Source: Microbacterium sp. SORGH_AS_0888
GTDB taxonomy: Bacteria > Actinomycetota > Actinomycetes > Actinomycetales > Microbacteriaceae
Assembly: GCF_030818905.1 (NCBI RefSeq)
Contig: NZ_JAUTAZ010000001.1
Location: 1,798,001 to 1,862,000 of the forward strand
Reading direction: 5' to 3'
Length of the DNA stretch: 64,000 nucleotides
Position 1 is the stretch's first letter; the number at the start of each line of letters is the position of its first letter. This document shows positions 1-64,000 of the stretch, one piece after another. A model generated the notes under the pieces. The model worked only from the letters and a program-made list of their open reading frames with translations, made no database searches and had not been told where the DNA came from. The translations under genes and the position numbers were made by a program.

Positions 1-210
1 CAGCCGGCCGTCGGTGCGCACGTAGCCGAGCGCGGTGAGGGTGTGCAGGAAGCGGCGCGCCGCGGCACGCGTCAGCTCCGCCCGGCGCGCGACGTCGCTG
101 AGGCTCAGCTCCGGGTGCTCCGCGTCGAACGCGCGGATGACGGCGAGCCCGCGCGCGAGCGACTGCACGAACTCGCCCGACGCCGCCGCATCCGTATTCT
201 CCGCAGCCAT
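1..210 (-). CDS. pcaR: IclR-family regulator PcaR, N-terminal part (cut by window edge)
   Basis: Only the first 70 codons are inside the window; the gene runs off the left edge. The visible protein begins MAAENTDAAASGEFVQSL and continues through RGLAVIRAFDAEHPELSLSDV into a winged helix-turn-helix (TRAAARRFLHTL), the N-terminus typical of the PcaR/PobR branch of IclR regulators. The start is the ATG at 210-208, preceded by a GAGGAAGAGAGGG-like ribosome site. It lies downstream of pcaIJF on the same strand, 427 bases away, so it may have its own promoter. The known role of this branch is beta-ketoadipate- or protocatechuate-responsive control of pca genes. PcaR is inferred from family and position; the effector domain is not visible. 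Confidence 0.85.
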   Translation of the reverse strand, partial: MAAENTDAAASGEFVQSLARGLAVIRAFDAEHPELSLSDVARRAELTRAAARRFLHTLTALGYVRTDGRL

Positions 211-247
211 ACTCACCCTCTCTTCCTCGCTGAACCTCTGAACCCCT

Positions 248-295
248 GGACCTCTGGACCTCTGGACCTCTGGACCTCTGGACCTCTGGACCTCT
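248..295. repeat. 8-base tandem repeat, six copies
   Basis: The unit GGACCTCT is repeated six times without a mismatch. Because 8 is not a multiple of 3 it would shift any reading frame, which fits a non-coding place. Perfect short arrays like this usually vary in copy number between strains by slippage. Confidence 0.95.
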
Positions 296-334
296 GCCGC
301 TCTGCCCCGCCTTCATCCCTACGCCTCCCCCTGC

Positions 335-387
335 ATGTCCCAGTTTGGACCGCTGGGCGGGTCGCCCAGCGGTCCAAACTGGGACAT
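335..387. repeat. Perfect palindrome, 25-base arms and 3-base loop (repeat family A, copy 1)
   Basis: The arm at 335-359 (starting ATGTCCCAGTTTGGACCGCT) is exactly complementary to 363-387 with only GGT between. A further direct copy of its terminal motif, AAAGTGGGACATGCTG, follows at 398-413. The element at 34669-34749 has the same plan and much of the same sequence: arms with TGTCCCA, a TTT, GACCGCTG, then a trailing GGTGGGACATGC. It could be a REP/MITE-like dispersed element or a strong bidirectional terminator. No transposase is near. Confidence 0.9.
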
Positions 388-450
388 CACCAGGAGGAAA
401 GTGGGACATGCTGGGGAGACACTCGCGGATCGGAGCCGAACCGGGCGGGG

Positions 451-536
451 CCGGGCGGGGCCGTACCGGGAAGGGTCGGGCGGGCAGGGTCGGCCGGGCG
501 GGGCCGTACCGGGAAGGGTCGGGCGGGCAGGGTCGG
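451..536. repeat. G-rich tract with a 43-base tandem duplication
   Basis: Bases 451-493 are repeated exactly at 494-536. The surrounding 440-600 stretch is an irregular run of GGGCGGGG, CCGGGCGG and GGGTCGGGCGGG blocks. The many G3-G4 runs on the plus strand could form quadruplex structures on one strand and stall copying. It lies just beyond the 3' end of pcaF, so it would be at the end of the pcaIJF transcript as C-rich RNA. Confidence 0.85.
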
Positions 537-637
537 GCGGGCCGGGCGGAGTCGGGCGGGCCGGGCGGAGCCTAACCGGGCGGGGCCGAGCGGGGCCGAG
601 CCCGCACCGGCACCGGGACGGCGTCTCGGCGGGGCGC

Positions 638-1813
638 TCAGCGCTCCAGCACGACCGCGAGCCCCTGCCCCACGCCGATGCAGATCGCCGCGACCGCGAC
701 CCCGCCGCCGCGACGCTTCAGCTCGTGCGCGGCGTGACCCAGGATGCGGCCGCCCGACGCGCCGAGGGGATGCCCGATCGCGAGCGCGCCGCCGTGGATG
801 TTCACCTTCGCGGGGTCGAGGTCGGGCCAGCCCGCGATGCACGCGAGGGACTGCGAGGCGAAGGCCTCGTTGAGCTCGACGACGTCGACATCCGCCCACG
901 TCCTGCCGGCCTTCGCGAGCGCCTTGTTGGCGGCCTCGATCGGCGCGATGGGGAAGTAGTCGGGATCGACGCCGTGCGCGGCGCGACCCGCGATACGGGC
1001 GAGGGGCTCCGCGTCCAGTGCGCCCTCGGCGCCGATCAGCAGGGCCGAGGCGCCGTCGTTGATGGGCGAGGAGTTGCCCGCCGTGACCGACCCCTCCCCG
1101 TCGGCGGCGAACAGCGCCTTGAGGCCCGCCAGCTTCTCGACGGACGTGTCGTCGCGGATGCCCTCGTCGCGCGCGAGCTCGGCGCCCGGGACCTGCACGA
1201 TCTCGGGGTCGTAGACGCCCGCGGCCCACGCCTCGGCAGCGAGTCGGTGCGAGCGCACCGCGAACTCGTCCTGGGCCTCGCGGCTGATCCCGAACTCACG
1301 GGCGATCTTCTCGGCCGACTCTCCGTTGGAGATGGTCCAGTGCTTCGGCAGCTTCTTGTTGGTCATGCGCCAGCCGATCGCCGTGTTCCACAGCGTCTGG
1401 TTTCCGACCGCCGGCCACGGACGCGGCGACTTCTCGACGATGAAGGGGGCGCGGCTCATCGACTCGACGCCGCCGGCGAGCACCAGGTCGGCGTCGCCGG
1501 TCTCGACCGCGCGGGCGGCCTGGATCGAGGCCTCGAGCGACGAGGAGCAGAGACGGTTGACGGTCACACCGGTCACGCTCGTGGGGAACCCCGCCAGGAG
1601 CGCCCCGAAGCGGGCCACGTCGCGGTTGTCCTCCCCGGCCTGGTTCGCGTCGCCGAAGATGACATCGGAGATCGCGGCGGCATCCAGCCCGGTCCGGTCG
1701 ACGATCGCCTTCATCACCACGGCCGCGAGATCATCCGGCCGGACCCCGGAGAGCGCGCCGGCGGCACGGCCGAACGGGGTGCGGACGGCGTCGTAGACGA
1801 AGGATGCGGTCAT
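638..1813 (-). CDS. pcaF: 3-oxoadipyl-CoA thiolase PcaF
   Basis: The last step of the beta-ketoadipate pathway: 3-oxoadipyl-CoA plus CoA gives succinyl-CoA and acetyl-CoA in the cytoplasm. The protein has 391 residues, the normal thiolase length. The nucleophile is Cys89 in NRLCSSSLEA; the C-terminal half carries GGALAIGHPLGASGGR and ends with CIGVGQGLAVV, containing the second catalytic cysteine. GDANQAGEDNRDVAR near residues 54-68 is typical of the PcaF/PaaJ group. It starts three bases after the pcaJ stop, with GGAAGGGAA as ribosome site, so it is the third gene of pcaIJF. PaaJ is possible, but no phenylacetate genes are close and all other pca genes are. Confidence 0.93.
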   Translation of the reverse strand: MTASFVYDAVRTPFGRAAGALSGVRPDDLAAVVMKAIVDRTGLDAAAISDVIFGDANQAGEDNRDVARFGALLAGFPTSVTGVTVNRLCSSSLEASIQAARAVETGDADLVLAGGVESMSRAPFIVEKSPRPWPAVGNQTLWNTAIGWRMTNKKLPKHWTISNGESAEKIAREFGISREAQDEFAVRSHRLAAEAWAAGVYDPEIVQVPGAELARDEGIRDDTSVEKLAGLKALFAADGEGSVTAGNSSPINDGASALLIGAEGALDAEPLARIAGRAAHGVDPDYFPIAPIEAANKALAKAGRTWADVDVVELNEAFASQSLACIAGWPDLDPAKVNIHGGALAIGHPLGASGGRILGHAAHELKRRGGGVAVAAICIGVGQGLAVVLER

Positions 1814-1816
1814 GGT

Positions 1817-2479
1817 TCAGTTCCCTTCCGCGGATGTCGCGGCATCCGCCAGCGCGAGCCCGGTGAGCGCGCGCAGCTCGTCGATCGTGTTGTCGCCGAA
1901 CAGCTCACGCACGGCGAAACCGGTCTCGGTCACATCGAACACGGCGTAGTCGGTGTAGACGCGGGACACGCACCCGACACCGGTGAGCGGGTAGGAGCAG
2001 GACTCGACGAGCTTCGACTCGCCCTGCTTGGTGAGCAGATCGGTCATGACGTAGACGTCCTTCGCGCCGATCGCGAGATCCATGGCCCCGCCCACGGCGG
2101 GGATCGCGCCGGGAGCACCGGTGGACCAGTTCGCGAGGTCGCCGGTCTGGCTCACCTGGAACGCTCCCAGCACGCACACGTCGAGATGGCCGCCGCGCAT
2201 CATGGCGAACGAGTCGGCGTGGTGGAAGTACGCCGCTCCCGGAAGCGCCGTGACCGGCTGCTTGCCCGCGTTGATGAGGTCGGGGTCGATGCGTCCCTTC
2301 TCGGGTGCGGGCCCCATGCCGAGCAGGCCGTTCTCGGTGTGGAGGATGATCTCCTCGTCGGCGGGCAGGAAGTTGGCCACGAGCGTCGGCGCGCCGATCC
2401 CGAGGTTGACGTAGGAGCCCTCGGGGATGTCGGCGGCGATGCGCCGGGCGAGGTCCTCGCGGGAGATGCGGGTCGTCAT
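1817..2479 (-). CDS. pcaJ: 3-oxoadipate CoA-transferase, beta subunit PcaJ
   Basis: The beta chain (220 residues) of the heterodimer that moves CoA from succinyl-CoA to 3-oxoadipate. The catalytic glutamate lies in HTENGLLGMG near residue 50, and VNLGIGAPTLVANF near residue 24 is the CoA-binding glycine-rich stretch of family I CoA-transferase B chains. The ATG at 2479 overlaps the pcaI TGA by four bases (ATGA), the usual coupling for this pair. A longer open frame continues upstream to 3775, but that part is the N-terminal frame of pcaI plus non-coding sequence. Confidence 0.93.
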   Translation of the reverse strand: MTTRISREDLARRIAADIPEGSYVNLGIGAPTLVANFLPADEEIILHTENGLLGMGPAPEKGRIDPDLINAGKQPVTALPGAAYFHHADSFAMMRGGHLDVCVLGAFQVSQTGDLANWSTGAPGAIPAVGGAMDLAIGAKDVYVMTDLLTKQGESKLVESCSYPLTGVGCVSRVYTDYAVFDVTETGFAVRELFGDNTIDELRALTGLALADAATSAEGN

Positions 2480-3232
2480 CGGGCGTCCTCCTTGGTGTCG
2501 TCGTGGATCAGCGGGCGCCCCTCGATGTCGACCCCGCCGACGAACTCGCCGTCGCGCAGCCACGGACGCTCGCCGACCGCGACGACGCGGTCGACGAACA
2601 GGCCGGGGGTGACGACCGCCTCGGGGTCGATCGCACCGAGCGGAACGATCTCGTCGACCTGCACGATGGTGGTGCGGGCGGCCGTGGCCATGATGGGGCC
2701 GAAGTTGCGGGCCGTCTCGCGGTAGACCAGGTTGCCCCAGCGGTCGCCCAGCCGGGCGCTGATGAGCGCGAAATCGGCGCGGATCGGGTACTCGAGCACG
2801 TACTGCCGCCCGTCGATCTCGCGCGCCTCCTTGCCCTCGGCGAGCGTCGTGCCGACGCCTGTCGGCGAGAAGAAGGCCCCGATGCCCGCCCCCGCGGCGC
2901 GGATGCGTTCGGCGAGGTTGCCCTGCGGCACGAGCTCCAGCTCGATCTCGTCGGCACGGTAGAGACCGTCGAAGACCCAGGAGTCGCTCTGCCGGGGGAA
3001 GGAGCAGATGATCTTGCGCACCCCGCCGGGCGGCGAGGAGCGCGGCGAGGCCCGTGTCGCCGTTGCCGGCGTTGTTGTTCACGATCGTGAGGTCGGCGGC
3101 GCCGTGCGCGATGAGCGCGTCGATGAGCTCGACCGGCTGGCCGGCGCGGCCGAAGCCGCCGATCATCACAGTGGCGCCGTCGCCGATGCCCGCGACCGCG
3201 GACTCGACGTCGGTGACGGTCTTGTCGATCAT
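2476..3232 (-). pseudogene. pcaI: 3-oxoadipate CoA-transferase, alpha subunit PcaI, split by a +1 frameshift
   Basis: The N-terminal 70 or so residues (MIDKTVTDVESAVAGIGDG, then MIGGFGRAGQPVELI and NNNAGNGDTGL) are read in one frame. The remainder (KIICSFPRQSDSWVF to the end, including GTTLAEGKE) is in another. The switch is at about 3021-3032, where the coding strand reads CGGCGGGGTGCGC. Removing one G gives a normal alpha chain of about 251 residues with no other damage. The start ATG at 3232 has AAGGAGG upstream. The rest of the operon is intact and the family motifs are unspoiled, so a sequencing or assembly error is more likely than a dead gene; if real, the pathway's CoA-transfer step would be lost. 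Confidence 0.88.
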
Positions 3233-3248
3233 CCATCCTCCTTCGGAT

Positions 3249-3283
3249 GTTCGCTCTGCGAACGCATGTTCGTATGCAGAACA
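3249..3283. promoter_or_regulatory. Twin inverted-repeat operator upstream of pcaIJF
   Basis: Two similar dyads sit side by side, 17 bases before the pcaI start: GTTCG-N5-CGAAC at 3249-3263 and TGTTC-N7-GAACA at 3267-3283. Both begin with ATGTTCG and have GC then GAAC or AGAAC on the far side, at 18-base spacing, so a regulator could bind both on one face. IclR proteins of the PcaR type bind paired dyads near pca promoters, so PcaR is the likely ligand. The rest of the 316-base gap between pcaI and the next gene (3233-3548) holds only a long stem-loop at 3366-3433. Confidence 0.6.
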
Positions 3284-3365
3284 GTTTACGCCGCGGCGGG
3301 GGTCACGGGCAAGGGCCGCGGGCGAGGGTTTCGACATCCGGAGTCGCCGCATCCACCCGCGCGGT

Positions 3366-3433
3366 ATCAGGACATCTCGCACACGCAGGAGGAAAAGGCG
3401 CGGAAGCGGCCTGCGGCGGCGAGATGTCCTGAT
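3366..3433. repeat. Long stem-loop with 15-base arms (ATCAGGACATCTCGC)
   Basis: The arm at 3366-3380 is exactly complementary to 3419-3433. Inside the 38-base spacer CGCAGG pairs again with CCTGCG, giving a compound hairpin. It lies between divergent genes, so it is not a terminator for either. The outer end carries GGACAT, as do the palindromes at 335 and 34669, but the rest differs. Confidence 0.8.
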
Positions 3434-3548
3434 CCGGCTGCGCGGGCGCGGCGCGTCACACACCGTCAACGACTCCGGCGCCTCCAGCACACCGGGGTAG
3501 AGTCGCGGCGCGGGGGACGTCCTCCCCGCCCGAGCCGAGGAGCGCGCG

Positions 3549-4775
3549 ATGACCACGATCGCCACCACCACGTCGGGGAGCCTGCCGAGGTCGCAGGCGC
3601 TCATCGACGCCAACGCCGCCCGCACCTTCGAGGACGACGGCTTCACGCTGCAGAGCACGCCGGAGTTCGCGCAGCTCGTCGCGGCAGCGGTCGGCGAGGT
3701 CGTGCAGCGGCAGCGGGACGCCGGCATCACGGTGCCGGGCGACGGCGAGTACGGCAAGGCGATGTCGAACCCCATCGACTACGGCGCCTGGTGGTCCTAT
3801 TCGTTCCAGCGCGTGGGCGGGCTCTCGCTCACCGACACGAACCTGTTCACGCAGCCCATCGCGCGCTCGACGCCCGGGCACATCGAGCTCACCTCCTTCG
3901 TCGACCGCCGCGACCGACACCTGTTCTCCGCCGTGTACTCCGATCCCCGCTCGGGCGCCTTCGCGGGCAAGCCCGCGACCGCGTTCCCGACGACGACGGG
4001 TCCGCTCGTGTACCGCGGGCAGGAGGCGACGGCATCCGACATCCGCAACCTCACGAGCGCGCTGCGACCGGGCGAGCGGGGCTTCCTCACCGCGATCTCG
4101 CCGGGCAGCGGCTCGCGCGTGTGGAACGAGCACTACGAGGACGACGACGCGCACCTCTGGGCCTGGGCCGAGGTGCTGCGCGAGGAGTACCGGGCCATCA
4201 CGGATGCCGGGCTCGTCCTGCAGATCGACGACCCCTCGCTCGCGGAGAACTGGGACCAGATCAACCCGGAGCCCTCGACCGACGACTACCGCGCGTTCAC
4301 GCAGAAGCGCGTCGACGCGCTCAACCACGCCATCGCGGGGCTGCCGCGGGAGCGGCTGCGCCTGCACGTGTGCTGGGGATCGTGGCACGGCCCCCACGTG
4401 ACCGACATCCCGATCGCCGAGATCCTGCCGGTCGTGCTCACCGCGAACGTCGGGCAGATCTCGTTCGAGGCGGGGAACGTTCGCCACGAGCACGAGTGGA
4501 CGGCATGGCAGGATGCGGCCGACGCCGGCCTCGTGCCCGACGACCTCGTGCTCGTGCCGGGCGTCGTGAGCCACGCGACCAACGTCGTCGAGCATCCCGA
4601 TCTGGTGGCGCAGCGCATTCGCCGCTTCGTCGACATCGTCGGCCCCGACCGGGTCATCGCCTCGACGGACTGCGGACTCGGCGGCCGCGTGCACGCCGAC
4701 ATCGCGTGGGCCAAGCTCGAGGCGCTCGGAGAGGGCGCGCGCCGGGCCGCCCGCTCGCTCGCCGTCCGGGGGTGA
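3549..4775 (+). CDS. MetE C-terminal-domain-like methyltransferase (cobalamin-independent methionine synthase II family)
   Basis: A stand-alone catalytic domain (408 residues) of the zinc-dependent MetE/epoxyalkane-CoM-transferase superfamily. The metal ligands are visible: His273 and Cys275 in LHVCWG, Glu307 in ISFEAGN, and Cys375 in STDCGLGG, matching the H-x-C...E...C set of MetE. It lacks the N-terminal MetE domain, so it is not a complete folate-dependent methionine synthase. Members of this group use small thiols or methylated substrates; the true substrate here is unknown. The start ATG follows GAGGAGCG. It is divergent from pcaIJF and appears co-transcribed with the small gene at 4780. 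Its place among aromatic genes suggests, without proving, a role in handling methyl groups from methoxylated aromatics. Confidence 0.75.
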   Translation: MTTIATTTSGSLPRSQALIDANAARTFEDDGFTLQSTPEFAQLVAAAVGEVVQRQRDAGITVPGDGEYGKAMSNPIDYGAWWSYSFQRVGGLSLTDTNLFTQPIARSTPGHIELTSFVDRRDRHLFSAVYSDPRSGAFAGKPATAFPTTTGPLVYRGQEATASDIRNLTSALRPGERGFLTAISPGSGSRVWNEHYEDDDAHLWAWAEVLREEYRAITDAGLVLQIDDPSLAENWDQINPEPSTDDYRAFTQKRVDALNHAIAGLPRERLRLHVCWGSWHGPHVTDIPIAEILPVVLTANVGQISFEAGNVRHEHEWTAWQDAADAGLVPDDLVLVPGVVSHATNVVEHPDLVAQRIRRFVDIVGPDRVIASTDCGLGGRVHADIAWAKLEALGEGARRAARSLAVRG

Positions 4776-4779
4776 GGCC

Positions 4780-5196
4780 GTGAGCGGGAGCATGCAGGTG
4801 CTCACGTTCGAGGACCGGGCGATCCTCGACTACCCCGCCGTCCGGCGCGCGCTCCTCACCATCTACACGCCTGACGAGGTCTCGGAGGTGATCACCACCC
4901 GGCCCCCGCTTCCGATGTCGAGGATCCAGGTCAGCCCGAAGGACGCGCCCCCCTTCAGCGCCATCCTCGCCGCCGACGGGTCGGCCTGCGGCATGGACGG
5001 CCTTCCGTGGCAGAACAACCCGGTCGTCGTCGCGCTCCGTGCGCAGATCCCGCCGGACGCCGGGCGGATCTTCGCGATCGATCTCATGCACGTCGAGAAC
5101 TTCGCCGAGCTCGCTCCGGGCCTCACGCTCGCGCAGCTCGAGTCGAGCTGGCGACCGCTGGCGGAGCTGGAGGACCCGCGCGACCCGCCTCGCTGA
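4780..5196 (+). CDS. Hypothetical protein, 138 residues, partner of the MetE-like gene
   Basis: A small acidic soluble protein with no signal peptide or membrane segment and no family I recognise. It has an internal stretch FSAILAADGSACGMDGLPWQNN followed by IFAIDLMHVENFAELAPGLT. It begins with GTG four bases after the MetE-like stop (an ATG at 4792 is an alternative), so translation is probably coupled. Codon use matches its neighbours. The function is unknown; conserved linkage with the MetE-like gene would make it an accessory or substrate-specificity protein. Confidence 0.6.
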   Translation: MSGSMQVLTFEDRAILDYPAVRRALLTIYTPDEVSEVITTRPPLPMSRIQVSPKDAPPFSAILAADGSACGMDGLPWQNNPVVVALRAQIPPDAGRIFAIDLMHVENFAELAPGLTLAQLESSWRPLAELEDPRDPPR

Positions 5197-5237
5197 CCCC
5201 ACGCGTGCGCCGCGGAGCGAGGCGGGAGGGCTCGAGG

Positions 5238-5636
5238 CTAGGCCTCGTCGAGGATGGGGGCCGCCAGGCGGAAGGCCGTGTTCGCGGCGGGGACGCCCGC
5301 GTAGACCGCCGACTGCAGGATCACCTCACGGATCTCCGCCGCGGACAGCCCGTTGCGCAGGGCCGCGTGCACGTGCATCACGAACTCCTCGTGGTGCCCG
5401 AGCGCGATGAGCGAGGACAGCACGGCGACCGACCGCATCCGCCGCTCGAGTCCCGGCCGCGACCACACGTCGCCCCAGGCCACACGGGTGATGAAGTCCT
5501 GGAAGTCGGCCGTCGTCGGCGTCGTGTTCGCGATCGCCCGATCGACGTGCGCATCGCTCAGCACCGCCCGCCGCACGGCCATGCCCTGGTCGTAGCGCTC
5601 CTCGTCGCTGAGCCCCTCGCCGGCCGGACGCGTCAT
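5238..5636 (-). CDS. pcaC: 4-carboxymuconolactone decarboxylase PcaC
   Basis: It removes CO2 from gamma-carboxymuconolactone to give 3-oxoadipate enol-lactone. The 132-residue protein is the usual length of a single-domain PcaC. It shows the AhpD-like core with IALGHHEEFVMHVHAALRNGLSAAEI, whose histidines form the active site, and VYAGVPAANTAFR at the end. The ATG at 5636 overlaps the pcaD stop by four bases (ATGA). It is the last gene of the pcaHGBDC run. Unlike many actinobacteria there is no PcaL fusion: PcaD and PcaC are separate proteins. Confidence 0.95.
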   Translation of the reverse strand: MTRPAGEGLSDEERYDQGMAVRRAVLSDAHVDRAIANTTPTTADFQDFITRVAWGDVWSRPGLERRMRSVAVLSSLIALGHHEEFVMHVHAALRNGLSAAEIREVILQSAVYAGVPAANTAFRLAAPILDEA

Positions 5637-6415
5637 CGCCGCCCCTCCCCCGCGAAGAAGTCGAGCAGGGCCGTGGCGGTCGCCTCCGGCTGCTCGGCCG
5701 GCGGCAGGTGGGCGGCGTCCGCGATCCGCACCGCACGGCCGTCGCGCACGCCGGTCGCGATCTCGACCGACCTGACCTCGGGCGCCACCTGGTCGAACTC
5801 GCCCCACAGCGCGAGCACCGGCATCCCGATCTCGCCCAGCCGCTCCCGCACGTCGTAGACCGCGAGCGCCTCACAGCACAGGGCGTACGACTCGTCGTCG
5901 GCGTCCTGCAGGGCATGGAACAGCCGGCCGGACAGCACCGGCTCGCGCTCGATCGACCCCGGCGCGAACCACCGCTGCCCCGACGACACGATGAGCGCCG
6001 ACGTCGATTGCGCGCGCACCTGCGCCGCACGGTCGCGCCAGGCCGCGGGGTCGCCCAGCTGCGCGCCCGACGCGACGATCGCGGCCTGCTCGACCAGCTC
6101 GGGATGCCGCAACGCGAGCTCGAGCCCGGTCGCGCCGCCGAGCGAGACACCGGCGTAGCGGATGCGGTCGGAGCCGAGCGCGCGGGCGCCGTCGGCGACC
6201 GCGTCGGCCAGCTCGCCGACCGTGAACGCCGCCGCGGTCGGCGCCGACTCGCCATGTCCGGGCAGGTCCCAGGCCGTGACACGGAACTCCTCGCGCAGAG
6301 CCGGGACCGCGTTCTCCCAGAGGATCGTCGACGTCCCGAGCGAGGGTCCGAGCACCAGCAGCGGGGCGCCGTCGGGACCCTCCGGCGCCGTGAAGTGGAG
6401 AGGGGGGACGGTCAT
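5633..6415 (-). CDS. pcaD: 3-oxoadipate enol-lactonase PcaD
   Basis: An alpha/beta hydrolase (260 residues) that opens 3-oxoadipate enol-lactone to 3-oxoadipate. The nucleophile is Ser91 in GVSLGG, with Asp208 in GEFDQVAP and His236 in DAAHLPP completing the triad; the oxyanion region is LGPSLGTS near residue 24. The start ATG has GAGGAGACCCC upstream. It sits 34 bases after pcaB and overlaps pcaC. The order B-D-C follows the pathway. Confidence 0.95.
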   Translation of the reverse strand: MTVPPLHFTAPEGPDGAPLLVLGPSLGTSTILWENAVPALREEFRVTAWDLPGHGESAPTAAAFTVGELADAVADGARALGSDRIRYAGVSLGGATGLELALRHPELVEQAAIVASGAQLGDPAAWRDRAAQVRAQSTSALIVSSGQRWFAPGSIEREPVLSGRLFHALQDADDESYALCCEALAVYDVRERLGEIGMPVLALWGEFDQVAPEVRSVEIATGVRDGRAVRIADAAHLPPAEQPEATATALLDFFAGEGRR

Positions 6416-6447
6416 GGGGTCTCCTCGGGGACGGGGGCGGCTGCGGT

Positions 6448-6522
6448 GTTCATAACTCAGGCAGAATCGCCGTCGGCCGGCCCGCGGGCGCCTCCGCGCC
6501 CGGTTCTGCCTGAGTTGTGAAC
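6448..6522. repeat. Long stem-loop forming the 3' end of pcaB
   Basis: The arm at 6448-6466 (GTTCATAACTCAGGCAGAA) pairs with 6504-6522 with one mismatch, around a 37-base GC-rich spacer. Most of the element is translated as the final residues of PcaB, ending ...AILPEL and the stop codon. The arms are unlike the other palindromes in the window. It looks like a palindromic element that inserted at, or evolved out of, the pcaB terminator and lengthened the reading frame. Confidence 0.8.
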
Positions 6523-7971
6523 GGGGCGTCGGGGGATGCGGGCCCGGGGGATGCGGGCGCGGGGGCGTCGGCGACGGGGAGGGCGACTCCGGCGGCGTCC
6601 GCCGGCGCGTCGGCCACGGCGCGGTCGACGAGGAGCCCCGCGAGGCCCGTGTAGCCGGCGGGGTCCAGGAGCGCCTCGACGTCGTCGGCGGGGTGCGCGG
6701 CGCCCGGCGCCCGGTCGACGGCCGCCTCGAGCGACTCGCGCACGAGCGCCGCGAGATCCCCGCCGGCGCCCGCGGCGGCCACGATGCGGGTCACCTCGTC
6801 CGTGCCGAGCACGGGCGTCAGCACGATCGAGAGCCGCTCGGACACGATGAGCCCGTCGGTGAGCGCCGCGTCGGAGGCGACGGCGTCGGCATCCACGTGG
6901 AGTCCCTCGACGAGCCGGCGGAGCGTGGCGGTCGCGCCGAGTGTGAGCCGCAGGAGCTCGCGCAGCGTCGGCCACTCGGCGTGCCAGGCGCCGTCCGGGC
7001 GCTCGTCGACCGCGAAACCCGCCGGCGAGGTGCAGCGTGGCGCCCAGCTGCGGCGCGCGCAGCGCCGCCGAGCGCAGCAGAACGGATGCGGTCGGATTCT
7101 GCTTCTGCGGCATCGCACTGGATCCGCCGCCCGCGCCCTCGGCGAGCTCGCCGATCTCGGTACGACTGAGGGTCGCGACATCCGCGGCGACCTTGCCCGC
7201 CGCGTCGATCGCCTGCACGAGCGCGTCGCCGAGCTCGGTGACGGGCCATCGGGTGACGTGCCAGGGTGCGGCGGGGGCGGCGAGGCCGAGCTCGGCGGCG
7301 TAGGCGACGGGAAGGGATGCCGCGGCCTCGGGGCCGCCGATCTCGACGAACGCCGCGAGCGTGCCGCCCGCCCCGCCGAGCTGGGCGGGGAGCTGGCCGA
7401 CGGCCTCGGCCAGGCGCACCCGCGCGCGCGTCACGCCGCGCAGCCAGCTCGCGGCCCGCGCGCCGATCGTGGTCGGCACGGCGTGCTGCGTGAGCGTGCG
7501 GGCGGCGGCGACCTCGTCGCGGTGCACGACCGCGAAGCCGGCCAGCAGCGACTCGGTCCGACGCAGCGTCTGCAGGGCCTCCCGCCCGGCGCGGCGGGCG
7601 ACGAGCATGAGGGCCGAGTCGAGCACGTCCTGACTGGTCGCGCCGCGGTGCACCCAGGCGCGGGCCTCGACGGGCACGCGGTCCTTCAGCATGCCCACGA
7701 GCGGGATCACCGGATTGCCGCCCGCGACGGATGCCGCCGCCAACCGCGGGACGGACAGCCATGCGGTGTCGCACCCGCTGCCCGGGCCCGCCCAGCCGAG
7801 GGCCTCGGAGATCGCGGACACCGCGGCGTCCGGAGCCGCGCCGACCGCCGCCCAGGCGCGGCTGAGCGCGACCTCGGCGGCGACGAGCGCGCTCGCGACA
7901 GCGGCGTCGGTCACCTCCGCGTCGGCGTCGGCCGCGACCGGTGTGAGCAGTCCTTCATCGACCGCCGGCAT
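6450..7971 (-). pseudogene. pcaB: 3-carboxy-cis,cis-muconate cycloisomerase PcaB, split by a +1 frameshift
   Basis: The fumarase/aspartase-superfamily enzyme that lactonises 3-carboxymuconate. The first frame gives a normal N-terminus and the signature GGGSSAMPQKQNP, up to LHLAGG. The protein then resumes in another frame at FAVDERPDGAWHAEWPTLRELL. The switch is at about 7013-7022, where the coding strand reads GGCGGGTTTCGCGG; one base too many explains it. Repaired, the protein is about 506 residues, longer than the usual 440-460. The excess is an alanine/proline-rich tail partly encoded by the palindrome at 6448-6522. The start ATG at 7971 has GAAGGAGG. A sequencing error is the simplest reading. 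Confidence 0.88.
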
Positions 7972-8025
7972 GGTTCCTCCTTCGCGCGGGAACGCTCCCG
8001 CCCTCGGCAGGCTACTGGACGCGCG

Positions 8026-8055
8026 GAGACCCCCGGGCGGTGCGCCGGGGGTCTC
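8026..8055 (-). terminator. Hairpin between pcaG and pcaB
   Basis: A perfect 11-base stem (GAGACCCCCGG with CCGGGGGTCTC) and 8-base loop lies 6 bases beyond the pcaG stop, in the 90-base gap before pcaB. There is no T-run, as is common in high-GC actinobacteria. It could stop part of the transcription so that the dioxygenase subunits are made in excess over PcaB, PcaD and PcaC, or protect the pcaHG transcript end. Confidence 0.7.
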
Positions 8056-8061
8056 TCGCGC

Positions 8062-8658
8062 TCAGAAGGTCAGGAAGACGGTCTCCGCCTCGCCCTGCAG
8101 ATGGATGTCGTGGACGAGGTCGCCGTCGGGCGTACGGGTCGCGATCAGCGTGCGACGCTCGGCCTCGTCGAGCGAGGCGAGCAGCGGGTCGGCTGCCAGC
8201 AGCTCCTCGTCGTCGGGCAGGTAGATGCGCGTGTGCAGCTTGTTCGGCAGCCCGCGGGCGAACACGATCGCGGCGAAGAACGGCGCCTTGCCGGCCTCGG
8301 CACCCGGGTTGCGGGTCCAGAAGTCGTAGCCGCCCTCATCCGTCGTGAACGAGCGGCCGAAGCCCGTGAACGTGTGGTCGTCCCGGCGGCGGGCGCCGCG
8401 GGCGCGGGAGATCGTGCCGTCGCTGTCGGCGCCCCAGATCTCGATGCAGGCGTCCGGGATCGGAGCGCCGGCGCCGTCGTAGATCGTGCCGGAGAGCACG
8501 ATCGCCCCCGTCGTGTGCGGGAAGACGACCTCGTGCATCTTGTCGTACTTCAGTCCGAACGCGAAGAACGGGCCGATCGTCTGACCTGCCGTGGCCTCGT
8601 GGGTCGGCGCGCCGGCCGCGGCGATGCGGCGGGTGCGGGTCTCGGTGGTGTCGGACAT
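8062..8658 (-). CDS. pcaG: Protocatechuate 3,4-dioxygenase, alpha subunit PcaG
   Basis: The 198-residue alpha chain of the intradiol ring-cleaving enzyme; it shapes the active site but does not hold the iron. Visible features are TAGQTIGPFFAFGL near residue 25, GTIYDGAGAPIPDACIEIWGAD, GFGRSFTTDEGGYDFWTRNPG and HTRIYLPDD. The start ATG at 8658 is one base after the pcaH stop, so the subunits are translationally coupled. A hairpin follows the gene. Confidence 0.95.
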   Translation of the reverse strand: MSDTTETRTRRIAAAGAPTHEATAGQTIGPFFAFGLKYDKMHEVVFPHTTGAIVLSGTIYDGAGAPIPDACIEIWGADSDGTISRARGARRRDDHTFTGFGRSFTTDEGGYDFWTRNPGAEAGKAPFFAAIVFARGLPNKLHTRIYLPDDEELLAADPLLASLDEAERRTLIATRTPDGDLVHDIHLQGEAETVFLTF

Positions 8659-8659
8659 G

Positions 8660-9478
8660 TCAGTGCGCTCCCTCGGGCTCGAACCAGGTGGCGTCGGGAC
8701 CGTCGACGACGATGTCCCAGCGGTAGCCCATGGAGAACTCGGGCACCGTGAGGTCGTGGTCGTAGGTCGAGATGAGCGCATCCCTGTCCTTCTGACGGCG
8801 GATGGTGTTGTAGATGGGGTCCAGCGCGAACAGCGGGTCCCCGGGGAAGTACATCTGCGTGATGATCCGCTGGGTGAAGCCGCTGCCGAACAGCGAGAAG
8901 TGGATGTGGGCCGGACGCCAGGCGTTGATGTGGTTCTTCCACGGGTACGGGCCGGGCTTGATCGTCGTGAAGAAGTACTCGCCGTTGTCGTTCGTGATCG
9001 TGCGGCCGGCGCCCGTGAAGTTCGGGTCGAGGGGTGCCGGATGCTGGTCGCGCTGGTGGATGTAGCGGCCCGCCGCGTTGGCCTGCCAGATCTCGACGAG
9101 CTGGTTCGCCAGCGGCCGGCCCCAGCTGTCGAGCACGCGCCCGGTGACCGTGATGCGCTCGCCCTGGGGCTCGCCGGTGTGCTGGAGCGTCAGGTCGGAC
9201 TCGATCATCGCGACATCCCGCTGCCCGAAGGCGGGCGAGAACAGCTCGATGGTCTCGGGGTCGACAAGACGCGGGTTCTTGGTGGGATGGCGCAGGATGC
9301 TCGAGCGGTACGGGGCGAAGTCGTAGAGCGTCCTCGGGACCTCGGCGCCCGCCGCTTCGCGCGCCTCGGCGTCGGCGTGGATCGCCGCCATCTCGTCATT
9401 GATCTGCCGCTGCGACGGCATGTCCGCGGAGGCGAGGAGCGTCTCCGGCGCCGCGGCGGTGGGCTGACTATCGGTCAT
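8660..9478 (-). CDS. pcaH: Protocatechuate 3,4-dioxygenase, beta subunit PcaH
   Basis: The iron-bearing subunit that cleaves protocatechuate between its hydroxyls to give 3-carboxy-cis,cis-muconate. All four Fe(III) ligands are in place: Tyr139 (GRYIHQ), Tyr178 (GPYPW), His191 and His193 (AHIHF). The length, 272 residues, is slightly above the usual 240 because of an alanine-rich N-terminal arm. The start is the ATG at 9478, where the codon follows GGGGACACCC. It opens the pcaHGBDC run; an IclR gene lies 169 bases upstream on the same strand. Confidence 0.96.
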   Translation of the reverse strand: MTDSQPTAAAPETLLASADMPSQRQINDEMAAIHADAEAREAAGAEVPRTLYDFAPYRSSILRHPTKNPRLVDPETIELFSPAFGQRDVAMIESDLTLQHTGEPQGERITVTGRVLDSWGRPLANQLVEIWQANAAGRYIHQRDQHPAPLDPNFTGAGRTITNDNGEYFFTTIKPGPYPWKNHINAWRPAHIHFSLFGSGFTQRIITQMYFPGDPLFALDPIYNTIRRQKDRDALISTYDHDLTVPEFSMGYRWDIVVDGPDATWFEPEGAH

Positions 9479-9647
9479 GGGTGTCCCCTTCGACGGACCC
9501 TGGGTGGGTAGCCCTCCCAGCGTGGCACCGCGGCGCGGCGGGCCACCGCATCCGCTCTCACCCAGTGGGAATGGCCGCGGAGGAGGAGGGTCGTGGGATG
9601 TCGACCGCCGCCGCCCTGCGCCGCAGCACCCGCCAGGTGCGGCGGCC

Positions 9648-10400
9648 TCAATCCTGACGGAGAGCGCGCGTGAGCTCCTTCGCCGCCTGCACGACGATCG
9701 GCGCGAGCCGCCGCTCGAGCGTCTCGTCGGCGTGCGCGACGACGCCGATCGCCGCCCGCGGCAGATCGGACACGAGCCCGAGCGGCGCGGCGACCGACAC
9801 ATTGCCGAGCGTCATCTCGCCGTGCGTCGTGGCGTAGCCGCGCACCCGCACGGTGTCGACCTCGGCGCGCAGCACCGCCGGGTCCGTGATCGAGAGCGTC
9901 GTCTCCGGCAGCAGCGGCGCAGCGAGGTAGGCGTCGAGCCAGGCGTCGTCGCAGGTGGCGAGGAGCGCCTTGCCGACACCGGTCGTGTGGAGCGGATGCC
10001 GCCCGCCGCCGCGTCCGAGCGTCGGCACCGAGGCGCGGCCGGTCAGGCGCCCCGCGAAGAGCACGGTCGCCGTCCGCGGGGTCGGCGCGTCGAGCACGGC
10101 GAGGTGCACGTTCTCGCCCGTGGCCTCGTAGAGCCGGACCATGTGGGGCAGCGCCGTCTCTCGCAGCCGCAGGGCGATGGGCGACAGCTCGCCGATCTCC
10201 CACAGCCGCGCCCCGACCGTGTAGCCGTAGCTGCCGGCTCGCCCGACGACCCCCTCCGCGACGAGCTGGGCCAGCAGGCGATGAACGGTCGACAGCGGCA
10301 GTCCGCTCCGGGCGGCCAGCTGCGCGGCGGTGAGCTCGGGGGCGTCCTCGTCGAAGGCCGAGAGCAGCCGCATGATGCGCTGCAGCATCCCCTCCACCAT
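9648..10400 (-). CDS. IclR-family transcriptional regulator upstream of pcaH
   Basis: A full-length IclR regulator (250 residues): N-terminal winged helix (ELTAAQLAARSGLPLSTVHRLLAQL, residues 22-46) and a C-terminal effector domain with PLHTTGVGKALLA near residue 140. The start ATG at 10400 has GGGAGGAC. It points toward pcaHG and is divergent from a second IclR gene at 10576. Members of this branch sense protocatechuate or 4-hydroxybenzoate. Which operon it controls cannot be told from sequence; pcaHGBDC is the nearest. Confidence 0.88.
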   Translation of the reverse strand: MVEGMLQRIMRLLSAFDEDAPELTAAQLAARSGLPLSTVHRLLAQLVAEGVVGRAGSYGYTVGARLWEIGELSPIALRLRETALPHMVRLYEATGENVHLAVLDAPTPRTATVLFAGRLTGRASVPTLGRGGGRHPLHTTGVGKALLATCDDAWLDAYLAAPLLPETTLSITDPAVLRAEVDTVRVRGYATTHGEMTLGNVSVAAPLGLVSDLPRAAIGVVAHADETLERRLAPIVVQAAKELTRALRQD

Positions 10401-10575
10401 GAGCGTCCTCCCGCGTCGAGGCTACCGGGCGCGCCGACGGCGTGCACGGCACGGGCGTGGGACTCGCGGCGTCCATGGCCGGGGCGTGGAGCCCGCGGCG
10501 TGAACGGCCGGGCGCGGGGTCCACGATCGACGACGTGCACGGCCGGGCGCCGACGGCGCGTGGGAAGCTGTCGGC

Positions 10576-11331
10576 ATGGCCAACTCGCCGAGCGGCGACT
10601 CGATGACCGAGCGCCTCGTCCGCGTGCTCGAGACGTTCACGACCGAGCGAACCGTGCAGACGGCGGCCGAGATCGGGCGACGGGCGCACCTGCCGTCGTC
10701 GACGGCGCACCGGATCGTCGGCGAGCTCGTCGACGCCGGGCTCCTCGAACGCGACGAGGACCACCGCATCCGGCTCGGCCTGCGCCTGTGGGAGCTCGCG
10801 CTGCGGGGCTCGACCGCGCTGCGGCTGCGGCAGGCCGCGCTGCCGTTCATGGCGAGCGTGCAGTCCGAGATCCGCGAGCACACCCAGCTCGCGGTCCTGG
10901 AGCAGGACGAGGCGCTGTTCCTGGAACGTCTCTCGCACCCCGAGGCGGGCGCGAACATCACCCGCATCGCGGGCCGGCTGCCGCTGCACGCCTCTTCCTC
11001 CGGCATGGTGCTGCTCGCGCACGCGGAGCCCGCACTGCGCGAGCGCGTGCTCGCCCGACCCCTGGCCCGGGTCGCACCCGAGACGGAGACGGATGCCGAC
11101 GCCCTCCGCCGGGTGCTCGCGCGCATCCGCCGCGAGGGGTACATCGTGGCTCCCGGGACCGTCGAGGCCGTGTCGACGGGGGTGGCGGCGCCGATCCGCG
11201 ATGCGGGCGAGGTCGTGGCGGCGCTGTCGGTCGTGCTGCCGCGGGACACGGACCCCGCCGCATCCGTGTCGGCTCTGCGCCGCGCGGCCGCGGGGATCGA
11301 GGCCGCGCTGCGCGCCGACCGCCCCTTCTGA
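10576..11331 (+). CDS. IclR-family regulator next to pobA (PobR-like)
   Basis: A 251-residue IclR protein with the DNA-binding helix AAEIGRRAHLPSSTAHRIVGEL near residues 33-54 and an effector domain containing RLPLHASSSGMVLLAH. It lies 127 bases upstream of pobA on the same strand, the usual place of PobR, which activates pobA with 4-hydroxybenzoate. No strong ribosome site precedes the ATG, so it may be poorly translated or leaderless. It shares only family-level similarity with the IclR gene at 9648. The 175-base gap between the two genes probably holds both promoters. Confidence 0.85.
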   Translation: MANSPSGDSMTERLVRVLETFTTERTVQTAAEIGRRAHLPSSTAHRIVGELVDAGLLERDEDHRIRLGLRLWELALRGSTALRLRQAALPFMASVQSEIREHTQLAVLEQDEALFLERLSHPEAGANITRIAGRLPLHASSSGMVLLAHAEPALRERVLARPLARVAPETETDADALRRVLARIRREGYIVAPGTVEAVSTGVAAPIRDAGEVVAALSVVLPRDTDPAASVSALRRAAAGIEAALRADRPF

Positions 11332-11458
11332 CGGCCCCCGCCCCACCCTCCGACCCACGACGGGGCGGGAGAGTGCCGTTCAATGGGAAATGGGTGGGGT
11401 GAGAGGGCGGGGGCGGGCATGCTGAGGGAGCCCAACCGCATCCGTCGAAGGAGACGCC

Positions 11459-12646
11459 ATGACCGAGACCGTCCGCACCCGGGTCGCCATCGTCGGGGCC
11501 GGCCCCGCCGGGCTCCTGCTCAGCCACCTGCTCGACGCCGCGGGCATCGAGTCGGTCGTGATCGACTCCCGCAGCCGCGACGACATCGAGTCGACGATCC
11601 GCGCCGGCATCCTCGAGCAGGGCACCGTCGAGGTGCTCACCGAGACCGGCGCGAGCGACCGCGTGCTCCGCGACGGGCACCGCCACGACGGCATCGAGCT
11701 GCGCTTCGAGGGCGAAGGGCACCGCATCGACTTCCCCGGACTCGTCGGCCGGCACGTCTGGCTCTACCCGCAGCACGAGGTGCTGAAGGACCTCATCGCG
11801 ACGCGGCTCGCAGCCGGTCAGGACATCCGCTTCGGCGTGAGCGCCGACCGCGTCGAGGACGCCGAGTCCGACCGGCCCCGGGTGATCGCGACGGATGCGG
11901 ACGGCCGCGGGCTCGCGATCGAAGCCGATTTCGTGGTCGGCGCCGACGGTTCCCGCTCGGTCGCGCGCGCAGCCGTCACCGGCTCGTCGACCGGCGGCTA
12001 CTTCCGCGAGTACCCGTTCGCCTGGTTCGGGATCCTCTGCGAGGCTCCGCCGAGCTCGGACGAGCTCATCTACAGCAACTCCCCCGACGGCTTCGCGCTC
12101 ATCAGCCAGCGCTCGGCGACCGTGCAGCGCATGTACTTCCAGTGCGACCCGGAGACCGACCCGACCGCCGCGACCGAGGCAGAGCTGTGGGAGGCGCTGC
12201 AGAAGCGCGTGCCCGGCACCACGCTCAAGGAGGGTCCGATCTTCCAGCGCGACGTGCTCCGATTCCGCAGCTTCGTGGCGCACGAGCTGCGGCGCGGGCG
12301 TGTGGCCCTGGTCGGCGACGCCGCCCACACCGTCCCGCCCACGGGCGCGAAGGGGATGAACCTCGCGGTGGCGGATGTCGTCCTCCTCGACCGCGCGCTG
12401 CAGGCGCTGCTGCTGCGGGGCGACGAGGGGCCGCTCGACCGGTACGCCGAGGTCGCGTCGCGCCGCATCTGGAAGGCGCAGCACTTCTCCTGGTGGATGA
12501 CGAGCATGTTGCACGTCGCGCCCGGGGCGAGCGACTTCGATCGCCGCCGTCAGGTCGGGGAGCTCCGCAGCGTCGTGGAGTCGGAGGCCGGACGCACGTA
12601 CCTCGCGGAGGCCTACACCGGCTGGCCCCTCACGACCGAGCTCTGA
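11459..12646 (+). CDS. pobA: 4-hydroxybenzoate 3-monooxygenase PobA
   Basis: A group A flavoprotein (395 residues) that converts 4-hydroxybenzoate to protocatechuate with NAD(P)H and O2. The FAD-binding GAGPAG is at 13-18, the DG motif at 162-163, and GDAAH at 285-289. Tyr204, Ser215 and Arg217 have exactly the spacing of the substrate-binding Tyr201, Ser212 and Arg214 of the Pseudomonas enzyme, so this is a true PobA and not just a relative. The start follows GAAGGAGAC. It links the hydroxycinnamate and P450 branches to the pca genes. The gap before it (11332-11458) holds TTCAATGGGAAATGGGTGGG, a possible regulator site. Confidence 0.97.
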   Translation: MTETVRTRVAIVGAGPAGLLLSHLLDAAGIESVVIDSRSRDDIESTIRAGILEQGTVEVLTETGASDRVLRDGHRHDGIELRFEGEGHRIDFPGLVGRHVWLYPQHEVLKDLIATRLAAGQDIRFGVSADRVEDAESDRPRVIATDADGRGLAIEADFVVGADGSRSVARAAVTGSSTGGYFREYPFAWFGILCEAPPSSDELIYSNSPDGFALISQRSATVQRMYFQCDPETDPTAATEAELWEALQKRVPGTTLKEGPIFQRDVLRFRSFVAHELRRGRVALVGDAAHTVPPTGAKGMNLAVADVVLLDRALQALLLRGDEGPLDRYAEVASRRIWKAQHFSWWMTSMLHVAPGASDFDRRRQVGELRSVVESEAGRTYLAEAYTGWPLTTEL

Positions 12647-12727
12647 GCGGCGGCCGGGGGCGGTGCGCCCGCGTCGACGGCTCCCGGCGCCGGGGCGCCG
12701 CCCGGCACGTGGGCACCCGCCCCGGGC

Positions 12728-13915
12728 TCAGGCGCGGCGCAGGCGCGCGGCCACGCCCACCCCGAGCACGCCGAACAGCAGCACCGCGAGCAGGATGACC
12801 AGCAGCGGCAGCGTCCAGTCGCCCGTCCACTCGTGGACGCCGCCGACGATCGTGGGGCCGAGGGCGGCGAGACCGTAGCCGATGCCCTGGACGATCCCGG
12901 AGCGGCCGGTGATCTCGCGCGGACCGCCTCCCAGCGCGGCGACCATGATGAAGACGACCGTGAGCCCGCCGCCCTGCGCCGCGCCGCCGATGAGGCACCA
13001 CAGCCACCACAGCTCGGGGGCCACGAGGAACCCGATCGGCACGGTGAGCCAGCCGAGTCCGACGGCGAGCGCCCCGGACATGATCGACACCCGCGTCGTG
13101 AGCACCGGGACGAGCAGACCTCCGGCGATGCCGGCGACCTGGAAGAACGCCGCGATCGCACCGGATGCCTCCGAGCCGAAGCCCCGGTCGGTCAGGAGCG
13201 TCGGGAGCCAGGCCGTGACGGCGTAGTACGAGAACGCCTGCCCGGCGAACGCCGCTCCGAGCACCCACGTCGTCCCGGCGCGGAGCACGGACGGCCGCCC
13301 GGCCGCAGCATCGGCGGACTCGGATCGCGGCGCCGGCAGGAACGCTCCCCGGAATCCGCGCAGCCCCACCCAGGCAGCGAGCGCCGCGACGCCGAACATG
13401 CCCCACACCGCGATGGCCGTGCGCCAGTCGGTCGCCGCCGCGAGCGGGGCCGTGGCCACCGTCACGGTCATCGTGCCGACATTGATCGCAGAGGTGTAGA
13501 CGCCCGTCATGAGGTGCACACGGCTGGGCGGGAAGTCCCGCGCGATCACGACCGGGACGACGACGTTGCCGATCGTGAGGAAGACGCCGATCAGCGCCGT
13601 GCCGATGAGGGCCGTCGGAAGGCCGTCGAGGGAGCGGACGACGCATCCGGCCACCGCGCCGATCATGCTCAGCGTCAGGGCCAGATCGGGACCCCCGCGA
13701 CGCACGACGGCGATCGCGAGCGGCGAGCAGACCGCGAACGCGAGCACCGGGATGCTGGTGAACAGCCCCACGACGGCGGCCGAGACGCCGAGGTCCGTCC
13801 CGATCGTGCGCGCCACCGGCGCGACCGCGACGATCGGCGCTCGCAGCATCATCGCGATCGTCGCGATCGCGATGACGAGGAGGAGGACGCCGGACCGGCG
13901 CGGCGTGGGGCTCAC
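12728..13915 (-). CDS. MFS transporter, CynX/NimT family
   Basis: A 395-residue integral membrane protein with about 12 hydrophobic helices, starting with GTG at 13915. The first helix IAIATIAMMLRAPIVAVAPV with an embedded arginine is characteristic of the CynX/NimT group, which carries cyanate, nitroimidazoles and various organic anions. It ends convergent with pobA and is divergent, across 77 bases, from a second protein of the same family at 13993. Uptake of an aromatic acid is a reasonable guess from context, not shown by sequence. Confidence 0.82.
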   Translation of the reverse strand: MSPTPRRSGVLLLVIAIATIAMMLRAPIVAVAPVARTIGTDLGVSAAVVGLFTSIPVLAFAVCSPLAIAVVRRGGPDLALTLSMIGAVAGCVVRSLDGLPTALIGTALIGVFLTIGNVVVPVVIARDFPPSRVHLMTGVYTSAINVGTMTVTVATAPLAAATDWRTAIAVWGMFGVAALAAWVGLRGFRGAFLPAPRSESADAAAGRPSVLRAGTTWVLGAAFAGQAFSYYAVTAWLPTLLTDRGFGSEASGAIAAFFQVAGIAGGLLVPVLTTRVSIMSGALAVGLGWLTVPIGFLVAPELWWLWCLIGGAAQGGGLTVVFIMVAALGGGPREITGRSGIVQGIGYGLAALGPTIVGGVHEWTGDWTLPLLVILLAVLLFGVLGVGVAARLRRA

Positions 13916-13992
13916 CCGTCCACGCTACTCCGCCGCCTCCATCAGCTCGTGCCACGTCGGGTAGAGTCCGGTGCTCATGGGCCATCAAGCGG

Positions 13993-15189
13993 ATGAGGCG
14001 GTGCGGGCGCCGCGGCTCGGCCATCTTCATCGCCGTCTGCCTCATCGCGGCGAACATGCGCACGACCATCACGGGCGTGGGCCCGCTGCTCGAGCAGATC
14101 GCCGACGACCTCGGCACCACGACGGTCGCCCTCGGCGCGCTCGCCTCCATTCCGCTTGCGGCATGGGCCCTCGTCTCCCCGCTCGCCCACGGGCTGAGCC
14201 AGCGGTTCGGGATGTCGCGCACGCTGCTGTGGTCGCTCATCGCCCTGACCGTGGGCACCGTGTGGCGGTCGCTGCCGGGCCCGAGCGCGAACCTCTGGCT
14301 CGGCACGGCCATCATCGGAGCCTCGCTGGCCATCGCGAACGTCCTGATGCCCGCCGTGATCAAGCGCGACTTCCGCGAGCGGGTGCCGGCGACCATGGGC
14401 GTGTACACGGCGCTGCTCGCGGGCGTGGGAGCGGTCGCCTCCGGGATCGTCGTCCCGGTGTCGCAGCTCGGCGCTCCCGCCGCGCCGCTCGGCTGGCGCG
14501 GCGCGCTCGCGACCACCGGCATCCTTCTTCCGATCGCGGTCGTCTCGTGGGTGCTCGCGATGCGGCGGCTGCCGCGCGAGACACCCGTGCGGCACGTGCG
14601 CGGTCAGGCGCGCACCGGGATCTGGACGGACCCGGTCGCCTGGCAGGTCGCGGGCTACATGGGCCTGCAGTCGGCCGCGTTCTATGTGCAGCTGACGTGG
14701 CTGGCCCCGTATGCCACGGCGCACGGTCGGGACCCCGTCGCGGCGGGCCTGGACGTCATGATCTACCAGGTGCTCGGCATCGTCGGCTCTCTCGCGCTCC
14801 CCGCGTTCCTCCGCAGCCGGGCCCGCCGCTGGGCGCCGGCGGCGATCCCGGTGTTCTCGATCGTGGCGGTCGTCGGGATGCTGGCCGCACCCGATCTGCT
14901 CACGCTCTGGGCGCTGCCGTCCGGCCTGTCAGCCGGCGCCTCGCTCGGCATGTCGCTGACGCTCATGGCCGAACGCGCCCGCGACAACGCCGCATCCACC
15001 GCGCTGTCGGGGATGTCGCAGTCGGTCGGCTATCTGCTGGCGGCCGCGGGCCCCGTCGCGTTCGGGCTGCTGCACGCTCTGGACGGCGGATGGCTCCTGC
15101 CGTTCGGGCTCGTGCTGACGATCATGCTCGCGCAGCTCGTCGTCGGCATCGCGGTCGGACGCGACCGGTACGTGCTCGATCGGGGCTGA
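13993..15189 (+). CDS. MFS transporter, CynX/NimT family (second copy)
   Basis: A 398-residue, 12-helix transporter that shares the first-helix signature (CLIAANMRTTITGVGPLL) with the divergent gene at 12728, so the two are old duplicates. The start is uncertain. The ATG at 13993 has a weak ribosome site and gives an arginine-rich MRRCGRRGS. A different frame starts at ATG 13977 and would join by a single extra base near 14005-14015, the same kind of +1 shift seen in five other genes here. The stop codon is the loop of a hairpin at 15181-15195. Confidence 0.8.
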   Translation: MRRCGRRGSAIFIAVCLIAANMRTTITGVGPLLEQIADDLGTTTVALGALASIPLAAWALVSPLAHGLSQRFGMSRTLLWSLIALTVGTVWRSLPGPSANLWLGTAIIGASLAIANVLMPAVIKRDFRERVPATMGVYTALLAGVGAVASGIVVPVSQLGAPAAPLGWRGALATTGILLPIAVVSWVLAMRRLPRETPVRHVRGQARTGIWTDPVAWQVAGYMGLQSAAFYVQLTWLAPYATAHGRDPVAAGLDVMIYQVLGIVGSLALPAFLRSRARRWAPAAIPVFSIVAVVGMLAAPDLLTLWALPSGLSAGASLGMSLTLMAERARDNAASTALSGMSQSVGYLLAAAGPVAFGLLHALDGGWLLPFGLVLTIMLAQLVVGIAVGRDRYVLDRG

Positions 15190-15195
15190 GCCCCG
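15181..15195 (+). terminator. Hairpin built around the stop codon of the second MFS gene
   Basis: CGGGGC and GCCCCG form a perfect 6-base stem whose 3-base loop is the TGA stop itself. There is no T-run. It is followed closely by another, longer inverted repeat and a tandem array before the convergent MarR gene. Confidence 0.5.
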
Positions 15196-15204
15196 ACATC
15201 CGCA

Positions 15205-15276
15205 CCTGCGGGGATCGTGGTCGACACGCCGCGAAACCCGGGTCCAGCCCGGCGCGCCGCGAACAATCCCCGCAGG
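15205..15276. repeat. Inverted repeat (CCTGCGGGGAT) between convergent genes
   Basis: The 11-base arm at 15205-15215 is exactly complementary to 15266-15276; pairing continues imperfectly inward for some bases. It has the same size (about 70 bases) and intergenic place as the stem-loops at 3366, 6448 and 51973, but a different arm sequence. It may act as a shared terminator. Confidence 0.6.
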
Positions 15277-15327
15277 ACGGCCGCGGGCACGCACCCACGG
15301 CACGGCACTGCACGGCCGCACGTACGG

Positions 15328-15448
15328 CACGGCACGGCCGCAGGCAAGCACGGCACGGCCGCAGGCAAGCACGGCACGGCCGCAGGCAAGCACGGCACGG
15401 CCGCAGGCAAGCACGGCACGGCCGCAGGCAAGCACGGCACGGCCGCAG
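15328..15448. repeat. 21-base tandem repeat, five full copies plus a partial
   Basis: Five exact units of 21 bases begin at 15328, 15349, 15370, 15391 and 15412, followed by 16 matching bases up to 15448. Each unit contains CACGGCACGGCCGCAGG. Degenerate copies precede it from about 15298. It ends 12 bases before the stop end of the convergent MarR gene. The length is a multiple of three and frames run through it, but no gene is supported there. There are no spacers, so it is not a CRISPR. Confidence 0.95.
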
Positions 15449-15459
15449 CCGAGACTCCG

Positions 15460-15963
15460 TCAGGGCCGGGACGGGCGATCGGCGCCGTCGAGCCCGGGGT
15501 CGGCCGCGAGGTGGCGCAGGCCCGTCACGACCGCGTCGAGCACGGCGGAGTCGATGCCCTCGAAGAGCTCGCTCTCGGCGAGCGCGACGGCGGCCTGGGC
15601 CTCGGCATGCAGCACCCGCCCGGCATCCGTGCACATCAGGATGTTGGCCCGGCGGTCGTTGGGGTCGGGCTCGCGGGTGACGAGTCCGCGGGTCTCGAGC
15701 GCGTCGATCAGCGCGACGATCTGGCTGGGGTCGAGCTGGAGGAACTCGGAGAGCTCGCGCTGGGTCGGCCGGACGTCGGCGGCGGCCAGCGCCAGCACGG
15801 AGTAGGAGCGCACCTTCAGGTCCCACGGCGCGAGCGTGCGCGTGATCCGCTGCAGCGACAGCGCGTTGGCGCGGGCGAGGAGGAAGCTCGTGTCGCTGCC
15901 GACCGTCGAGGCCCACAGCCGCGCGGGCCCCGCCGCGACGGGGCGGGCGGCGGGCTCGGACAT
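15460..15963 (-). CDS. MarR-family regulator of the hydroxycinnamate operon (CouR-like)
   Basis: A 167-residue winged-helix repressor: REL SEFLQLDPSQIVALIDALE is the recognition region (about residues 69-89) and REPDPNDRRANI the wing. It is divergent from the SDR-to-ligase operon at 16058. The 94-base gap between them carries a TTGA-N5-TCAA dyad. In Rhodococcus the MarR protein CouR represses such an operon and is released by p-hydroxycinnamoyl-CoA. That role is inferred from operon content. Confidence 0.85.
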   Translation of the reverse strand: MSEPAARPVAAGPARLWASTVGSDTSFLLARANALSLQRITRTLAPWDLKVRSYSVLALAAADVRPTQRELSEFLQLDPSQIVALIDALETRGLVTREPDPNDRRANILMCTDAGRVLHAEAQAAVALAESELFEGIDSAVLDAVVTGLRHLAADPGLDGADRPSRP

Positions 15964-16002
15964 CTGCTCAGTATAGGCATCGATACCCCGCAGACCACAT
16001 TA

Positions 16003-16015
16003 TTGACATTCTCAA
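16003..16015. promoter_or_regulatory. MarR-type operator, TTGA-N5-TCAA
   Basis: TTGACATTCTCAA lies between the divergent MarR gene and the operon starting at 16058. TTGACA at 16003 may also be the -35 box of the operon promoter, so a bound repressor would block it. A second, weaker dyad (GTAT-N8-ATAC at 15971-15986) overlaps the start of the MarR gene and could serve autoregulation. Confidence 0.55.
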
Positions 16016-16057
16016 CGATCTGCGTTTTCCTGGAACCCTCAACGAAGGAGTCATCGC

Positions 16058-16969
16058 ATGAGCCTGGACGGCAAAGTCGCCATCGTCACCGGGTCCGGAC
16101 GCGGCCTCGGCCTCGCCTACGCCCAGGAGCTCGCCCGCCAGGGCGCATCCGTCGTCATCAACGACGTCGACGCCGCCACGGCCGACGCCGCGGTGAAGAC
16201 CATCACGGATGCCGGCGGCACTGCGACCGCGGTCGTCGCCCCCGTGGGTCCCACCGAGACCGCGAAGGAGCTCGTCCGCACGGCCGTAGAGACCTACGGG
16301 CGCCTCGACATCCTCGTGACCAACGCGGGCGTGCTCCGCGACACCGTGCTCTGGAAGATGAGCGACGACGACTTCGACACCGTGATCAACGTGCACCTGC
16401 GCGGCACGTTCACGTGCGTGCGCGAGGCCGCGACCTACATGCGCGAGAACCAGATCCCCGGTCGCATCATCGCCATCGGCTCCCCCACGGGCCAGCGCGG
16501 CAACTTCGGCCAGACCAACTACGCCGCCGCGAAGGCCGGCATCGTCGGCATGGTGCGCACCTGGGCCCTCGAGCTCAAGCGCGCGGGCATCACCGCCAAC
16601 GCGGTCATCCCGGTGGCGGCGACCGCCATGACGGCGACCCTCCCCTACTTCGCCGCGGCCGTCGAGGCCGAGGCGAAGGGCGAGCCGATGCCCGCCTTCT
16701 TCCGTCACGACCTCGGCTTCGGCACCTCGGCCGACGTCGCCGGACTCATCGCCTACCTCGCCGGCGACGACGCGGCATCCATCACCGGCCAGGCCATCGG
16801 CATCGGCGGCGACCGGCTGCAGCTGTGGTCGCACCCCGAGGCGGTCGTCACCGCGTACCACGAGGGCGGATGGTCGGTCGAGGCACTCGAGGCGGAGTTC
16901 CCCGGCCTCTACCAGGAGCAGTCCGTCGGCGAGACCTTCCCGCCGCTGCCCGACGAGCTGCAGCGGTGA
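16058..16969 (+). CDS. Short-chain dehydrogenase, 3-hydroxyacyl-CoA type (CouM-like)
   Basis: A 303-residue SDR with the NAD-binding TGSGRGLG near residues 11-18, NAG at about 93, and the catalytic NYAAAK. It is longer than a minimal SDR (250) because of a C-terminal extension (AVVTAYHEGGWSVEALEAEF) seen in acyl-CoA-type members. The start ATG has GAAGGAG. It is the first gene of the operon and overlaps the amidohydrolase by GTGA. The likely step is oxidation of 3-hydroxy-3-arylpropionyl-CoA to the beta-keto thioester. Confidence 0.82.
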   Translation: MSLDGKVAIVTGSGRGLGLAYAQELARQGASVVINDVDAATADAAVKTITDAGGTATAVVAPVGPTETAKELVRTAVETYGRLDILVTNAGVLRDTVLWKMSDDDFDTVINVHLRGTFTCVREAATYMRENQIPGRIIAIGSPTGQRGNFGQTNYAAAKAGIVGMVRTWALELKRAGITANAVIPVAATAMTATLPYFAAAVEAEAKGEPMPAFFRHDLGFGTSADVAGLIAYLAGDDAASITGQAIGIGGDRLQLWSHPEAVVTAYHEGGWSVEALEAEFPGLYQEQSVGETFPPLPDELQR

Positions 16970-17850
16970 CCACCCGCTACGAGCCGGCAATCGACCTCGC
17001 CTCGATCACGGCGATCGACGTGCACGTGCACATCGAGGTCGACGCCCACGGGCACTCCTCGCTCCCCGCCGACCTGGCGGCCGCCGCGTCGGCGTACTTC
17101 AGCGCCGACGTCGAGCGACCCGACCTCGACGGCGTCGCCGCCTACTACCGCGAGCGCCACATGGCGGCGGTCGTGTTCACGGTCGACTCCGAGACGACGC
17201 TCGGTCACCCGCCGATCTCGAACGAGGAGATCGCCGAGGGCGCGTCCCGCAACAACGACGTGCTGATCCCCTTCGGCTCCGTCGACCCGAACCGCGCCGA
17301 CGCCGTCGACCGCGTCCGGCGCCTCATCGAGACGCACGGCGTGCGCGGGTTCAAGTTCCACCCGACGGTGCAGGGCTTCGACCCGAGCGAGGAACGCTTC
17401 TTCCCGCTCTACGCCGCGCTGCAGGAGGCGGGCGTGACGGCGCTGTTCCACACCGGTCAGACCGGCATCGGGGCGGGGATGCCGGGCGGCCGCGGGTTCC
17501 GGCTGTCACTGTCGAACCCCATGCTGCTGGACACCGTCGCCGCCGAGTTCGGTGAGCTGCAGATCATCATGGCCCACCCCTCCGTGCCCTGGCAGGACGA
17601 GGCGCTGAGCGTCGCGACCCACAAGCACAACACCTGGATCGACCTGTCCGGCTGGAGCCCGAAGTACTTCCCGGAGTCGCTCGTGCGAGCCGCCAACTCC
17701 TACCTCAAGAGCCGGATCCTCTTCGGCTCGGACTTCCCCCTGCTGACCCCCGACCGATGGCTGCGGGACGTCGAGCGGACGGCGCTCAAGCCCGAGGTCA
17801 TGCCGGGCATCCTCAAGGACAACGCCGCGCGTCTGCTCGGCCTCGGCTGA
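16966..17850 (+). CDS. Amidohydrolase-family beta-ketoacyl-CoA hydrolase (CouH-like)
   Basis: A 294-residue metal-dependent hydrolase of the amidohydrolase-2 type: DVHVH near residue 18, FKFHPTVQGF, IIMAHPSVPW and the C-terminal GSDFPLLTP. It begins with GTG inside the SDR stop. In the Rhodococcus cou pathway an enzyme of this family splits 4-hydroxyphenyl-beta-ketopropionyl-CoA to 4-hydroxybenzoate and acetyl-CoA, replacing a thiolase. The presence of SDR, MaoC and ligase with no thiolase here supports that role. A simple decarboxylase is the alternative. Confidence 0.8.
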   Translation: MTTRYEPAIDLASITAIDVHVHIEVDAHGHSSLPADLAAAASAYFSADVERPDLDGVAAYYRERHMAAVVFTVDSETTLGHPPISNEEIAEGASRNNDVLIPFGSVDPNRADAVDRVRRLIETHGVRGFKFHPTVQGFDPSEERFFPLYAALQEAGVTALFHTGQTGIGAGMPGGRGFRLSLSNPMLLDTVAAEFGELQIIMAHPSVPWQDEALSVATHKHNTWIDLSGWSPKYFPESLVRAANSYLKSRILFGSDFPLLTPDRWLRDVERTALKPEVMPGILKDNAARLLGLG

Positions 17851-17860
17851 GGACCGCCCG

Positions 17861-19046
17861 ATGTTCACGAACGACACCGCCGTCGGCTTCGACCCCTACG
17901 GCTTCGCCACGGCGGGGCTGAGCGAGGCTGCGCTCGCCGCGCTCGAAGGTCTGCAGCGCACCCTCGACGCCGAGGTCCGGCCGACGCTGGCCGCCTCCTG
18001 GGAGTCCGCGACGATGCCGGACACGGTGCTCGCGGCCCTCGCGCCGCTCGATCTCATGCAGCCGGAGGGCGTGACGCCCGAGGAGGCCGACTCCAGCACG
18101 TTCTCCGGATGGCGCAACTACGTGCTCGCGCGCACCGACGCCTCCGTGGCGACCCTCTACAACGCGCAGTCCGGGCTCTTCCGCACGGCCGTCCGACTCG
18201 GCGGGTCGCCGGAGCAGGCGGAAGCCCTGGACCCCGGCATCCGCACGTTCCGCACGACCGGCGTGTTCGCCCTCACCGAGCCCGACCACGGCTCGGACGT
18301 CGCCGGGGGCCTCGCCACGACGGCACGCCGCGAGGGCGACACATGGGTGCTCGAGGGCGCGAAGCGCTGGATCGGCGGCGCCGGCACGGCGGAGCTCATC
18401 ACCGTGTTCGCCCGCGACACCGCCGACGGCCAGGTCAAGGCCTTCCTCGTGCCCCGCGAGACGACCGGGCTCTCCCTCGCCCTCATCGAGGGCAAGGTCG
18501 CCCTGCGGCCCATGCAGAACTTCGACATCCGACTCGACGGCGTGCGCGTGCCCGAGTCGGCACGGCTGCAGCGGGTCGACTCGTGGCGGGATGTCGCACG
18601 GCTGCTCCGCGCGATGCGCTCGGATGTCGCGTGGATCGCGACCGGGGTGCAGGCCGGCGCCCTGGACGCCGCCGTCCGGTACACCCGCGAACGGGAGCAG
18701 TTCGGCCGCCCGATCGGCGGCTTCCAGCTCGTGCAGGAGAAGCTCGCGCGCATGCTCGGAAACCTCACGTCCTCGCTCGGGCTCGTCGCCCGGCTCTCGG
18801 CCCGCCAGGACGCCGGCGACTGGAGCGACGAGAGCTCGGCGCTCGCGAAGATGACGACATCCCTGCGCGCCCGCGAGACCGTGGCGCTCGGACGAGAGGT
18901 GCTCGGCGGCAACGGGATCCTCCTCGCGCACGATGCGGCCCGCTTCTTCGCCGACGCCGAGGCCGTCTACTCCTACGAGGGCACCCACGAGATCAACGCG
19001 CTGATCGTGGGCCGCGCCCTCACCCGACCGCTCCGCTTTCGTCTGA
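17861..19046 (+). CDS. Acyl-CoA dehydrogenase (CouN-like), probable +1 frameshift at the 3' end
   Basis: An FAD enzyme of about 394 residues that would introduce the alpha-beta double bond in arylpropionyl-CoA. It has ALTEPDHGSDVAGG near residue 140, KRWIGGAGTAE, and the C-terminal SYEGTHEINALIVGRALT with the catalytic glutamate of the glutaryl-CoA dehydrogenase-like group. The open frame does not stop after RALT but runs over the next gene to 19621. One extra base in CACCCGACCGCT (19021-19032) would restore the family-like ending SAFV and a TGA at 19044-19046, leaving a 27-base gap before the next gene. I therefore end the gene at 19046. The catalytic core is intact either way. Confidence 0.8.
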
Positions 19047-19073
19047 CCCACCGCATCCATCGAAGGAGAAACC

Positions 19074-19529
19074 ATGACCGCTGTGAAGCTCGACTACGCC
19101 GACCTCGCCGGCGCCGCCGGCACCGAGTTCGGCCCGTCCGAGTGGCTCGAGGTCACGCAGGACCGCATCGACACGTTCGCCGACGCGACCGACGACCACC
19201 AGTGGATCCACGTGGACCCGGAGCGCGCCGCCGAGGGCCCCTTCGGCGCGCCGATCGCCCACGGCTTCCTCACGCTGTCGCTGCTCATCCCGCTGCAGAG
19301 CTCGGTGTTCGACGTCGACGGCGTGGGCACCAAGGTCAACTACGGGCTCGACAAGGTGCGTTTCGTGTCGCCCGTGAAGGTGGGCTCGCGCATCCGCCTG
19401 AGCGGCACCGTCGCCGACGTGACCGAGGTGCCCGGCGGCTACCAGCTCGTGGTCGACGTGACGATCGAGATCGAGGGCGGCACGAAGCCCGCGGTCGTGG
19501 CCCGCAGCCTGTCGCGCTTCTACGCCTGA
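19074..19529 (+). CDS. MaoC-family enoyl-CoA hydratase (CouO-like)
   Basis: A 151-residue single hot-dog-fold hydratase. The (R)-hydratase motif is clear: Asp and His in FADATDDHQWIHVDPERA near residues 36-53, then PIAHGFLTLSLL. The start follows CGAAGGAGAAACC. It would add water to cinnamoyl-CoA thioesters, giving the substrate of the SDR at 16058. It lies between the acyl-CoA dehydrogenase and the CoA ligase. Confidence 0.85.
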   Translation: MTAVKLDYADLAGAAGTEFGPSEWLEVTQDRIDTFADATDDHQWIHVDPERAAEGPFGAPIAHGFLTLSLLIPLQSSVFDVDGVGTKVNYGLDKVRFVSPVKVGSRIRLSGTVADVTEVPGGYQLVVDVTIEIEGGTKPAVVARSLSRFYA

Positions 19530-19575
19530 CCCTTATCCTTCGTCTGACACTGCCTCGACGGAGAGGACCGCAACG

Positions 19576-21105
19576 ATGCACAACCATGGACTCGGCTCCT
19601 GGATGGCCAAGCGCCGGCTGAAGACCCCCGACAAGACGGCGCTCGTCTTCCAGGAGGCCTCCCTCACCTATCGTGAGCTCGCCGACACGGTCGACCGCGT
19701 TTCGGCCGTGCTCGCCCACCGCGGGATCGGCAAGGGGGATGCCGTCGCCTACCTCGGCGAGAACAGCCCGCAGTTCCTCCAGGTGCTGTTCGCCTGCGCG
19801 CAGCTCGGCGCGGTCTTCGTCCCCGTCAACACCCGGCTCGCGCCTCCCGAGATCCAGCACGTCCTCACCGACTCGGGGGCGCGCGCGCTCGTGCACGACC
19901 CCGAGTTCGCCGAGCGGGTCACCCCCGCGATCGAGGCCGCGCGGATCGCGCACGTGATCGTCACGGGCGAGGGGGTGACCGGGTTCCCCGGGCTCACCCG
20001 CCTCATCGAGCAGGCCACGGCCGGGCACCGGGATGCGGCGGTCTCGCTGGACGACCCCGTCGCGATCGTGTACACCTCCGGCACCACCGGCAAGCCCAAG
20101 GGAGCCGTGCTCAGCCACGGCAACCTGACGTGGTGCGCCATGAACTGCATCGTCGACTACGACGTGTCGACCGCCGACACCGCGCTGCTGATCTCCCCGT
20201 TGTTCCACGTCGCCTCGCTCGGCATGGGCGCGATGCCCGTCCTCCTCATGGGCGGCACCATCGTGCTGGAGAAGGGCTTCGAGGCGGGCCGCGCGCTCGA
20301 GCTGATCCAGAGGCACGGCATCACGATGCTCTCGGGCGTGCCCACGACCTACCAGCTCATGGCCGAGCACCCGAGCTGGGAGAGCACGGACGTGTCGTCG
20401 CTGACCAAGCTGACCTGCGGCGGCTCGGCCGTGCCCACGCGCATCCTCAACGCCTACGAGGAGCGCGGCCTGCGCTTCTCCCAGGGCTACGGCATGACCG
20501 AGACCTCGCCGGGGGCGACCTCGCTCGCCGCCGACATGACCCGCGTCAAGCAGGGCAGCGTCGGCCTCCCGCACTTCTTCACGGACGTGCGCATCGCGGA
20601 CGAGCACGGCGACATGGTCCCGCGCGGGACCGTGGGCGAGATCGAGATCTCCGGCCCCAACGTGTTCCTCGGCTACCACGGACTCCCCGAGGCGACGGCC
20701 GCGGCCTTCACGGACGACGGCTGGTTCCGCTCCGGCGACCTCGGCTACCTCGACGCGGACGGCTACCTGTTCATCGCCGACCGGCTGAAGGACATGATCA
20801 TCTCCGGCGGCGAGAACATCTATCCCGCCGAGGTCGAGAACCTCATCAGCGACATCCAGGGGATCTCCGGGGTCGCCGTCATCGGGGTGCCGGACGAGCG
20901 CTGGGGCGAGGTGCCCTGGGCGGTCGTGACGGTGCGCGAAGGCGATGCCGAGGTCACGACCGAGTCCGTGCGCACGCAGCTGGACGGCGTGCTGGCGCGG
21001 TACAAGCTGCCCAAGAACGTCGTCGTGGTCGAGGACCTGCCCCGCACCGCGAGCGGCAAGGTCCGCAAGGCGGACCTCCGGGCGCGGTTCGGGAAGAAGG
21101 GCTGA
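19576..21105 (+). CDS. AMP-dependent aryl/acyl-CoA ligase (CouL-like)
   Basis: A 509-residue ANL-family ligase: the P-loop VYTSGTTGKPKG near residue 160, GYGMTETSP near residue 305, the hinge DRLKDMIISGGENIYPAE near residue 405, and the catalytic lysine in RTASGKVRK near the end. It would activate a hydroxycinnamate or arylpropionate with ATP and CoA at the start of the pathway. The start ATG has GGAGAGGACC upstream. Substrate is inferred from the operon; sequence alone cannot tell a long-chain from an aryl ligase. Confidence 0.85.
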   Translation: MHNHGLGSWMAKRRLKTPDKTALVFQEASLTYRELADTVDRVSAVLAHRGIGKGDAVAYLGENSPQFLQVLFACAQLGAVFVPVNTRLAPPEIQHVLTDSGARALVHDPEFAERVTPAIEAARIAHVIVTGEGVTGFPGLTRLIEQATAGHRDAAVSLDDPVAIVYTSGTTGKPKGAVLSHGNLTWCAMNCIVDYDVSTADTALLISPLFHVASLGMGAMPVLLMGGTIVLEKGFEAGRALELIQRHGITMLSGVPTTYQLMAEHPSWESTDVSSLTKLTCGGSAVPTRILNAYEERGLRFSQGYGMTETSPGATSLAADMTRVKQGSVGLPHFFTDVRIADEHGDMVPRGTVGEIEISGPNVFLGYHGLPEATAAAFTDDGWFRSGDLGYLDADGYLFIADRLKDMIISGGENIYPAEVENLISDIQGISGVAVIGVPDERWGEVPWAVVTVREGDAEVTTESVRTQLDGVLARYKLPKNVVVVEDLPRTASGKVRKADLRARFGKKG

Positions 21106-21110
21106 TCGGG

Positions 21111-22019
21111 ATGTCGATCCTCGCCGAGCGTCACATCGCCGCCTTCCTCGCGGCACGCATGCAGAAGGCGATGCCGGCCATGGCGGCGAAGCAGTCGGGC
21201 GGTGTCGATCCCCGGGACCGGCTGCCGGAGTTCGTCGCGGAGCGCAGCGAGCTCGTGATCCCCGTGACGCCGGCGGCCCCCGCCGTCGTCTACCGAGCGG
21301 CGGCCGGTTCCGGGCCCCGCCCCGTGCACGTGAACTTCCACGGCGGCGGCTACATCATCGGGCAGCTGCACGGCGACGACGCGCTCTGCCGCTGCATCGC
21401 GCAGGAGGCGGGCGTGGACGTGGTCGACGTCGACTACGCGGTGGCGCCTCAGCATCCCTTCCCGGTCCCCGCCGCGCAGGCCTACGACATCGTGCGGTGG
21501 GTCGTCGCGAACGCCTCGGCGCACGGATGGGATGCGTCGCGCCTGACCATCGGCGGCCAGAGCGCGGGCGGTGCGCTCGCCGCCGCGGCCGCGCGCCAGG
21601 CGCTCGACGCGGGGCGACCCGACATCCGCCTGCAGGTGCTGCACTACCCGCCCCTGGATCTCACGATCCCCGCAGCGCGCAAGCACTCGCCGCGCGACAA
21701 GCCGATGCTCCGGCCGTGGATGGGCGAGGTGTTCGACTCGGCCTACGTGCCGGACCGGACCCGACGCGCCGACCCGCTCGTCTCCCCCGCCGCGGTCGGC
21801 GAGACGGCGGACATCGCCGGCATCGCCCCGGCCGTCATGATCACCGGCACGGACGACATCCTGCACGACGAGGACGTCCGCTACGCCGAGCGGCTGCGGG
21901 CGGGCGGGCGACTCGTGGAGCTCATCGAGGTGCCCGGCGCCGACCACGCCTACGACGGCGACGACGCCCTGGCCCGCGAGATCTACCCCCGGATCGCGGC
22001 GCACATCCGCGCCGCGTGA
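21111..22019 (+). CDS. Alpha/beta hydrolase, hormone-sensitive-lipase type
   Basis: A 302-residue cytoplasmic esterase with the oxyanion HGGGYIIG near residue 76, the nucleophile in GGQSAGG near residue 148, and aspartate/histidine in GTDDILHD and ADHAYDG. It starts five bases after the ligase stop, so it is the last gene of the operon. It may release free acids from hydroxycinnamate esters of plant polymers before CoA activation; this is inference. No secretion signal is present. Confidence 0.85.
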   Translation: MSILAERHIAAFLAARMQKAMPAMAAKQSGGVDPRDRLPEFVAERSELVIPVTPAAPAVVYRAAAGSGPRPVHVNFHGGGYIIGQLHGDDALCRCIAQEAGVDVVDVDYAVAPQHPFPVPAAQAYDIVRWVVANASAHGWDASRLTIGGQSAGGALAAAAARQALDAGRPDIRLQVLHYPPLDLTIPAARKHSPRDKPMLRPWMGEVFDSAYVPDRTRRADPLVSPAAVGETADIAGIAPAVMITGTDDILHDEDVRYAERLRAGGRLVELIEVPGADHAYDGDDALAREIYPRIAAHIRAA

Positions 22020-22044
22020 GGGGACGCCGATCCGCCTGCGCCCC

Positions 22045-22398
22045 TCACGACGTCGTGTCGTCCGGCGTCCGGGGTGACCGGGGGATGGCGCTCGCGATCG
22101 GATCGGGCGGCAGTGCGTCACCGATCTGGGAGGCGGGCTGCGCGTCCTTGTAGGGGTGTTCGGGGTGACGGCGGCCGAGATAGACGTCCGAGTACACATC
22201 GGAGGCGTACAGATCGGAACTGCCGCTGCGGCTCCTCGGGCGGACGGACACGAGCGACACGATCAGGATCCCGGTGACCGCTCCGGTCACCACGAGCCAG
22301 AGCGGCGGATTCCAGGCGAAAGCGATCGACGCCCAGTAGAGGCCGAAGCCCCCGAGGACGATCGTCGTGATCACCACTCTTCGCCACGGAAACCGCAT
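22045..22398 (-). CDS. Small membrane protein of unknown function
   Basis: 117 residues with two adjacent hydrophobic segments (VVITTIVLGGFGLYWASIAF, then LWLVVTGAVTGILIVSLVSV), followed by a polar tail rich in Ser, Asp, Tyr and Pro that includes SSDLYASDVYSDVYLG. The start at 22398 follows GGAGGTACCGTTGAAC. It is convergent with the esterase and downstream of the MFS gene, with 87 bases between. I do not recognise the family. Confidence 0.65.
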   Translation of the reverse strand: MRFPWRRVVITTIVLGGFGLYWASIAFAWNPPLWLVVTGAVTGILIVSLVSVRPRSRSGSSDLYASDVYSDVYLGRRHPEHPYKDAQPASQIGDALPPDPIASAIPRSPRTPDDTTS

Positions 22399-22485
22399 GT
22401 TCAACGGTACCTCCTCGCCTCGTGCTCTCGCCAGGCCCGTCGGACCGCCGTATCCGGCTCTCGGCACGGCGGTCCGACGGGGAGC

Positions 22486-23733
22486 TCAGACCGCGACCGA
22501 CGGGGCGACCGTGCTGCGCACGCCGTGACGCAGACCGATCGCGACCGCGACGCCCACGATCGCGGCGGCGACGCCGACCAGCCCGACGGCGACCGACAGG
22601 GCCGCGACCCCGGTCGCCCCCGCCACGACTCCCGTGAGCACCCCGATGAGGATCGGGGTCACGAACTGGCCGAGGTAGAACGCGGTCATCACGAGCCCGG
22701 TGACCCGGCCGCGCACCTCCGGGGTGATGTGCGCGATGAACCACAGGAACAGCGAGGGCAGCACCATGCCGGAGCCGAACGAGGCGATGATCGCGCCGGC
22801 GATCACGCCCGCGAGCGAGGGCACCGCCCAGATGACGACCATCCCGACCGCCTGGGCGAACAGCGCGAGCGGCAGGAGCCTGCCCGGGCCGAGCTTCGAG
22901 ATGCGGGTGAACAGCAGACCGCCGATCGCGGTGGCGAGGGAGGCGACCGCCGAGACGCCGCCGATGACCCCCGTCCGCTCGGCGGGGACGCCCGCGGCGA
23001 CCACGAGGTAGCTGACCTCGAGGATCACGACGTAGAAGGAGAAGCCCGCGAAGACGGTGACGACCAGGGCCGTGGCGATCCGACGCCACGGGATGCGGAC
23101 GCGCGTCCCCGCGTTCTCGCCCAGCATGCGCTCCTCGGCCGTGGGCTCCCACAGCACGAACAGCATCGGCACGGCGATGAGGATGCTGGCCGAGTACACC
23201 CAGAACGGCGCGTGCCAGCCGCCCGCCCCCAGCGCGCCTCCGATCGCGATGAACAGCGTGGCGCCGATCGTGGTCGCGACGGTCTGCAGGCCGATGACCT
23301 TCGCGCGGCGCTCGCCCTGGAAGTAGTCGATGATCAGCGTCGTGCAGACGGTCATGATCGCCGCCTCCGTGAGCCCCACGAGCGCCCGGCTGGCGAGGAT
23401 GCCGCCGAGATCGTCGAGCCAGGCCGGCACCGTGCCGACGACCGCGTAGACGAACAGCGCCGCCACGAGCAGGCGTTTGCGCCCGACCCGGTCGGCGATC
23501 TGGCCGGCGACCGGGGCGAACACGGCGATCATGAGCGCGGGAAGCGCCACGATCATGGGCACCAGGATCTCGACGCCGGGTGCGGCGGCGAAGTGCTCCG
23601 AGAGCTGGGGCAGAACCGGGGTGATGAGCACGGAGCCCATGACCGGCATGCAGCTTCCGAGCAGCAGCAGGAGCCCCTGCGCGAAGCCCGCGCGGCGGCC
23701 CACCGCCGTCCGGGACAGAGAGGTACTCGACAT
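22486..23733 (-). CDS. MFS transporter (aromatic acid/drug type)
   Basis: A 415-residue, 12-helix transporter starting at the ATG 23733 with an excellent AAGGAGATTGG site. The loop between helices 2 and 3 carries the MFS motif GQIADRVGRKRLLV. A longer open frame extends upstream, but only through promoter repeats. It is flanked by the cou-like operon and the LysR/extradiol operon, so it may import a hydroxycinnamate (as CouT) or the substrate of the extradiol pathway. The LysR gene upstream on the same strand favours the latter. Confidence 0.82.
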   Translation of the reverse strand: MSSTSLSRTAVGRRAGFAQGLLLLLGSCMPVMGSVLITPVLPQLSEHFAAAPGVEILVPMIVALPALMIAVFAPVAGQIADRVGRKRLLVAALFVYAVVGTVPAWLDDLGGILASRALVGLTEAAIMTVCTTLIIDYFQGERRAKVIGLQTVATTIGATLFIAIGGALGAGGWHAPFWVYSASILIAVPMLFVLWEPTAEERMLGENAGTRVRIPWRRIATALVVTVFAGFSFYVVILEVSYLVVAAGVPAERTGVIGGVSAVASLATAIGGLLFTRISKLGPGRLLPLALFAQAVGMVVIWAVPSLAGVIAGAIIASFGSGMVLPSLFLWFIAHITPEVRGRVTGLVMTAFYLGQFVTPILIGVLTGVVAGATGVAALSVAVGLVGVAAAIVGVAVAIGLRHGVRSTVAPSVAV

Positions 23734-23744
23734 CCAATCTCCTT

Positions 23745-23778
23745 CGTTCGCGTCATTGCGACCGTTCGCGTCATTGCG
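23745..23778. promoter_or_regulatory. 16-base direct repeat in the MFS promoter
   Basis: CGTTCGCGTCATTGCG occurs exactly at 23745-23760 and again at 23763-23778, 12 bases before the MFS start and at 18-base spacing. It sits where a repressor would cover the transcription start or ribosome site. Confidence 0.6.
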
Positions 23779-23839
23779 TGAATCGGGTAGTGGCACCCAT
23801 CGGACCGCGGATCGGACGCGGGCGCGCCGAGGGATCGGT

Positions 23840-23852
23840 GATAGCGCCTATC
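23840..23852. promoter_or_regulatory. Perfect dyad GATAG-CGC-CTATC overlapping the LysR stop codon
   Basis: A short perfect inverted repeat with the AT-rich arms expected of a LysR-type T-N11-A site, 107 bases before the MFS start. A related TATCAG...CTGATA pair flanks the region between LysR and the extradiol gene (about 24810-24858). Together they suggest that the LysR protein controls both sides. Confidence 0.45.
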
Positions 23853-24774
23853 GGAATCGCTGATCGCCGACGGCGGCGACCGCGAGCTGGCGGAGCCAGC
23901 GGTGCTCGGGATCCGCGTCGTGCACGGGGTGCCACCACAGCGCGTTGAGGATCGGGGTCGCCGCGAACGGCAGCTCGTGCACCCGTACGTCGCCGAGGCG
24001 ACAGACGCGGCGGGCGAGGCGGCGCTGCACGAGCGCGAGCCGGTCGGTGTGCTCGATGAACATCGGCAGGTTCACGAAGCTCTCCACGACGGTCTCGACG
24101 ACCGGGTCGACGCCGAGCTGCTCGAGCTGGCGGCCCGCCGAGGTGAACGCCTGGCGCGACTGGTACGTGAACGCCCAGGGACGCTCCGCGAGCGTCTGCA
24201 TCGTGAGCGCGCCCTCCGGCAGCGGCGAGTCCGCGGCCGCCAGCACGACCCAGTCGTCCGAGAAGAGATCGACGTGGGGCATCGGGGCGACGACCCCGTG
24301 CGGCATGAGCAGGCCGTCGGCCGAGACGAGCCGCTGGGCGACGTCCTCGATGAAGGCGACCGAGCTCAGCACGAAGCGCAGCCGGACCCCCGGCGCCTCG
24401 GCCTTCGCGGCCCGCGAGATCGCGGGGGCGGCGGTGGCGAGAGCGTAGTCGGAGCCGTAGACCACGAACTCGCGGCTCGAGGAGGACGCCTCCCAGGAGG
24501 CTCGGCTGTCGAAGACCCGTCGCGCCCCCTCGAGCGCGCTCACCGACAGCTCGGCCAGGCGCACCGCGAGGGGCGTGAGGTCGTACTGGTTGCCGCGGCG
24601 CACGAGCAGCGGATCGTCGAAGTGCGTCCGCAGTCGGGCGAGGGCGGAGCTGAGGGCGGGCTGGCTGAGCCGCAGCCGTGCGGCGGCGCGCGTGACGTTG
24701 CGCTCGGTCAGCAGAGCGTCGAGCGCGACCAGCAGGTTGAGGTCGAGGCGTGACAGCGGGGGTTCATCGGACAC
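23848..24774 (-). CDS. LysR-family transcriptional regulator
   Basis: A 308-residue LysR protein with the N-terminal helix-turn-helix (LNLLVALDALLTERNVTRAAARL then SQPALSSALARLRTHFDDPLLVRRG), and a type 2 periplasmic-binding-like effector domain. I chose the GTG at 24774, which follows AAGGAGAG at good distance, over the ATG at 24819, which has no ribosome site. It is divergent from the extradiol operon and upstream of the MFS gene, the classic layout for an aromatic-acid-responsive activator. Confidence 0.85.
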   Translation of the reverse strand: MSDEPPLSRLDLNLLVALDALLTERNVTRAAARLRLSQPALSSALARLRTHFDDPLLVRRGNQYDLTPLAVRLAELSVSALEGARRVFDSRASWEASSSSREFVVYGSDYALATAAPAISRAAKAEAPGVRLRFVLSSVAFIEDVAQRLVSADGLLMPHGVVAPMPHVDLFSDDWVVLAAADSPLPEGALTMQTLAERPWAFTYQSRQAFTSAGRQLEQLGVDPVVETVVESFVNLPMFIEHTDRLALVQRRLARRVCRLGDVRVHELPFAATPILNALWWHPVHDADPEHRWLRQLAVAAVGDQRFR

Positions 24775-24922
24775 GGTTCGGCTCTCCTTCGAGTCGGGCA
24801 CCCGCAAGGTATCAGACATCCGAATACTCGCGATATGCAAACCCCGGTTGCCTGATAGCCGGCCCCCGGCCGAGGGTGGACTCAGACACAGGGCACGACG
24901 CCGTGCCGCGAAAGGATCGACG

Positions 24923-25927
24923 ATGACCAACCTGCTCTCCCACCTGTCCTACGTCGCACTGTCGACGCCGGATGTCGAGGCCTCCGTGGACTTCTACGTG
25001 AACACCGTGGGCCTGACGGAGGTCGCGCGTGAAGACGGCCGCGTGTACCTGCGCTGCTGGGGCGACTACTACGCGTACAGCCTCGTCATCGTGCCGGGCG
25101 ACGAGCCCGCGCTCGAGAGCATGGCCTGGCGCACCGCCAGCGCCGAGGCGCTGCAGGCCGCGGTCGAGCGCATCGAGGCGAAGGGCGTGACCGGCGAGTG
25201 GTTCGACGGCCTGCGCATCGGCCGCGCCTACCGCTTCACCGGACCCTGGGGCCACACGATGACCCTGCACTGGGACGCGGAGCACTTCCGCTACACGGAG
25301 GGCGAGCTGGCCTCGACCTTCCCCGACCGCCCGCAGCGACGCAGCCGCGTGGCCGGCACCCCGCGCCAGCTCGATCACGTCACGATCGCCACGAGCGACG
25401 TCGACGCGTTCGCCGCCTGGTACTCGGACGTGTTCGGGTTCCGCATCATGGCGCGCACCGTGCTCGACGAGGTGCCGCTGTCGATCTTCTCCGTGCTCAC
25501 CACGAACGAGAAGTCGCACGATCTCGGCGTCGTCTTCGACGCCTCGGACCGCGCCGGCCGCGTCAACCACTACGCGTTCTGGCTCGACACCCGCGAGGAG
25601 ATGCTCATCGCGGCCGACGTGCTCATGGAGAACGGCGTCCCGATCGAGTACGGCCCCACGATCCACGGCATCGGCGAACAGTCGTTCCTGTACTACCGCG
25701 AGCCCTCCACGATGCGCATCGAGCTCAACACCGGCGGCTACCGCAACTACGTGCCGGACTGGGAGCCGCAGACGTGGCGCACCTCGCAGGGCTCGTACGA
25801 CATCTACCGCGTCAGCTCGATGCCCGACTCGCTGGCCGAGTCCTTCCCTCCGGCGAACGCGCCGACCGCGACGGAGGAGGGGCTCACGGCGGGGACCCGC
25901 GACCAGATCCTGGACGCCGCCCGCTGA
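24923..25927 (+). CDS. Type I extradiol dioxygenase, homoprotocatechuate 2,3-dioxygenase-like
   Basis: 334 residues with two vicinal-oxygen-chelate halves. The metal ligands are His152 (LDHVTIAT), His216 (RVNHYAFW) and Glu267 (MRIELNTGG). His199 and Tyr257 stand almost exactly where the acid-base His200 and Tyr257 of Brevibacterium homoprotocatechuate dioxygenase do. The enzyme therefore cleaves an aromatic diol next to a hydroxyl using Fe(II) or Mn(II). The ATG at 24923 follows AAAGGATCG. It heads an operon of five genes. The ring substrate is not known: homoprotocatechuate, or a trihydroxybenzene or hydroxylated benzoate formed by the monooxygenase at 27018. Confidence 0.85.
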   Translation: MTNLLSHLSYVALSTPDVEASVDFYVNTVGLTEVAREDGRVYLRCWGDYYAYSLVIVPGDEPALESMAWRTASAEALQAAVERIEAKGVTGEWFDGLRIGRAYRFTGPWGHTMTLHWDAEHFRYTEGELASTFPDRPQRRSRVAGTPRQLDHVTIATSDVDAFAAWYSDVFGFRIMARTVLDEVPLSIFSVLTTNEKSHDLGVVFDASDRAGRVNHYAFWLDTREEMLIAADVLMENGVPIEYGPTIHGIGEQSFLYYREPSTMRIELNTGGYRNYVPDWEPQTWRTSQGSYDIYRVSSMPDSLAESFPPANAPTATEEGLTAGTRDQILDAAR

Positions 25928-25987
25928 TCCCCCGGTGGGGCGGGGAGACCCCGCCCCACCCTCGCTCGTTCCGAGGAGAAGACGACG

Positions 25988-26947
25988 ATGTCCCCTTCGA
26001 CACCCCCGTTCGCGCTGGCCCGCTTCCGAGCAGGCGACGACATCCGGCTCGGCCTCGTCGCGGGAGAGCGCATCCGCCCGCTGCCGCCCGAGGAGCTGGG
26101 CGCGGCAAGCCTCAACGCCTTCCTCGCGGCGCCCGACTGGGACCGGATCCGGGCGCTGTGCGCCATGGTCGACGGCTGGCGGCCGCTGGCGGAGGCGACC
26201 CTCACCGCGCCCGTCGAGCCCCGGCAGGTCGTGCAGACGGGCGCCAACTACCGCACGCACGTGATCGACCTCGTCATGGCGGGCCGCGCCGACGACGGCC
26301 GTCCCGAGGCGGAGGTGCGCGAGGAGGTGGGCCGCATGATGGACGCGCGGCGCGCGCACGGCGAGCCGTACTTCTTCATCGGGCTGCCGGCGTGCGTCGT
26401 CGGCGACGACGTGCCCCTCGCCCTCCCCGCCTACAGCGACCAGCACGACTGGGAGCTGGAGCTCGCGGTCGTCATCGGCCGCGAGGCGTTCCGTGTGAGT
26501 CGGGAGGACGCCCTCTCGCACGTCGCCGGCTACACGATCGTGAACGACATCACGACGCGCGATCGGGTGTTCCGCACAGACGCCGGCGGCCTCGGCGCCG
26601 ACTGGTACCGCTCCAAGAACGCGCCGGGCTTCCTGCCCACCGGCCCCCTGCTCGTGCCCGCGCCCTTCGTCGACCCCGCCGACCTCGCCGTGCGCCTCGA
26701 GCTCAACGGCGACGTCATGCAGGATGCGTCCACGACCGATCTGCTCTTCGACGTGCCCGCTCTCATCGCCGGGGCCTCCTGGAACATGCCGCTCCTGCCC
26801 GGCGACCTGCTGCTGACCGGCAGCCCGGCCGGCAACGGCGCCCACTGGGGTCGGCTGCTGCGCCCGGGCGACGTCATGGTCGGCTCCATCGAGGGACTCG
26901 GCTCCCAGACCGTCCGCTGCATCGCGGAGGACGATCGGCCCCGATGA
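25988..26947 (+). CDS. Fumarylacetoacetate hydrolase-family protein (first copy)
   Basis: 319 residues with the FAH fold: an N-terminal arm, then QVVQTGANYRTHV, the metal-binding acids in DWELELAVVIG near residue 157, GYTIVNDITTRD and the closing GSPAGNG. The family splits or rearranges acylpyruvate-like products of ring cleavage. Here it probably hydrolyses or isomerises the product of the dioxygenase. The start follows GAGGAG. It is distinct from the second FAH protein at 29158, so two successive steps are likely. Confidence 0.82.
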   Translation: MSPSTPPFALARFRAGDDIRLGLVAGERIRPLPPEELGAASLNAFLAAPDWDRIRALCAMVDGWRPLAEATLTAPVEPRQVVQTGANYRTHVIDLVMAGRADDGRPEAEVREEVGRMMDARRAHGEPYFFIGLPACVVGDDVPLALPAYSDQHDWELELAVVIGREAFRVSREDALSHVAGYTIVNDITTRDRVFRTDAGGLGADWYRSKNAPGFLPTGPLLVPAPFVDPADLAVRLELNGDVMQDASTTDLLFDVPALIAGASWNMPLLPGDLLLTGSPAGNGAHWGRLLRPGDVMVGSIEGLGSQTVRCIAEDDRPR

Positions 26948-27017
26948 CGGGCACGATCGCCGAACGACCCGGTCGCCGCCGCGCGACCACCACCGGGAAC
27001 GAGGAGGTTCCGCTCTC

Positions 27018-28148
27018 ATGACAGCAGTCACGACCGTCGCGATCGCCGGGGGCGGCGTCAGCGCCCTCGCCGCCGCGACCGCACTCGCACAGCGCGGCAT
27101 CGCCGTCGACGTGTTCGAGACCACGCCCGAGCTCCGTGCGCTCGGCTCCGGCATCTCGCTCCAGCAGAACGCGCTGCGGGTCTTCCGCGAGCTCGGCGCC
27201 TGGGACGACATCCGCGACGCCGGCTTCGCCTTCGACGGGCTCACCCTGCGCGCCCCGGGGCCCGACGCCCCGATCATCGCGCAGATGAACGAGCACGGCG
27301 GCGGCGAGCTGCCTTCGGCGATGGGCATCGCCCGCCCCCGGCTGGCCGAGATCCTCTACGCCCACGCCGTCGCCGCGGGCGCGCGCGTGCGCTTCGGCAC
27401 GACCGTCACCGGCGCGCACGACGACGGCGACGCCGTGCGGATCGAGATCGACGGCACACCCGCGGGGGTTTACGACCTCCTCATCGGCGCGGACGGCCTG
27501 CACTCCGCCGTCCGCGCCGCGATCGGCATCGACACCGTTCCCGAGCACATCGGCATGGGGATCTGGCGCGCCTTCGTCTCCCGTCCCGCCGACGTCGCCA
27601 CGACCGAGCTGTACTACGGCGGACCCTCCTACATCGCGGGATACACCCCGACCGGGGAGAGCTCCATGTACGCCTTCCTGGTCGGCGAGGCCGACAGCGC
27701 GTTCTTCGACCTCTCGCAGGACGAGGCGCGCCGCACGATGCACGCCCTCTCGCTCGCCTACGGCGGCCCCTGGGACCAGGTGCGCGCCGACCTGGAGCGA
27801 GGCGAGGCGGCCGTGAACTACACGTGGTTCACGCGGCATCTCGTGGCGGCGCCGTGGAACCGCGGACGCATCGTCGTCATCGGGGACGCCGCCCATTCCT
27901 GCCCTCCGACGATCGCCCAGGGCGCGGCACAGGCGCTCGAGGACGCGCTCGTGCTCGCCGAGCTCCTCGGCGAACGGGACGCGCTCGACCAGGAGCTGTG
28001 GGACGCCTTCCACGCACGGCGGCTGCCACGGGCGAGCGCCGTCGTCGACGGCTCCGTCGAGCTCGCGCTGCTGCAGCGCGACGGTGAGCACCAGCGCTCC
28101 GCCGAGGTCATCGGCAGGGTCGCGGCGAGCGTGGCGGGGACGGCATGA
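27018..28148 (+). CDS. FAD-dependent aromatic monooxygenase (salicylate-hydroxylase-like)
   Basis: A 376-residue group A flavoprotein hydroxylase, with IGADGLHSAVRAAI near residue 157 and GDAAHSCPPTIAQGA near residue 292. The N-terminal dinucleotide motif is GGGVSA where most relatives have GxGxxG, so the third glycine is replaced by alanine; this is unusual and may weaken FAD binding or mark a subfamily. The start has GAGGAGGTT. It would add the hydroxyl that creates the diol for the extradiol enzyme. It overlaps the next gene by ATGA. Confidence 0.82.
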   Translation: MTAVTTVAIAGGGVSALAAATALAQRGIAVDVFETTPELRALGSGISLQQNALRVFRELGAWDDIRDAGFAFDGLTLRAPGPDAPIIAQMNEHGGGELPSAMGIARPRLAEILYAHAVAAGARVRFGTTVTGAHDDGDAVRIEIDGTPAGVYDLLIGADGLHSAVRAAIGIDTVPEHIGMGIWRAFVSRPADVATTELYYGGPSYIAGYTPTGESSMYAFLVGEADSAFFDLSQDEARRTMHALSLAYGGPWDQVRADLERGEAAVNYTWFTRHLVAAPWNRGRIVVIGDAAHSCPPTIAQGAAQALEDALVLAELLGERDALDQELWDAFHARRLPRASAVVDGSVELALLQRDGEHQRSAEVIGRVAASVAGTA

Positions 28149-29161
28149 GCGCGCCCGTGACCGACGTGCACGCGCACGTCCTGCTCCCCTCGCTCCACGC
28201 CGAGGTCGAACGCCGCGCGCCCGCGCAGGTCGCCGAGGCCGCCGCCCTCGACCTGCGCCGCAACGGCGCGGCGAGCCAGGCGGTATCCGGCCCCATGGTG
28301 GCCGCCCGCATCCCGCGTCTGGTGGATGTCTCCGCGCGCCTGGCCGAGATGGACCGCCAGGGCGTCGACATGCAGTGGGTGAGCGCGTCGCCCAACCACT
28401 TCTACCCCTGGGCCGACGAGGAGCTGGCCGTCTGGGCGGCGCTCGAGGGCAACCGGCTCATCGCCGCGCACGTCGCTGCGGCACCCGACCGGCTCCGCGG
28501 ACTCGGGCTCGTGCCGCTGCAGCACCCCGACCGCGTCGTCGAGTGCCTCGACGACGCGGTCATCGGCCACGGCCTCGCGGGCGTCGAGATCTCCTCGTTC
28601 GCGGGCGACGTCGAGCTCTCCGACCCGCGGCTCGAGCCCTTCTGGGAGCGGGCGGCCGAGCTCGGCTGCATCGTCTTCCTGCACCCCTTCGGGTGCTCGC
28701 TCGACGAGCGGCTCGACCGCTTCTACCTCGCCAACACGGTGGGCCAGCCGACCGAGAACGCCGTCGCGCTCTCGCACCTGATCTTCGCCGGCGTCCTGGA
28801 CCGCCATCCCGGGCTCCGGCTCGTGGCGGCGCACGGCGGCGGCTACCTGCCGACCGTCATGGGCCGCTCCGACCATGCGTGGCGGGTGCGCGCGGACGCA
28901 CGGGGGTGCGCCCAGGAGCCCTCGTCGTACCTGCGGCGGATCTGGTTCGACACGGTCGTGCACGACCCGGTGGCGCTCGCCCGGCTCGTCGAGTCGGCGG
29001 GGGCGTCGCAGGTCGTCCTCGGCAGCGACTACCCCTTCGACATGGGATCGGAGGACCCGGTCGGCGAGGTGCGGGGAGCGGGACTGGCCGCGGACGTGGC
29101 CGAGCGCATCCTCTCGGGAAACGCCGCGGCACTGCTGCGGCGAGGGAGGGAGACGACATGA
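28145..29161 (+). CDS. ACMSD/resorcylate-decarboxylase-type amidohydrolase
   Basis: A 338-residue metal-dependent decarboxylase-type amidohydrolase: DVHAH at residues 7-11, IVFLHPFGC near 178, VAAHGGGYLP near 227, and GSDYPFDMG near 295 with the last aspartate ligand. Relatives remove CO2 from 2-amino-3-carboxymuconate semialdehyde, gamma-resorcylate or similar compounds. Here it could decarboxylate either the aromatic substrate before hydroxylation or the ring-cleavage product. It overlaps both neighbours by ATGA. Confidence 0.82.
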   Translation: MSAPVTDVHAHVLLPSLHAEVERRAPAQVAEAAALDLRRNGAASQAVSGPMVAARIPRLVDVSARLAEMDRQGVDMQWVSASPNHFYPWADEELAVWAALEGNRLIAAHVAAAPDRLRGLGLVPLQHPDRVVECLDDAVIGHGLAGVEISSFAGDVELSDPRLEPFWERAAELGCIVFLHPFGCSLDERLDRFYLANTVGQPTENAVALSHLIFAGVLDRHPGLRLVAAHGGGYLPTVMGRSDHAWRVRADARGCAQEPSSYLRRIWFDTVVHDPVALARLVESAGASQVVLGSDYPFDMGSEDPVGEVRGAGLAADVAERILSGNAAALLRRGRETT

Positions 29162-30138
29162 GGCTCGCACGGTGGGAGAGCCCGCTGGGCCGCGCGGAGG
29201 GCTTCGTGATCGAGGACCGGGTCGTGCCCTTCCCCGACGGCCTGTCGGTCCAGGGCGTCCTCGAGCGGGGGCTGGCGACCGCCGCCGAGCTGCACGCCCG
29301 GGTGGCGGACGCGGCCGGCACGCCGCTCGCGTCGGTCCGCCTGCGCGCGCCGCTGCGCCCCGCGAGCGTGCGCGACTTCGCGGCGTTCGAGGAGCACGTG
29401 GAGGGCATGAGCTCGGACGCCGAGGGGACCCCGCACGTGGCACCGGAGTGGTACCAGGCACCGACCTTCTACTTCACCAACCCGCACGCCGTCATCGGCG
29501 ACGGCGAGACGGTGCGCCCTCCCGTCACCGAGCGCCTGGACTACGAGCTCGAGGTCGCCGCGGTCATCGGCGGCGTCGCCGGCTCCGACGGCCGCGACCT
29601 CACGCCCGAACGGGCCGAGGCGCACATCTTCGGGTACACGATCATGAACGACTGGTCGGCGCGCGACATCCAGAACCGCGAGATGCGGGTGTTCCTCGGG
29701 CCGGCCAAGGGCAAGGACTTCGCCACGACGCTCGGGCCGTGGATCGTCACGGCGGACGAGCTGGCGTCCCGACGGGACGCGGAGGGCTTCCTCGCCGTGC
29801 GCGCGGAGGCCTACATCGGCGCCACGCTCGTGGGCGAGGACCTCGTCTCGAACATGGGCTGGACCTTCGCGGAGCTCGTGGCGTACGCCTCCCGCGCCTC
29901 GGTCGTCGTCCCGGGCGACGTGCTGGGCTCCGGCACCGCGGGCAACGGCGGATGCCTCGGCGAGCTGTGGGGCCGAAACGGCACGATGAGCCCACCGCCG
30001 CTCACGGAGGGCGACACCGTGCGGATCGTCGTGGAGGGCATCGGCGAGATCACGAACACGATCGGACGAGCGGCGGCCGAGGTGCCACTGCCCACGGCGC
30101 GCCCGCGACCGCTCCCGCGCTCCCGCCGCGTGCCGTAG
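29158..30138 (+). CDS. Fumarylacetoacetate hydrolase-family protein (second copy)
   Basis: 326 residues; more like classical acylpyruvate hydrolases than the first copy. It has FAAFEEHVEGM near residue 78, APTFYFTNPHAVIG, the metal acids in LDYELEVAAVIGG near residue 130, IMNDWSARDIQ, and GSGTAGNGGC near the end. The C-terminus is arginine/proline-rich. It is the last gene of the extradiol operon and ends 25 bases from the convergent PaaX gene. Confidence 0.83.
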   Translation: MRLARWESPLGRAEGFVIEDRVVPFPDGLSVQGVLERGLATAAELHARVADAAGTPLASVRLRAPLRPASVRDFAAFEEHVEGMSSDAEGTPHVAPEWYQAPTFYFTNPHAVIGDGETVRPPVTERLDYELEVAAVIGGVAGSDGRDLTPERAEAHIFGYTIMNDWSARDIQNREMRVFLGPAKGKDFATTLGPWIVTADELASRRDAEGFLAVRAEAYIGATLVGEDLVSNMGWTFAELVAYASRASVVVPGDVLGSGTAGNGGCLGELWGRNGTMSPPPLTEGDTVRIVVEGIGEITNTIGRAAAEVPLPTARPRPLPRSRRVP

Positions 30139-30163
30139 GCGCCGCGCGCGTCGCAGCGGCCGG

Positions 30164-30988
30164 CTACGGCAGCGCGGCGCGCGCGGCGGCCGACCAGCGC
30201 GCGCGGCCCGCCCGGTAGGCGGCCGTCGAGCGCGGCGCCGGCCACCCCGGGCCGAGGAAGGCGGCCGGCAGCCGCGGATCGGCACGCAGCAGGGCGAGCC
30301 AGTCGGCGACGAGCATCGTCAGCGCCGACAGCGGCGGCACCGATGCGGGAACGGCGTCGGCCCCGTCCCACACCGCCAGGAACCGCTCGTGACCGGCGCG
30401 GATGGCCTCGAGGTCCCAGGCGCCCGCGACCGAGGGAGCGACCGGGAAGTCCGGCAGATCGCGCGCCCGGAACGCCGTCACGCACGACTCCGGCAGCTCC
30501 TCGCGCAGGGGCCCGAGCGCCGCGATCAGGTCGACCTCGCCCGGCGCGATCCACAGGCCGTCGCGGAGGGGCGCGAACCCCTCCCAGGTCAGTGCGGCCC
30601 GCAGCCGGTGCCGGAGCGAGCGCTGCCCCTCGGGCACCGTGAACGTCACGAGCGTCCATCCCTTGCCGACCGGGTCGAACGGGAACGGCGAATGCACCCG
30701 CTCCGCCGCCTCGCGCAGCACGTTGCGCGCATGCTCGGTCAGCCCGTACTCGACCTCGCGCCCGGCGCGCCCCCGTGTGAGCAGACCCCGCAGCGCCATC
30801 CGATCCAGCGCCGCACGCGCGGTCGGTCCGGCGACGCCCGCGCCCTCGAGCACGTCGAGATAGAAGCCCGCACGGATCGGCCGATCGACACGGGCGTCCA
30901 GCTGCTCTCCCAGGAGGGCGAGCAGCAGCTGCTGCGGGCTGCGGGCAGCGGGTGGGGCGTCGATCTCGCGACGGACGGCGACAGTCAC
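30164..30988 (-). CDS. PaaX-family transcriptional regulator
   Basis: A 274-residue PaaX-like repressor: an N-terminal winged helix (GPTARAALDRMALRGLLTRGRAGREVEYGLT) and a PaaX central domain with FDPVGKGWTLVTFTVPEGQRSLRHRLRAALTWEGFAPLRDGLW. The start is taken as the GTG at 30988, seven bases after the ATPase stop; the frame stays open farther, but that part overlaps the ATPase. It is the last gene of the ABC transporter operon and convergent with the aromatic operon, so it may sense a CoA thioester or aromatic acid and control either. Confidence 0.78.
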   Translation of the reverse strand: MTVAVRREIDAPPAARSPQQLLLALLGEQLDARVDRPIRAGFYLDVLEGAGVAGPTARAALDRMALRGLLTRGRAGREVEYGLTEHARNVLREAAERVHSPFPFDPVGKGWTLVTFTVPEGQRSLRHRLRAALTWEGFAPLRDGLWIAPGEVDLIAALGPLREELPESCVTAFRARDLPDFPVAPSVAGAWDLEAIRAGHERFLAVWDGADAVPASVPPLSALTMLVADWLALLRADPRLPAAFLGPGWPAPRSTAAYRAGRARWSAAARAALP

Positions 30989-30995
30989 CGGCTCA

Positions 30996-31796
30996 TCATG
31001 CAGCAGGACGGGTCGCCTCGCCCCGCTTGGCACGCTGGATCTGCTCGTAGACATGGGTGCGCAGCTCGGTGAACCGCGGCAGTGCGCGCGTCGTGATCTG
31101 ATCCCGCTCGGGGGCGAGATCGATCGTGAGATCCTCCTGCACCCAGGTCGGCGACTTCGAGAGCACGATGACCCGCTCCCCCAGGTACACCGACTCGTCG
31201 ATGTCGTGCGTGACGAAGAGGATCGACATCCCCCGCTCCAGGTGGAGCCGCCGCACGAGGTCCTCGAGATCCGCGCGGGTCTGCGCGTCGACCGCCGCGA
31301 AGGGCTCGTCCATGATGAGCACCTCCGGCTGATACGCGACCGCGCGCGCGATCGCGACGCGCTGCTGCATGCCGCCCGACAGCTGCCAGGGGTAGCTCCC
31401 GCCCGCGTGGTCGAGGCCGACCGCGGTGAGCGCGTCGTCGATCAGCCCGTCGCGCTCCTTCTTGGAGAGCTTCTTGTGCTTGAGCGGCAGCTCGACGTTG
31501 CCGCGCACCGTCAGCCACGGGTAGAGCGAGCGCCCGTACTCCTGGAACACGAGCGCCATGTTCGGCGGCGGACCGGTCACGGCGCGGCCGTCGAGCTCGA
31601 CCCGGCCCGCCGTGGGCTTGAGCAGCCCGGCGATGCACTTGAGCAGGGTCGTCTTGCCGCAGCCCGACGGACCCACGATGCACACCAGCTCGCCGCGGCG
31701 CATCGAGAACCCGATGTCGCCGATCGCCTCGACCACACCGGTCGAGGACTCGTACACCTTCTTCAGGTGCTCGACCGTCAAGAGCGTCTCAGACAC
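30996..31796 (-). CDS. NitT/TauT-type ABC transporter, ATP-binding protein
   Basis: 266 residues: Walker A GPSGCGKTT near residue 42, signature LSGGMQQR near 139, Walker B VLIMDEP near 159, and the H-loop FVTHD. It belongs to the SsuB/TauB group, which energises uptake of sulfonates, nitrate-like ions, pyrimidine precursors or aromatic acids such as phthalate. The start overlaps the preceding permease by eight bases. Confidence 0.9.
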   Translation of the reverse strand: MSETLLTVEHLKKVYESSTGVVEAIGDIGFSMRRGELVCIVGPSGCGKTTLLKCIAGLLKPTAGRVELDGRAVTGPPPNMALVFQEYGRSLYPWLTVRGNVELPLKHKKLSKKERDGLIDDALTAVGLDHAGGSYPWQLSGGMQQRVAIARAVAYQPEVLIMDEPFAAVDAQTRADLEDLVRRLHLERGMSILFVTHDIDESVYLGERVIVLSKSPTWVQEDLTIDLAPERDQITTRALPRFTELRTHVYEQIQRAKRGEATRPAA

Positions 31797-32613
31797 GCTC
31801 CACCTCCTTGATTCCGTGATACCAGCGCAGCACGCGTCGTTCGACGATGCCGAAGACGAGCGCCAGCACGATGCCGATGAGCCCGAGCAGCAGGATGCCG
31901 CTCCACATCTGGGCGATGAGATAGTTCCGCTGGAAGTACGCGATCTGATAGCCGAGGCCCGAGGACGAGTAGAACATCTCGGAGATCACCATCATGATCA
32001 GCGCGACCGACAGCGTCTGCCGCACGCCCGCCATGATGCGCGGGCTGGCGGCCGGCAGCACGAGCCGCGTCAGCCGCTCCGTGCGGGTGAGGGAGAACGA
32101 GCGGGCCGTCTCGGTCATGACCGAGTCGGTCGATCGCACGCCGTCGATCGTGTTCAGCAGCACCGGCCAGAGGGAGCCGAACACGATCACGAGGATCTTC
32201 ATGGAGTCCGTCACCCCCAGCAGCGCGACGAACACCGGGATGAGGACGGGCGGCGGCACCGCGCGGAAGAACTCGAGCATCGGCTCGAGCAGCTCGCTCA
32301 GCCACCGGGTCAGCCCGATGACGGTGCCGGCGGCGACCCCGATCACGATCGCGAGGACGATCGCGGCGACCAGGCGCGCCAGGGAGGGCACGACATCCGT
32401 GACGAAGGCCGGGCCGATCCAGGTCTTCACGAACGCGTCGGCGATCGTGAGGGGACCGGGGAAGAACTTCGGCGCGCCCAGCGACCCCCAGACGCCCCAG
32501 ATGAGGAGGAGGGCGATCGGCAGCAGGACGGCGTAGACGGTGTTCGTCGTGAACCGCGCCCAGACGCGCGGACGTCGCGGACGCGTGCGCACCGTGCTCG
32601 TGTACAGGGTCAC
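31789..32613 (-). CDS. NitT/TauT-type ABC transporter, permease (second of two)
   Basis: A 274-residue, six-helix permease of the BPD-transport family. The EAA loop that contacts the ATPase is present (DGVRSTDSVMTETARSFSLTR). It begins with GTG at 32613 inside the stop of the other permease (GTGA), after GGGGAGGAGG. It is homologous to, but clearly different from, its partner, so the transporter uses a heterodimeric membrane channel. Confidence 0.88.
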   Translation of the reverse strand: MTLYTSTVRTRPRRPRVWARFTTNTVYAVLLPIALLLIWGVWGSLGAPKFFPGPLTIADAFVKTWIGPAFVTDVVPSLARLVAAIVLAIVIGVAAGTVIGLTRWLSELLEPMLEFFRAVPPPVLIPVFVALLGVTDSMKILVIVFGSLWPVLLNTIDGVRSTDSVMTETARSFSLTRTERLTRLVLPAASPRIMAGVRQTLSVALIMMVISEMFYSSSGLGYQIAYFQRNYLIAQMWSGILLLGLIGIVLALVFGIVERRVLRWYHGIKEVERV

Positions 32614-33449
32614 AGGACCTCCTCCCCCCGCACCGACTGGTGCCAGCGCAGGGTGCGGCGCTCGATCGCGCGGAACCCGAGATTGACGATCAGCCCCAGC
32701 AGGCCCGCCACGACGACGATCGCGTAGACGGTCGAGAAGTTGCCGATGCTGTATGCGGTCATCAGCTGTCGCCCCAGGCCCGGGTTGCCGATCGTCATCT
32801 CCGCCGTGATGGCGAGGATCAGCGCGACGGCAGCGGCGAGGCGGAGTCCCGTCATGAGGTACGGGAGCGCGGTCGGCAGCACGAGGTGACGGATGCGGGC
32901 CGAACGGGTCAGACCGAAGCTGCGCGCCGTGTCGCGCGCGACCGAGTCGATGTCCGCGACGCCGTAGAGCACCTGCACGAACACCTGCCAGAAGCTCGCG
33001 TAGACGATGATCACGAGGGCGGCCGGCAGCTGCAGGCCGAACGTGATCACGGCCAGCGGGATGAGCGCGACCGAGGGGATCGGCCGCAGGAACTCGACGG
33101 TCGTGTGCGTGCCGCGACGCAGCACCGGCAGCATCCCGATCAGCGTGCCGAGCACGACGCCGGCGACCGTCGCGATCGCGAGGCCGATCGCCCAGCCGGT
33201 GAGCGTGCGCCCGACGTTGCGCCAGAACTCGAGGTCGCGCATGAGCACGCCGAGCTGGGTCAGGGTCTCGGTCGCCGTCGGCAACGACTCCGGGTTCACG
33301 AGGCCCGTCGACGGCAGCACCTGCCAGGTGGCGAGGAAGCCGATCACGCCGAGGAGGCCGAGGACGGTGCGGCGGAGCGTCCGCCGGGCGCCGCGCCCGC
33401 GTGTCCGGCGCGGGAGGGCGACGACTCCGGGAGCGTCTGCGGTGGCCAT
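32610..33449 (-). CDS. NitT/TauT-type ABC transporter, permease (first of two)
   Basis: 279 residues with a basic N-terminus (RRTRGRGARRTLRRT) and about six helices; the EAA loop is GVADIDSVARDTARSFGLTR. The ATG at 33449 has GGAAGG at the right distance; an upstream in-frame ATG at 33482 is less likely. It follows the binding-protein gene by 63 bases. Confidence 0.87.
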   Translation of the reverse strand: MATADAPGVVALPRRTRGRGARRTLRRTVLGLLGVIGFLATWQVLPSTGLVNPESLPTATETLTQLGVLMRDLEFWRNVGRTLTGWAIGLAIATVAGVVLGTLIGMLPVLRRGTHTTVEFLRPIPSVALIPLAVITFGLQLPAALVIIVYASFWQVFVQVLYGVADIDSVARDTARSFGLTRSARIRHLVLPTALPYLMTGLRLAAAVALILAITAEMTIGNPGLGRQLMTAYSIGNFSTVYAIVVVAGLLGLIVNLGFRAIERRTLRWHQSVRGEEVL

Positions 33450-33512
33450 GGGTTCCTTCCGAGAAAGGATGCGGGGCGCCATCCGACGCCCCGCATCCGT
33501 CGATGCCGGCGA

Positions 33513-34499
33513 CTACTTCTGCTGCTGGATGAGCGTGTTCCAGTCGGGCTCGGCGTCGATGTAGGAGTACTTCACGGCGAGCGCGCCGAGCTTCTTCACG
33601 TTGTCGACGTCGAGGTCGCTCGTGAAGGTGGGCAGCACGATGCCGGCCGCGGCGGCCTCGGGGATCTTGAGGTTCGTGGCGATCGCCGACCGCACGGCCG
33701 ACTCGTTCTTCGAGGCCCAGTCGAGGGCCTCGCTCATCGCTGCGGCGTACTTCTTGACCAGTTCGGGGTCGGAGTCGATGAGCTTCTGGGTCGTGAAGTT
33801 CGTCAGCACGGTGAGGCCGGGGATCGTCGCCTGGTAGGGCGCGACGACCGACGTGCCGCCGGCGCTGACGATCTGGCCGCGGAACGGGTCCGGGACCCAG
33901 CCGGCGTCGATCGTGCCGGCGTCGAGCTGAGCCTTGACGTCCGGGAAGGCGACCTCGACGAACTGGATCGTCGAGGAGTCTCCGCCGTCGGCGTCGACCG
34001 CGGCCCGGATCGTCAGGTCGCCCGCGGCGCCGAGCGAGTTGACCGAGACCTTCTTGCCGGCGAGGTCCTTCGGGGTCTTGATGCCCGAGGCCGCCGAGGC
34101 GACGACCGCGTTGACGTCGGTCCCGGTCGCGAGGCTGTCGGCGTAGTCGCTGAAGATCACGATGCCGAGGTCCTGCGCCGCGGCCCGGATCGGGCCGAAG
34201 GGCTGGCCGACGGCGAACTGGATGTCGCCGCTCAGCAGCGCGGGAATCGCCTGGGCGCCGCCCTGCGCGGGGACGATCTCGACATCCAGACCGTGGTCGG
34301 CGAAGATGCCCTGGTCGATCGCGGCCCACAGGGCCCCGGTCTCGGCGATGGGGAGCGCGGCGACGCGCACGTGCGTGAGCTCGCCGCCGCCGGAGGCCGA
34401 CGAGGTGCCGGCGGGGGCGGGGGCTGCGGAGTCGGTGCAGCCGGCGAGCGCGAGCGCTGCGGCGGCGAGCACGCCGAGGGCGGCGATTTTCTTCTTCAT
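33513..34499 (-). CDS. NitT/TauT-type ABC transporter, substrate-binding lipoprotein
   Basis: 328 residues with a lipoprotein signal (MKKKIAALGVLAAAALALAGC), so it is tethered outside the membrane. The body has the type 2 binding-protein fold, with GALWAAIDQGIFADHGLDVEIV, GGAQAIPALLSGDIQFAVGQ and WVPDPFRG. The substrate class (sulfonate, aromatic carboxylate, thiamine precursor) cannot be read from it. It is the first gene of the five-gene minus-strand operon, and its promoter lies in 34500-34788. Confidence 0.9.
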   Translation of the reverse strand: MKKKIAALGVLAAAALALAGCTDSAAPAPAGTSSASGGGELTHVRVAALPIAETGALWAAIDQGIFADHGLDVEIVPAQGGAQAIPALLSGDIQFAVGQPFGPIRAAAQDLGIVIFSDYADSLATGTDVNAVVASAASGIKTPKDLAGKKVSVNSLGAAGDLTIRAAVDADGGDSSTIQFVEVAFPDVKAQLDAGTIDAGWVPDPFRGQIVSAGGTSVVAPYQATIPGLTVLTNFTTQKLIDSDPELVKKYAAAMSEALDWASKNESAVRSAIATNLKIPEAAAAGIVLPTFTSDLDVDNVKKLGALAVKYSYIDAEPDWNTLIQQQK

Positions 34500-34626
34500 C
34501 GAAGAGACCTCTCGTTGGTCGATCGGGCGGGACGCCGACGCGAGGGGATACGGCTGTGAGCTGTGCGCACGCCCTCGTGCTGGCCTCTTCATAGTGGGCC
34601 CAAAGCTCAGCTAAGTCAATGTTTTC

Positions 34627-34669
34627 GTGACGAGCGTTACCTGATTTTGGAAAATGCAACGCCCGTCAC
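34627..34669. promoter_or_regulatory. Imperfect dyad GTGACGAGCGTT / AACGCCCGTCAC
   Basis: Two 12-base arms (11 of 12 complementary) lie 19 bases apart in the 289-base gap between the ABC operon and the LuxR-type gene. The centre is AT-rich (GATTTTGGAAAATG), which is rare here, so it may be the promoter core of the ABC operon with a regulator site around it. PaaX, the operon's own regulator, is a candidate. Confidence 0.5.
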
Positions 34670-34729
34670 AGCATGTCCCACTTTCGACCGCTGCGGGACG
34701 CCGCATCCGGTCGAAAGTGGGACATGCTG
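34669..34729. repeat. Palindrome with perfect 21-base arms (repeat family A, copy 2)
   Basis: The arm at 34669-34689 (CAGCATGTCCCACTTTCGAC and one more C) is exactly complementary to 34709-34729, with 19 bases between. A direct copy of its end, AAGGTGGGACATGCG, follows at 34735-34749. The element at 335-413 has the same plan and shares the ATGTCCCA-x-TTT-x-GACCGCTG core. Two copies 34 kb apart point to a dispersed repeat family. Confidence 0.9.
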
Positions 34730-34788
34730 CGTCGGAAGGTGGGACATGCGACGGGGGCGATAATCGGAGGCATGACGAGGATGTCGGG

Positions 34789-37014
34789 ATGATCGCGGAA
34801 CCGCGCAGCGAGTTCGTGGGTCGCCGCAGCGAGCTGGCGACGGTCGCCGCGCTGCTGACGGAGTCGCGGCTGCTGACCCTCACGGGCGTCGGCGGCGTCG
34901 GCAAGACCCGGCTCGCCGTGCGCGCGGTCAACGACCACGTCGCCCGCACCGGCGAGACCAGCTGGTTCGTGGCGCTCGACAGCGTGCAGGATGCGCGCCG
35001 CGTCCCGCTCGCCGTCGCCCGCGCGTTCCCGTTCGGCGAGCACTCCGCGCGCGACCCGCTCGACTTCCTCGCCGACGTGCTGGCCGACGAGCCCGCGATC
35101 GTCGTGCTCGACAACTGCGAGCATCTGATCGACGGTGTCGCGACGTTCGCGGACGAGCTCCTCGACGCGGTCCCGGCGCTGCGGATCGTCGCCACCAGCC
35201 GCCGCCCGCTGGATCTCGACGGCGAACAGGTCTTCGCCGTCCCGCCGCTGTCGCTGAGCGGCAGCGGCGGACAGTCCGACGCGCTCTCCCTGCTCGTCAC
35301 CCGTGCACGGTCGGCGGACATCACCTTCGAGCTCTCCCCGGGCGACCTGCCGGCGGCCGAGGACCTGTGCCGCTCCCTCGACGGCCTGCCGCTCGCGATC
35401 GAGCTGGCCGCGACCCGGCTGCGCTCGCTGTCGCTGTCCGAGCTCTCCGGCCGTCTCTCGTCGCGGTTCACGCTGCTGCGCGGCGGTTCCCGCTCGGCCG
35501 CGGCCCGCCAGCGGACCCTCCGGGCGGTCGTCGACTGGAGCTACGAGCTGTGCTCACCCGCGCAACGCGCCCTGTGGGACGCCCTCAGCGTGTTCGGCGG
35601 CCCCTTCGACCTCGAGGCGGCCGCCGCGGTCGCCGGCATCCCGGAGGGCGAGGTGGTCGAGGAGCTGGACGGGCTGGTCGCGCAGTCGGTCGTCGAGGCC
35701 GATCGCGAGACCGGCCGCTTCCGCATGCTCGAGACGATCCGCGGCTACGGGCGCGAGCGCGCCGAGGAGACGGGCGCCTGGGCGCAGCTCCGGCGCCGTC
35801 ACCTCGACCACTACCGGACGCGCGCCGATCGCGACGACCGCGACTGGTACGGGCCGCGGCAGCACGAGATCGTGGAGCGGCAGCGCGCCGACCGCGCGGA
35901 GGTGCAGATCGCCCTGGCCACCGCGACGACGCAGGACACCGACAGCGCGCTGGGCCTGTTCGCGGCGTTGCGGTACCACTGGGGCATGGGCGGATTCCTG
36001 CCCGAAGGCCGGGCGTGGGGCGCGCGGGTGCTGGCGCTGCCGGGCGGCGAGGTGACCCTGCGCGTCCGCGCATCGATCACGACGGCGTGGCTGTGCCTGC
36101 TGCAGGGCGACATGGACGAGGCCCGCGTGCTGCTGGACGAGGCGGACGGCCTGTGCACGGGTGTCGGGGCGCCGGATGCCGCCGTGTTCGCGGTCGAGCT
36201 GCACCGCTGGCGCGGCACGCACGCCCTGTTCTCGGGCGAGCCCGCCCGCGCCGTCGTCGAGTTCGAGCGCTCGATCGAGGCGGCGCTCGCGCTCGGCCGC
36301 GCCGAGGAGGCGCTGCTCGCGCAGTTCCAGCTCACGACCGCGCGCAGCCATCTCGGCCGGGGCGACGCCGCGACGCCCGCCGAGGCCGCGGCCCGGTTCG
36401 CGGAGACGATCGGCGAGAGGTGGATGCGCTCGCTCGCGCTCTGGTCGCTCGCGCTCGCGGAGTTCGGCGCCGGCGCCCTCGACAGCGCGGAGCAGCATGC
36501 GCGCACGGCGCTCACGACCGAGGACGGCATCGACGACCCCGTCGGGGACTGCCTCATGCTCGAGCTGCTGAGCTGGGTGGATGCGGCGCGCTCGCCCTCC
36601 GAGCGGTCGGCCGTGCTGCTCGGGGCCGCGAGGGGTCGCTGGCGGCGCATCGGATCCGACATCACCGTCCACGGTCCCCATATGGCCGCGCACCACGACC
36701 GCTGCGTCGAGCGGGTCCGGCAGGCGCTGGGCGCCCGCGCGTTCGAGCGGCTGGCGACCGAGGGGGAACGGCTGAGCCCGCAGGAGGCGGCGACCATGGG
36801 CGCGTCGAGCCGCGGGAGCGGCGCATCGCCGCTCAGCGAGCGCGAGACGGAGGTGGCGATCGGCATCCACGAGGGGCTCAGCAACCGCGAGATCGCGGCG
36901 CGTCTCGTGCTCTCCGTGCGCACGATCGACACGCACGTGCAGCGCATCCTCGCCAAGCTCGGCTTCTCGTCGCGCTCCCAGATCGCCGCCTGGTACGAGT
37001 CCGTCTCGGCGTGA
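34789..37014 (+). CDS. Large ATPase regulator with C-terminal LuxR domain
   Basis: 741 residues: an N-terminal NB-ARC-like ATPase (Walker A GVGGVGKT at residues 33-40, Walker B IVVLDNCEH near 105, LDGLPLAIELAATRLRSLS), a middle helical repeat region, and a C-terminal LuxR helix-turn-helix (LSERETEVAIGIHEGLSNREIA to RILAKLGFSSRS). Such proteins are signal-gated activators. I chose the ATG at 34789. A six-codon frame, ATG 34772 to TGA 34792, overlaps this start and might couple or dampen translation. The next genes (ALDH and alcohol dehydrogenase) are the likely targets. Confidence 0.83.
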   Translation: MIAEPRSEFVGRRSELATVAALLTESRLLTLTGVGGVGKTRLAVRAVNDHVARTGETSWFVALDSVQDARRVPLAVARAFPFGEHSARDPLDFLADVLADEPAIVVLDNCEHLIDGVATFADELLDAVPALRIVATSRRPLDLDGEQVFAVPPLSLSGSGGQSDALSLLVTRARSADITFELSPGDLPAAEDLCRSLDGLPLAIELAATRLRSLSLSELSGRLSSRFTLLRGGSRSAAARQRTLRAVVDWSYELCSPAQRALWDALSVFGGPFDLEAAAAVAGIPEGEVVEELDGLVAQSVVEADRETGRFRMLETIRGYGRERAEETGAWAQLRRRHLDHYRTRADRDDRDWYGPRQHEIVERQRADRAEVQIALATATTQDTDSALGLFAALRYHWGMGGFLPEGRAWGARVLALPGGEVTLRVRASITTAWLCLLQGDMDEARVLLDEADGLCTGVGAPDAAVFAVELHRWRGTHALFSGEPARAVVEFERSIEAALALGRAEEALLAQFQLTTARSHLGRGDAATPAEAAARFAETIGERWMRSLALWSLALAEFGAGALDSAEQHARTALTTEDGIDDPVGDCLMLELLSWVDAARSPSERSAVLLGAARGRWRRIGSDITVHGPHMAAHHDRCVERVRQALGARAFERLATEGERLSPQEAATMGASSRGSGASPLSERETEVAIGIHEGLSNREIAARLVLSVRTIDTHVQRILAKLGFSSRSQIAAWYESVSA

Positions 37015-37121
37015 CCCGGCCGCGTGGGCTCGGCACGATTCGGTAGGACTACGGATAGCGGGCGGGGGATGCCGAACGCACACTGGGGAGCGCGACACGG
37101 CCGTCGCGGAGAGGAAAGATC

Positions 37122-38613
37122 ATGACGATCACCCAGATGGCGCCCGAGACCACCGGACTCGGGCCAGGACAGCTGTTCATCGCCGGCTCCTGGCGAGAGT
37201 CCTCCGACGGGGCGCGCAGCGACGTCGTCGCCCCCGCGACCGGCCAGAAGCTGACCGACGTCGCCCGGGGCACGACGGCCGACGTCGACGCCGCCGTCGC
37301 CGCCGCCCGCGACGCCTTCGACAACGGTCCCTGGCCGCGGATGTCCAGCCGAGAGCGCGCCCGCGTCCTGCAGCGCGCGTACACCCTCATGCGGGAACGC
37401 GCGGAGGAGCTCGCACAGATCGAGAGCGCGGATGTCGGCAAGCCCATCACGCTCGCGCGCGCCGTCGACGTCAACAACGCGGCCGAGCTGTACGAGTACT
37501 ACGCGAGTCTCGGCCACCACCTCGACGGCGACGTGCGCGAGACCACCGGCAACACGCACGCGTACGTCAAGAACGAGCCGATCGGCGTCGTCGCCGCCAT
37601 CACGCCCTTCAACTTCCCGCTGATCCTGTCGAGCTCGAAGATCGCGCCGGCGCTCGTCGCGGGGAACACGATCGTGCACAAGCCCGCGAGCGACACCCCG
37701 CTCTCGGCTCTCGCGATGGCCGACATCCTCACCGAGGCCGGCGTCCCGGCCGGGGTGTTCAACGTCGTGACGGGACCGGGGTCGACGCTCGGGGATCACC
37801 TCGTCGCCCATCCCGGCGTCGACAAGGTCGCCTTCACGGGCTCCACCGAGGTCGGGGCCCACGCGGCGGCGCTCGCGGCCGCGAGCCTGAAGCCGTTCAC
37901 CGCCGAGCTCGGCGGCAACGCGGCCAACATCCTGTTCGCCGACGCGGATCTGGACACCGCGATCCTCACCGTGATCTCGGCGTTCGTCTTCAACACGGGG
38001 CAGTTCTGCATGGCCGGGCCGCGCGCTGCTCGTCGAGCGCGGGATCTACGACACCGTGCTCGGCATCCTCGAGGGCGCTGTCCCCCAGGTGCCGTTCGGC
38101 GACATCACCGACCCCGCGACCGTCATCGGCCCCCTCGCGAACCGCACACAGCTCGAGAAGGTGGAGGCCGCCGTCGCCGCCGCGCGCGCGGCGGGCGCCC
38201 GGATCGTCACGGGCGGGGAGCGCGCCGACCTCGGCGGAGGCTTCTACTACCGCCCCACCGTGATCGCGGACGCGGCGGACGACTCGGCCATCGTCGCGGA
38301 GGAGACCTTCGGCCCCGTCCTGACGGTGCAGCCCTTCGACACCGAGGAGGAGGCGATCGCGCTGGCGAACGGCACGCCCTACGGCCTGGCGAGCGGCATC
38401 CAGACCTCGGACCTCGCCAAGGCGCACCGGGTGGCTGCCCGCTTGCGCGCGGGGATCACCTGGGTCAACGGCTGGGCGCTGCTGGACCCGTCCGTCCCGT
38501 TCGGCGGCGTGAAGGCGTCGGGCTGGGGCCGCGAGGGCGGCCCGGAGGCGATGGCGTCGTACCAGAAGTCGCACTCGATCGTGTTCAACCTCGAGCAGGG
38601 GGCCGCCCGGTGA
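37122..38613 (+). pseudogene. Aldehyde dehydrogenase, split by a +1 frameshift
   Basis: An NAD-dependent ALDH of about 496 residues when repaired. The N-terminal part (through NTGQFCMAGPR, with the catalytic cysteine) is in one frame. The rest (RGIYDTVLGILEG by alignment, to VFNLEQGAAR) is in another. The shift is at about 38020-38032, where GGCCGGGCCGCGCGCTGCTC has one base too many. The paralogue at 52914 reads FCMAGTRLLVER straight through the same place, which shows where the extra base is. Because of the shift the first half runs in frame into the next gene and mimics a fusion of 861 residues. The start follows GGAGAGGAAAG. Confidence 0.87.
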
Positions 38614-39707
38614 CCGCGGGCCGCGCCGCCGTCCTCGAGAACGGCTCGCTGACGGTCACGGACGTCGAGTACGGCGAGCCGGGCGCCGGCGAGGTGCTCG
38701 TGCGTCTCGTCGCCTCGGGACTGTGCCACACCGACCTGGGGGTGATCGCGGGCGGCGTGCCCTTCCCCACGCCCGGGATCATCGGGCACGAGGGGGCGGG
38801 GATCGTCGAACGGGTCGGGGCGGGGGTCTCCTCGGTCGCGCCGGGCGACAAGGTGCTGTTGAGCTTCACGAGCTGCGGCGACTGCGACGGGTGCGGGAGC
38901 GGGCATCCGGCGTACTGCGACACCTGGGCCGCCCGCAACCTCATGGGGATGCTGCGCGCCGGGGACTCGGGCGGCGTCACCCGCGACGGCGAGCCGCTGG
39001 CGGCGCACTTCTTCGGGCAGTCCTCGTTCGGCACCTGGGCCATCGCGGACGAGCGCTCGATCGTGCCGGTGCCGGCCGACGCGGACCTGACCGTGCTCGC
39101 GCCTCTCGGGTGCGGCATCCTGACCGGCTTCGGGTCGATGTGGAACGTGCTCGACCCGAGTCCCGCGCACACCGTCGCCGTCTACGGCACGGGGGCCGTC
39201 GGCCTGTCGGCCGTGATCGCAGCCGCGCTTCGCGCTCCCGCCCGGCTGATCGCGATCGATCTCGTCGAGGAGCGACTGGAGCTCGCGCGCGAGCTCGGCG
39301 CGAGCGACACGATCGACGCGGGGACCGAGGACGTCGCGACCCGCCTGTCGCAGATCACGGGCGGCCGGGGCGTCGACCTGAGCTTCGACACGACGGGCAG
39401 CCCGCGGGTGGCCCGCGGGGCGCTGGACGCCGCCGCCGTCCGCGGCACCGTTCTCGTGTGCGGCGCGCCGCCTCCCGGGACGGAGATCCCGGTCGACATC
39501 CAGGGCGTCCTCGCCGGCAAGGTGCTGCGCGGGGTGACGATGGGCGACGCGCGGCCGCAGGAGCTCATCCCCGAGCTGGTCGCGCTGCACGCGCAGGGTC
39601 GCCTGCCGCTGGAGCGGCTGGAGCGGGCCTACCCGCTGGACGAGATCGGCCGCGCCGCCGACGACATGCACCACGGCCGCACGGTGAAGCCCGTCATCGT
39701 CTTCTGA
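38610..39707 (+). CDS. Zinc-dependent aryl-alcohol-type dehydrogenase (MDR family)
   Basis: 365 residues: catalytic zinc ligands in GLCHTD near residue 38 and GHEGAG near 59, structural zinc cysteines in CGDCDGC with a further Cys after HPAY, and the nucleotide fold VYGTGAVGLSA near 188. It resembles benzyl/aryl alcohol dehydrogenases, which interconvert aromatic alcohols and aldehydes with NAD. It begins with GTG inside the ALDH stop (GTGA). The pair would take a benzylic alcohol to the acid. Confidence 0.85.
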   Translation: MTAGRAAVLENGSLTVTDVEYGEPGAGEVLVRLVASGLCHTDLGVIAGGVPFPTPGIIGHEGAGIVERVGAGVSSVAPGDKVLLSFTSCGDCDGCGSGHPAYCDTWAARNLMGMLRAGDSGGVTRDGEPLAAHFFGQSSFGTWAIADERSIVPVPADADLTVLAPLGCGILTGFGSMWNVLDPSPAHTVAVYGTGAVGLSAVIAAALRAPARLIAIDLVEERLELARELGASDTIDAGTEDVATRLSQITGGRGVDLSFDTTGSPRVARGALDAAAVRGTVLVCGAPPPGTEIPVDIQGVLAGKVLRGVTMGDARPQELIPELVALHAQGRLPLERLERAYPLDEIGRAADDMHHGRTVKPVIVF

Positions 39708-39763
39708 CCCGCCCGGGCCCCGCGCCGGGAGGGAGGAGACCGCGGCCAGACGCGCCGGCGCTG

Positions 39764-41248
39764 CTAGAGCGGGTACTGGCCGGGCTCGCGGCGGATCGTG
39801 ATCCAGCGCGTCTCGGTGAACGCCTCGATGTTGGCCTGCGCGCCGCCGTGACGCGAGCCGGTGCCCGACGCGCCGACACCGCCGAACGGGGAGTTGGCCT
39901 CGTCGTTGACGGTCTGGTCGTTGATGTGCACGATGCCCGTCGGGATCTTCTTCGCCAGCTCGTACGCGGCCATCGCGTCGCGGCTGACGATCCCGAGCGA
40001 GAGCCCGTACTCGGTGTCCGCGGCCAGCGCCGCGGCCTCGTCGTCGGTCGCGAACGAGACGACGGATGCGACGGGGCCGAACACCTCGTCGCAGTACGCC
40101 GCGGCATCCCTGGGCGGGTTGGCGAGCACGGTCGGCCGGTAGAACAGGTTCTCGTAGGTCCCGCCCGCAGCCAGCGTGGCCCCCTGCGCGACGGCGTCCT
40201 GCACGAGCGTGTGCACGCGATCGCGCTGCACCTCGTCGATCAGCGGGCCGAGGTGCACCTGGCCGGCGGCCGGGTCTCCCACGACCATCGAGTCGGCCTT
40301 CGCCGCGAGCTTGGCGACGTACTCGTCGAACAGCGACTCGTGCACGATGTGGCGCCCGACCGTCATGCAGATCTGCCCCTGGTGCAGGAACGCACCCCAG
40401 GTCGCGAGGTTCACGGCCTGGTCGACGTCGGCATCCTCCCGCACGAGGAATGCGGAGTTGCCGCCGAGCTCGAGGTGCGCGCGGGTCAGGTGTCGGCCGG
40501 CGAGCTCGCCGACGATCCGGCCGGCACGGGTCGAGCCCGTGAACGCGACGACGCGCACGTGCGGGTCCGCGACGAGGGCCTCCCCCACGTCGGCACCGCC
40601 GGGGACGAGCTGCAGGACGCCGGCGGGAAGGCCGGCCTCCTCGAAGATGCGCACCATCGAGACGCCGCCGGTGATGACCGTGCGGGGGTCGGGCTTGAGC
40701 AGCACGGCGTTGCCGAGCGCGAGTGCCGGCGCGACCGCGCGGATGCCGAGGATCAGCGGAACGTTGAACGGCGAGATCACGCCGACGACCCCGACGGGGA
40801 TCTGCTGGGCGAGCGAGAGCCGGGGCTCCTCGCTGGAGAGGATCGAGCCGAGCGGCGCCGAGGGCAGCGATGCCGCCTCGTAGCACTCCGCCGCCGTCAC
40901 GTGGAGGGCGAAGCCCGCGAGCGGCGGGATCGCCCCGACCTCGCGGATGTTCCACCCCATGATCTCGTCCGCGTGCTGCTCCCACAGCTGAGCGGCCTTG
41001 CGCAGCACGGCGGCGCGCTGCGGGTGCGGCGTCGCCGCCCACGCCTTCTGCGCCTCCGCGGCGGATGCGGCGGCCCGGGCGACGTCGGCGGGCGAGGCCA
41101 TGCCGACCATCGCGAGCGTCGCACCCGTCGCGGGCTCGATCGAGGGGATCTCGCCCGCGCCTCCGACGACCCACTGGCCGTCGATGTAGATCTTGCCGGC
41201 GAACGCGGCCTCCTCGATGAGGCGCGTGTCGGTCAGTGTGTCGGACAT
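39764..41248 (-). CDS. Aldehyde dehydrogenase, vanillin/benzaldehyde type
   Basis: A 494-residue ALDH with ISPFNVPLILGIRAVAPALALGN near residue 160, LELGGNSAFLV near 255 and the catalytic cysteine in HQGQICMTVGRHIV near 291. This last motif and the AFTGSTRAGRIV block match benzaldehyde and vanillin dehydrogenases. The ATG at 41248 follows AAGGAGAC; the frame stays open upstream with no better start. It is the last gene of the long minus-strand operon, yet its likely substrate is aromatic, not a sugar. Confidence 0.8.
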   Translation of the reverse strand: MSDTLTDTRLIEEAAFAGKIYIDGQWVVGGAGEIPSIEPATGATLAMVGMASPADVARAAASAAEAQKAWAATPHPQRAAVLRKAAQLWEQHADEIMGWNIREVGAIPPLAGFALHVTAAECYEAASLPSAPLGSILSSEEPRLSLAQQIPVGVVGVISPFNVPLILGIRAVAPALALGNAVLLKPDPRTVITGGVSMVRIFEEAGLPAGVLQLVPGGADVGEALVADPHVRVVAFTGSTRAGRIVGELAGRHLTRAHLELGGNSAFLVREDADVDQAVNLATWGAFLHQGQICMTVGRHIVHESLFDEYVAKLAAKADSMVVGDPAAGQVHLGPLIDEVQRDRVHTLVQDAVAQGATLAAGGTYENLFYRPTVLANPPRDAAAYCDEVFGPVASVVSFATDDEAAALAADTEYGLSLGIVSRDAMAAYELAKKIPTGIVHINDQTVNDEANSPFGGVGASGTGSRHGGAQANIEAFTETRWITIRREPGQYPL

Positions 41249-41365
41249 GTCCGTCTCCTTCGTCGTCGTCTCGTCCCATTGTCCCGTCGCCGGGTGCGCA
41301 GCGGGAGGGCTCATGCCCACTCCGTCGCAGAGACTCAGCTTCTCGCGCGGGCCGCGCGCGCGGGG

Positions 41366-42263
41366 TCAGACCCCCGCGCGCGCGAGGCGCCGTGCCCGGC
41401 GGCCCGCCTCGGCGTCCGACCAGCCCTGGCGGATGACGCCGACGGCGTCCACCGCGAGGGCCAGGCCGTCGTCGTACGTGTCGCGCCAGATCGCGAGCAT
41501 GTCGGCCGCCCCGCCGGCGAGCGGCCCGCGAGAACGCCTCGACCCCGATCCGACCGCGGTAGCCGTCGTCGAGCGCCTGCCGCAGCACGCCGGGGATGTC
41601 GACCGCGCCCGTGCCGAGCCGGCCGCGACCGGACTGCCCCAGCTCCAGATAGCGCAGCCGCGGCAGCACGAGCCGGATCGCCGCCGACATGTCGGCCTCC
41701 TCGATCGCCATGTGGAAGGTGTCCAGATGGATGCCGAGATGCGCGGAGCCGCTGGCCTCGACGTAGGCGAGGGCCTGGGCGGCCGTGTTGATGGCCGACT
41801 CCTCGTAGCGGTTGAGGACCTCGAAGGTGAGCTGGATGCCGCGGGCCGCCGCGTAGTCGGCCACGGCCCCCACCTCGCGCGCGCTCTGCTCGAGCCGCTC
41901 GGGCTCCATCGGCGCGGTCGGGTGCCCGAACAGCCCGTACGGCACGCCGTTGAGCTGGTCGGCGCCGACGCGGGCCGCGAGATCGACCGCCTCGCGCAGC
42001 ACGGCGGCGCCCGCGGCCCGCTCGGCGGGGTCGGCCGAGGAGACGTCCGCCCCCGGCGCCTGCCCGCACATCATGATCGGGGCGATGTCGGCGTGGTCGA
42101 AGACCGCGCCGAGGGCGGCGGCATCCGTCCCCTCCGCCGCGAGCGGAGGGAGGACGGCCCGGCGGTACCCCGCGTCGCGCAGCGCGGCGAGCGTCGTCTC
42201 GAGCGAGGCCGGCGCGACGTCGGGCGTGATCGCGGAGAGGTGGCAGGCGAGATCGAGATCCAT
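41366..42263 (-). pseudogene. TIM-barrel sugar-phosphate isomerase/epimerase, +1 frameshift near the 3' end
   Basis: A xylose-isomerase-like protein of about 298 residues when repaired. It has MDLDLACHLSAITPDV at the start, GADQLNGVPYGLFG, the metal-binding FEVLNRYEESAINT near residue 150, HLGIHLDTFHM near 178, and RGRIGVEAFSRA near 240. After SRA the frame is lost. Removing one C from CGGGCCGCTCGCC (about 41524-41534) restores LAGGAADMLAIWRDTYDDGLALAV to a stop at 41366. Relatives isomerise or epimerise keto-sugars or tetrulose phosphates. It sits eight bases after the SDR in the sugar operon. Confidence 0.82.
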
Positions 42264-42271
42264 GACGGCCC

Positions 42272-43054
42272 TCAGAACACCGGCAGGTCGAGACGCTGCT
42301 TGAACACGGAGTAGCCGTCCTCGACGCTCACCACGGTGCCGTTGATGACGTTGGCCTCGTCGGACGCGAGGAAGGCCACGACGTTCGCGATCTCCTCGGG
42401 CTCGGTCATCTTGTTGCGCAGCTGCTCGGCGGCGAACACGGCCCTCAGCTCGTCGCTGAACTGGTTGATGATCGGGGTGCCGACCCGGCCCGGTGTGATC
42501 GCGACGGCGCGCACGCCGTACTGGGCCAGCTCGTAGGCCGCCGAGCGGGTGAAGGAGATGACGGCGGCCTTGGCGGCGCTGTAGGTGAACGACAGCTCGG
42601 CGGCCTGCTCGCCGTAGATCGAGGACGTGCTGATGATCACGCCGCCCGTGCCCTGGTCGCGGAACTGCCGGCCCGCGGCGAGGATGCCGTAGTACACGCC
42701 GTCCTGGTCGACCCTGATCATGGGCTCGTAGTCACGGGCCGGGTCGTGATCGAGGAGGGGCTTGCCGCCCGCGATGCCGGCGTTGTTGAAGATGACGTCG
42801 AGCTTGCCGAACGTCTCGACCGCGAACGCGACGGCCGCCTCGACCTCGGCGTAGACGGACACGTCCACGCCGACCGCGGCGATGCGGCCTTCGAAGCCCT
42901 CGGCCGAGATCGTCTCGGCCGCGGCGCGCGCCTGGTCGAGGTTGATGTCGGCGATGACGACGGAGGCGCCCTCCTGGGCGAACTTGCGAACGGTGGCGAA
43001 GCCGATGCCGCTGGCGCCGCCGGTGATGAGGGCGACTTTTCCTTCGAGACGCAT
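42272..43054 (-). CDS. Short-chain dehydrogenase (sugar/polyol type)
   Basis: A 260-residue classical SDR: TGGASGIG at 11-18, NNAG near 90, the catalytic serine in ISTSSIYGEQ, and YSAAK near 157. The start at 43054 follows AAAAGGAACACC. Within an operon that encodes a sugar ABC transporter, a zinc dehydrogenase, an isomerase and transketolase halves it probably oxidises a sugar alcohol or aldose. The exact sugar is unknown. Confidence 0.82.
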   Translation of the reverse strand: MRLEGKVALITGGASGIGFATVRKFAQEGASVVIADINLDQARAAAETISAEGFEGRIAAVGVDVSVYAEVEAAVAFAVETFGKLDVIFNNAGIAGGKPLLDHDPARDYEPMIRVDQDGVYYGILAAGRQFRDQGTGGVIISTSSIYGEQAAELSFTYSAAKAAVISFTRSAAYELAQYGVRAVAITPGRVGTPIINQFSDELRAVFAAEQLRNKMTEPEEIANVVAFLASDEANVINGTVVSVEDGYSVFKQRLDLPVF

Positions 43055-43120
43055 GGGTGTTCCTTTTCGTGTGAGAGGGGAGGAAGCGGGGGCGGCCGGG
43101 CGGCCGCCCCCGCAGCGGGC

Positions 43121-44104
43121 TCAGCCCAACTTGTCGGACGGCGTGATCGACGCCGCGTTGTCCTTCGTCACGAGAGTGACGTCGACGGCCTTGAAGTTGG
43201 TCGAGGGGAGGGTCTTGTCCTTCTGGTAGGCCTGCATCTGGGTGAACACGTCGTCCAGGATCTGGGGCCAGGGCTGCTCGACCGTGGCGAGGAAGTTCCC
43301 GCCCTTCTGGATCGCGGCGATCGACTCGGCGAGCGCGTCGACGCCCGTCACCGGCGCGGTCGAGCCGGCCTCGGAGAGTGCCTGCACGGCGCCGAGGGCC
43401 GCATCGTCCCAGCCCGCCCACACGGCGTCGATGCCGTTGGGGTTGGCCGAGAGGTAGTCGGCGACGAAGTTCAGCGCCTCGGTGCGGCCGGTCGCCGGGC
43501 TCTTGACCTGACGGGGCTCACCGCCGACGACGGTAGCGCCGGCCTTCTCGAACGCCTGGACCGCGAGCTGCGAGCGCAGCCGGATGCCGGGGTGCGGGTC
43601 ATGGCCGATGACCATGACCGTCTTCCCCTTGAGCCCGCCGATCTTGTCGCTGATGGCGCCGACCGTCTTGTCGACGATCTGCTGCTGGTTCGTCGTGACG
43701 TTCAGCGCGAACGCCGCGTTGGACTCCGTCCCGGCGTCCACGGCGAACATCGGGATGCCGGCGTCGTTGGCCGCCGTGACGATCGAGCCGATCGACGCGG
43801 CGTCGGTGTAGCCGTCGATGATCGCGTCCGCGCCCTGGCCGATCGCGCTCTCGACCGCGGGGTTCATCTTCTGGAAGTCGAAGTCGCCCTGGACCATCTT
43901 GAGGTCCCAGCCGAGCTCCTGTGCCTTCTCGGTGACGGCCTTGACCCACCAGGCGCCGACGGGCGTCTGGTTCCCGGAGGTGAAGGCCACGACGCGGAAG
44001 GGCTTGGTCGTGTCACCGGCGCCGCCGCCCCCGCCGGAACAGCCGGTCAGGGCGAGGACGGATGCTGCGACGACGGCCGCAGCGACCTTGAGTGAAGTGC
44101 GCAC
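43121..44104 (-). CDS. Ribose/galactose-type ABC transporter, substrate-binding lipoprotein
   Basis: 327 residues; begins with GTG after AAAGGAG. Lipoprotein signal with box LALTGC near residue 18, then a glycine linker and a type 1 periplasmic-binding fold (GQGADAIIDGYTDAASIGSIV, IPMFAVDAGTE, VTGVDALAESI). It binds a small sugar or polyol outside the cell. A GC-rich inverted repeat in the 68-base gap after the permease gene may raise its mRNA level above that of the membrane subunits. Confidence 0.88.
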   Translation of the reverse strand: MRTSLKVAAAVVAASVLALTGCSGGGGGAGDTTKPFRVVAFTSGNQTPVGAWWVKAVTEKAQELGWDLKMVQGDFDFQKMNPAVESAIGQGADAIIDGYTDAASIGSIVTAANDAGIPMFAVDAGTESNAAFALNVTTNQQQIVDKTVGAISDKIGGLKGKTVMVIGHDPHPGIRLRSQLAVQAFEKAGATVVGGEPRQVKSPATGRTEALNFVADYLSANPNGIDAVWAGWDDAALGAVQALSEAGSTAPVTGVDALAESIAAIQKGGNFLATVEQPWPQILDDVFTQMQAYQKDKTLPSTNFKAVDVTLVTKDNAASITPSDKLG

Positions 44105-44172
44105 GTGATACTCCTTTGTGTTGGTTGCGCTTCGGGAAAAGCTGCCCCGCCGCGGGGCGGGGCCCGTGAGAG

Positions 44173-45165
44173 CTAGTGCTCTCGCGTTCGGAGCGACGAC
44201 AGGGTGACCGCCGCGATGATGATGAGGCCCGTGACGACCTGCTGGACATAGGCGTTGACGCCGAGGATGTTGAGGCCGTTGCTCATGACGCCGATGATCG
44301 CGACGCCGATCATCGTGCCGCCGAGGTTGGCGGCCCCCGAGCGGATCACGGTCATGCCGAGGAAGACCGCCGCGACGGAGAACATCATGTTGTCGCCGCC
44401 CTGCTCGGCGCTCGCGCTGCCCAGTCGCGCCGCGAGCAGGATGCCGCCGATCGCCGAGATGAACCCGGCGAGCGTGAAGGCCAGGAGCCGGGCGAACCGG
44501 ACGTTCACCCCCGACAGGCGGGCGACCTCGACGTTGCCGCCGATCGCGTGCCAGCGACGGCCGAGCGTCGTGAACCGCAGCATGGCCCAGATGATCAGCG
44601 AGATGGCGATCGCGATGTAGACCGGCAGCGGCACGTTGAGCCAGCGGGCCTGTCCGAGCGCGTTGAACTCCTCCGGCATCCCGAACAGTGTCGTGCCCGA
44701 CGTCACCAGATAGGCCAGCCCGATGACCGATGTCATGGTCGCCAAGGTCGCCACGAACGCCGAGAGGTTGAGGTACGCGATCAGGAATCCGTTGACGAGG
44801 CCGACCCCGAGGCCCACCGCGAGGCCGCCGAGGATCGCCACGCCCGGGGAGTTGTCGCCGAGCAGCATGGCCGCTGTCACGGAGCCCGCGAGACTCGAGG
44901 TCGCCCCCACCGACAGGTCGAAGTCGCCGACGACCATGACGATCGTCTGCGCGCCCGCGATGATCGCGAGGATCGAGACCTGGTAGAGGATGTTGCGGAC
45001 GTTGATGAACGACAGGAACGTGTCGGGCCGCATCGCGAAGAAGAACACGATGAGGATGATGAGCGCCACGACCGTGCCGCCGCTGACGAGCCATCGGCCC
45101 GCCATCCGAGATGACTCCTGGACCCTGACGGCGGCGGTGCGCGTCGAATCCTTCTGAGTGGTCAT
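44173..45165 (-). CDS. Ribose-type sugar ABC transporter, permease
   Basis: A 330-residue RbsC-family permease with 8-10 hydrophobic helices and the family motif GDFDLSVGATSSLAGSVTA near residue 78, plus GGTMIGVAIIGVMSNGLNILG near the end. The ATG at 45165 overlaps the ATPase stop by four bases. Confidence 0.9.
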   Translation of the reverse strand: MTTQKDSTRTAAVRVQESSRMAGRWLVSGGTVVALIILIVFFFAMRPDTFLSFINVRNILYQVSILAIIAGAQTIVMVVGDFDLSVGATSSLAGSVTAAMLLGDNSPGVAILGGLAVGLGVGLVNGFLIAYLNLSAFVATLATMTSVIGLAYLVTSGTTLFGMPEEFNALGQARWLNVPLPVYIAIAISLIIWAMLRFTTLGRRWHAIGGNVEVARLSGVNVRFARLLAFTLAGFISAIGGILLAARLGSASAEQGGDNMMFSVAAVFLGMTVIRSGAANLGGTMIGVAIIGVMSNGLNILGVNAYVQQVVTGLIIIAAVTLSSLRTREH

Positions 45166-46682
45166 TGTCCGTCCGACCTTCCGTACGCGTAGGTGAGGAG
45201 CAGCTCCTCGTCGGCCTCCTCCGCGGGAACCTCTCCCGAGATCGAGCCTTCGTGCATGATGAGGATCCGGTCGCTCATGCCGATGAGCTCCGGGAGTTCC
45301 GAGCTCACCGCGATGACCGTCGTCCCGGTCGCGGCCAGCTCGCGGATGAGGCGGTAGATCTCCGCCTTGGTCCCGACGTCGATGCCTCGGGTGGGCTCGT
45401 CCATGAGCAGCACCTTGGGACGGCGCTCGAGCATCTTGGCGAGGACGACCTTCTGCTGGTTGCCGCCCGAGAGCTGGCCCACGGGCTGCTTGGGCCCGCG
45501 CGCCTTGATGCGGAGGTCCACGATGCCGCGTTGGGCGATCTTCGCGATCTGCCCGCCCGAGACGATGCCGCCGCGGCTGACGGCCGCGATGTTCGCCAGC
45601 GCGATGTTGTCCTGGATGGACGCGCCGAGCATGACGCCCTGGCTCCGCCGCTCCTCCGGCACGAGGGCGATGCCCTCGTCGAGCACACGCCCGACCGAGG
45701 CGCGCGCGGGAAGCACCGTGCCGCCGACCGTGATGGTCCCCGAGCGGTAGTGCTGCGCGCCCGCGAGCAGCCGCAGCAGCTCGCTGCGTCCGGAGCCGGC
45801 GAGACCGCCGATGCCGAGCACCTCGCCCGCGTGCGCCTGGAACGAGACGTCGCGCACGCGACGTCCGTCGAGCCCGTCGACCGAGATCGTCACCGGGCCC
45901 GTCGTGGCCGCACGCTCGGGGTAGAGGGAGTCGGCGGAGCGCCCCACCATGGTGGAGATGACCTCGTCGATCGTCGTCTCGGCGACCTCGTGGGTCACGA
46001 TCGTCTCGCCGTTGCGCATGATCGTCAGGCGGTCGCACAGCTCGAAGACCTCCTCGAGACGGTGCGAGACGTAGATGATCGCGACGCCCTCGTCGCGCAG
46101 CGACCGGAGCACCGTGAAGACCTCGCGGATCTCGGTGTCGGTGAGCGAGGCGGTCGGCTCGTCGAGGATGAGGACGCGGGCGTCGGTCGCGAGCGCACGG
46201 GCGACGGCGACCATCGTCTGCTGCACGGGCGAGAGGTCGCCCGCGAGCTTGCGCAGCGGGATGTTCTGATTGAGCCGCGCGAGCTGCTCCTTCGCCCGGC
46301 GGCGCAGCGCCTGCTGGTCGACGAAGCCGCCGCGGCTCGGGAGCTGCTCGCCCAACAGGATGTTCTCGGCGACCGAGGTCGTCGGCACGATCGACAGCTC
46401 CTGATAGAGCGCGACGATGCCCGCCCGGTTCGCGGCGCGCACGTTCGCGAGGGCGAGGTCCTCCCCGCCACGGCGGATCGTGCCGGAGTCCGGCGTGTAG
46501 AGACCCGTGACGATCTTGATGAGCGTCGACTTGCCGGCGCCGTTCTCGCCGAGCAGCGCGTGGATCTCGCCCGGCTGCACCGAGAGCTGGACGCCCTTGA
46601 GCGCGTGCACCCCCTCGAAGCTCTTGACGATGTCGACGGCCTCGAGCGCGGGAGCCGCCTCCCGGGTCAGGACGGCCGTCAT
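45162..46682 (-). CDS. Ribose-type sugar ABC transporter, double ATP-binding protein
   Basis: A 506-residue RbsA/MglA-type protein made of two ATPase domains. The first has GENGAGKST near residue 45 and LILDEPTASL. The second has the degenerate P-loop GLAGSGRSELL near 293, a good LSGGNQQK near 403, and LLMDEPTRGIDVG. This mix of one strong and one weak site is normal for the family. It overlaps the dehydrogenase upstream and the permease downstream by four bases each. Confidence 0.92.
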   Translation of the reverse strand: MTAVLTREAAPALEAVDIVKSFEGVHALKGVQLSVQPGEIHALLGENGAGKSTLIKIVTGLYTPDSGTIRRGGEDLALANVRAANRAGIVALYQELSIVPTTSVAENILLGEQLPSRGGFVDQQALRRRAKEQLARLNQNIPLRKLAGDLSPVQQTMVAVARALATDARVLILDEPTASLTDTEIREVFTVLRSLRDEGVAIIYVSHRLEEVFELCDRLTIMRNGETIVTHEVAETTIDEVISTMVGRSADSLYPERAATTGPVTISVDGLDGRRVRDVSFQAHAGEVLGIGGLAGSGRSELLRLLAGAQHYRSGTITVGGTVLPARASVGRVLDEGIALVPEERRSQGVMLGASIQDNIALANIAAVSRGGIVSGGQIAKIAQRGIVDLRIKARGPKQPVGQLSGGNQQKVVLAKMLERRPKVLLMDEPTRGIDVGTKAEIYRLIRELAATGTTVIAVSSELPELIGMSDRILIMHEGSISGEVPAEEADEELLLTYAYGRSDGQ

Positions 46683-47746
46683 GACCGGGTCTCCTCGTCG
46701 ACGTCGTTGCAGCGCAGCACGACCTTCGGGTAGGCGCCCGACACGTGGACCGCGAACGCCTCCGCGGCCTGCTCGAGCGGGAAGACCGCCTGGGTGAGCT
46801 CCTCGGTGTCGAGGTGGGGCAGGATCTGCAGTGCGCGCGGGAACGCGTACGGCGAGACGAAGAGTCCCGTGAGGGTGAGCTCGCGCAGGTACAGGTAGTC
46901 GGACAGGTTCAACGGCATCTCGAAGCTCTCCGGGTACATCGCGCCGTAGACCACGGTGCCGCCCTTCGCCGCGAGGTCCAGGAGGCCGCGCACCGCGCGG
47001 GTGGACCCGGATGCGTCGATGACGATGTCGTAGCCGCGCCCGCCGGTGATCTCCTCGGCGCGGGCGAACTGGTCCTCCGCGACGGGGTCGATGACGTGCT
47101 CGGCGCCGTGACGCAGGGCCATCTCACGGCGGTCCGCGATCGGCTCGATCATCGTGAGCGAGGTCGCGCCGTACATCTTGATGACCTGCAGCGCGAGCTG
47201 GCCGATCGGACCGCCGCCGCAGACCGCGACGCGGTCGCCGACGCGGATGCGCGTCTTGTCGGCGATGCGCACGGCGACCGAGGTCGGCTCGAGCAGGCAT
47301 CCCTTGAGCAGCGACACATCGTCGGGAAGGCGGTAGACCTGCGACTCGTGCCACGTCACCGTCTCGGCCATGCCGGGGCGGTTGTAGTCCTGGATGTGCT
47401 CGCAGAACTGCTGCCTGCCCTCCTGACAGGGGCGGCACGTTCCGCAGAAGCGCAGGAAGTTGCCGGCGACGCGGTCGCCCACGCGCAGGCCGTTGCGGTG
47501 CGCGCGCTCCCCGAGCGCCTCGACGACGCCGGAGAGCTCGTGCCCGAGCCCGATCGGCACGTCCGTGCCGAAGAAGCCCTCGGCGAGGTGGGGGTCCGAT
47601 CCGCAGATCGCCGAGTAGGCGACGCGGATGCGGACATCCTCCGGTCCGAGCTCCTGGTCGGGGAAGTCGACCACGCCGATCGTTCCGCGGGTCGTGGGAT
47701 CGGGGTCGCGCAGACTCCCGATACGGGTGACGGCTACGGTCCTCAT
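46679..47746 (-). CDS. Zinc-dependent dehydrogenase (sorbitol/threonine dehydrogenase-like)
   Basis: A 355-residue MDR enzyme: ICGSDPHLAEG near 48, GHELSG near 68, structural cysteines FCGTCRPCQEGRQQFC, and the NAD site CGGGPIGQLAL near 175. It would oxidise a secondary alcohol of a sugar or polyol. It is 21 bases downstream of the transketolase C-half and overlaps the ATPase, so it belongs to the same operon. Confidence 0.87.
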   Translation of the reverse strand: MRTVAVTRIGSLRDPDPTTRGTIGVVDFPDQELGPEDVRIRVAYSAICGSDPHLAEGFFGTDVPIGLGHELSGVVEALGERAHRNGLRVGDRVAGNFLRFCGTCRPCQEGRQQFCEHIQDYNRPGMAETVTWHESQVYRLPDDVSLLKGCLLEPTSVAVRIADKTRIRVGDRVAVCGGGPIGQLALQVIKMYGATSLTMIEPIADRREMALRHGAEHVIDPVAEDQFARAEEITGGRGYDIVIDASGSTRAVRGLLDLAAKGGTVVYGAMYPESFEMPLNLSDYLYLRELTLTGLFVSPYAFPRALQILPHLDTEELTQAVFPLEQAAEAFAVHVSGAYPKVVLRCNDVDEETRS

Positions 47747-47767
47747 GTCGTTGCTCCTCGTCCCGTC

Positions 47768-48730
47768 TCAGGAGGCCGCGATGACGCGGCGGAGCGCGGC
47801 GACCGTGTCGGCCAGCCCGTAGCCGTGCTTGTCGCGCAGCTGCTCGTCCTCGCCGAAGCCGGCGTAGACCTGCGGGATGCCGAGGCGCTCGAACGCGGTC
47901 AGGCACACGCCGTTGTCGGTGACGACATCCGCGATGCGGGTCGCGAGACCGCCGTAGGCCAGGTGGTCCTCGAGGACGACGAACCGACCGCCCGTCTCGG
48001 CGGCGGAGCGGAGGACGAGCTCGGCGTCGATGGGCTTGAGCGTCCACATGTCCACGACGCGCACGGAGCGGCCGTCCTTCGCGAGCTCGTCGGCGGCGTC
48101 CAGCGCCTGCGCGACCGTCGTGCCGTGCGTGAAGATCGTCGCATCCGTGCCTTCGCGGGCGACGATCCCCTTGCCGATGCGCACCTCGTGCTCCCCCGGC
48201 TCGTAGAGGACCTTGTCCTTCTTGCCGACGGCGAGACGGATGTAGATCGGACCGGTCATCGTCATCGACTGGCGGAGCACCTCGCCGACCATGGCCGGGT
48301 CGCCGATGGAGGTGACGGTCATGTTGGTGAGGGCGCCCATGAGGGTCAGGTCCTCGACGGCGTAGTGGGTCGAGCCGCCGTTTCCGACGAGACCGCCGTG
48401 CGTGCCGATGATCTTCACGGGCAGGTTGGGGTAGCAGACATCCGTGCGGATCTGCTCGAGCGCACGCATCGAGAGGAACGGGAGCATTCCGGAGACGACC
48501 GGGATGTTGCCGTCGTAGGCGAGGCCGGCCGAGATGCCCACGCACGCCTGCTCGGCGAGGCCGACGTCGATGAAGCGCTCGGGGAACTTGTCGCGGAACT
48601 CCACGAGGGTCGCGCCGATGTCGGGGGTGAGCACGTAGAGGTTCGGGTAGTCGTCGCCGAGCTCGGCGAGGGTGGATCCGATGACGGATCGGGCGGAGAG
48701 CATCTCTCCGAAGGTGAAGGTCACAGGCAT
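47768..48730 (-). CDS. Transketolase, C-terminal subunit (split form)
   Basis: 320 residues holding the pyrimidine-binding and C-terminal domains: DIGATLVEFRDKFPERFIDVGLAEQACVGISAGLA (the Glu that activates thiamine diphosphate is in GLAEQ) and THGGLVGNGGSTHYAVED. Its ATG shares one base with the stop of the N-half. Split transketolases are common in dedicated sugar pathways, for example the apulose-4-phosphate transketolase pair, and act as two-chain enzymes. Confidence 0.88.
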   Translation of the reverse strand: MPVTFTFGEMLSARSVIGSTLAELGDDYPNLYVLTPDIGATLVEFRDKFPERFIDVGLAEQACVGISAGLAYDGNIPVVSGMLPFLSMRALEQIRTDVCYPNLPVKIIGTHGGLVGNGGSTHYAVEDLTLMGALTNMTVTSIGDPAMVGEVLRQSMTMTGPIYIRLAVGKKDKVLYEPGEHEVRIGKGIVAREGTDATIFTHGTTVAQALDAADELAKDGRSVRVVDMWTLKPIDAELVLRSAAETGGRFVVLEDHLAYGGLATRIADVVTDNGVCLTAFERLGIPQVYAGFGEDEQLRDKHGYGLADTVAALRRVIAAS

Positions 48731-49608
48731 CAGACGGTCTCCTTGTCGCGAGAGGCGTTGAGCGCGGCGAGCGCGCGCTCGAGGTCGGCGGCACCCAGGG
48801 ATCCTGCGTGCCAGGCGAGGTTGCGCTCCATGAAATCGACGCCCTTGCCCTTGACGGTCTCGGCCACGATGACGGTCGGCACGTCGCTGTCGGGGGCGGG
48901 CAGCGCGTCGATGGCGGCCACGAGCTGGGACATGTCGTGGCCGTCGAGCTCGATGACGTTCCAGCCGAACGCGCGCCACTTGTCGGGGTAGGGCTCGAAC
49001 ATGACCCGCTCCTCGGCGAAGCTCGTCATGAGCTGGCGGTTGCGGTCGACGAAGGCGACGAGGTTGCCGAGCTTGTTGCTGCGGGCGGCCATGACGGCCT
49101 CCCAGACGGATCCCTCGCCGGTCTCGCCGTCGCCGAGGAGGCAGAACACGCGGTGGTCCTCGCCGCGTCCGCGGGCGCTCATGGCCATACCGACCGCGAT
49201 CGGCAGACCGTGTCCGAGCGAGCCTGTCGAGGCCTCGACGCCGGGCAGCTGCACCTTGCACGGGTGCATGCCGTAGGCGCTGTCGAGCTGGCCGTAGGTG
49301 TCGACGATGCCGTCGTAGGAGAAGAACCCGCGGATGGCCATCGCGATGTACATGCAGACGGCCGCGTGCCCCTTGCTCAGCACGAAGCGGTCGCGCTCGG
49401 GGTTGGCGATGTCGGTGGGATCCACGTTCATGCCGTATTGGAACAGCACCGTGAAGATGTCCGCGGCCGACAGGTCGCCGCCGATGTGCACGGCTCCCTC
49501 GTAGGTGCCGCACAGGTGCAGCAGCTTCTCGCGCAGCTCGAAAGCGCGGTCCTCCAGCTCTTCGACGCTGGGTCGCGCGCCGGTGTCTGCCAGGGATGTG
49601 GGCGTCAT
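48730..49608 (-). CDS. Transketolase, N-terminal subunit (split form)
   Basis: 292 residues with the thiamine-diphosphate/Mg site LLGDGETGEGSVWEA near 155 and its second half in GNLVAFVDRNRQ, plus SKGHAAVCMY near 79 and GSLGHGLPIAVGMA. It starts the long minus-strand operon after GGAGGATGCG. A role in pentose, apiose or tetrulose breakdown fits the operon; a formaldehyde-accepting (dihydroxyacetone synthase) role is possible but speculative. Confidence 0.88.
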   Translation of the reverse strand: MTPTSLADTGARPSVEELEDRAFELREKLLHLCGTYEGAVHIGGDLSAADIFTVLFQYGMNVDPTDIANPERDRFVLSKGHAAVCMYIAMAIRGFFSYDGIVDTYGQLDSAYGMHPCKVQLPGVEASTGSLGHGLPIAVGMAMSARGRGEDHRVFCLLGDGETGEGSVWEAVMAARSNKLGNLVAFVDRNRQLMTSFAEERVMFEPYPDKWRAFGWNVIELDGHDMSQLVAAIDALPAPDSDVPTVIVAETVKGKGVDFMERNLAWHAGSLGAADLERALAALNASRDKETV

Positions 49609-49722
49609 CGCATCCTCCTCGGGGGGACGACGCGGATCTCCGTCACGGGGTCCACGTCGACTCTCGTTGCTCTCAGGACGTCGCCTCGGTGCGGCGTCGT
49701 TGAGGAAAGTAGCACGAAGTCA

Positions 49723-49735
49723 TTTACAGGTAAAC
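49723..49735. promoter_or_regulatory. MarR-type operator TTTACAGGTAAAC
   Basis: TTTAC-AG-GTAAA is a perfect dyad in the 195-base gap between the transketolase operon and the ALDH at 49804. A very similar dyad, GTTACATATAAACC, lies upstream of the P450 operon at 58409. The two MarR proteins of the window are paralogues, which makes a shared recognition motif likely. Confidence 0.6.
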
Positions 49736-49803
49736 AAGAAAGTTTCTAAACTGGTTGATGAGCGGTCCATGGGGCCCGCTCCACGACACAGAGAGGTGAT
49801 GTG

Positions 49804-51303
49804 ATGACCGATACACTCGCGGCCGGGACCACGGTGCGAACAGGACTTTTCATCGGCGGACAGGAACGGCACACGGACGATGTGCTCACGGTCGCCGACC
49901 CCGCCAAGAAGGGCGTCGTCGTCGGCACGGCCGCATCGGCCTCGCCCCAGGACGTCGAGGACGCCGTCGCGGCGGCCCAGGAGGCCTACCCCGCCTGGGC
50001 CGCGTTGACCCCGCAGGAGCGCGCCGCGGCCATGGCCTCGGCCATCGAGGGGATCGCCGACCTGCGCGACGAGGATGCCGCGATCCTGTCGCAGGAGAAC
50101 GGCAAGGTCGTGGGCGAGGCCTGGGTGGACGCCCTCGTCTTCGAGCTGCGCTGGAACCTCGCGCTCATGCACGCCGACGAGGTCTCGCAGTCCAAGACGC
50201 TGCCCGCGATCCCCGGCGCCATCCCGGTCAACACCAACGTGGCCTACCAGCCGCTGGGAGTGGTGACCATCATCGTGCCCTTCAACTGGCCGATCGCGAT
50301 CCTCGCGGCGTCGCTGCCGCAGGCGCTGCTGGCGGGCAACACGGTCATCGTCAAGGTGCCGCCCACAACGCCGCTGGCCACCGCGCGCCTGACCCAGCGG
50401 GTCGCCGAGAAGCTGCCCGCGGGCGTGCTGAACGTCATCAGCGGGCGCGACGAGAACATGTCCCGCCTGATCGAGAACCCGGACGTCGCGAAGGTGTGCT
50501 TCACCGGCAGCGTCGGCGGCGGCAAGCGGATCATGGAGATGGCGGCCCGCTCGCTCACCCGCGTGACGCTCGAGCTCGGCGGCAACGACGCGGCGATCTT
50601 CCTCGAGGACGCCGTCCTCGACGACGCGCACGTCGACCGGCTGTTCGGCGCGGTGTTCGACACGACCGGGCAGATCTGCATGAACGCGAAGCGGATCTAC
50701 GTCCACCGCTCACGGCTGGAGGAGCTCACGGCCGCCCTCGCCGCGCGGCTGGAGCAGACGCGCCTGGGCTGGGGCCTGGACTCCGGCACCACCATGGGCC
50801 CGCTGCACTCTCCGCTGCAGAAGCGGTTCGTGGACGAGCTCATCGCCGAGGCCAAGGACGCCGGCGCGGACGTGCGCGAGTTCGGCGCGCTGCCCGAGGG
50901 CGAGCTGGCCGACGGCAACTTCGTGCGCCCCGCGCTCGTGCTCGATCCGGACCCGTCGCTGCGTGTGGTCACGGAGGAGCAGTTCGGCCCCGTCATCCCC
51001 CTCATCCCCTTCGACACCGAGGAGGAGGCGGTGCGCCTGGCCAACGACACGTGGGCGGGCCTGGGCGGCTCGGTATGGACGGCGAGCGCGGAGGCGGCCC
51101 AGCGCGTCGGCTCGCAGCTCGTGTGCGGCTACGTCTGGATCAACGACCACGGTGCCAACCGCTGCGACCTGCGCGCTCCGTTCGGCGGCATGAAGCAGTC
51201 GGGCATGGGTCGCGAGCAGGGCATCGAGGGCATCCGTGCGTTCCAGGACACCCGCTCGATCGCGGTCCTGGACCCCGAGGCGCTCGCGGCGATGGCGCAC
51301 TGA
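49804..51303 (+). CDS. NAD(P)-dependent aldehyde dehydrogenase
   Basis: A 499-residue ALDH: IVPFNWPIAILAASLPQALLAGN near 160, LELGGNDAAIFLE near 258, and the catalytic Cys in TTGQICMNAKRIYVH near 295. It is most like succinate-semialdehyde and broad acyl-aldehyde enzymes. The ATG at 49804 is preceded by GAGAGG; GTG at 49801 is a less likely start. A MarR gene follows, separated by a strong terminator. It is divergent from the sugar operon. Confidence 0.85.
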   Translation: MTDTLAAGTTVRTGLFIGGQERHTDDVLTVADPAKKGVVVGTAASASPQDVEDAVAAAQEAYPAWAALTPQERAAAMASAIEGIADLRDEDAAILSQENGKVVGEAWVDALVFELRWNLALMHADEVSQSKTLPAIPGAIPVNTNVAYQPLGVVTIIVPFNWPIAILAASLPQALLAGNTVIVKVPPTTPLATARLTQRVAEKLPAGVLNVISGRDENMSRLIENPDVAKVCFTGSVGGGKRIMEMAARSLTRVTLELGGNDAAIFLEDAVLDDAHVDRLFGAVFDTTGQICMNAKRIYVHRSRLEELTAALAARLEQTRLGWGLDSGTTMGPLHSPLQKRFVDELIAEAKDAGADVREFGALPEGELADGNFVRPALVLDPDPSLRVVTEEQFGPVIPLIPFDTEEEAVRLANDTWAGLGGSVWTASAEAAQRVGSQLVCGYVWINDHGANRCDLRAPFGGMKQSGMGREQGIEGIRAFQDTRSIAVLDPEALAAMAH

Positions 51304-51316
51304 CTTATCGATAAGT
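51303..51316. promoter_or_regulatory. 14-base perfect palindrome ACTTATCGATAAGT
   Basis: A fully symmetric AT-rich site beginning at the last base of the ALDH stop and directly followed by a 17-base-pair hairpin. AT-rich perfect dyads are rare in this window. It may be an operator for the downstream MarR gene (110 bases before its start) or simply form part of the terminator. Confidence 0.5.
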
Positions 51317-51356
51317 GCTGAGCGGGGCCCGGCACGCTCGCCGGGCCCCGCTCAGC
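51317..51356 (+). terminator. Strong GC hairpin after the ALDH gene
   Basis: GCTGAGCGGGGCCCGGC pairs perfectly with GCCGGGCCCCGCTCAGC around the loop ACGCTC, a 17-base-pair stem. There is no T-run, as usual for actinobacterial terminators. It separates the ALDH from the MarR gene, so the latter needs its own promoter in 51357-51412. Confidence 0.75.
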
Positions 51357-51412
51357 CGCTACTGTCGCTGACACCGGTCGTGCGCGCACGCGAGCAGCGG
51401 GAAGGACGAAGG

Positions 51413-51919
51413 ATGGATCCCACAGCCGACGGTCTCCAGCGGGAGCCGCTGCGAACGACGCTGGATCCGGAGAACTTCACCCCCCGGCTCCTCTCGCTGC
51501 TGTCGAACGCGCTCGTCTGGCGCGAGTCGAACGAGCTGCGGCGCCGGTTCGGCCTCGGCACGAACGACTGGCGCGTGATCTCGGCGCTCGCCTTCCGCCC
51601 CGGATCGCCGGCGACCGAGGTGTCGGAGTTCATCGGCGTCAACAAGGCCGTCGTCTCCAAGAGCGTGAACACGCTCGCGGAACGGGGCCTGATCGTCCTG
51701 CTGGACGGGCCGCGCGGGTCGCGCCCCATGTACCTGACCGCGGCCGGCGTGCAGATGCACGACGACATGCTCCCGATCTCGATGCGGGGACAGGACATCG
51801 TGCTGGCCCACCTCTCGGCGGAGGAGATCGTGCGGGTGAACGACCTGCTCCGCCGCATGCTGGTCGACGCCAAGCAGCTGCAGGTGCTCGAGAACGAGAC
51901 CGCCGCATCCTCCCGCTGA
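51413..51919 (+). CDS. MarR-family regulator (paralogue 1)
   Basis: 168 residues with the winged helix GSPATEVSEFIGVNKAVVSKSVNTLAERGLI and wing DGPRGSRPMYLT. It is clearly homologous to the MarR gene at 58470: both share LVW, GTN-WRV, the INK/VNK-SKSVN block and RR-LRKML-like C-termini. The start follows GAAGGACGAAGG. It is likely to repress the ALDH upstream and perhaps itself. Confidence 0.85.
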   Translation: MDPTADGLQREPLRTTLDPENFTPRLLSLLSNALVWRESNELRRRFGLGTNDWRVISALAFRPGSPATEVSEFIGVNKAVVSKSVNTLAERGLIVLLDGPRGSRPMYLTAAGVQMHDDMLPISMRGQDIVLAHLSAEEIVRVNDLLRRMLVDAKQLQVLENETAASSR

Positions 51920-51972
51920 CCCCGCTGCTCCCGCCCCCTCGCCCCCTCCCTCGCCCCCTCCCGCCCCGAACA

Positions 51973-52049
51973 GACCGCGAGACCAGTCCGCCGCGCCGAG
52001 ACCGGCGAGAAACCCACCGGTCTCGGCGCGCGAGACTGGTCTCGCGGTC
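51973..52049. repeat. Compound palindrome between convergent MarR and SDR genes
   Basis: An outer perfect 16-base arm (GACCGCGAGACCAGTC, 51973-51988 with 52034-52049) encloses an inner perfect 14-base arm (CGCGCCGAGACCGG, 51992-52005 with 52017-52030) and an 11-base loop. Both arms contain GAGACC, as if each were built from the same short word. It lies between two convergent stop codons, so it probably works as a bidirectional terminator. Confidence 0.85.
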
Positions 52050-52057
52050 AACGGGGG

Positions 52058-52879
52058 TCAGTAGGCGGCGTGGGAGAGGGCGGCGGCGCCGCCGTCGACC
52101 GGCAGGGTGACGCCGGTCACGAACGACGATGCCGCCGAGGCGAGGAACAGCACGGGGCCGCCGAGCTCCTCGGGATGTCCCATCCGGCCGAGCGGGATCG
52201 TCTCCTCCCACATCCGCTCGAGCTCGGGGGTCAGCGGCGCGCCCCCGCCGATACGGGTGTCCTTGAACGGCCCGGGGGCGATCGCGTTGACGCGGATGCG
52301 GCGGGGTGCGAGCTCGAGCGCGAGCTGACGCACGAGGTTCACCTGCGCGGCCTTGGTCGCGATATAGCCGTAGCTGACGAAGGGATCGGACCGGAGGCCC
52401 GCCGTCGAGGAGGTCACGATGATGCTTCCGCCGTCGGGCATGACCCGCGACGCCTCCCGCAGGGTCAGCAGGGTCGAGGTGAGGTTGGCATCGAGCGTGC
52501 GGTGCCACTCGGCATCCGGGTACTCCGCGATCCGGCCGCCGGGCATCCGATAGCTGGGCCCGCCCGCGATCCCCGCGTTGGCCATCACGATGTCGGGCGC
52601 ACCCATCTGCTCGACCGTCTCGTCGAAGATCTCGCGCATGCGGACCGGGTCGGCCGCGTCGCCGGTCATGGCGCACGCCTGTCCGCCCCGCGCGGCGATG
52701 GCCGCGACGACCTCCGCCGCCCTCCCCGCATCCCGACCGTGGACGACGACACGGGCGCCGGCCGCCGCCAGGGTCTCGGCCGCCGCACGGCCCAGCCCCG
52801 AGGACGACCCGGTGACGAGGGCGACCTTCCCGGCGAGGTCGAAGGAGGGCGGCAGTGCGCCGCCGGTGTGCTGCGTCAT
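52058..52879 (-). CDS. Short-chain dehydrogenase (3-oxoacyl-ACP reductase-like)
   Basis: A 273-residue SDR with TGSSSGLG near residue 24, the active-site serine in IIVTSSTAG and YGYIATKAA as the YxxxK variant (Tyr-Ile-Ala-Thr-Lys). The ATG at 52879 follows GGAGGAAGCG. It is 34 bases downstream of the ALDH at 52914 on the same strand, so both form one unit. The substrate is unknown; an alcohol/aldehyde cascade with the ALDH is likely. Confidence 0.82.
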   Translation of the reverse strand: MTQHTGGALPPSFDLAGKVALVTGSSSGLGRAAAETLAAAGARVVVHGRDAGRAAEVVAAIAARGGQACAMTGDAADPVRMREIFDETVEQMGAPDIVMANAGIAGGPSYRMPGGRIAEYPDAEWHRTLDANLTSTLLTLREASRVMPDGGSIIVTSSTAGLRSDPFVSYGYIATKAAQVNLVRQLALELAPRRIRVNAIAPGPFKDTRIGGGAPLTPELERMWEETIPLGRMGHPEELGGPVLFLASAASSFVTGVTLPVDGGAAALSHAAY

Positions 52880-52913
52880 CGTCCGCTTCCTCCGCCCGGC
52901 GCCTGCGCCGACC

Positions 52914-54374
52914 TCAGTCGAGGCCGATCGTGACCGACTTCGTGCGGGTGTACCCGTCGAGCGCATCGGGGCCGTCCTCGCGCCCCCACCCCGAGGCCTT
53001 GACACCGCCGAAGGGCATCGACGGGTCCAGAGCCGTCCAGGTGTTGACCCAGACGATGCCCGCCTCGAGCGCGTCCGAGACGCGGTGCGCCCGGCTGATG
53101 TCACTCGTCTGGACCCCGGCGGCGAGCCCGTAGGCCGTGCTGTTCGCGAGCTCGAGCGCCTCCGCCTCGGTGTCGAAGGCCTGCACCGTGAGAACGGGGC
53201 CGAAGACCTCCTCCTGCACCGCGGCGGCCGTGTTGGGCAGGTCGGCGATGATCGTCGGGGCGTAGTAGAAGCCGCCGTCGAGGTCGATGCGCGCGCCCCC
53301 GACGACGACGCGACCCCCCGCGGCCACCGCATCCTCGACCATGCCGGCGACCCGGTCGCGCTGCGCCGCGCTCACGAGCGGGCCCACGGCCGTGCCCTCG
53401 TCCGCGGGCCGCCCGACGGGGACGGCCGCGACCGCCGCCGCGAGAGCGTCGATGAGCGTGTCGTAGACCGGGCGCTCGACGAGCAGCCGGGTGCCCGCCA
53501 TGCAGAACTGCCCGGTGTTGTACACGAAGGAGTTCACGATCGTGCCGACGACCTTCTCGAGGTCCGCATCGGCGAACACGATGTTGGCCCCGTTGCCGCC
53601 GAGCTCGACCATGACGGGCTTGAGGTGCTCGCCCGCCGTCGCCGCGACGACCCTGCCGACCGTGGTCGAACCGGTGAAGGCGACCATGTCGATGCCCGGG
53701 TGGCGCACGAGGGCGTCGCCGAGCTCGGGCCCCGCTCCGGGGATGACGTTGACGACGCCGTCGGGGACGCCCGCCTCGGCGAGGATGTCGGCCAGCAGCA
53801 ACGCCGAGAGCGGGGTCTGCGGCGCCGGCTTGTGCACGACCGCGTTGCCGGCCGCGAGGGCCGGCGCGATCTTCGAGGCGGCGAGGATCAGGGGGAAGTT
53901 GAAGGGGCTGATCGCGGCGACGACGCCGCGCGGCTCACGGCGCGTGAAGGCGAAGGTGGGCGCGCCGGTACGACGGGCGGCGCCGTCGTGGTGGCCGGCG
54001 AGGGTCCCGTAGTACTCGAACTCGCCGATCGCGCCGGGCACGTCGACGAGGCGGGCGAGCGTGATGGGCTTGCCGACGTCGAGGCTCTCGGCCTGCGCGA
54101 GCTCCTCGCTGCGCTCGGTCATGAGGGCGGCGGCGCGCAGCAGGATGCGTCCGCGCTCGCGGCCGCTCAGGGCCGCCCAGCCGTGGCGTGCCTGCTGCGC
54201 GGCGGCCACCGCGGCGTCGACGTCGGCGACGGTCGCCGAGGCGACGCTCGCGACGACCTCGCCGGTGGCCGGGTCGACGACGTCCATCCGGCCGCCGTCG
54301 GCGGCGGGCCGCCAGGAGCCGCCGATGAACAGGGAGTCCTGCCGGACGTCGACAGCGAGCGAGGTGATGGTCAT
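52914..54374 (-). CDS. NAD-dependent aldehyde dehydrogenase (intact paralogue of the gene at 37122)
   Basis: 486 residues, uninterrupted: ISPFNFPLILAASKIAPALAAGN near 152, VELGGNGANIVF near 252, the catalytic Cys in NTGQFCMAGTRLLVER near 285, and a C-terminal PFGGVKASGWGRE. It is closely related over its whole length to the broken ALDH at 37122 and serves to locate the extra base there. The start follows GAGGATCCC. A hairpin at 54405-54428 lies in its leader. Confidence 0.87.
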   Translation of the reverse strand: MTITSLAVDVRQDSLFIGGSWRPAADGGRMDVVDPATGEVVASVASATVADVDAAVAAAQQARHGWAALSGRERGRILLRAAALMTERSEELAQAESLDVGKPITLARLVDVPGAIGEFEYYGTLAGHHDGAARRTGAPTFAFTRREPRGVVAAISPFNFPLILAASKIAPALAAGNAVVHKPAPQTPLSALLLADILAEAGVPDGVVNVIPGAGPELGDALVRHPGIDMVAFTGSTTVGRVVAATAGEHLKPVMVELGGNGANIVFADADLEKVVGTIVNSFVYNTGQFCMAGTRLLVERPVYDTLIDALAAAVAAVPVGRPADEGTAVGPLVSAAQRDRVAGMVEDAVAAGGRVVVGGARIDLDGGFYYAPTIIADLPNTAAAVQEEVFGPVLTVQAFDTEAEALELANSTAYGLAAGVQTSDISRAHRVSDALEAGIVWVNTWTALDPSMPFGGVKASGWGREDGPDALDGYTRTKSVTIGLD

Positions 54375-54404
54375 GGGATCCTCCTCATTGAGAGATCTGC
54401 GGGG

Positions 54405-54433
54405 GATCGCGCCGGGCGCCGCGCGATCTTTTT
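54405..54433 (+). terminator. Hairpin with T-run between the reductase and ALDH genes
   Basis: GATCGCGC pairs with GCGCGATC across an 8-base loop and is followed by five Ts on the plus strand, a textbook intrinsic terminator, but no plus-strand gene precedes it. On the minus strand it lies in the ALDH leader, 100 bases after the reductase operon. It may stop antisense transcription or mark the end of the P450 operon. Confidence 0.55.
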
Positions 54434-54510
54434 CAGTTTCACTGCGATTTCCGGGAACTCTACCCAGGAAGCACCGGCCTCACAAGAAGCCTCCCGCCCC
54501 ACGGATGCCG

Positions 54511-55452
54511 CTAGAGCTCGAGCACCAGCCGGTCGCCCTTGCAGCGCGAGACGCAGATCATCATGACCTCGGACTCCTCCCGCTCGGCGGCCGTCAGCAC
54601 GGCGTCGCGATGGTCGGGCTCCCCCTCCAGCACGAAGGTCTCGCACGTGCCGCAGGTCCCGCCGCGGCACGACGACGGCGCGGACGCCCCCGCCTCGGCG
54701 ACCTTGTCCAGGATCGACTCCCCGGGGGCGACCGTGACCGTGCGGCCCGTCAACGAGAGCTCGACCTCGAAAGGGTGGTCCGTCTCCATCGTCACGACGT
54801 TGTCGTTGACGAAGCGCTCGACCCGCAGCTCGACTCCCGCCTCGCCGCACAGCCGTTCGAGCTCGTCGAGCAGCCGGCCGGGACCGCACGCGTACACGAC
54901 CGCGCCCGCCGCGTCGGCGACGATCGCGGGCAGCGCCATGCGCTCCCCCGCCGAGCTCGCGTACACGTGCACGTGCGCGCCGTAGGGCTCGAGCTCAGCG
55001 CCGAAGGCCATCGTGGCGGGCTCGCGGCCGGCGTAGTGCAGCGCCCAGTCCGCGCCCGCCGCCTCGGCCGCCGCGATCATGGGCAGGATCGGGGTGATGC
55101 CGATTCCGCCCGCGACGAAGACCATCCGCGCGGCCGGTGAGAAGCCGAACAGCTCGCGCGGCTCCGACACCCGGACGAGCTGACCGGCACGGGTCCCCTC
55201 GTGGATGCGGATGCTGCCGCCGCCGCCCTCGGGCTCGCGCAGCACGGCGATGCGGTACTGCGTGCGCTCCGCGGGGTCGCCGCAGAGGGAGTACTGCCGC
55301 ACGAGAGCGGGCCGGCCGGGGCGGTCGATGACGACGTCGATGTGGGCGCCGGGGCGCCACGCGGGCAGCTCCGCGCCCATCGGGTCGGCGAGGATCAGCC
55401 CCGCGACCCCGTCGGCCTCCTCGATCCGGCGCGCGACCTGGAGCGTCAGCAT
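54511..55452 (-). CDS. Phthalate-family oxygenase reductase (flavin, NAD, C-terminal [2Fe-2S]), P450 partner
   Basis: 313 residues in the order flavin domain (RQYSLCG at 52-58), NAD domain (AGGIGITP at 114-121) and plant-type [2Fe-2S] ferredoxin with Cys262, Cys267, Cys270 and Cys300. This layout is that of phthalate dioxygenase reductase and VanB. It would carry electrons from NADH to the P450 at 57145, the only oxygenase in the operon. Its start overlaps the kinase gene by seven bases. A PbdB-type reductase of a para-alkoxybenzoate demethylase is the best guess. Confidence 0.87.
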   Translation of the reverse strand: MLTLQVARRIEEADGVAGLILADPMGAELPAWRPGAHIDVVIDRPGRPALVRQYSLCGDPAERTQYRIAVLREPEGGGGSIRIHEGTRAGQLVRVSEPRELFGFSPAARMVFVAGGIGITPILPMIAAAEAAGADWALHYAGREPATMAFGAELEPYGAHVHVYASSAGERMALPAIVADAAGAVVYACGPGRLLDELERLCGEAGVELRVERFVNDNVVTMETDHPFEVELSLTGRTVTVAPGESILDKVAEAGASAPSSCRGGTCGTCETFVLEGEPDHRDAVLTAAEREESEVMMICVSRCKGDRLVLEL

Positions 55453-57143
55453 CCGAGCTCCCGCCGCAGCACCTCGAGCTGGAGGGCGACCGCGGTGGCC
55501 CCGGGGTCGGGGACGCCCACCGCGCGCTCGCCGACGTAGCTGCTGCGACCGAGCGAGGGGCGCAGCGCCGCCGTGGCACGGGCTCCCGCGTCGGCGGCGG
55601 CCGCCGCGGCGGCGAGGTCGGCGGGGTCCGCGGCGAGCGCATCCACCGCCGGCTGCAGCGCGTCGACCATCGTGCTGTCGCCGGGCGCGGCCCCGCCGAT
55701 CGTGCGGATCCGCTCGACGCCGGCGGCGAAGGCGTCGGCCCACCGCCGCGCCGCGGGCGAAGCCCCGGATCCCGCGAGCGACTCCGACATCGCGAGCAGC
55801 AGGATGCTGTAGAGCGGCCCGGAGGTGCCGCCGACCTCGTGCCGCACGATCTGCGAGAGCCCGGCGAGATAGGCCGATGCGTCGGGCAGGCTCCCGAGCA
55901 GATCGCCCGCCGCCCGCAGCGCCGCGGCCCCGCGGGCGAGGTTGATGCCGAGGTCGCCGTCGCCGACCGTGCGGTCGAGCGCGGTCAGCTCCGGCTCGGC
56001 CGCCTCGAGCGCCGCGGCGAGCGCGGCGGCTCTCGCGTGCAGCCGGGCGACGTCGTCCGAGCGGGGCCCCTCCCCCGCCCCGACCTCGAAGCGGTGGGGA
56101 GCGGGCACGACGCTCGTGCGCGCCGCGCGCAGCTCGGCCGACCAGGCCGGGAAGGCAAGAGTGCGAGCGGGGGATGCCAGGAGCGCTGCGGTCTCGTCGT
56201 CGAGACGGGCGAGGGTGAGCGAGGCCCCGGGCATCTCGAGCGAGGTGAGGAAGGGCGCGGCCCACGTGAGCCGCACGTCCAGACGGCGACGCTCGAGCGC
56301 GGCCAGCACGTCGCCGTGCAGGATGCGCAGCTCCAGATCGGGCGTCGCCCCCAGCGAGTTGACGAGGGCCACGACCCGGTCGCCCTCGCCGAGCCCCCGG
56401 TCGCGGACGACCGCGTCCACCAGGCGGTCGGCGATCTCACGGCTGGTCACGAGCGCGCCGCGCTCGCTGCCGGCTTCCCCATGGATGCCGAGACCCCACT
56501 CGACCTCACCGGGCGCGAGCGCGAAGGACGGCTCCGCGGCGCCGGGCACGACGCAGGCGCCGAGGGCCACCCCCATCGTGGCCGCCCCCAGAAGGAAACG
56601 GCGGCAGAGCTCGGCGATCTCCGCGAGCGAGGCACCCGCCTCGGCCGCGGCACCCGCGAGCTTGTGCACGAGGACGGTGGCGGTGAGCCCGCGGCGGCCG
56701 GCGCGCGAGCGGTCGCCGAGGGCGGCGTCGTCGGCCACGACGACGATCTCGATCGCGATGCCCTCCACGCGTGCCATCTCGGCGGCGAGCCCGAAGTTGA
56801 GCCGGTCGCCCGTGTAGTTCTTCACGATCAGGAGCACTCCGGCATCCGTCGCGACGGCCCGGATCGCGGCATGGACCGCGTCCACCGAGGGCGAGGTGAA
56901 GACGGGCCCGAGGACGGCGGCATCCAGCATGCCCTCGCCCACGTAGCCGGCGTGGGCGGGCTCGTGCCCGGAGCCGCCACCGGTCACGAGGGCGACGCGA
57001 TCGGGGCTCTTGCGCGTGGCGGGCTCGCGCACCACGACCGGCCAGCCCTCGACCCGGGCGAGGTGCCCGGTGCCGCGCACGAGGCCGGCGATGTAGTCCT
57101 CGATGACGTCACCGGGCGCGTTGAGGATCTTCTCGACCGGCAC
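55446..57143 (-). CDS. Dihydroxyacetone kinase, DhaK-DhaL fusion (ATP-dependent)
   Basis: 565 residues: an N-terminal DhaK domain with GSGHEP at 57-62 and the substrate-binding His221 in GLGIHGEAG, then a DhaL domain with the Mg/ATP aspartates in TVGDGDLGINLARG near 390 and the HEVGGTSGPLY loop. The fusion uses ATP directly, as in the Citrobacter enzyme, not PTS phosphate. Substrates are dihydroxyacetone or related tetruloses. It lies one base after the P450 stop and overlaps the P450 reductase, which is an unexpected place for a triose kinase. The linker between domains is normal and there is no frameshift. Confidence 0.9.
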   Translation of the reverse strand: MPVEKILNAPGDVIEDYIAGLVRGTGHLARVEGWPVVVREPATRKSPDRVALVTGGGSGHEPAHAGYVGEGMLDAAVLGPVFTSPSVDAVHAAIRAVATDAGVLLIVKNYTGDRLNFGLAAEMARVEGIAIEIVVVADDAALGDRSRAGRRGLTATVLVHKLAGAAAEAGASLAEIAELCRRFLLGAATMGVALGACVVPGAAEPSFALAPGEVEWGLGIHGEAGSERGALVTSREIADRLVDAVVRDRGLGEGDRVVALVNSLGATPDLELRILHGDVLAALERRRLDVRLTWAAPFLTSLEMPGASLTLARLDDETAALLASPARTLAFPAWSAELRAARTSVVPAPHRFEVGAGEGPRSDDVARLHARAAALAAALEAAEPELTALDRTVGDGDLGINLARGAAALRAAGDLLGSLPDASAYLAGLSQIVRHEVGGTSGPLYSILLLAMSESLAGSGASPAARRWADAFAAGVERIRTIGGAAPGDSTMVDALQPAVDALAADPADLAAAAAAADAGARATAALRPSLGRSSYVGERAVGVPDPGATAVALQLEVLRRELGC

Positions 57144-57144
57144 C

Positions 57145-58350
57145 TCAGGCCACCTCCGCTCGAACCGGCAGGGACGTGAACCCGCGCAGCCAGTTGTTGT
57201 AGAAGCGCACCGGCTCGCCCGCGGGCGTGAGTGCGCGCACGCGCCGCGCGAGGGCGGACAGCAGGCACGTCGCCTCCATCCGCGCCATCATCTGGCCGAC
57301 GCAGCCGTGGATGCCGGTCCCGAACGCGAGGTGCCCGGAGGTGTCGCGCGCGAGGTCGTACTCGTCCGGCCGCTCCCAGCGCCGCGGGTCGCGGTTGGCG
57401 GCGGCGAGGTCGAGGATGACCTTCTCGCCCTCGCCGAGCGGGATCCCGCCGAGGACCGTCGGCTTGGCGGTCGTCCGGCCGATGAACGGGCTCGGCGCGC
57501 TCCAGCGCAGCCCCTCCTCGAAGGCGCGTCGCGCGAGCGAGGGGTCGGCGTGCAGGGCCGCCCAGGTCTCGGGCCGGTCGAGCAGCGCCGTGAGGGTCAG
57601 CTGGATGCCGAAGATCGTCGTGTCGACTCCCGCCGAGAGGAAGGTGCGCACGAGCATGGCGGCGTCCTCGTGCGCGATCGTGCCGTCGTCGGCGAAGCCG
57701 TAGATCGTGTGGCCGAGACCGCCCGGGCGCAGCGCCTCTCGGCGCATCTGCCAGTCGACCCAGGTCGCGGCCTCGGCCGCCGCCTCCGCCGCCGCGTGGT
57801 AGAGCTCGTTGCGCGGCCCCATCGCCTGGAAGTTGAGGTTGGAGTAGGGCAGCAGGTGCTGACGGCCGTCGGGGTCGATGCCGAGCGCGTCGGGCAGGAC
57901 CTGGAGCGGGTAGGCCACCGCCAGCTGCGAGGCCGCGTCGATGACGGGACCCTCTGCGAGCACGCGGTCGACGAGCTCGTCGGCGCGCTGCTGGAACTCG
58001 TCCGTGAGCCGCCGGACGACGCGCGGGCTGAGGACGGACGTCATGACGCGCCGGTACTTCGTGTGCCCGGGCGGGTCGTTCTCGAGGATGACGCTGGGCT
58101 TGCGCCAGTTCTCGGTGCGCTTGGTGTTCGTCAGCCCCGTGCCCGCCGAGGACTCGAAGGTCTCGGGGTCGCGGAACACCTGCTCGACGATGTCGTAGCG
58201 CCCCGTGAACCAGACCCCGTGCTGCGGCAGCCACACGAGCTCGGCGGTCTCGCGGATCCGCTCGTCCGTGCCGATCGGATCGTCCAGCCCCGCCTGCGAG
58301 AACGGATCGACCTCGAGGGTGGGGACCGGTTCGCGGGTGACTGTGTCCAT
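57145..58350 (-). CDS. Cytochrome P450, CYP199-like para-substituted benzoate monooxygenase
   Basis: 401 residues: I-helix SAGVDTT (239-245), ExxR as Glu279-Arg282, and heme Cys350 in HLAFGTGIHGCVGQ. It reads like Rhodopseudomonas CYP199A4 in many places. The residues that hold the benzoate carboxylate there are kept: Arg83 and Ser86 (WRKPS, for Arg92 and Ser95) and Arg235 (LVRTFLSAG, for Arg243). Substrates are therefore likely 4-methoxybenzoate or similar para-alkoxybenzoates, O-demethylated to 4-hydroxybenzoate plus formaldehyde. A divergent MarR gene and a dyad at 58409 lie upstream. It heads the P450-kinase-reductase operon. Confidence 0.88.
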   Translation of the reverse strand: MDTVTREPVPTLEVDPFSQAGLDDPIGTDERIRETAELVWLPQHGVWFTGRYDIVEQVFRDPETFESSAGTGLTNTKRTENWRKPSVILENDPPGHTKYRRVMTSVLSPRVVRRLTDEFQQRADELVDRVLAEGPVIDAASQLAVAYPLQVLPDALGIDPDGRQHLLPYSNLNFQAMGPRNELYHAAAEAAAEAATWVDWQMRREALRPGGLGHTIYGFADDGTIAHEDAAMLVRTFLSAGVDTTIFGIQLTLTALLDRPETWAALHADPSLARRAFEEGLRWSAPSPFIGRTTAKPTVLGGIPLGEGEKVILDLAAANRDPRRWERPDEYDLARDTSGHLAFGTGIHGCVGQMMARMEATCLLSALARRVRALTPAGEPVRFYNNWLRGFTSLPVRAEVA

Positions 58351-58408
58351 GGTGACTCCGTCGTCGTCGAGGCGGGGCGATCAGCCGGCCCGCCGGGGAA
58401 CGCCATCA

Positions 58409-58423
58409 GGTTACATATAAACC
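58409..58423. promoter_or_regulatory. MarR-type operator GGTTACATATAAACC
   Basis: A near-symmetric, AT-rich dyad midway in the 119-base gap between the P450 operon and the divergent MarR gene. It shares TTACA..TAAAC with the site at 49723. Binding here would control both directions. The ATATAA core may also be part of a promoter -10 element. Confidence 0.6.
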
Positions 58424-58469
58424 AAATCAGAGGCAAACCGCGCCCGCTCGCGCTGTCTAGACTCGCGGC

Positions 58470-59057
58470 ATGGCCCCGCCCACTCCCCCGCCCGACGCCG
58501 CGATCGCGCACGCGGCCGAACGCGGGCTGCTCACCTCGCGCCTCGACCACACGATCGACCGGGACACCTTCAGCCCCGCGCTGCTCGGGCTGCTCAACAA
58601 CGTGCTCGTGTGGGGCGGGTCTCGTGTGCTCACGACCCTGCACGGGGTGGGCACGAACGAGTGGAGGGTCCTGAGCGCGCTGGGCAACTACCCGGGCGCG
58701 ACCGCTCGCGAGCTGTGCGCCGTGCTCGGGATCAACAAGTCGATCGCGTCCAAGAGCGTCAACGCGCTGGTCGAGGCGGCCTACGTGGGTCAGGTCGATG
58801 GCCGCCGCGGCTCCCGCCACCTCTTCCTCACCGACGCGGGCGCCGCGCTCCACGACGAGCTCATGACGATCGCGCTCCGGCGGGTGGAGATCCTCCAGCA
58901 TCGCCTCAGCCCGGCGGAGGTGGGCGAGCTGAACCGACTGCTGCGCAAGATGCTCGACTCCGCGGACGACCTGCAGGAGTACGAGCGGGAGCTGCTCGCC
59001 GGCATCCCTCAGCCGGACACGACCCGCAGCGAGCCGAACGGCGTGCCCGCCAGGTAG
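58470..59057 (+). CDS. MarR-family regulator of the P450 operon (paralogue 2)
   Basis: 195 residues with the winged helix ARELCAVLGINKSIASKSVNALVEAAYVGQVDGRRGSRHLFLT. It is a paralogue of the MarR gene at 51413, with a longer N-terminus and C-terminus. It is divergent from the P450 operon, so it is the likely benzoate-responsive repressor of it. Its last 49 bases overlap the 3' end of the convergent gene at 59009. Confidence 0.87.
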   Translation: MAPPTPPPDAAIAHAAERGLLTSRLDHTIDRDTFSPALLGLLNNVLVWGGSRVLTTLHGVGTNEWRVLSALGNYPGATARELCAVLGINKSIASKSVNALVEAAYVGQVDGRRGSRHLFLTDAGAALHDELMTIALRRVEILQHRLSPAEVGELNRLLRKMLDSADDLQEYERELLAGIPQPDTTRSEPNGVPAR

Positions 59058-59416
59058 GCGTAGAGGAAGAGGATGTCGGCGTCCGCCGCCAGCCGTGTCT
59101 CGTAGCCGTCCGCCGTCTCCGTGAGCTCGACGAGCCGGCGCTTGTCCGCCTCCTCCAGCGGATCGTCGATCCACAGGGCGCCGTCGCGCACGACCGCGCC
59201 GACGAGTCCGAGGCTCAGCGCGCCGCCGTGGGCGCTGAGCGCGATGCGGCCCGTCGCCTCCACCGCGCCGTCGTCGCGCACCACGGCCGGCAGTCGCACG
59301 GCGGTGCCGGTGAACTCGGCCCCGCCCGCGGCATCCACCCTGAAGTCCCGGTTGCGCTGCAGGTAGCCGAGGAGGGTGTCCTTGACGTGCCACTCGATCA
59401 TGGCTTCGCGCACCAT
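59009..59416 (-). CDS. Small Htaa-domain-like protein
   Basis: 135 residues. The pattern IEWHVKDTLLGYL, then GRIALSAHGGALSLGL and GALWIDDP, resembles the Htaa (heme-binding-associated) domain, but there is no signal peptide or membrane anchor. The ATG at 59416 follows GGAGGAGCG. Its 3' end overlaps the MarR gene on the other strand by 49 bases. Similarity is by eye and weak; it is otherwise a hypothetical cytoplasmic protein. Confidence 0.6.
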   Translation of the reverse strand: MVREAMIEWHVKDTLLGYLQRNRDFRVDAAGGAEFTGTAVRLPAVVRDDGAVEATGRIALSAHGGALSLGLVGAVVRDGALWIDDPLEEADKRRLVELTETADGYETRLAADADILFLYAYLAGTPFGSLRVVSG

Positions 59417-59484
59417 CGCTCCTCCATCTCGTCACGGTCGACATCGGCCGCCCCGAGACGCTAGCATGTGGCGGTCGACCCATA

Positions 59485-59500
59485 GGTTGACATGTCAACC
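59485..59500. promoter_or_regulatory. 16-base perfect palindrome GGTTGACATGTCAACC
   Basis: A perfectly symmetric operator 24 bases before the chosen start of the aldo/keto reductase. It contains an ATG (59492) that opens a longer in-frame reading, but that ATG lacks a ribosome site. The half-site TTGACAT also occurs in the MarR-type operator at 16003. Candidates for binding are the MarR protein at 58470 or the LacI protein at 61747. Confidence 0.7.
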
Positions 59501-59524
59501 GTTATCAACGAGGAAGTCGACGAC

Positions 59525-60535
59525 GTGGAACACCGTTTCCTGGGCAACAGCGGGTTCAAGATCTCCGAGATCACCTACGGCAACTGGATCACGCACGGCT
59601 CGCAGGTCGAGCTCGACGCGGCGATCGCGACCGTGCGGGCGGCCCTGGATGCCGGGATCACGACGTTCGACACGGCGGACGTGTACGCCGACACGGCGGC
59701 GGAGGTCGTGCTGGCCGATGCGCTGAAGGGTCAGCGGCGTGAGTCGCTGGAGATCTTCACGAAGGTGTACTTCCCGATCGGACCCAAGGGGCCCAATGAC
59801 ACGGGGCTCTCCCGCAAGCATGTGATGGACGGCATCCACGGGTCGCTGCGCCGGCTCGGCACCGACTACGTGGACCTGTTCCAGGCCCACCGGTATGACT
59901 ACGAGACGCCGTTGGAGGAGACGATGCAGGCCTTCGCCGACATCGTCCGGCAGGGCAAGGCCCTCTACATCGGGGTCAGCGAGTGGACCGCGGAGCAGCT
60001 GCGCGCCGGCCACGCCCTGGCCCGCGAGCTCCGCTTCCCGCTCGTCTCCAACCAGCCCCAGTACTCGATGCTGTACCGCGTGATCGAGCGCGAGGTCGTG
60101 CCGACCAGCGAAGAGCTCGGCATGTCCCAGATCGTGTGGTCGCCCGTGGCGATGGGCGTTCTCACCGGCAAGTACCTTCCCGGTGCGCCCGTGCCGGACG
60201 GCAGCCGGGCCACCGACGCGACCGGCGGCTTCTTCATGAAGCGCTTCCTCGAGGACGACGTGCTCACGGCGGTCCAGCGCTTGAAGCCGGTGGCCGAGCA
60301 GGCCGGGCTCACGATGCCCCAGCTCGCCATCGCCTGGGTGCTGCAGAACGACAACGTCGCCGCAGCCCTCGTGGGCGCCTCGCGCCCCGAGCAGCTGCGG
60401 TCGAACGTGAAGGCGGCGGGCGTGCGCCTCGACGCCGACACGCTCGCCGCGATCGACGAGGCTCTGGCCGGCGTCGTCGTGGACGACCCGGCGCTGACCG
60501 AGAAGTCCTCGCCGCGTACACGCTGGACCGACTGA
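59525..60535 (+). CDS. Aldo/keto reductase (voltage-gated K+ channel beta-subunit type)
   Basis: A 336-residue TIM-barrel oxidoreductase using NADPH. The catalytic tetrad is Asp49, Tyr54 (TADVYADT), Lys80 (FTKVYF) and His122 (QAHRYD). I chose the GTG at 59525, which has GAGGAAG at the right distance; the in-frame ATG at 59492 lies inside a palindromic operator with no ribosome site. It would reduce aldehydes or ketones. It is coupled (TGATG) to the epoxide hydrolase. Confidence 0.85.
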   Translation: MEHRFLGNSGFKISEITYGNWITHGSQVELDAAIATVRAALDAGITTFDTADVYADTAAEVVLADALKGQRRESLEIFTKVYFPIGPKGPNDTGLSRKHVMDGIHGSLRRLGTDYVDLFQAHRYDYETPLEETMQAFADIVRQGKALYIGVSEWTAEQLRAGHALARELRFPLVSNQPQYSMLYRVIEREVVPTSEELGMSQIVWSPVAMGVLTGKYLPGAPVPDGSRATDATGGFFMKRFLEDDVLTAVQRLKPVAEQAGLTMPQLAIAWVLQNDNVAAALVGASRPEQLRSNVKAAGVRLDADTLAAIDEALAGVVVDDPALTEKSSPRTRWTD

Positions 60536-61635
60536 TGGCCGGCGCGATCACCCCGTTCCGCATCGCGGTGCCGGATGCCGACATCGCCGACCTGCACGAC
60601 CGGCTCGAGCGGGCGCGCTTCGCGGACGCCGCGGTCGACGACTGGTCGTGGGGCACCCCGCCCACCGCTCTCCGTCTCCTCGCCGAAGAATGGGCCGGCC
60701 GCTACGACTGGCGCGCCACCGAGCGCCGGCTCAACCAGCGGGAACAGTACCTGGTCGAGGCGGGCGGCACCCGCATCCACGTCGTGCGGGCGGGGACTCC
60801 CGGCGCCCAGCCGCTGCTGCTGGTGCACGGCTGGCCCGACGGCTTCCTGCGCTTCGAGAAGGTGCTGCCGCTGCTGGCCGACCGGTTCGACATCGTCGTG
60901 CCCTCGATCCCGGGCTACGGGTTCTCCGAGCGCCCGCAGGCTCCCGGATGGGGGCCGGTGACGGTCGCGGGCGCGTTCGACGAGGTCATGCGCGCCTTCG
61001 GGTTCGACAGCTGCCTCGTGCACGGCGGCGACCACGGCAGCGCGATCGCCGAGGCGGTGGCGACGCGGCATCCCGAGCGCGTCACGGCCCTGCACCTGTC
61101 CGACGTCCCGGCATGGCGCCGGTACACGATCGACCCCGAACAGCACTCGGAGGCCGTGCGCGACTACGCGCGCGCGGGCGCCGCGTGGTTCGCCGCGGAG
61201 GGCGCCTACGCCGCCGAGCACCGCACGAAGCCGCAGACCATCGGCTTCGCGCTGGCCGACTCGCCCCTCGGCCTCGCCTCCTGGCTGTTCGAGAAGCTGC
61301 ACGGCTGGGCCGACAACGACGCCCCCACGGGCGGACTCACGATGCGGGACGTCCTCGACGACATCTCGCTCTACTGGTTCACCGGCACGGCCGCCTCCGC
61401 GATCCGCTACTACCGCGACTCGGGCGGTCACCTGCTGGACGCCGCCGAGCGTGCGCCCCAGCCGACCGGGTTCACGGTCTTCCCCCACGACACCGTGGTC
61501 GCGACGCGCGACTACGCCGAGCTGTTCTTCGACGTCCGGCACTTCTCGCTCCAGCCGCACGGGGGCCACTTCGGCGCGTGGGAGCAGCCGGAGCTGTTCG
61601 CCGCGGATCTGCGCGCCTTCGCCGACGCCGTCTGA
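60535..61635 (+). CDS. Epoxide hydrolase (alpha/beta hydrolase with EHN domain)
   Basis: 366 residues: an N-terminal epoxide-hydrolase lid (PFRIAVPDADIADLHDRLERARF), HGWP at 98-101, the nucleophile Asp166 in HGGDHGSAIAE, and the catalytic His in LQPHGGHFGAWEQPE near the end. Most relatives have Trp after the nucleophile (GGDWG); here it is His, which changes the active-site wall. It probably detoxifies or opens an epoxide of a plant compound. It overlaps the aldo/keto reductase stop by one base. Confidence 0.85.
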   Translation: MAGAITPFRIAVPDADIADLHDRLERARFADAAVDDWSWGTPPTALRLLAEEWAGRYDWRATERRLNQREQYLVEAGGTRIHVVRAGTPGAQPLLLVHGWPDGFLRFEKVLPLLADRFDIVVPSIPGYGFSERPQAPGWGPVTVAGAFDEVMRAFGFDSCLVHGGDHGSAIAEAVATRHPERVTALHLSDVPAWRRYTIDPEQHSEAVRDYARAGAAWFAAEGAYAAEHRTKPQTIGFALADSPLGLASWLFEKLHGWADNDAPTGGLTMRDVLDDISLYWFTGTAASAIRYYRDSGGHLLDAAERAPQPTGFTVFPHDTVVATRDYAELFFDVRHFSLQPHGGHFGAWEQPELFAADLRAFADAV

Positions 61636-61746
61636 TCGGCGTCGGCGACGCGGTCCCGCCCCGGATGCCGGCGGGTGCCGGCCGAATCGTTACGCTGGAG
61701 GACGAGAACCCGGCCGGAGTGCCGGGTCACCGCGCAGGAGGGGCAC

Positions 61747-62724
61747 GTGGCACGACCGACCCTCGCCGACGTCGCGGCGCACGCCGGAGTGTCGGTGACC
61801 ACGGTCTCGCGCGTCCTGAACAATCGCGGGTACCTCAGCGACCGCGTCCGCGCCGACGTGGATCGCGCGATCGCGGAGCTCGGCTACCGCCCCAACGAGC
61901 TCGCCCGCTCGCTCCTCGGCCGCGGCACACACGTCATCGGCCTGATCGTGCCGACCGTGGCCGACCCGTTCTTCGGGGAGTTCGTGGCCGCCGCCGAGGC
62001 CGGTCTCGCCGACCGCGGCTACCGCACCCTCCTGTGCGACAGCCTGCGCAGCGTCGAGCGCGAGACCGCCTCCCTGGATCTGCTGCTCGCGCACCAGGTG
62101 GCGGGTGTCATCACCTCCACCCACAACGAGGAGGTGAGCCTCTACCGAACGGCCGGGCTGCCCATCGTCGCCCTCGACCGGCATCTGGGCCCCGGCATCC
62201 CGGACGTGCGCAGCGACAACCTCGCGGGCGCGACGCTGGCCACGGAGCTGCTCGCGGACGCCGGATACCGCCGCATCCTGTTCGTGACGCCGCGCGACGA
62301 CACGCGATCCGCGCGCCGGTCCGGCTACCGCGAGGTCACGACGGCGCGGGGGCTGCCGGAGGCGCTGCTCGCCTACGGCTTCAGCTCGAGCCTCGACGAA
62401 CGGCGCGCGCTCATCGAGAGGACCCTGGACGAGGGCTCGTACGACGCCGTGTTCTGCTCCGACGACGTCAGCGCTCTGATGGCGGTGGAGTGGGCGCGCT
62501 CCCGCGGCGTGAGCGTTCCGGAGGACTTCGGCGTCGTGGGCTACGACGGCTCCACGGCCGTGCGACACCTCGCCCCGACGCTGACCACGGTCCTCCAGCC
62601 CGTCGAACGCCTGGCCGCGGAATGCGTGCGGCTGCTCGTGCAGCGGATCGAACAGCCGGACGCCGATCTGCCTTCCGAGATCGTGCTCCCCGTCGAGCTG
62701 CGCCGTGGGACGACGGTTCGCTAG
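61747..62724 (+). CDS. LacI-family transcriptional regulator
   Basis: A 325-residue LacI repressor: helix-turn-helix PTLADVAAHAGVSVTTVSRVLNNRG at residues 4-28, hinge ELARSLLGRGTHVIGLIVP, and a sugar-binding core with VVGYDGS. It begins with GTG after GCAGGAGGGG. It is convergent with the PTS gene, whose stop is four bases away, so it more likely controls that gene or a distant sugar operon than the epoxide hydrolase pair. Confidence 0.88.
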   Translation: MARPTLADVAAHAGVSVTTVSRVLNNRGYLSDRVRADVDRAIAELGYRPNELARSLLGRGTHVIGLIVPTVADPFFGEFVAAAEAGLADRGYRTLLCDSLRSVERETASLDLLLAHQVAGVITSTHNEEVSLYRTAGLPIVALDRHLGPGIPDVRSDNLAGATLATELLADAGYRRILFVTPRDDTRSARRSGYREVTTARGLPEALLAYGFSSSLDERRALIERTLDEGSYDAVFCSDDVSALMAVEWARSRGVSVPEDFGVVGYDGSTAVRHLAPTLTTVLQPVERLAAECVRLLVQRIEQPDADLPSEIVLPVELRRGTTVR

Positions 62725-62728
62725 AGCG

Positions 62729-64000
62729 TCAGACGCGCGGCGCGACCTCGCTGTGGTGGACGTGGAAGATCGGCTCTCCGGGGGCGACCTCGGTCGGCTC
62801 GACCGCCGCCACGACCTCGAAGATGTCGGAGTTCGTGATGACGATCGGGGTGGTGGTGTCGTAGCCGGCGGCGCGGACCGCGGTCCAGTCGACGCGCGCG
62901 AGCGGCGTTCCGACCTCGACGCGCTCACCCGCCGAGACGAGTGCCGTGAAGTGCGCTCCCGCGAGGTTGACGGTGTCGATGCCGATGTGCACGAGCACCT
63001 CGACGCCCTCGTCCGTCGTGATGCCGTAGGCGTGCCCCGTGGGGAACACGGCGGTGAGCACGCCCGCCGCCGGCGCGGTGACCTCGCCCTCGCTCGGGAC
63101 GACGGCCATGCCACCGCCCAGCACACCGCCGGAGAACATCGGATCGGGCACCTCGGACAGCGGGATGAGGCGTCCCCGCGCCGGTGAGACGATGTCGACG
63201 AGGGCCGTCTCGGCGTCGGATGCCGCGGGCACGGTCGTCGGGGCGACGACCGGCTCGGACGCCTCCGGCTCCGCGGGGACCGGGACGAGCGGCGCGACGC
63301 CCTCGGCGGGGTCGAGCGGCCGGCCGCGGGACACGCGCCAGCGACCGTAGGCGAGCGTGACGCCGAACGAGAGGCCGAAGCTGATGAGCGCGCACAGGGC
63401 GAACTGCGGGATCGAGGCGGGCTGGATCGACACGAAGCCGATGACGCCCGCCGCACCGAGCGAGATCGCCTTGACGCCGAGCGCGCTGATGAAGCCGCCG
63501 GCGACGGCCGCCGCGCCCATGCCGATGAAGAAGGGGAACTGCAGTCGCAGGTTGACGCCGAAGATGGCGGGCTCGGTGATGCCGAGGAGGGCGGAGACGC
63601 TCGAGGCGCCGGCCATGGCGCGCAGCTTCGAGCCGCGGCGCACGAGGAGGAACACGGCCAGACAGGCCGCGCCCTGGGCGATGTTGGCCATGGAGGCGAT
63701 CGCGAAGATGAACGAGCCGCCCTGCGCGATGAGGCTCAGCTCGACCGCCGGGAAGCTCTGGTGCAGGCCGGTGACGACGATCGGCGAGTACACGAGGCCG
63801 AACAGCGCGCCGCCGAGGAAGCCGAGGCTCTCGTACGCCCACGACAGACCGAACGTGATCGCATCGCTCACCCAGCGCATGGCGGGCCCGACGGCGATGA
63901 AGGTCGCGAGCCCGACCACGAGCAGCGAGATCATGGGGGTGAAGAGGAAGTCGAAGGTCCCCTTCAAGACGCGCCGGAGCAGCTTCTCCGACACCGACAG
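62729..64000 (-). CDS. PTS beta-glucoside/sucrose-type permease, C-terminal part of EIIC plus EIIA (cut by window edge)
   Basis: The 423 visible residues hold the last EIIC helices (LLVVGLATFIAVGPA, GALFGLVYSPIVVTGLHQSF, GITEPAIFGVNL) and, after a proline/alanine linker, a glucose-type EIIA domain with the phosphorylated histidine in VEVLVHIGIDTVNL. The N-terminal EIIB and EIIC start lie beyond the right edge. It imports and phosphorylates a sugar, probably a beta-glucoside or sucrose/trehalose. The internal ATG at 63994 is not taken as the start because the EIIC domain is incomplete. Confidence 0.88.
   Translation of the reverse strand: MSVSEKLLRRVLKGTFDFLFTPMISLLVVGLATFIAVGPAMRWVSDAITFGLSWAYESLGFLGGALFGLVYSPIVVTGLHQSFPAVELSLIAQGGSFIFAIASMANIAQGAACLAVFLLVRRGSKLRAMAGASSVSALLGITEPAIFGVNLRLQFPFFIGMGAAAVAGGFISALGVKAISLGAAGVIGFVSIQPASIPQFALCALISFGLSFGVTLAYGRWRVSRGRPLDPAEGVAPLVPVPAEPEASEPVVAPTTVPAASDAETALVDIVSPARGRLIPLSEVPDPMFSGGVLGGGMAVVPSEGEVTAPAAGVLTAVFPTGHAYGITTDEGVEVLVHIGIDTVNLAGAHFTALVSAGERVEVGTPLARVDWTAVRAAGYDTTTPIVITNSDIFEVVAAVEPTEVAPGEPIFHVHHSEVAPRV

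What the first reader, a model, noticed from the sequence alone, without database searches (positions are those of the whole stretch)
54511..58350. P450 demethylase operon with a dihydroxyacetone kinase between oxygenase and reductase
A CYP199-like P450 with the para-benzoate carboxylate clamp (Arg83, Ser86, Arg235), a DhaK-DhaL kinase and a phthalate-type reductase are joined by a one-base gap and a seven-base overlap. O-demethylation of 4-alkoxybenzoates releases formaldehyde, and dihydroxyacetone is what a formaldehyde-accepting transketolase makes. The tight coupling suggests that the kinase serves the product side of demethylation. I know of no described pathway with this arrangement. The kinase may instead act on a tetrulose or glyceraldehyde.
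Basis: partly seen in the sequence, partly recalled or inferred. Interest (0 to 1): 0.78.

Follow-up and report, generated by a model that had tools for sequence, protein, structure and literature searches.

The report
P450–triose kinase operon for aryl ethers
A soil-type bacterium carries, in one tight operon, an oxygenase that should split a side group off an aromatic acid and a kinase that captures small sugars; the same pair recurs in distantly related bacteria, which points to an undescribed route that feeds both halves of the split molecule into metabolism.

Summary
A CYP199-family P450, a fused DhaK-DhaL kinase and a PDR/VanB-type reductase lie head to tail with the stated 1-base gap and 7-base overlap, and Arg83, Ser86 and Arg235 align with the benzoate clamp. 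The pairing is not accidental: 7 of 7 other Microbacterium genomes found by the P450 carry the kinase at the locus; 0 of 5 canonical CYP199A-like loci do, including this genome's second P450. Four proteobacterial loci share MarR, P450 and kinase with different importers. The P450 clade keeps the clamp but has lost two pocket phenylalanines. The formaldehyde route is not favoured: no transketolase homologue within about 10 kb of those four kinases, and no kinase within 20 kb in 9 of 9 transketolase loci read from P450-free genomes. Best reading, inferred: the P450 O-dealkylates a para-glyceryl-ether benzoate, releasing dihydroxyacetone or glyceraldehyde for the kinase and 4-hydroxybenzoate for pobA/pca in the same window. 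A shared operator-like site links the operon to an aldo-keto reductase and a transketolase module. Substrate untested.

The parts
57145..58350 (-). CYP199-family cytochrome P450, 401 aa, clamp Arg83/Ser86/Arg235, altered para-end pocket (Met177, Ile290, Gly291, Trp387)
55446..57143 (-). fused DhaK-DhaL (dihydroxyacetone-type) kinase, 565 aa, GTG start
54511..55452 (-). PDR/VanB-type flavin/2Fe-2S reductase, 313 aa
   Evidence: relatives named PDR/VanB family
58470..59057 (+). MarR-family regulator (here MarR2), divergent from the P450; relative found at 7 of 7 Microbacterium and 4 of 4 proteobacterial loci
58409..58422 (+). AT-rich palindromic operator-like site between P450 and MarR2 (score 26.2; highest in 30 random sequences 15.6)
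59009..59416 (-). small protein without Pfam match, found in 6 of the 7 Microbacterium relatives
59492..60535 (+). aldo/keto reductase (nearest NCBIfam subfamily L-glyceraldehyde 3-phosphate reductase, 210 bits against a cut-off of 448)
59486..59499 (+). operator-like site overlapping the aldo/keto reductase start (score 16.5)
   Evidence: sites also at the AKR promoters of L107, L109, L112, L167
60556..61635 (+). epoxide-hydrolase-like alpha/beta hydrolase
52914..54374 (-). aldehyde dehydrogenase (ALDH1), 136 bases after the reductase; among the 7 relatives seen at this place only in L107
52058..52879 (-). short-chain dehydrogenase
51236..51919 (+). MarR-family regulator (MarR1), paralogue of MarR2 (44% over 160 aa); the start is probably internal, near codon 66
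49801..51303 (+). aldehyde dehydrogenase (ALDH2) of the transketolase module
48730..49608 (-). split transketolase, N-terminal half
47768..48730 (-). split transketolase, C-terminal half
49722..49735 (+). operator-like site between TktN and ALDH2 (score 14.7, below the random maximum of 15.6; the corresponding site is the best hit of its stretch in 13 of 13 other TK loci)
46679..47746 (-). zinc-type alcohol dehydrogenase of the transketolase module
45162..46682 (-). ABC transporter ATPase of the transketolase module (sugar type judged by eye)
11459..12646 (+). 4-hydroxybenzoate 3-monooxygenase (pobA), expected consumer of the aromatic product
   Evidence: subfamily cut-off passed, equivalog not
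638..10400 (-). pca (beta-ketoadipate) genes, from a pcaF-like thiolase to an IclR-like regulator; thiolase and pcaD by NCBIfam hits below the equivalog cut-offs, the rest named by eye

Best explanation
Shown: a recurring module of a MarR regulator, a CYP199-family P450 with an intact carboxylate clamp but a rebuilt para-side pocket, and a triose-type kinase, usually with a redox partner and an importer nearby. Inferred: the importer brings in an aromatic acid whose para oxygen carries a glyceryl-type (C3 polyol) group. The P450 holds the carboxylate and hydroxylates the ether carbon. The hemiacetal or hemiketal collapses to 4-hydroxybenzoate (or vanillate) plus a free triose: dihydroxyacetone if the ether is at C2 of glycerol, glyceraldehyde if at C1. 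The kinase phosphorylates the triose for glycolysis; pobA and pca, in the same window, take the phenol. Such ethers are plausible lignin fragments (recalled, from no call). The operon probably answers to a MarR operator of a type shared with the aldo-keto reductase gene and the split-transketolase module.
For: Kinase at the locus in 7 of 7 other Microbacterium genomes found with the P450 alone and in 0 of 5 canonical CYP199A-like loci; Fisher p 0.0008 counting the window. Of 31 listed P450 homologues of 60% identity or more on contigs of 8 kb or more, 18 have a contig of the same length as a listed kinase's, and 3 of the other 13 were read directly to carry it. Four of 80 kinase loci kept from a capped genome scan have a P450 of 45-56% identity beside it: Aquamicrobium, Pararhodobacter, Ramlibacter, Altericroceibacterium. 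Importers differ: NMT1/SsuA ABC, TRAP, TctC, MFS. So oxygenase plus kinase seem to be the fixed part, which is easiest if the P450 product is the kinase substrate. Clamp residues equal in 120 of 120 homologues; Phe185 replaced in 120 of 120; the Phe at the PbdA Phe291 position absent in 119 of 120. pobA and pca are in the window, and in M. cremeum lie about 15 kb or more from the P450. Kinase motifs intact.
Against: No substrate was tested; the glyceryl ether is inferred from the kinase and the pocket. The 4 proteobacterial loci were found through the kinase, so they do not show how often this P450 lacks it. Equal contig length shows a shared contig, not adjacency (only 6 of the 18 contigs are under 20 kb), and 10 of 31 stay unknown. 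Ser244 is Thr or Ala in 111 of 120 homologues, so carboxylate binding may differ. The importer genes that 5 of 7 relatives hold inside the operon are absent from it in the window. At the proteobacterial loci the operator matrix gives no clear site in the MarR gap (12.8 in L022 and L029, with higher hits elsewhere in those stretches; none among the printed top hits of L025 and L059).
Confidence: 0.42

Rival explanations
1. First reader's route (a bacterial xylulose-monophosphate shunt): the P450 demethylates a methoxybenzoate, the split transketolase condenses formaldehyde with xylulose 5-phosphate to dihydroxyacetone, and the kinase phosphorylates that.
For: The transketolase orthologue is in 7 of 8 P450-kinase genomes against 41 of 287 others of the genus. 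It lies within about 25 kb of the operon in the window, G901 (L113), G900 (L111/L123) and G840 (L109/L166), and probably near it in G891, where one MarR1 gene seems to be cut by two contig ends. Its promoter carries the same type of operator-like site. PMC8879981 (passages read) describes DAS as a transketolase of the yeast XuMP pathway.
Against: 41 genomes have the transketolase without the P450, and 0 of 9 such loci read (of 41) hold the kinase within 20 kb; kinases elsewhere in those genomes were not looked for as such. G920 (M. cremeum) has P450 and kinase but no such transketolase. None of the 4 proteobacterial loci has one in the stretch read; a housekeeping transketolase elsewhere is not excluded. 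The para-side pocket differs from the methoxybenzoate enzymes, and a canonical CYP199A-like pair without kinase exists in the same genome.
Confidence: 0.08
2. The P450 cleaves a larger beta-ether (lignin-type arylglycerol beta-aryl ether carrying a carboxylate), releasing an aryl hydroxymethyl ketone, which the kinase phosphorylates at the CH2OH and an aldolase then splits to an aromatic aldehyde and dihydroxyacetone phosphate.
For: Dihydroxyacetone-type kinases act on hydroxymethyl ketones (recalled); the pocket has been rebuilt; aldehyde dehydrogenases lie nearby in the window, L107 and L111.
Against: I noticed no aldolase gene among the neighbours, though none was searched for; no homologue of the window's ALDH1, ALDH2 or ALDH3 was listed in the stretches of the four proteobacterial loci; the kinase pocket is known for short substrates (recalled).
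Confidence: 0.15
3. The kinase serves another small hydroxycarbonyl product (a tetrulose or glycolaldehyde) from a different para-substituent.
For: The kinase falls below the glycerone-kinase equivalog cut-off (493 against 575 bits); specificity cannot be read from sequence.
Against: Motifs are those of dihydroxyacetone kinases; I noticed no tetrulose-phosphate isomerase among the neighbours, though none was searched for.
Confidence: 0.15
4. The kinase is an unrelated passenger in an aromatic island.
For: The window is an aromatic catabolic island with many modules.
Against: 7 of 7 relatives, tight gene spacing, and recurrence in Proteobacteria with different neighbours.
Confidence: 0.04

Closest known systems
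PbdA/PbdB of Rhodococcus jostii RHA1 (CYP199A p-methoxybenzoate O-demethylase; PMC11530827, abstract and passages read)
   Same: CYP199-type P450; Arg84, Ser87 and Arg236 kept; Phe173 and Leu90 equivalents kept; separate reductase; aromatic product expected to be 4-hydroxybenzoate
   Different: Phe176 and Phe291 equivalents are Met and Ile, Ser237 is Thr (positions carried over by alignment to CYP199A2); a triose kinase sits in the operon
CYP199A2/CYP199A4 of Rhodopseudomonas (CYP199A4 pocket from PMC11854964, passages read)
   Same: closest solved relatives; 48.5% identity to CYP199A2 without gaps
   Different: para-side pocket and the FFRTT and NNTLRG motifs replaced through nearly all of the 120 listed homologues
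DhaK-DhaL fused ATP-dependent dihydroxyacetone kinase (1un9; Citrobacter freundii by recall)
   Same: two-domain architecture and catalytic motifs
   Different: context: beside an aromatic O-dealkylase-type P450 rather than glycerol dehydrogenases (the latter recalled)
XuMP / dihydroxyacetone synthase pathway of methylotrophic yeasts (PMC8879981, passages read)
   Same: a transketolase and a dihydroxyacetone-type kinase near a possible formaldehyde source
   Different: transketolase is split, lies in its own transporter-bearing module and is not tied to the kinase

Membership tests
CYP199 family P450 | over 40% identity to CYP199A members (naming rule recalled) | tested here: met
   189 of 390 identical to CYP199A2 (48.5%); phmmer E 2.4e-115
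CYP199A p-methoxybenzoate O-demethylase | carboxylate contacts Arg84, Ser87, Ser237 (PbdA) | tested here: inconclusive
   Arg83 and Ser86 kept; Ser237 is Thr236; in 120 homologues T 86, A 25, S 9
CYP199A p-methoxybenzoate O-demethylase | pocket Phe173, Phe176, Phe291 (conserved in CYP199A4, PMC11530827) | tested here: not met
   only the first kept; Met177 and Ile290 here
CYP199A p-methoxybenzoate O-demethylase | turnover of p-methoxybenzoate | not testable with these tools
   needs enzyme assay
DhaK-DhaL dihydroxyacetone-type kinase | Dak1 and Dak2 domains with catalytic motifs | tested here: met
DhaK-DhaL dihydroxyacetone-type kinase | glycerone kinase equivalog score over cut-off | tested here: not met
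   TIGR02361 493 against 575 bits; broader subfamily NF011049 passed, 568 against 492
XuMP (formaldehyde-fixing) pathway | a transketolase tied to the kinase | tested here: not met
   no kinase within 20 kb at 9 of 9 transketolase loci read from P450-free genomes; P450 and kinase without this transketolase in G920 and in the stretches of L022, L025, L029, L059. Against this: co-occurrence in 7 of 8 genomes
XuMP (formaldehyde-fixing) pathway | activity of the transketolase with formaldehyde | not testable with these tools
   needs assay

The most novel reading that the evidence does not exclude
Two paralogous MarR regulators and one operator type run a two-armed regulon for lignin-derived aryl-C3 units. 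The P450-kinase arm splits O-linked glyceryl aryl ethers into an aromatic acid and a triose. The transketolase arm (importer, alcohol dehydrogenase, split transketolase, aldehyde dehydrogenases) takes C-linked arylglycerols: oxidation gives an aryl ketose, transketolase cuts it to an aromatic aldehyde and passes the two-carbon unit to a sugar phosphate, and the aldehyde is oxidised. I know of no transketolase described as an aromatic side-chain lyase (recalled; the one search near it, listed two papers, neither about this by title).
Probability: 0.15. Interest if true: 0.85.

Novelty: new variant of a known kind. Interest (0 to 1): 0.6.

Why it matters
O-demethylation releases the alkyl carbon as formaldehyde. 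A P450 whose leaving group is a triose, caught by a kinase made from the same operon, would recover all the carbon of an aryl ether and would add a route for lignin fragments that known demethylases do not cover. The P450 signature (clamp kept, para-side Phe lost, NNWLRG) and the adjacent kinase give a direct way to find more such systems and to name their substrate.

Tried and rejected
Considered and dropped. (1) Chance neighbours: rejected by the relatives. (2) Simple methoxybenzoate demethylase: disfavoured by the pocket and by kinase-free canonical loci. (3) Independent recruitment of the kinase in each lineage: a first one-clade test was badly set, because true clade members stood outside the set, and is discarded; the second did not reject one clade (p-AU 0.425), so single origin and repeated recruitment cannot be told apart. 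(4) Plasmid records: kinase hits (38 records) and P450 hits (52 records) were all under 60% identity; no record stood in both printed lists, but 18 and 12 rows were not printed; contexts not followed. (5) Wider searches: a phylum-wide P450 search found only the window's own genome, 1 of 346 at E 1e-100; order- and family-wide kinase searches at E 1e-120 found 3 of 396 and 2 of 398, own genome included, the others at 49-51% identity. The close clade is rare in the genomes sampled. (6) Papers: joined dihydroxyacetone (kinase) with P450 or CYP199 and listed 0, 2, 2 and 2 papers, none on such a pathway by title; two searches asked about lignin ethers; some searches were background. The library holds open-licence papers only, and apart from passages of three papers none was opened.

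Caveats on counts: of the 13 match rows, one is the window's own P450 and 5 were followed with 20 kb (in L116 the P450 lies about 2 kb from the contig end); the other 7, at 33-42% identity, were read only in loci of about 4 kb (no kinase hit there). The homologue lists print the best 120 only. Two of these 80 (L069, L082) have P450s of 26-33% identity nearby and are not counted. The co-occurrence p-values ignore relatedness of genomes. The operator controls were 30 first-order Markov sequences; the control P450 loci L114-L118 gave best scores of 7.5-13.4.


Full report
WHAT IS THERE. On the minus strand of the window lie, in order, a P450 (58350-57145), a kinase (57143-55446) and a reductase (55452-54511); the one-base gap and the seven-base overlap are exact, and start and stop codons are in place. 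The P450 matches CYP199A2, CYP199A4 and a CYP199 entry (9g9q, PbdA) best among solved structures, with 48.5% identity to CYP199A2. The kinase has Dak1 and Dak2 domains and passes a dihydroxyacetone-kinase subfamily cut-off but not the narrower glycerone-kinase one. The reductase is of the phthalate dioxygenase reductase type. A divergent MarR gene (58470-59057) follows, then a small protein without Pfam match, an aldo/keto reductase and an epoxide-hydrolase-like protein. The window is positions 1798001-1862000 of a single 3.64 Mb contig. Its genus group contains genomes whose contig lengths equal those listed for Microbacterium cremeum, M. album and M. halotolerans, so I take the genus as Microbacterium.

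IS THE PAIR MORE THAN CHANCE. Searching with the P450 alone, 8 of 295 genomes of the genus have a match at E 1e-110 or better, the window's own included. In all 7 others the kinase, the reductase and a MarR2 relative lie at the locus. P450-kinase-reductase is contiguous in the window, L107 and L110. In L108, L109, L111 and L112 importer genes are interspersed; in L113 they lie between P450 and reductase, and the kinase follows the reductase. The importer is of the NMT1/SsuA type, tested on L108 and seen in the others by homology. As controls, 5 loci with a CYP199A-like P450 of 43-47% identity beside a reductase, one of them a second copy in this same genome, have no kinase and no MarR2 relative in the 20 kb stretches read. 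A genome scan with the kinase, capped at 80 loci, gave 4 (Aquamicrobium, Pararhodobacter, Ramlibacter, Altericroceibacterium) with a P450 of 45-56% identity next to it. In those four a MarR2 relative of 31-40% identity persists. The importer next door is TRAP in Aquamicrobium, TctC in Ramlibacter and MFS in Altericroceibacterium, and looks like the same TRAP in Pararhodobacter by eye. Aquamicrobium has a ferredoxin and a ferredoxin reductase instead of the PDR-type protein; Pararhodobacter and Ramlibacter have ferredoxin-like genes by eye; in Altericroceibacterium none was noticed. The constant part is MarR, P450 and kinase.

WHAT THE P450 SEES. In PbdA, Arg84, Ser87 and Ser237 bind the carboxylate, and Phe173, Phe176, Phe291, Ala241, Thr245 and Val288 form the hydrophobic pocket (PMC11530827, abstract and passages read); in CYP199A4 the pocket is Arg92, Ser95, Leu98, Phe182, Phe185, Ser244, Ala248 (PMC11854964, passages read). 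In 120 of 120 homologues listed the Arg, the Ser, the Leu, the first Phe and the second Arg (Arg235 here) are kept. Phe185 is Met 104, Gln 9, Ala 7. The position of the first Phe of FFRTT (PbdA Phe291) is Ile in 115, with Phe once. The Thr of NNTLRG is Trp in 119, with one gap. The five control P450s keep the CYP199A letters at nearly all of these positions. So an aromatic carboxylate is still likely to be held, while the end where the para substituent meets the heme has been rebuilt. That speaks for a larger or more polar para group than methoxy. The assignment of single positions rests on alignment; no model was made.

WHAT THE KINASE DOES. The four motifs looked for are intact in 11 of 12 P450-linked kinases; Altericroceibacterium departs in one. 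An O-dealkylating P450 turns the ether carbon into a carbonyl. If the alkyl group is glyceryl, the product is dihydroxyacetone or glyceraldehyde, both classic substrates of such kinases (recalled). One oxygenase and one kinase then deliver both halves: the triose to glycolysis, the phenol to pobA (11459-12646) and the pca genes. In M. cremeum pobA lies about 15 kb from the P450, with pca homologues beyond it (L125, L108). This is the reading I commit to, at 0.42; the glyceryl ether itself is inference.

THE FORMALDEHYDE ROUTE. A split transketolase lies about 5 kb beyond the operon. Its orthologue is in 48 of 295 genomes of the genus and in 7 of the 8 with the P450 (Fisher p 1.4e-5, 7.7e-5 without the window, relatedness ignored). 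But the transketolase sits in a module of its own, with a MarR paralogue (MarR1, 44% to MarR2), aldehyde dehydrogenases, an alcohol dehydrogenase, a short-chain dehydrogenase and an ABC importer that looks sugar-type by eye. In 9 loci read, of the 41 genomes that have it without the P450, there is no kinase within 20 kb. M. cremeum has P450 and kinase without it, and the four proteobacterial loci show none in the stretches read. I put this route at 0.08.

A SHARED OPERATOR. The region upstream of the P450 in the Microbacterium relatives holds an AT-rich palindrome. A matrix built from seven relatives, the window left out, finds in the window first 58409 (P450/MarR2 gap, 26.2), then 59486 (start of the aldo/keto reductase, 16.5), then 49722 (between TktN and ALDH2, 14.7); the best scores of 30 random sequences had median 10.7 and maximum 15.6. 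A site lies at the aldo/keto reductase promoter in 4 of 4 other loci where I saw that gene at 78% identity or more (L107 17.1, L109 25.4, L112 23.5, L167 14.4). In 13 of 13 other transketolase loci scanned the best hit of the stretch lies beside TktN, with scores from 10.3 to 20.3. In M. cremeum a further strong site lies before an unidentified gene (L108 12656, 24.7). At the proteobacterial loci the matrix finds no clear site in the MarR gap, though L022 and L029 share one sequence there (12.8). Within Microbacterium the kinase operon, the aldo/keto reductase gene and the transketolase module thus probably form one regulon or two cross-talking ones. It suggests, and does not show, that both arms treat related aromatic-C3 compounds.

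KNOWN OR NEW. P450, kinase and reductase are each of known families. The P450 is a CYP199-family member that fails the pocket test of CYP199A O-demethylases. Four paper searches that join dihydroxyacetone (kinase) with P450 or CYP199 listed 0, 2, 2 and 2 papers, none on such a pathway by title; these papers were not opened, and subscription papers are not held. I rate it a new variant of a known kind, with a real chance of being an undescribed pathway.

Noticed in passing
window 45162-51919: A split-transketolase module (MarR1, ALDH2, TktN, TktC, alcohol dehydrogenase, ABC importer, further dehydrogenases); TktN orthologue in 48 of 295 genomes of the genus, in three of the loci read (L160-L162) beside acyl-CoA ligase and MaoC homologues; its substrate is unknown.
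   Followed up: partly
window 59009-59416: A 135-aa protein without Pfam match is found in 6 of 7 Microbacterium relatives of the locus; by eye it recalls the HtaA haem-uptake domain (recalled, no call); the only solved match is weak (2dg7, E 0.0029).
   Followed up: partly
window 638-12646: A full-looking pca set plus pobA with IclR-like regulators (partly by eye); a gene that looks metE-like by eye (3549-4775) sits inside, without an NCBIfam match at 1e-50.
   Followed up: partly
window 30996-34592: A second NMT1/SsuA-type ABC importer, whose ATPase is 89% identical to one beside the P450 locus of M. cremeum (L108).
   Followed up: no
L118 (G000:C1:1928800-1948799): Second CYP199A-like P450 with reductase in the same genome, canonical motifs, no kinase in 20 kb; possibly the ordinary methoxybenzoate demethylase.
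   Followed up: partly
L059 94-1581 and L025 14178-16484: Sulfatase genes (PF00884) near two of the proteobacterial P450-kinase pairs.
   Followed up: no
L108 12656: Strong operator-like site (24.7) at the start of an unidentified gene 11709-12656 in M. cremeum.
   Followed up: no
G000:C1:2255243-2256181 (L119): Second, distant dihydroxyacetone-type kinase of this genome, with homologues of the window's ABC ATPase and alcohol dehydrogenase nearby.
   Followed up: no
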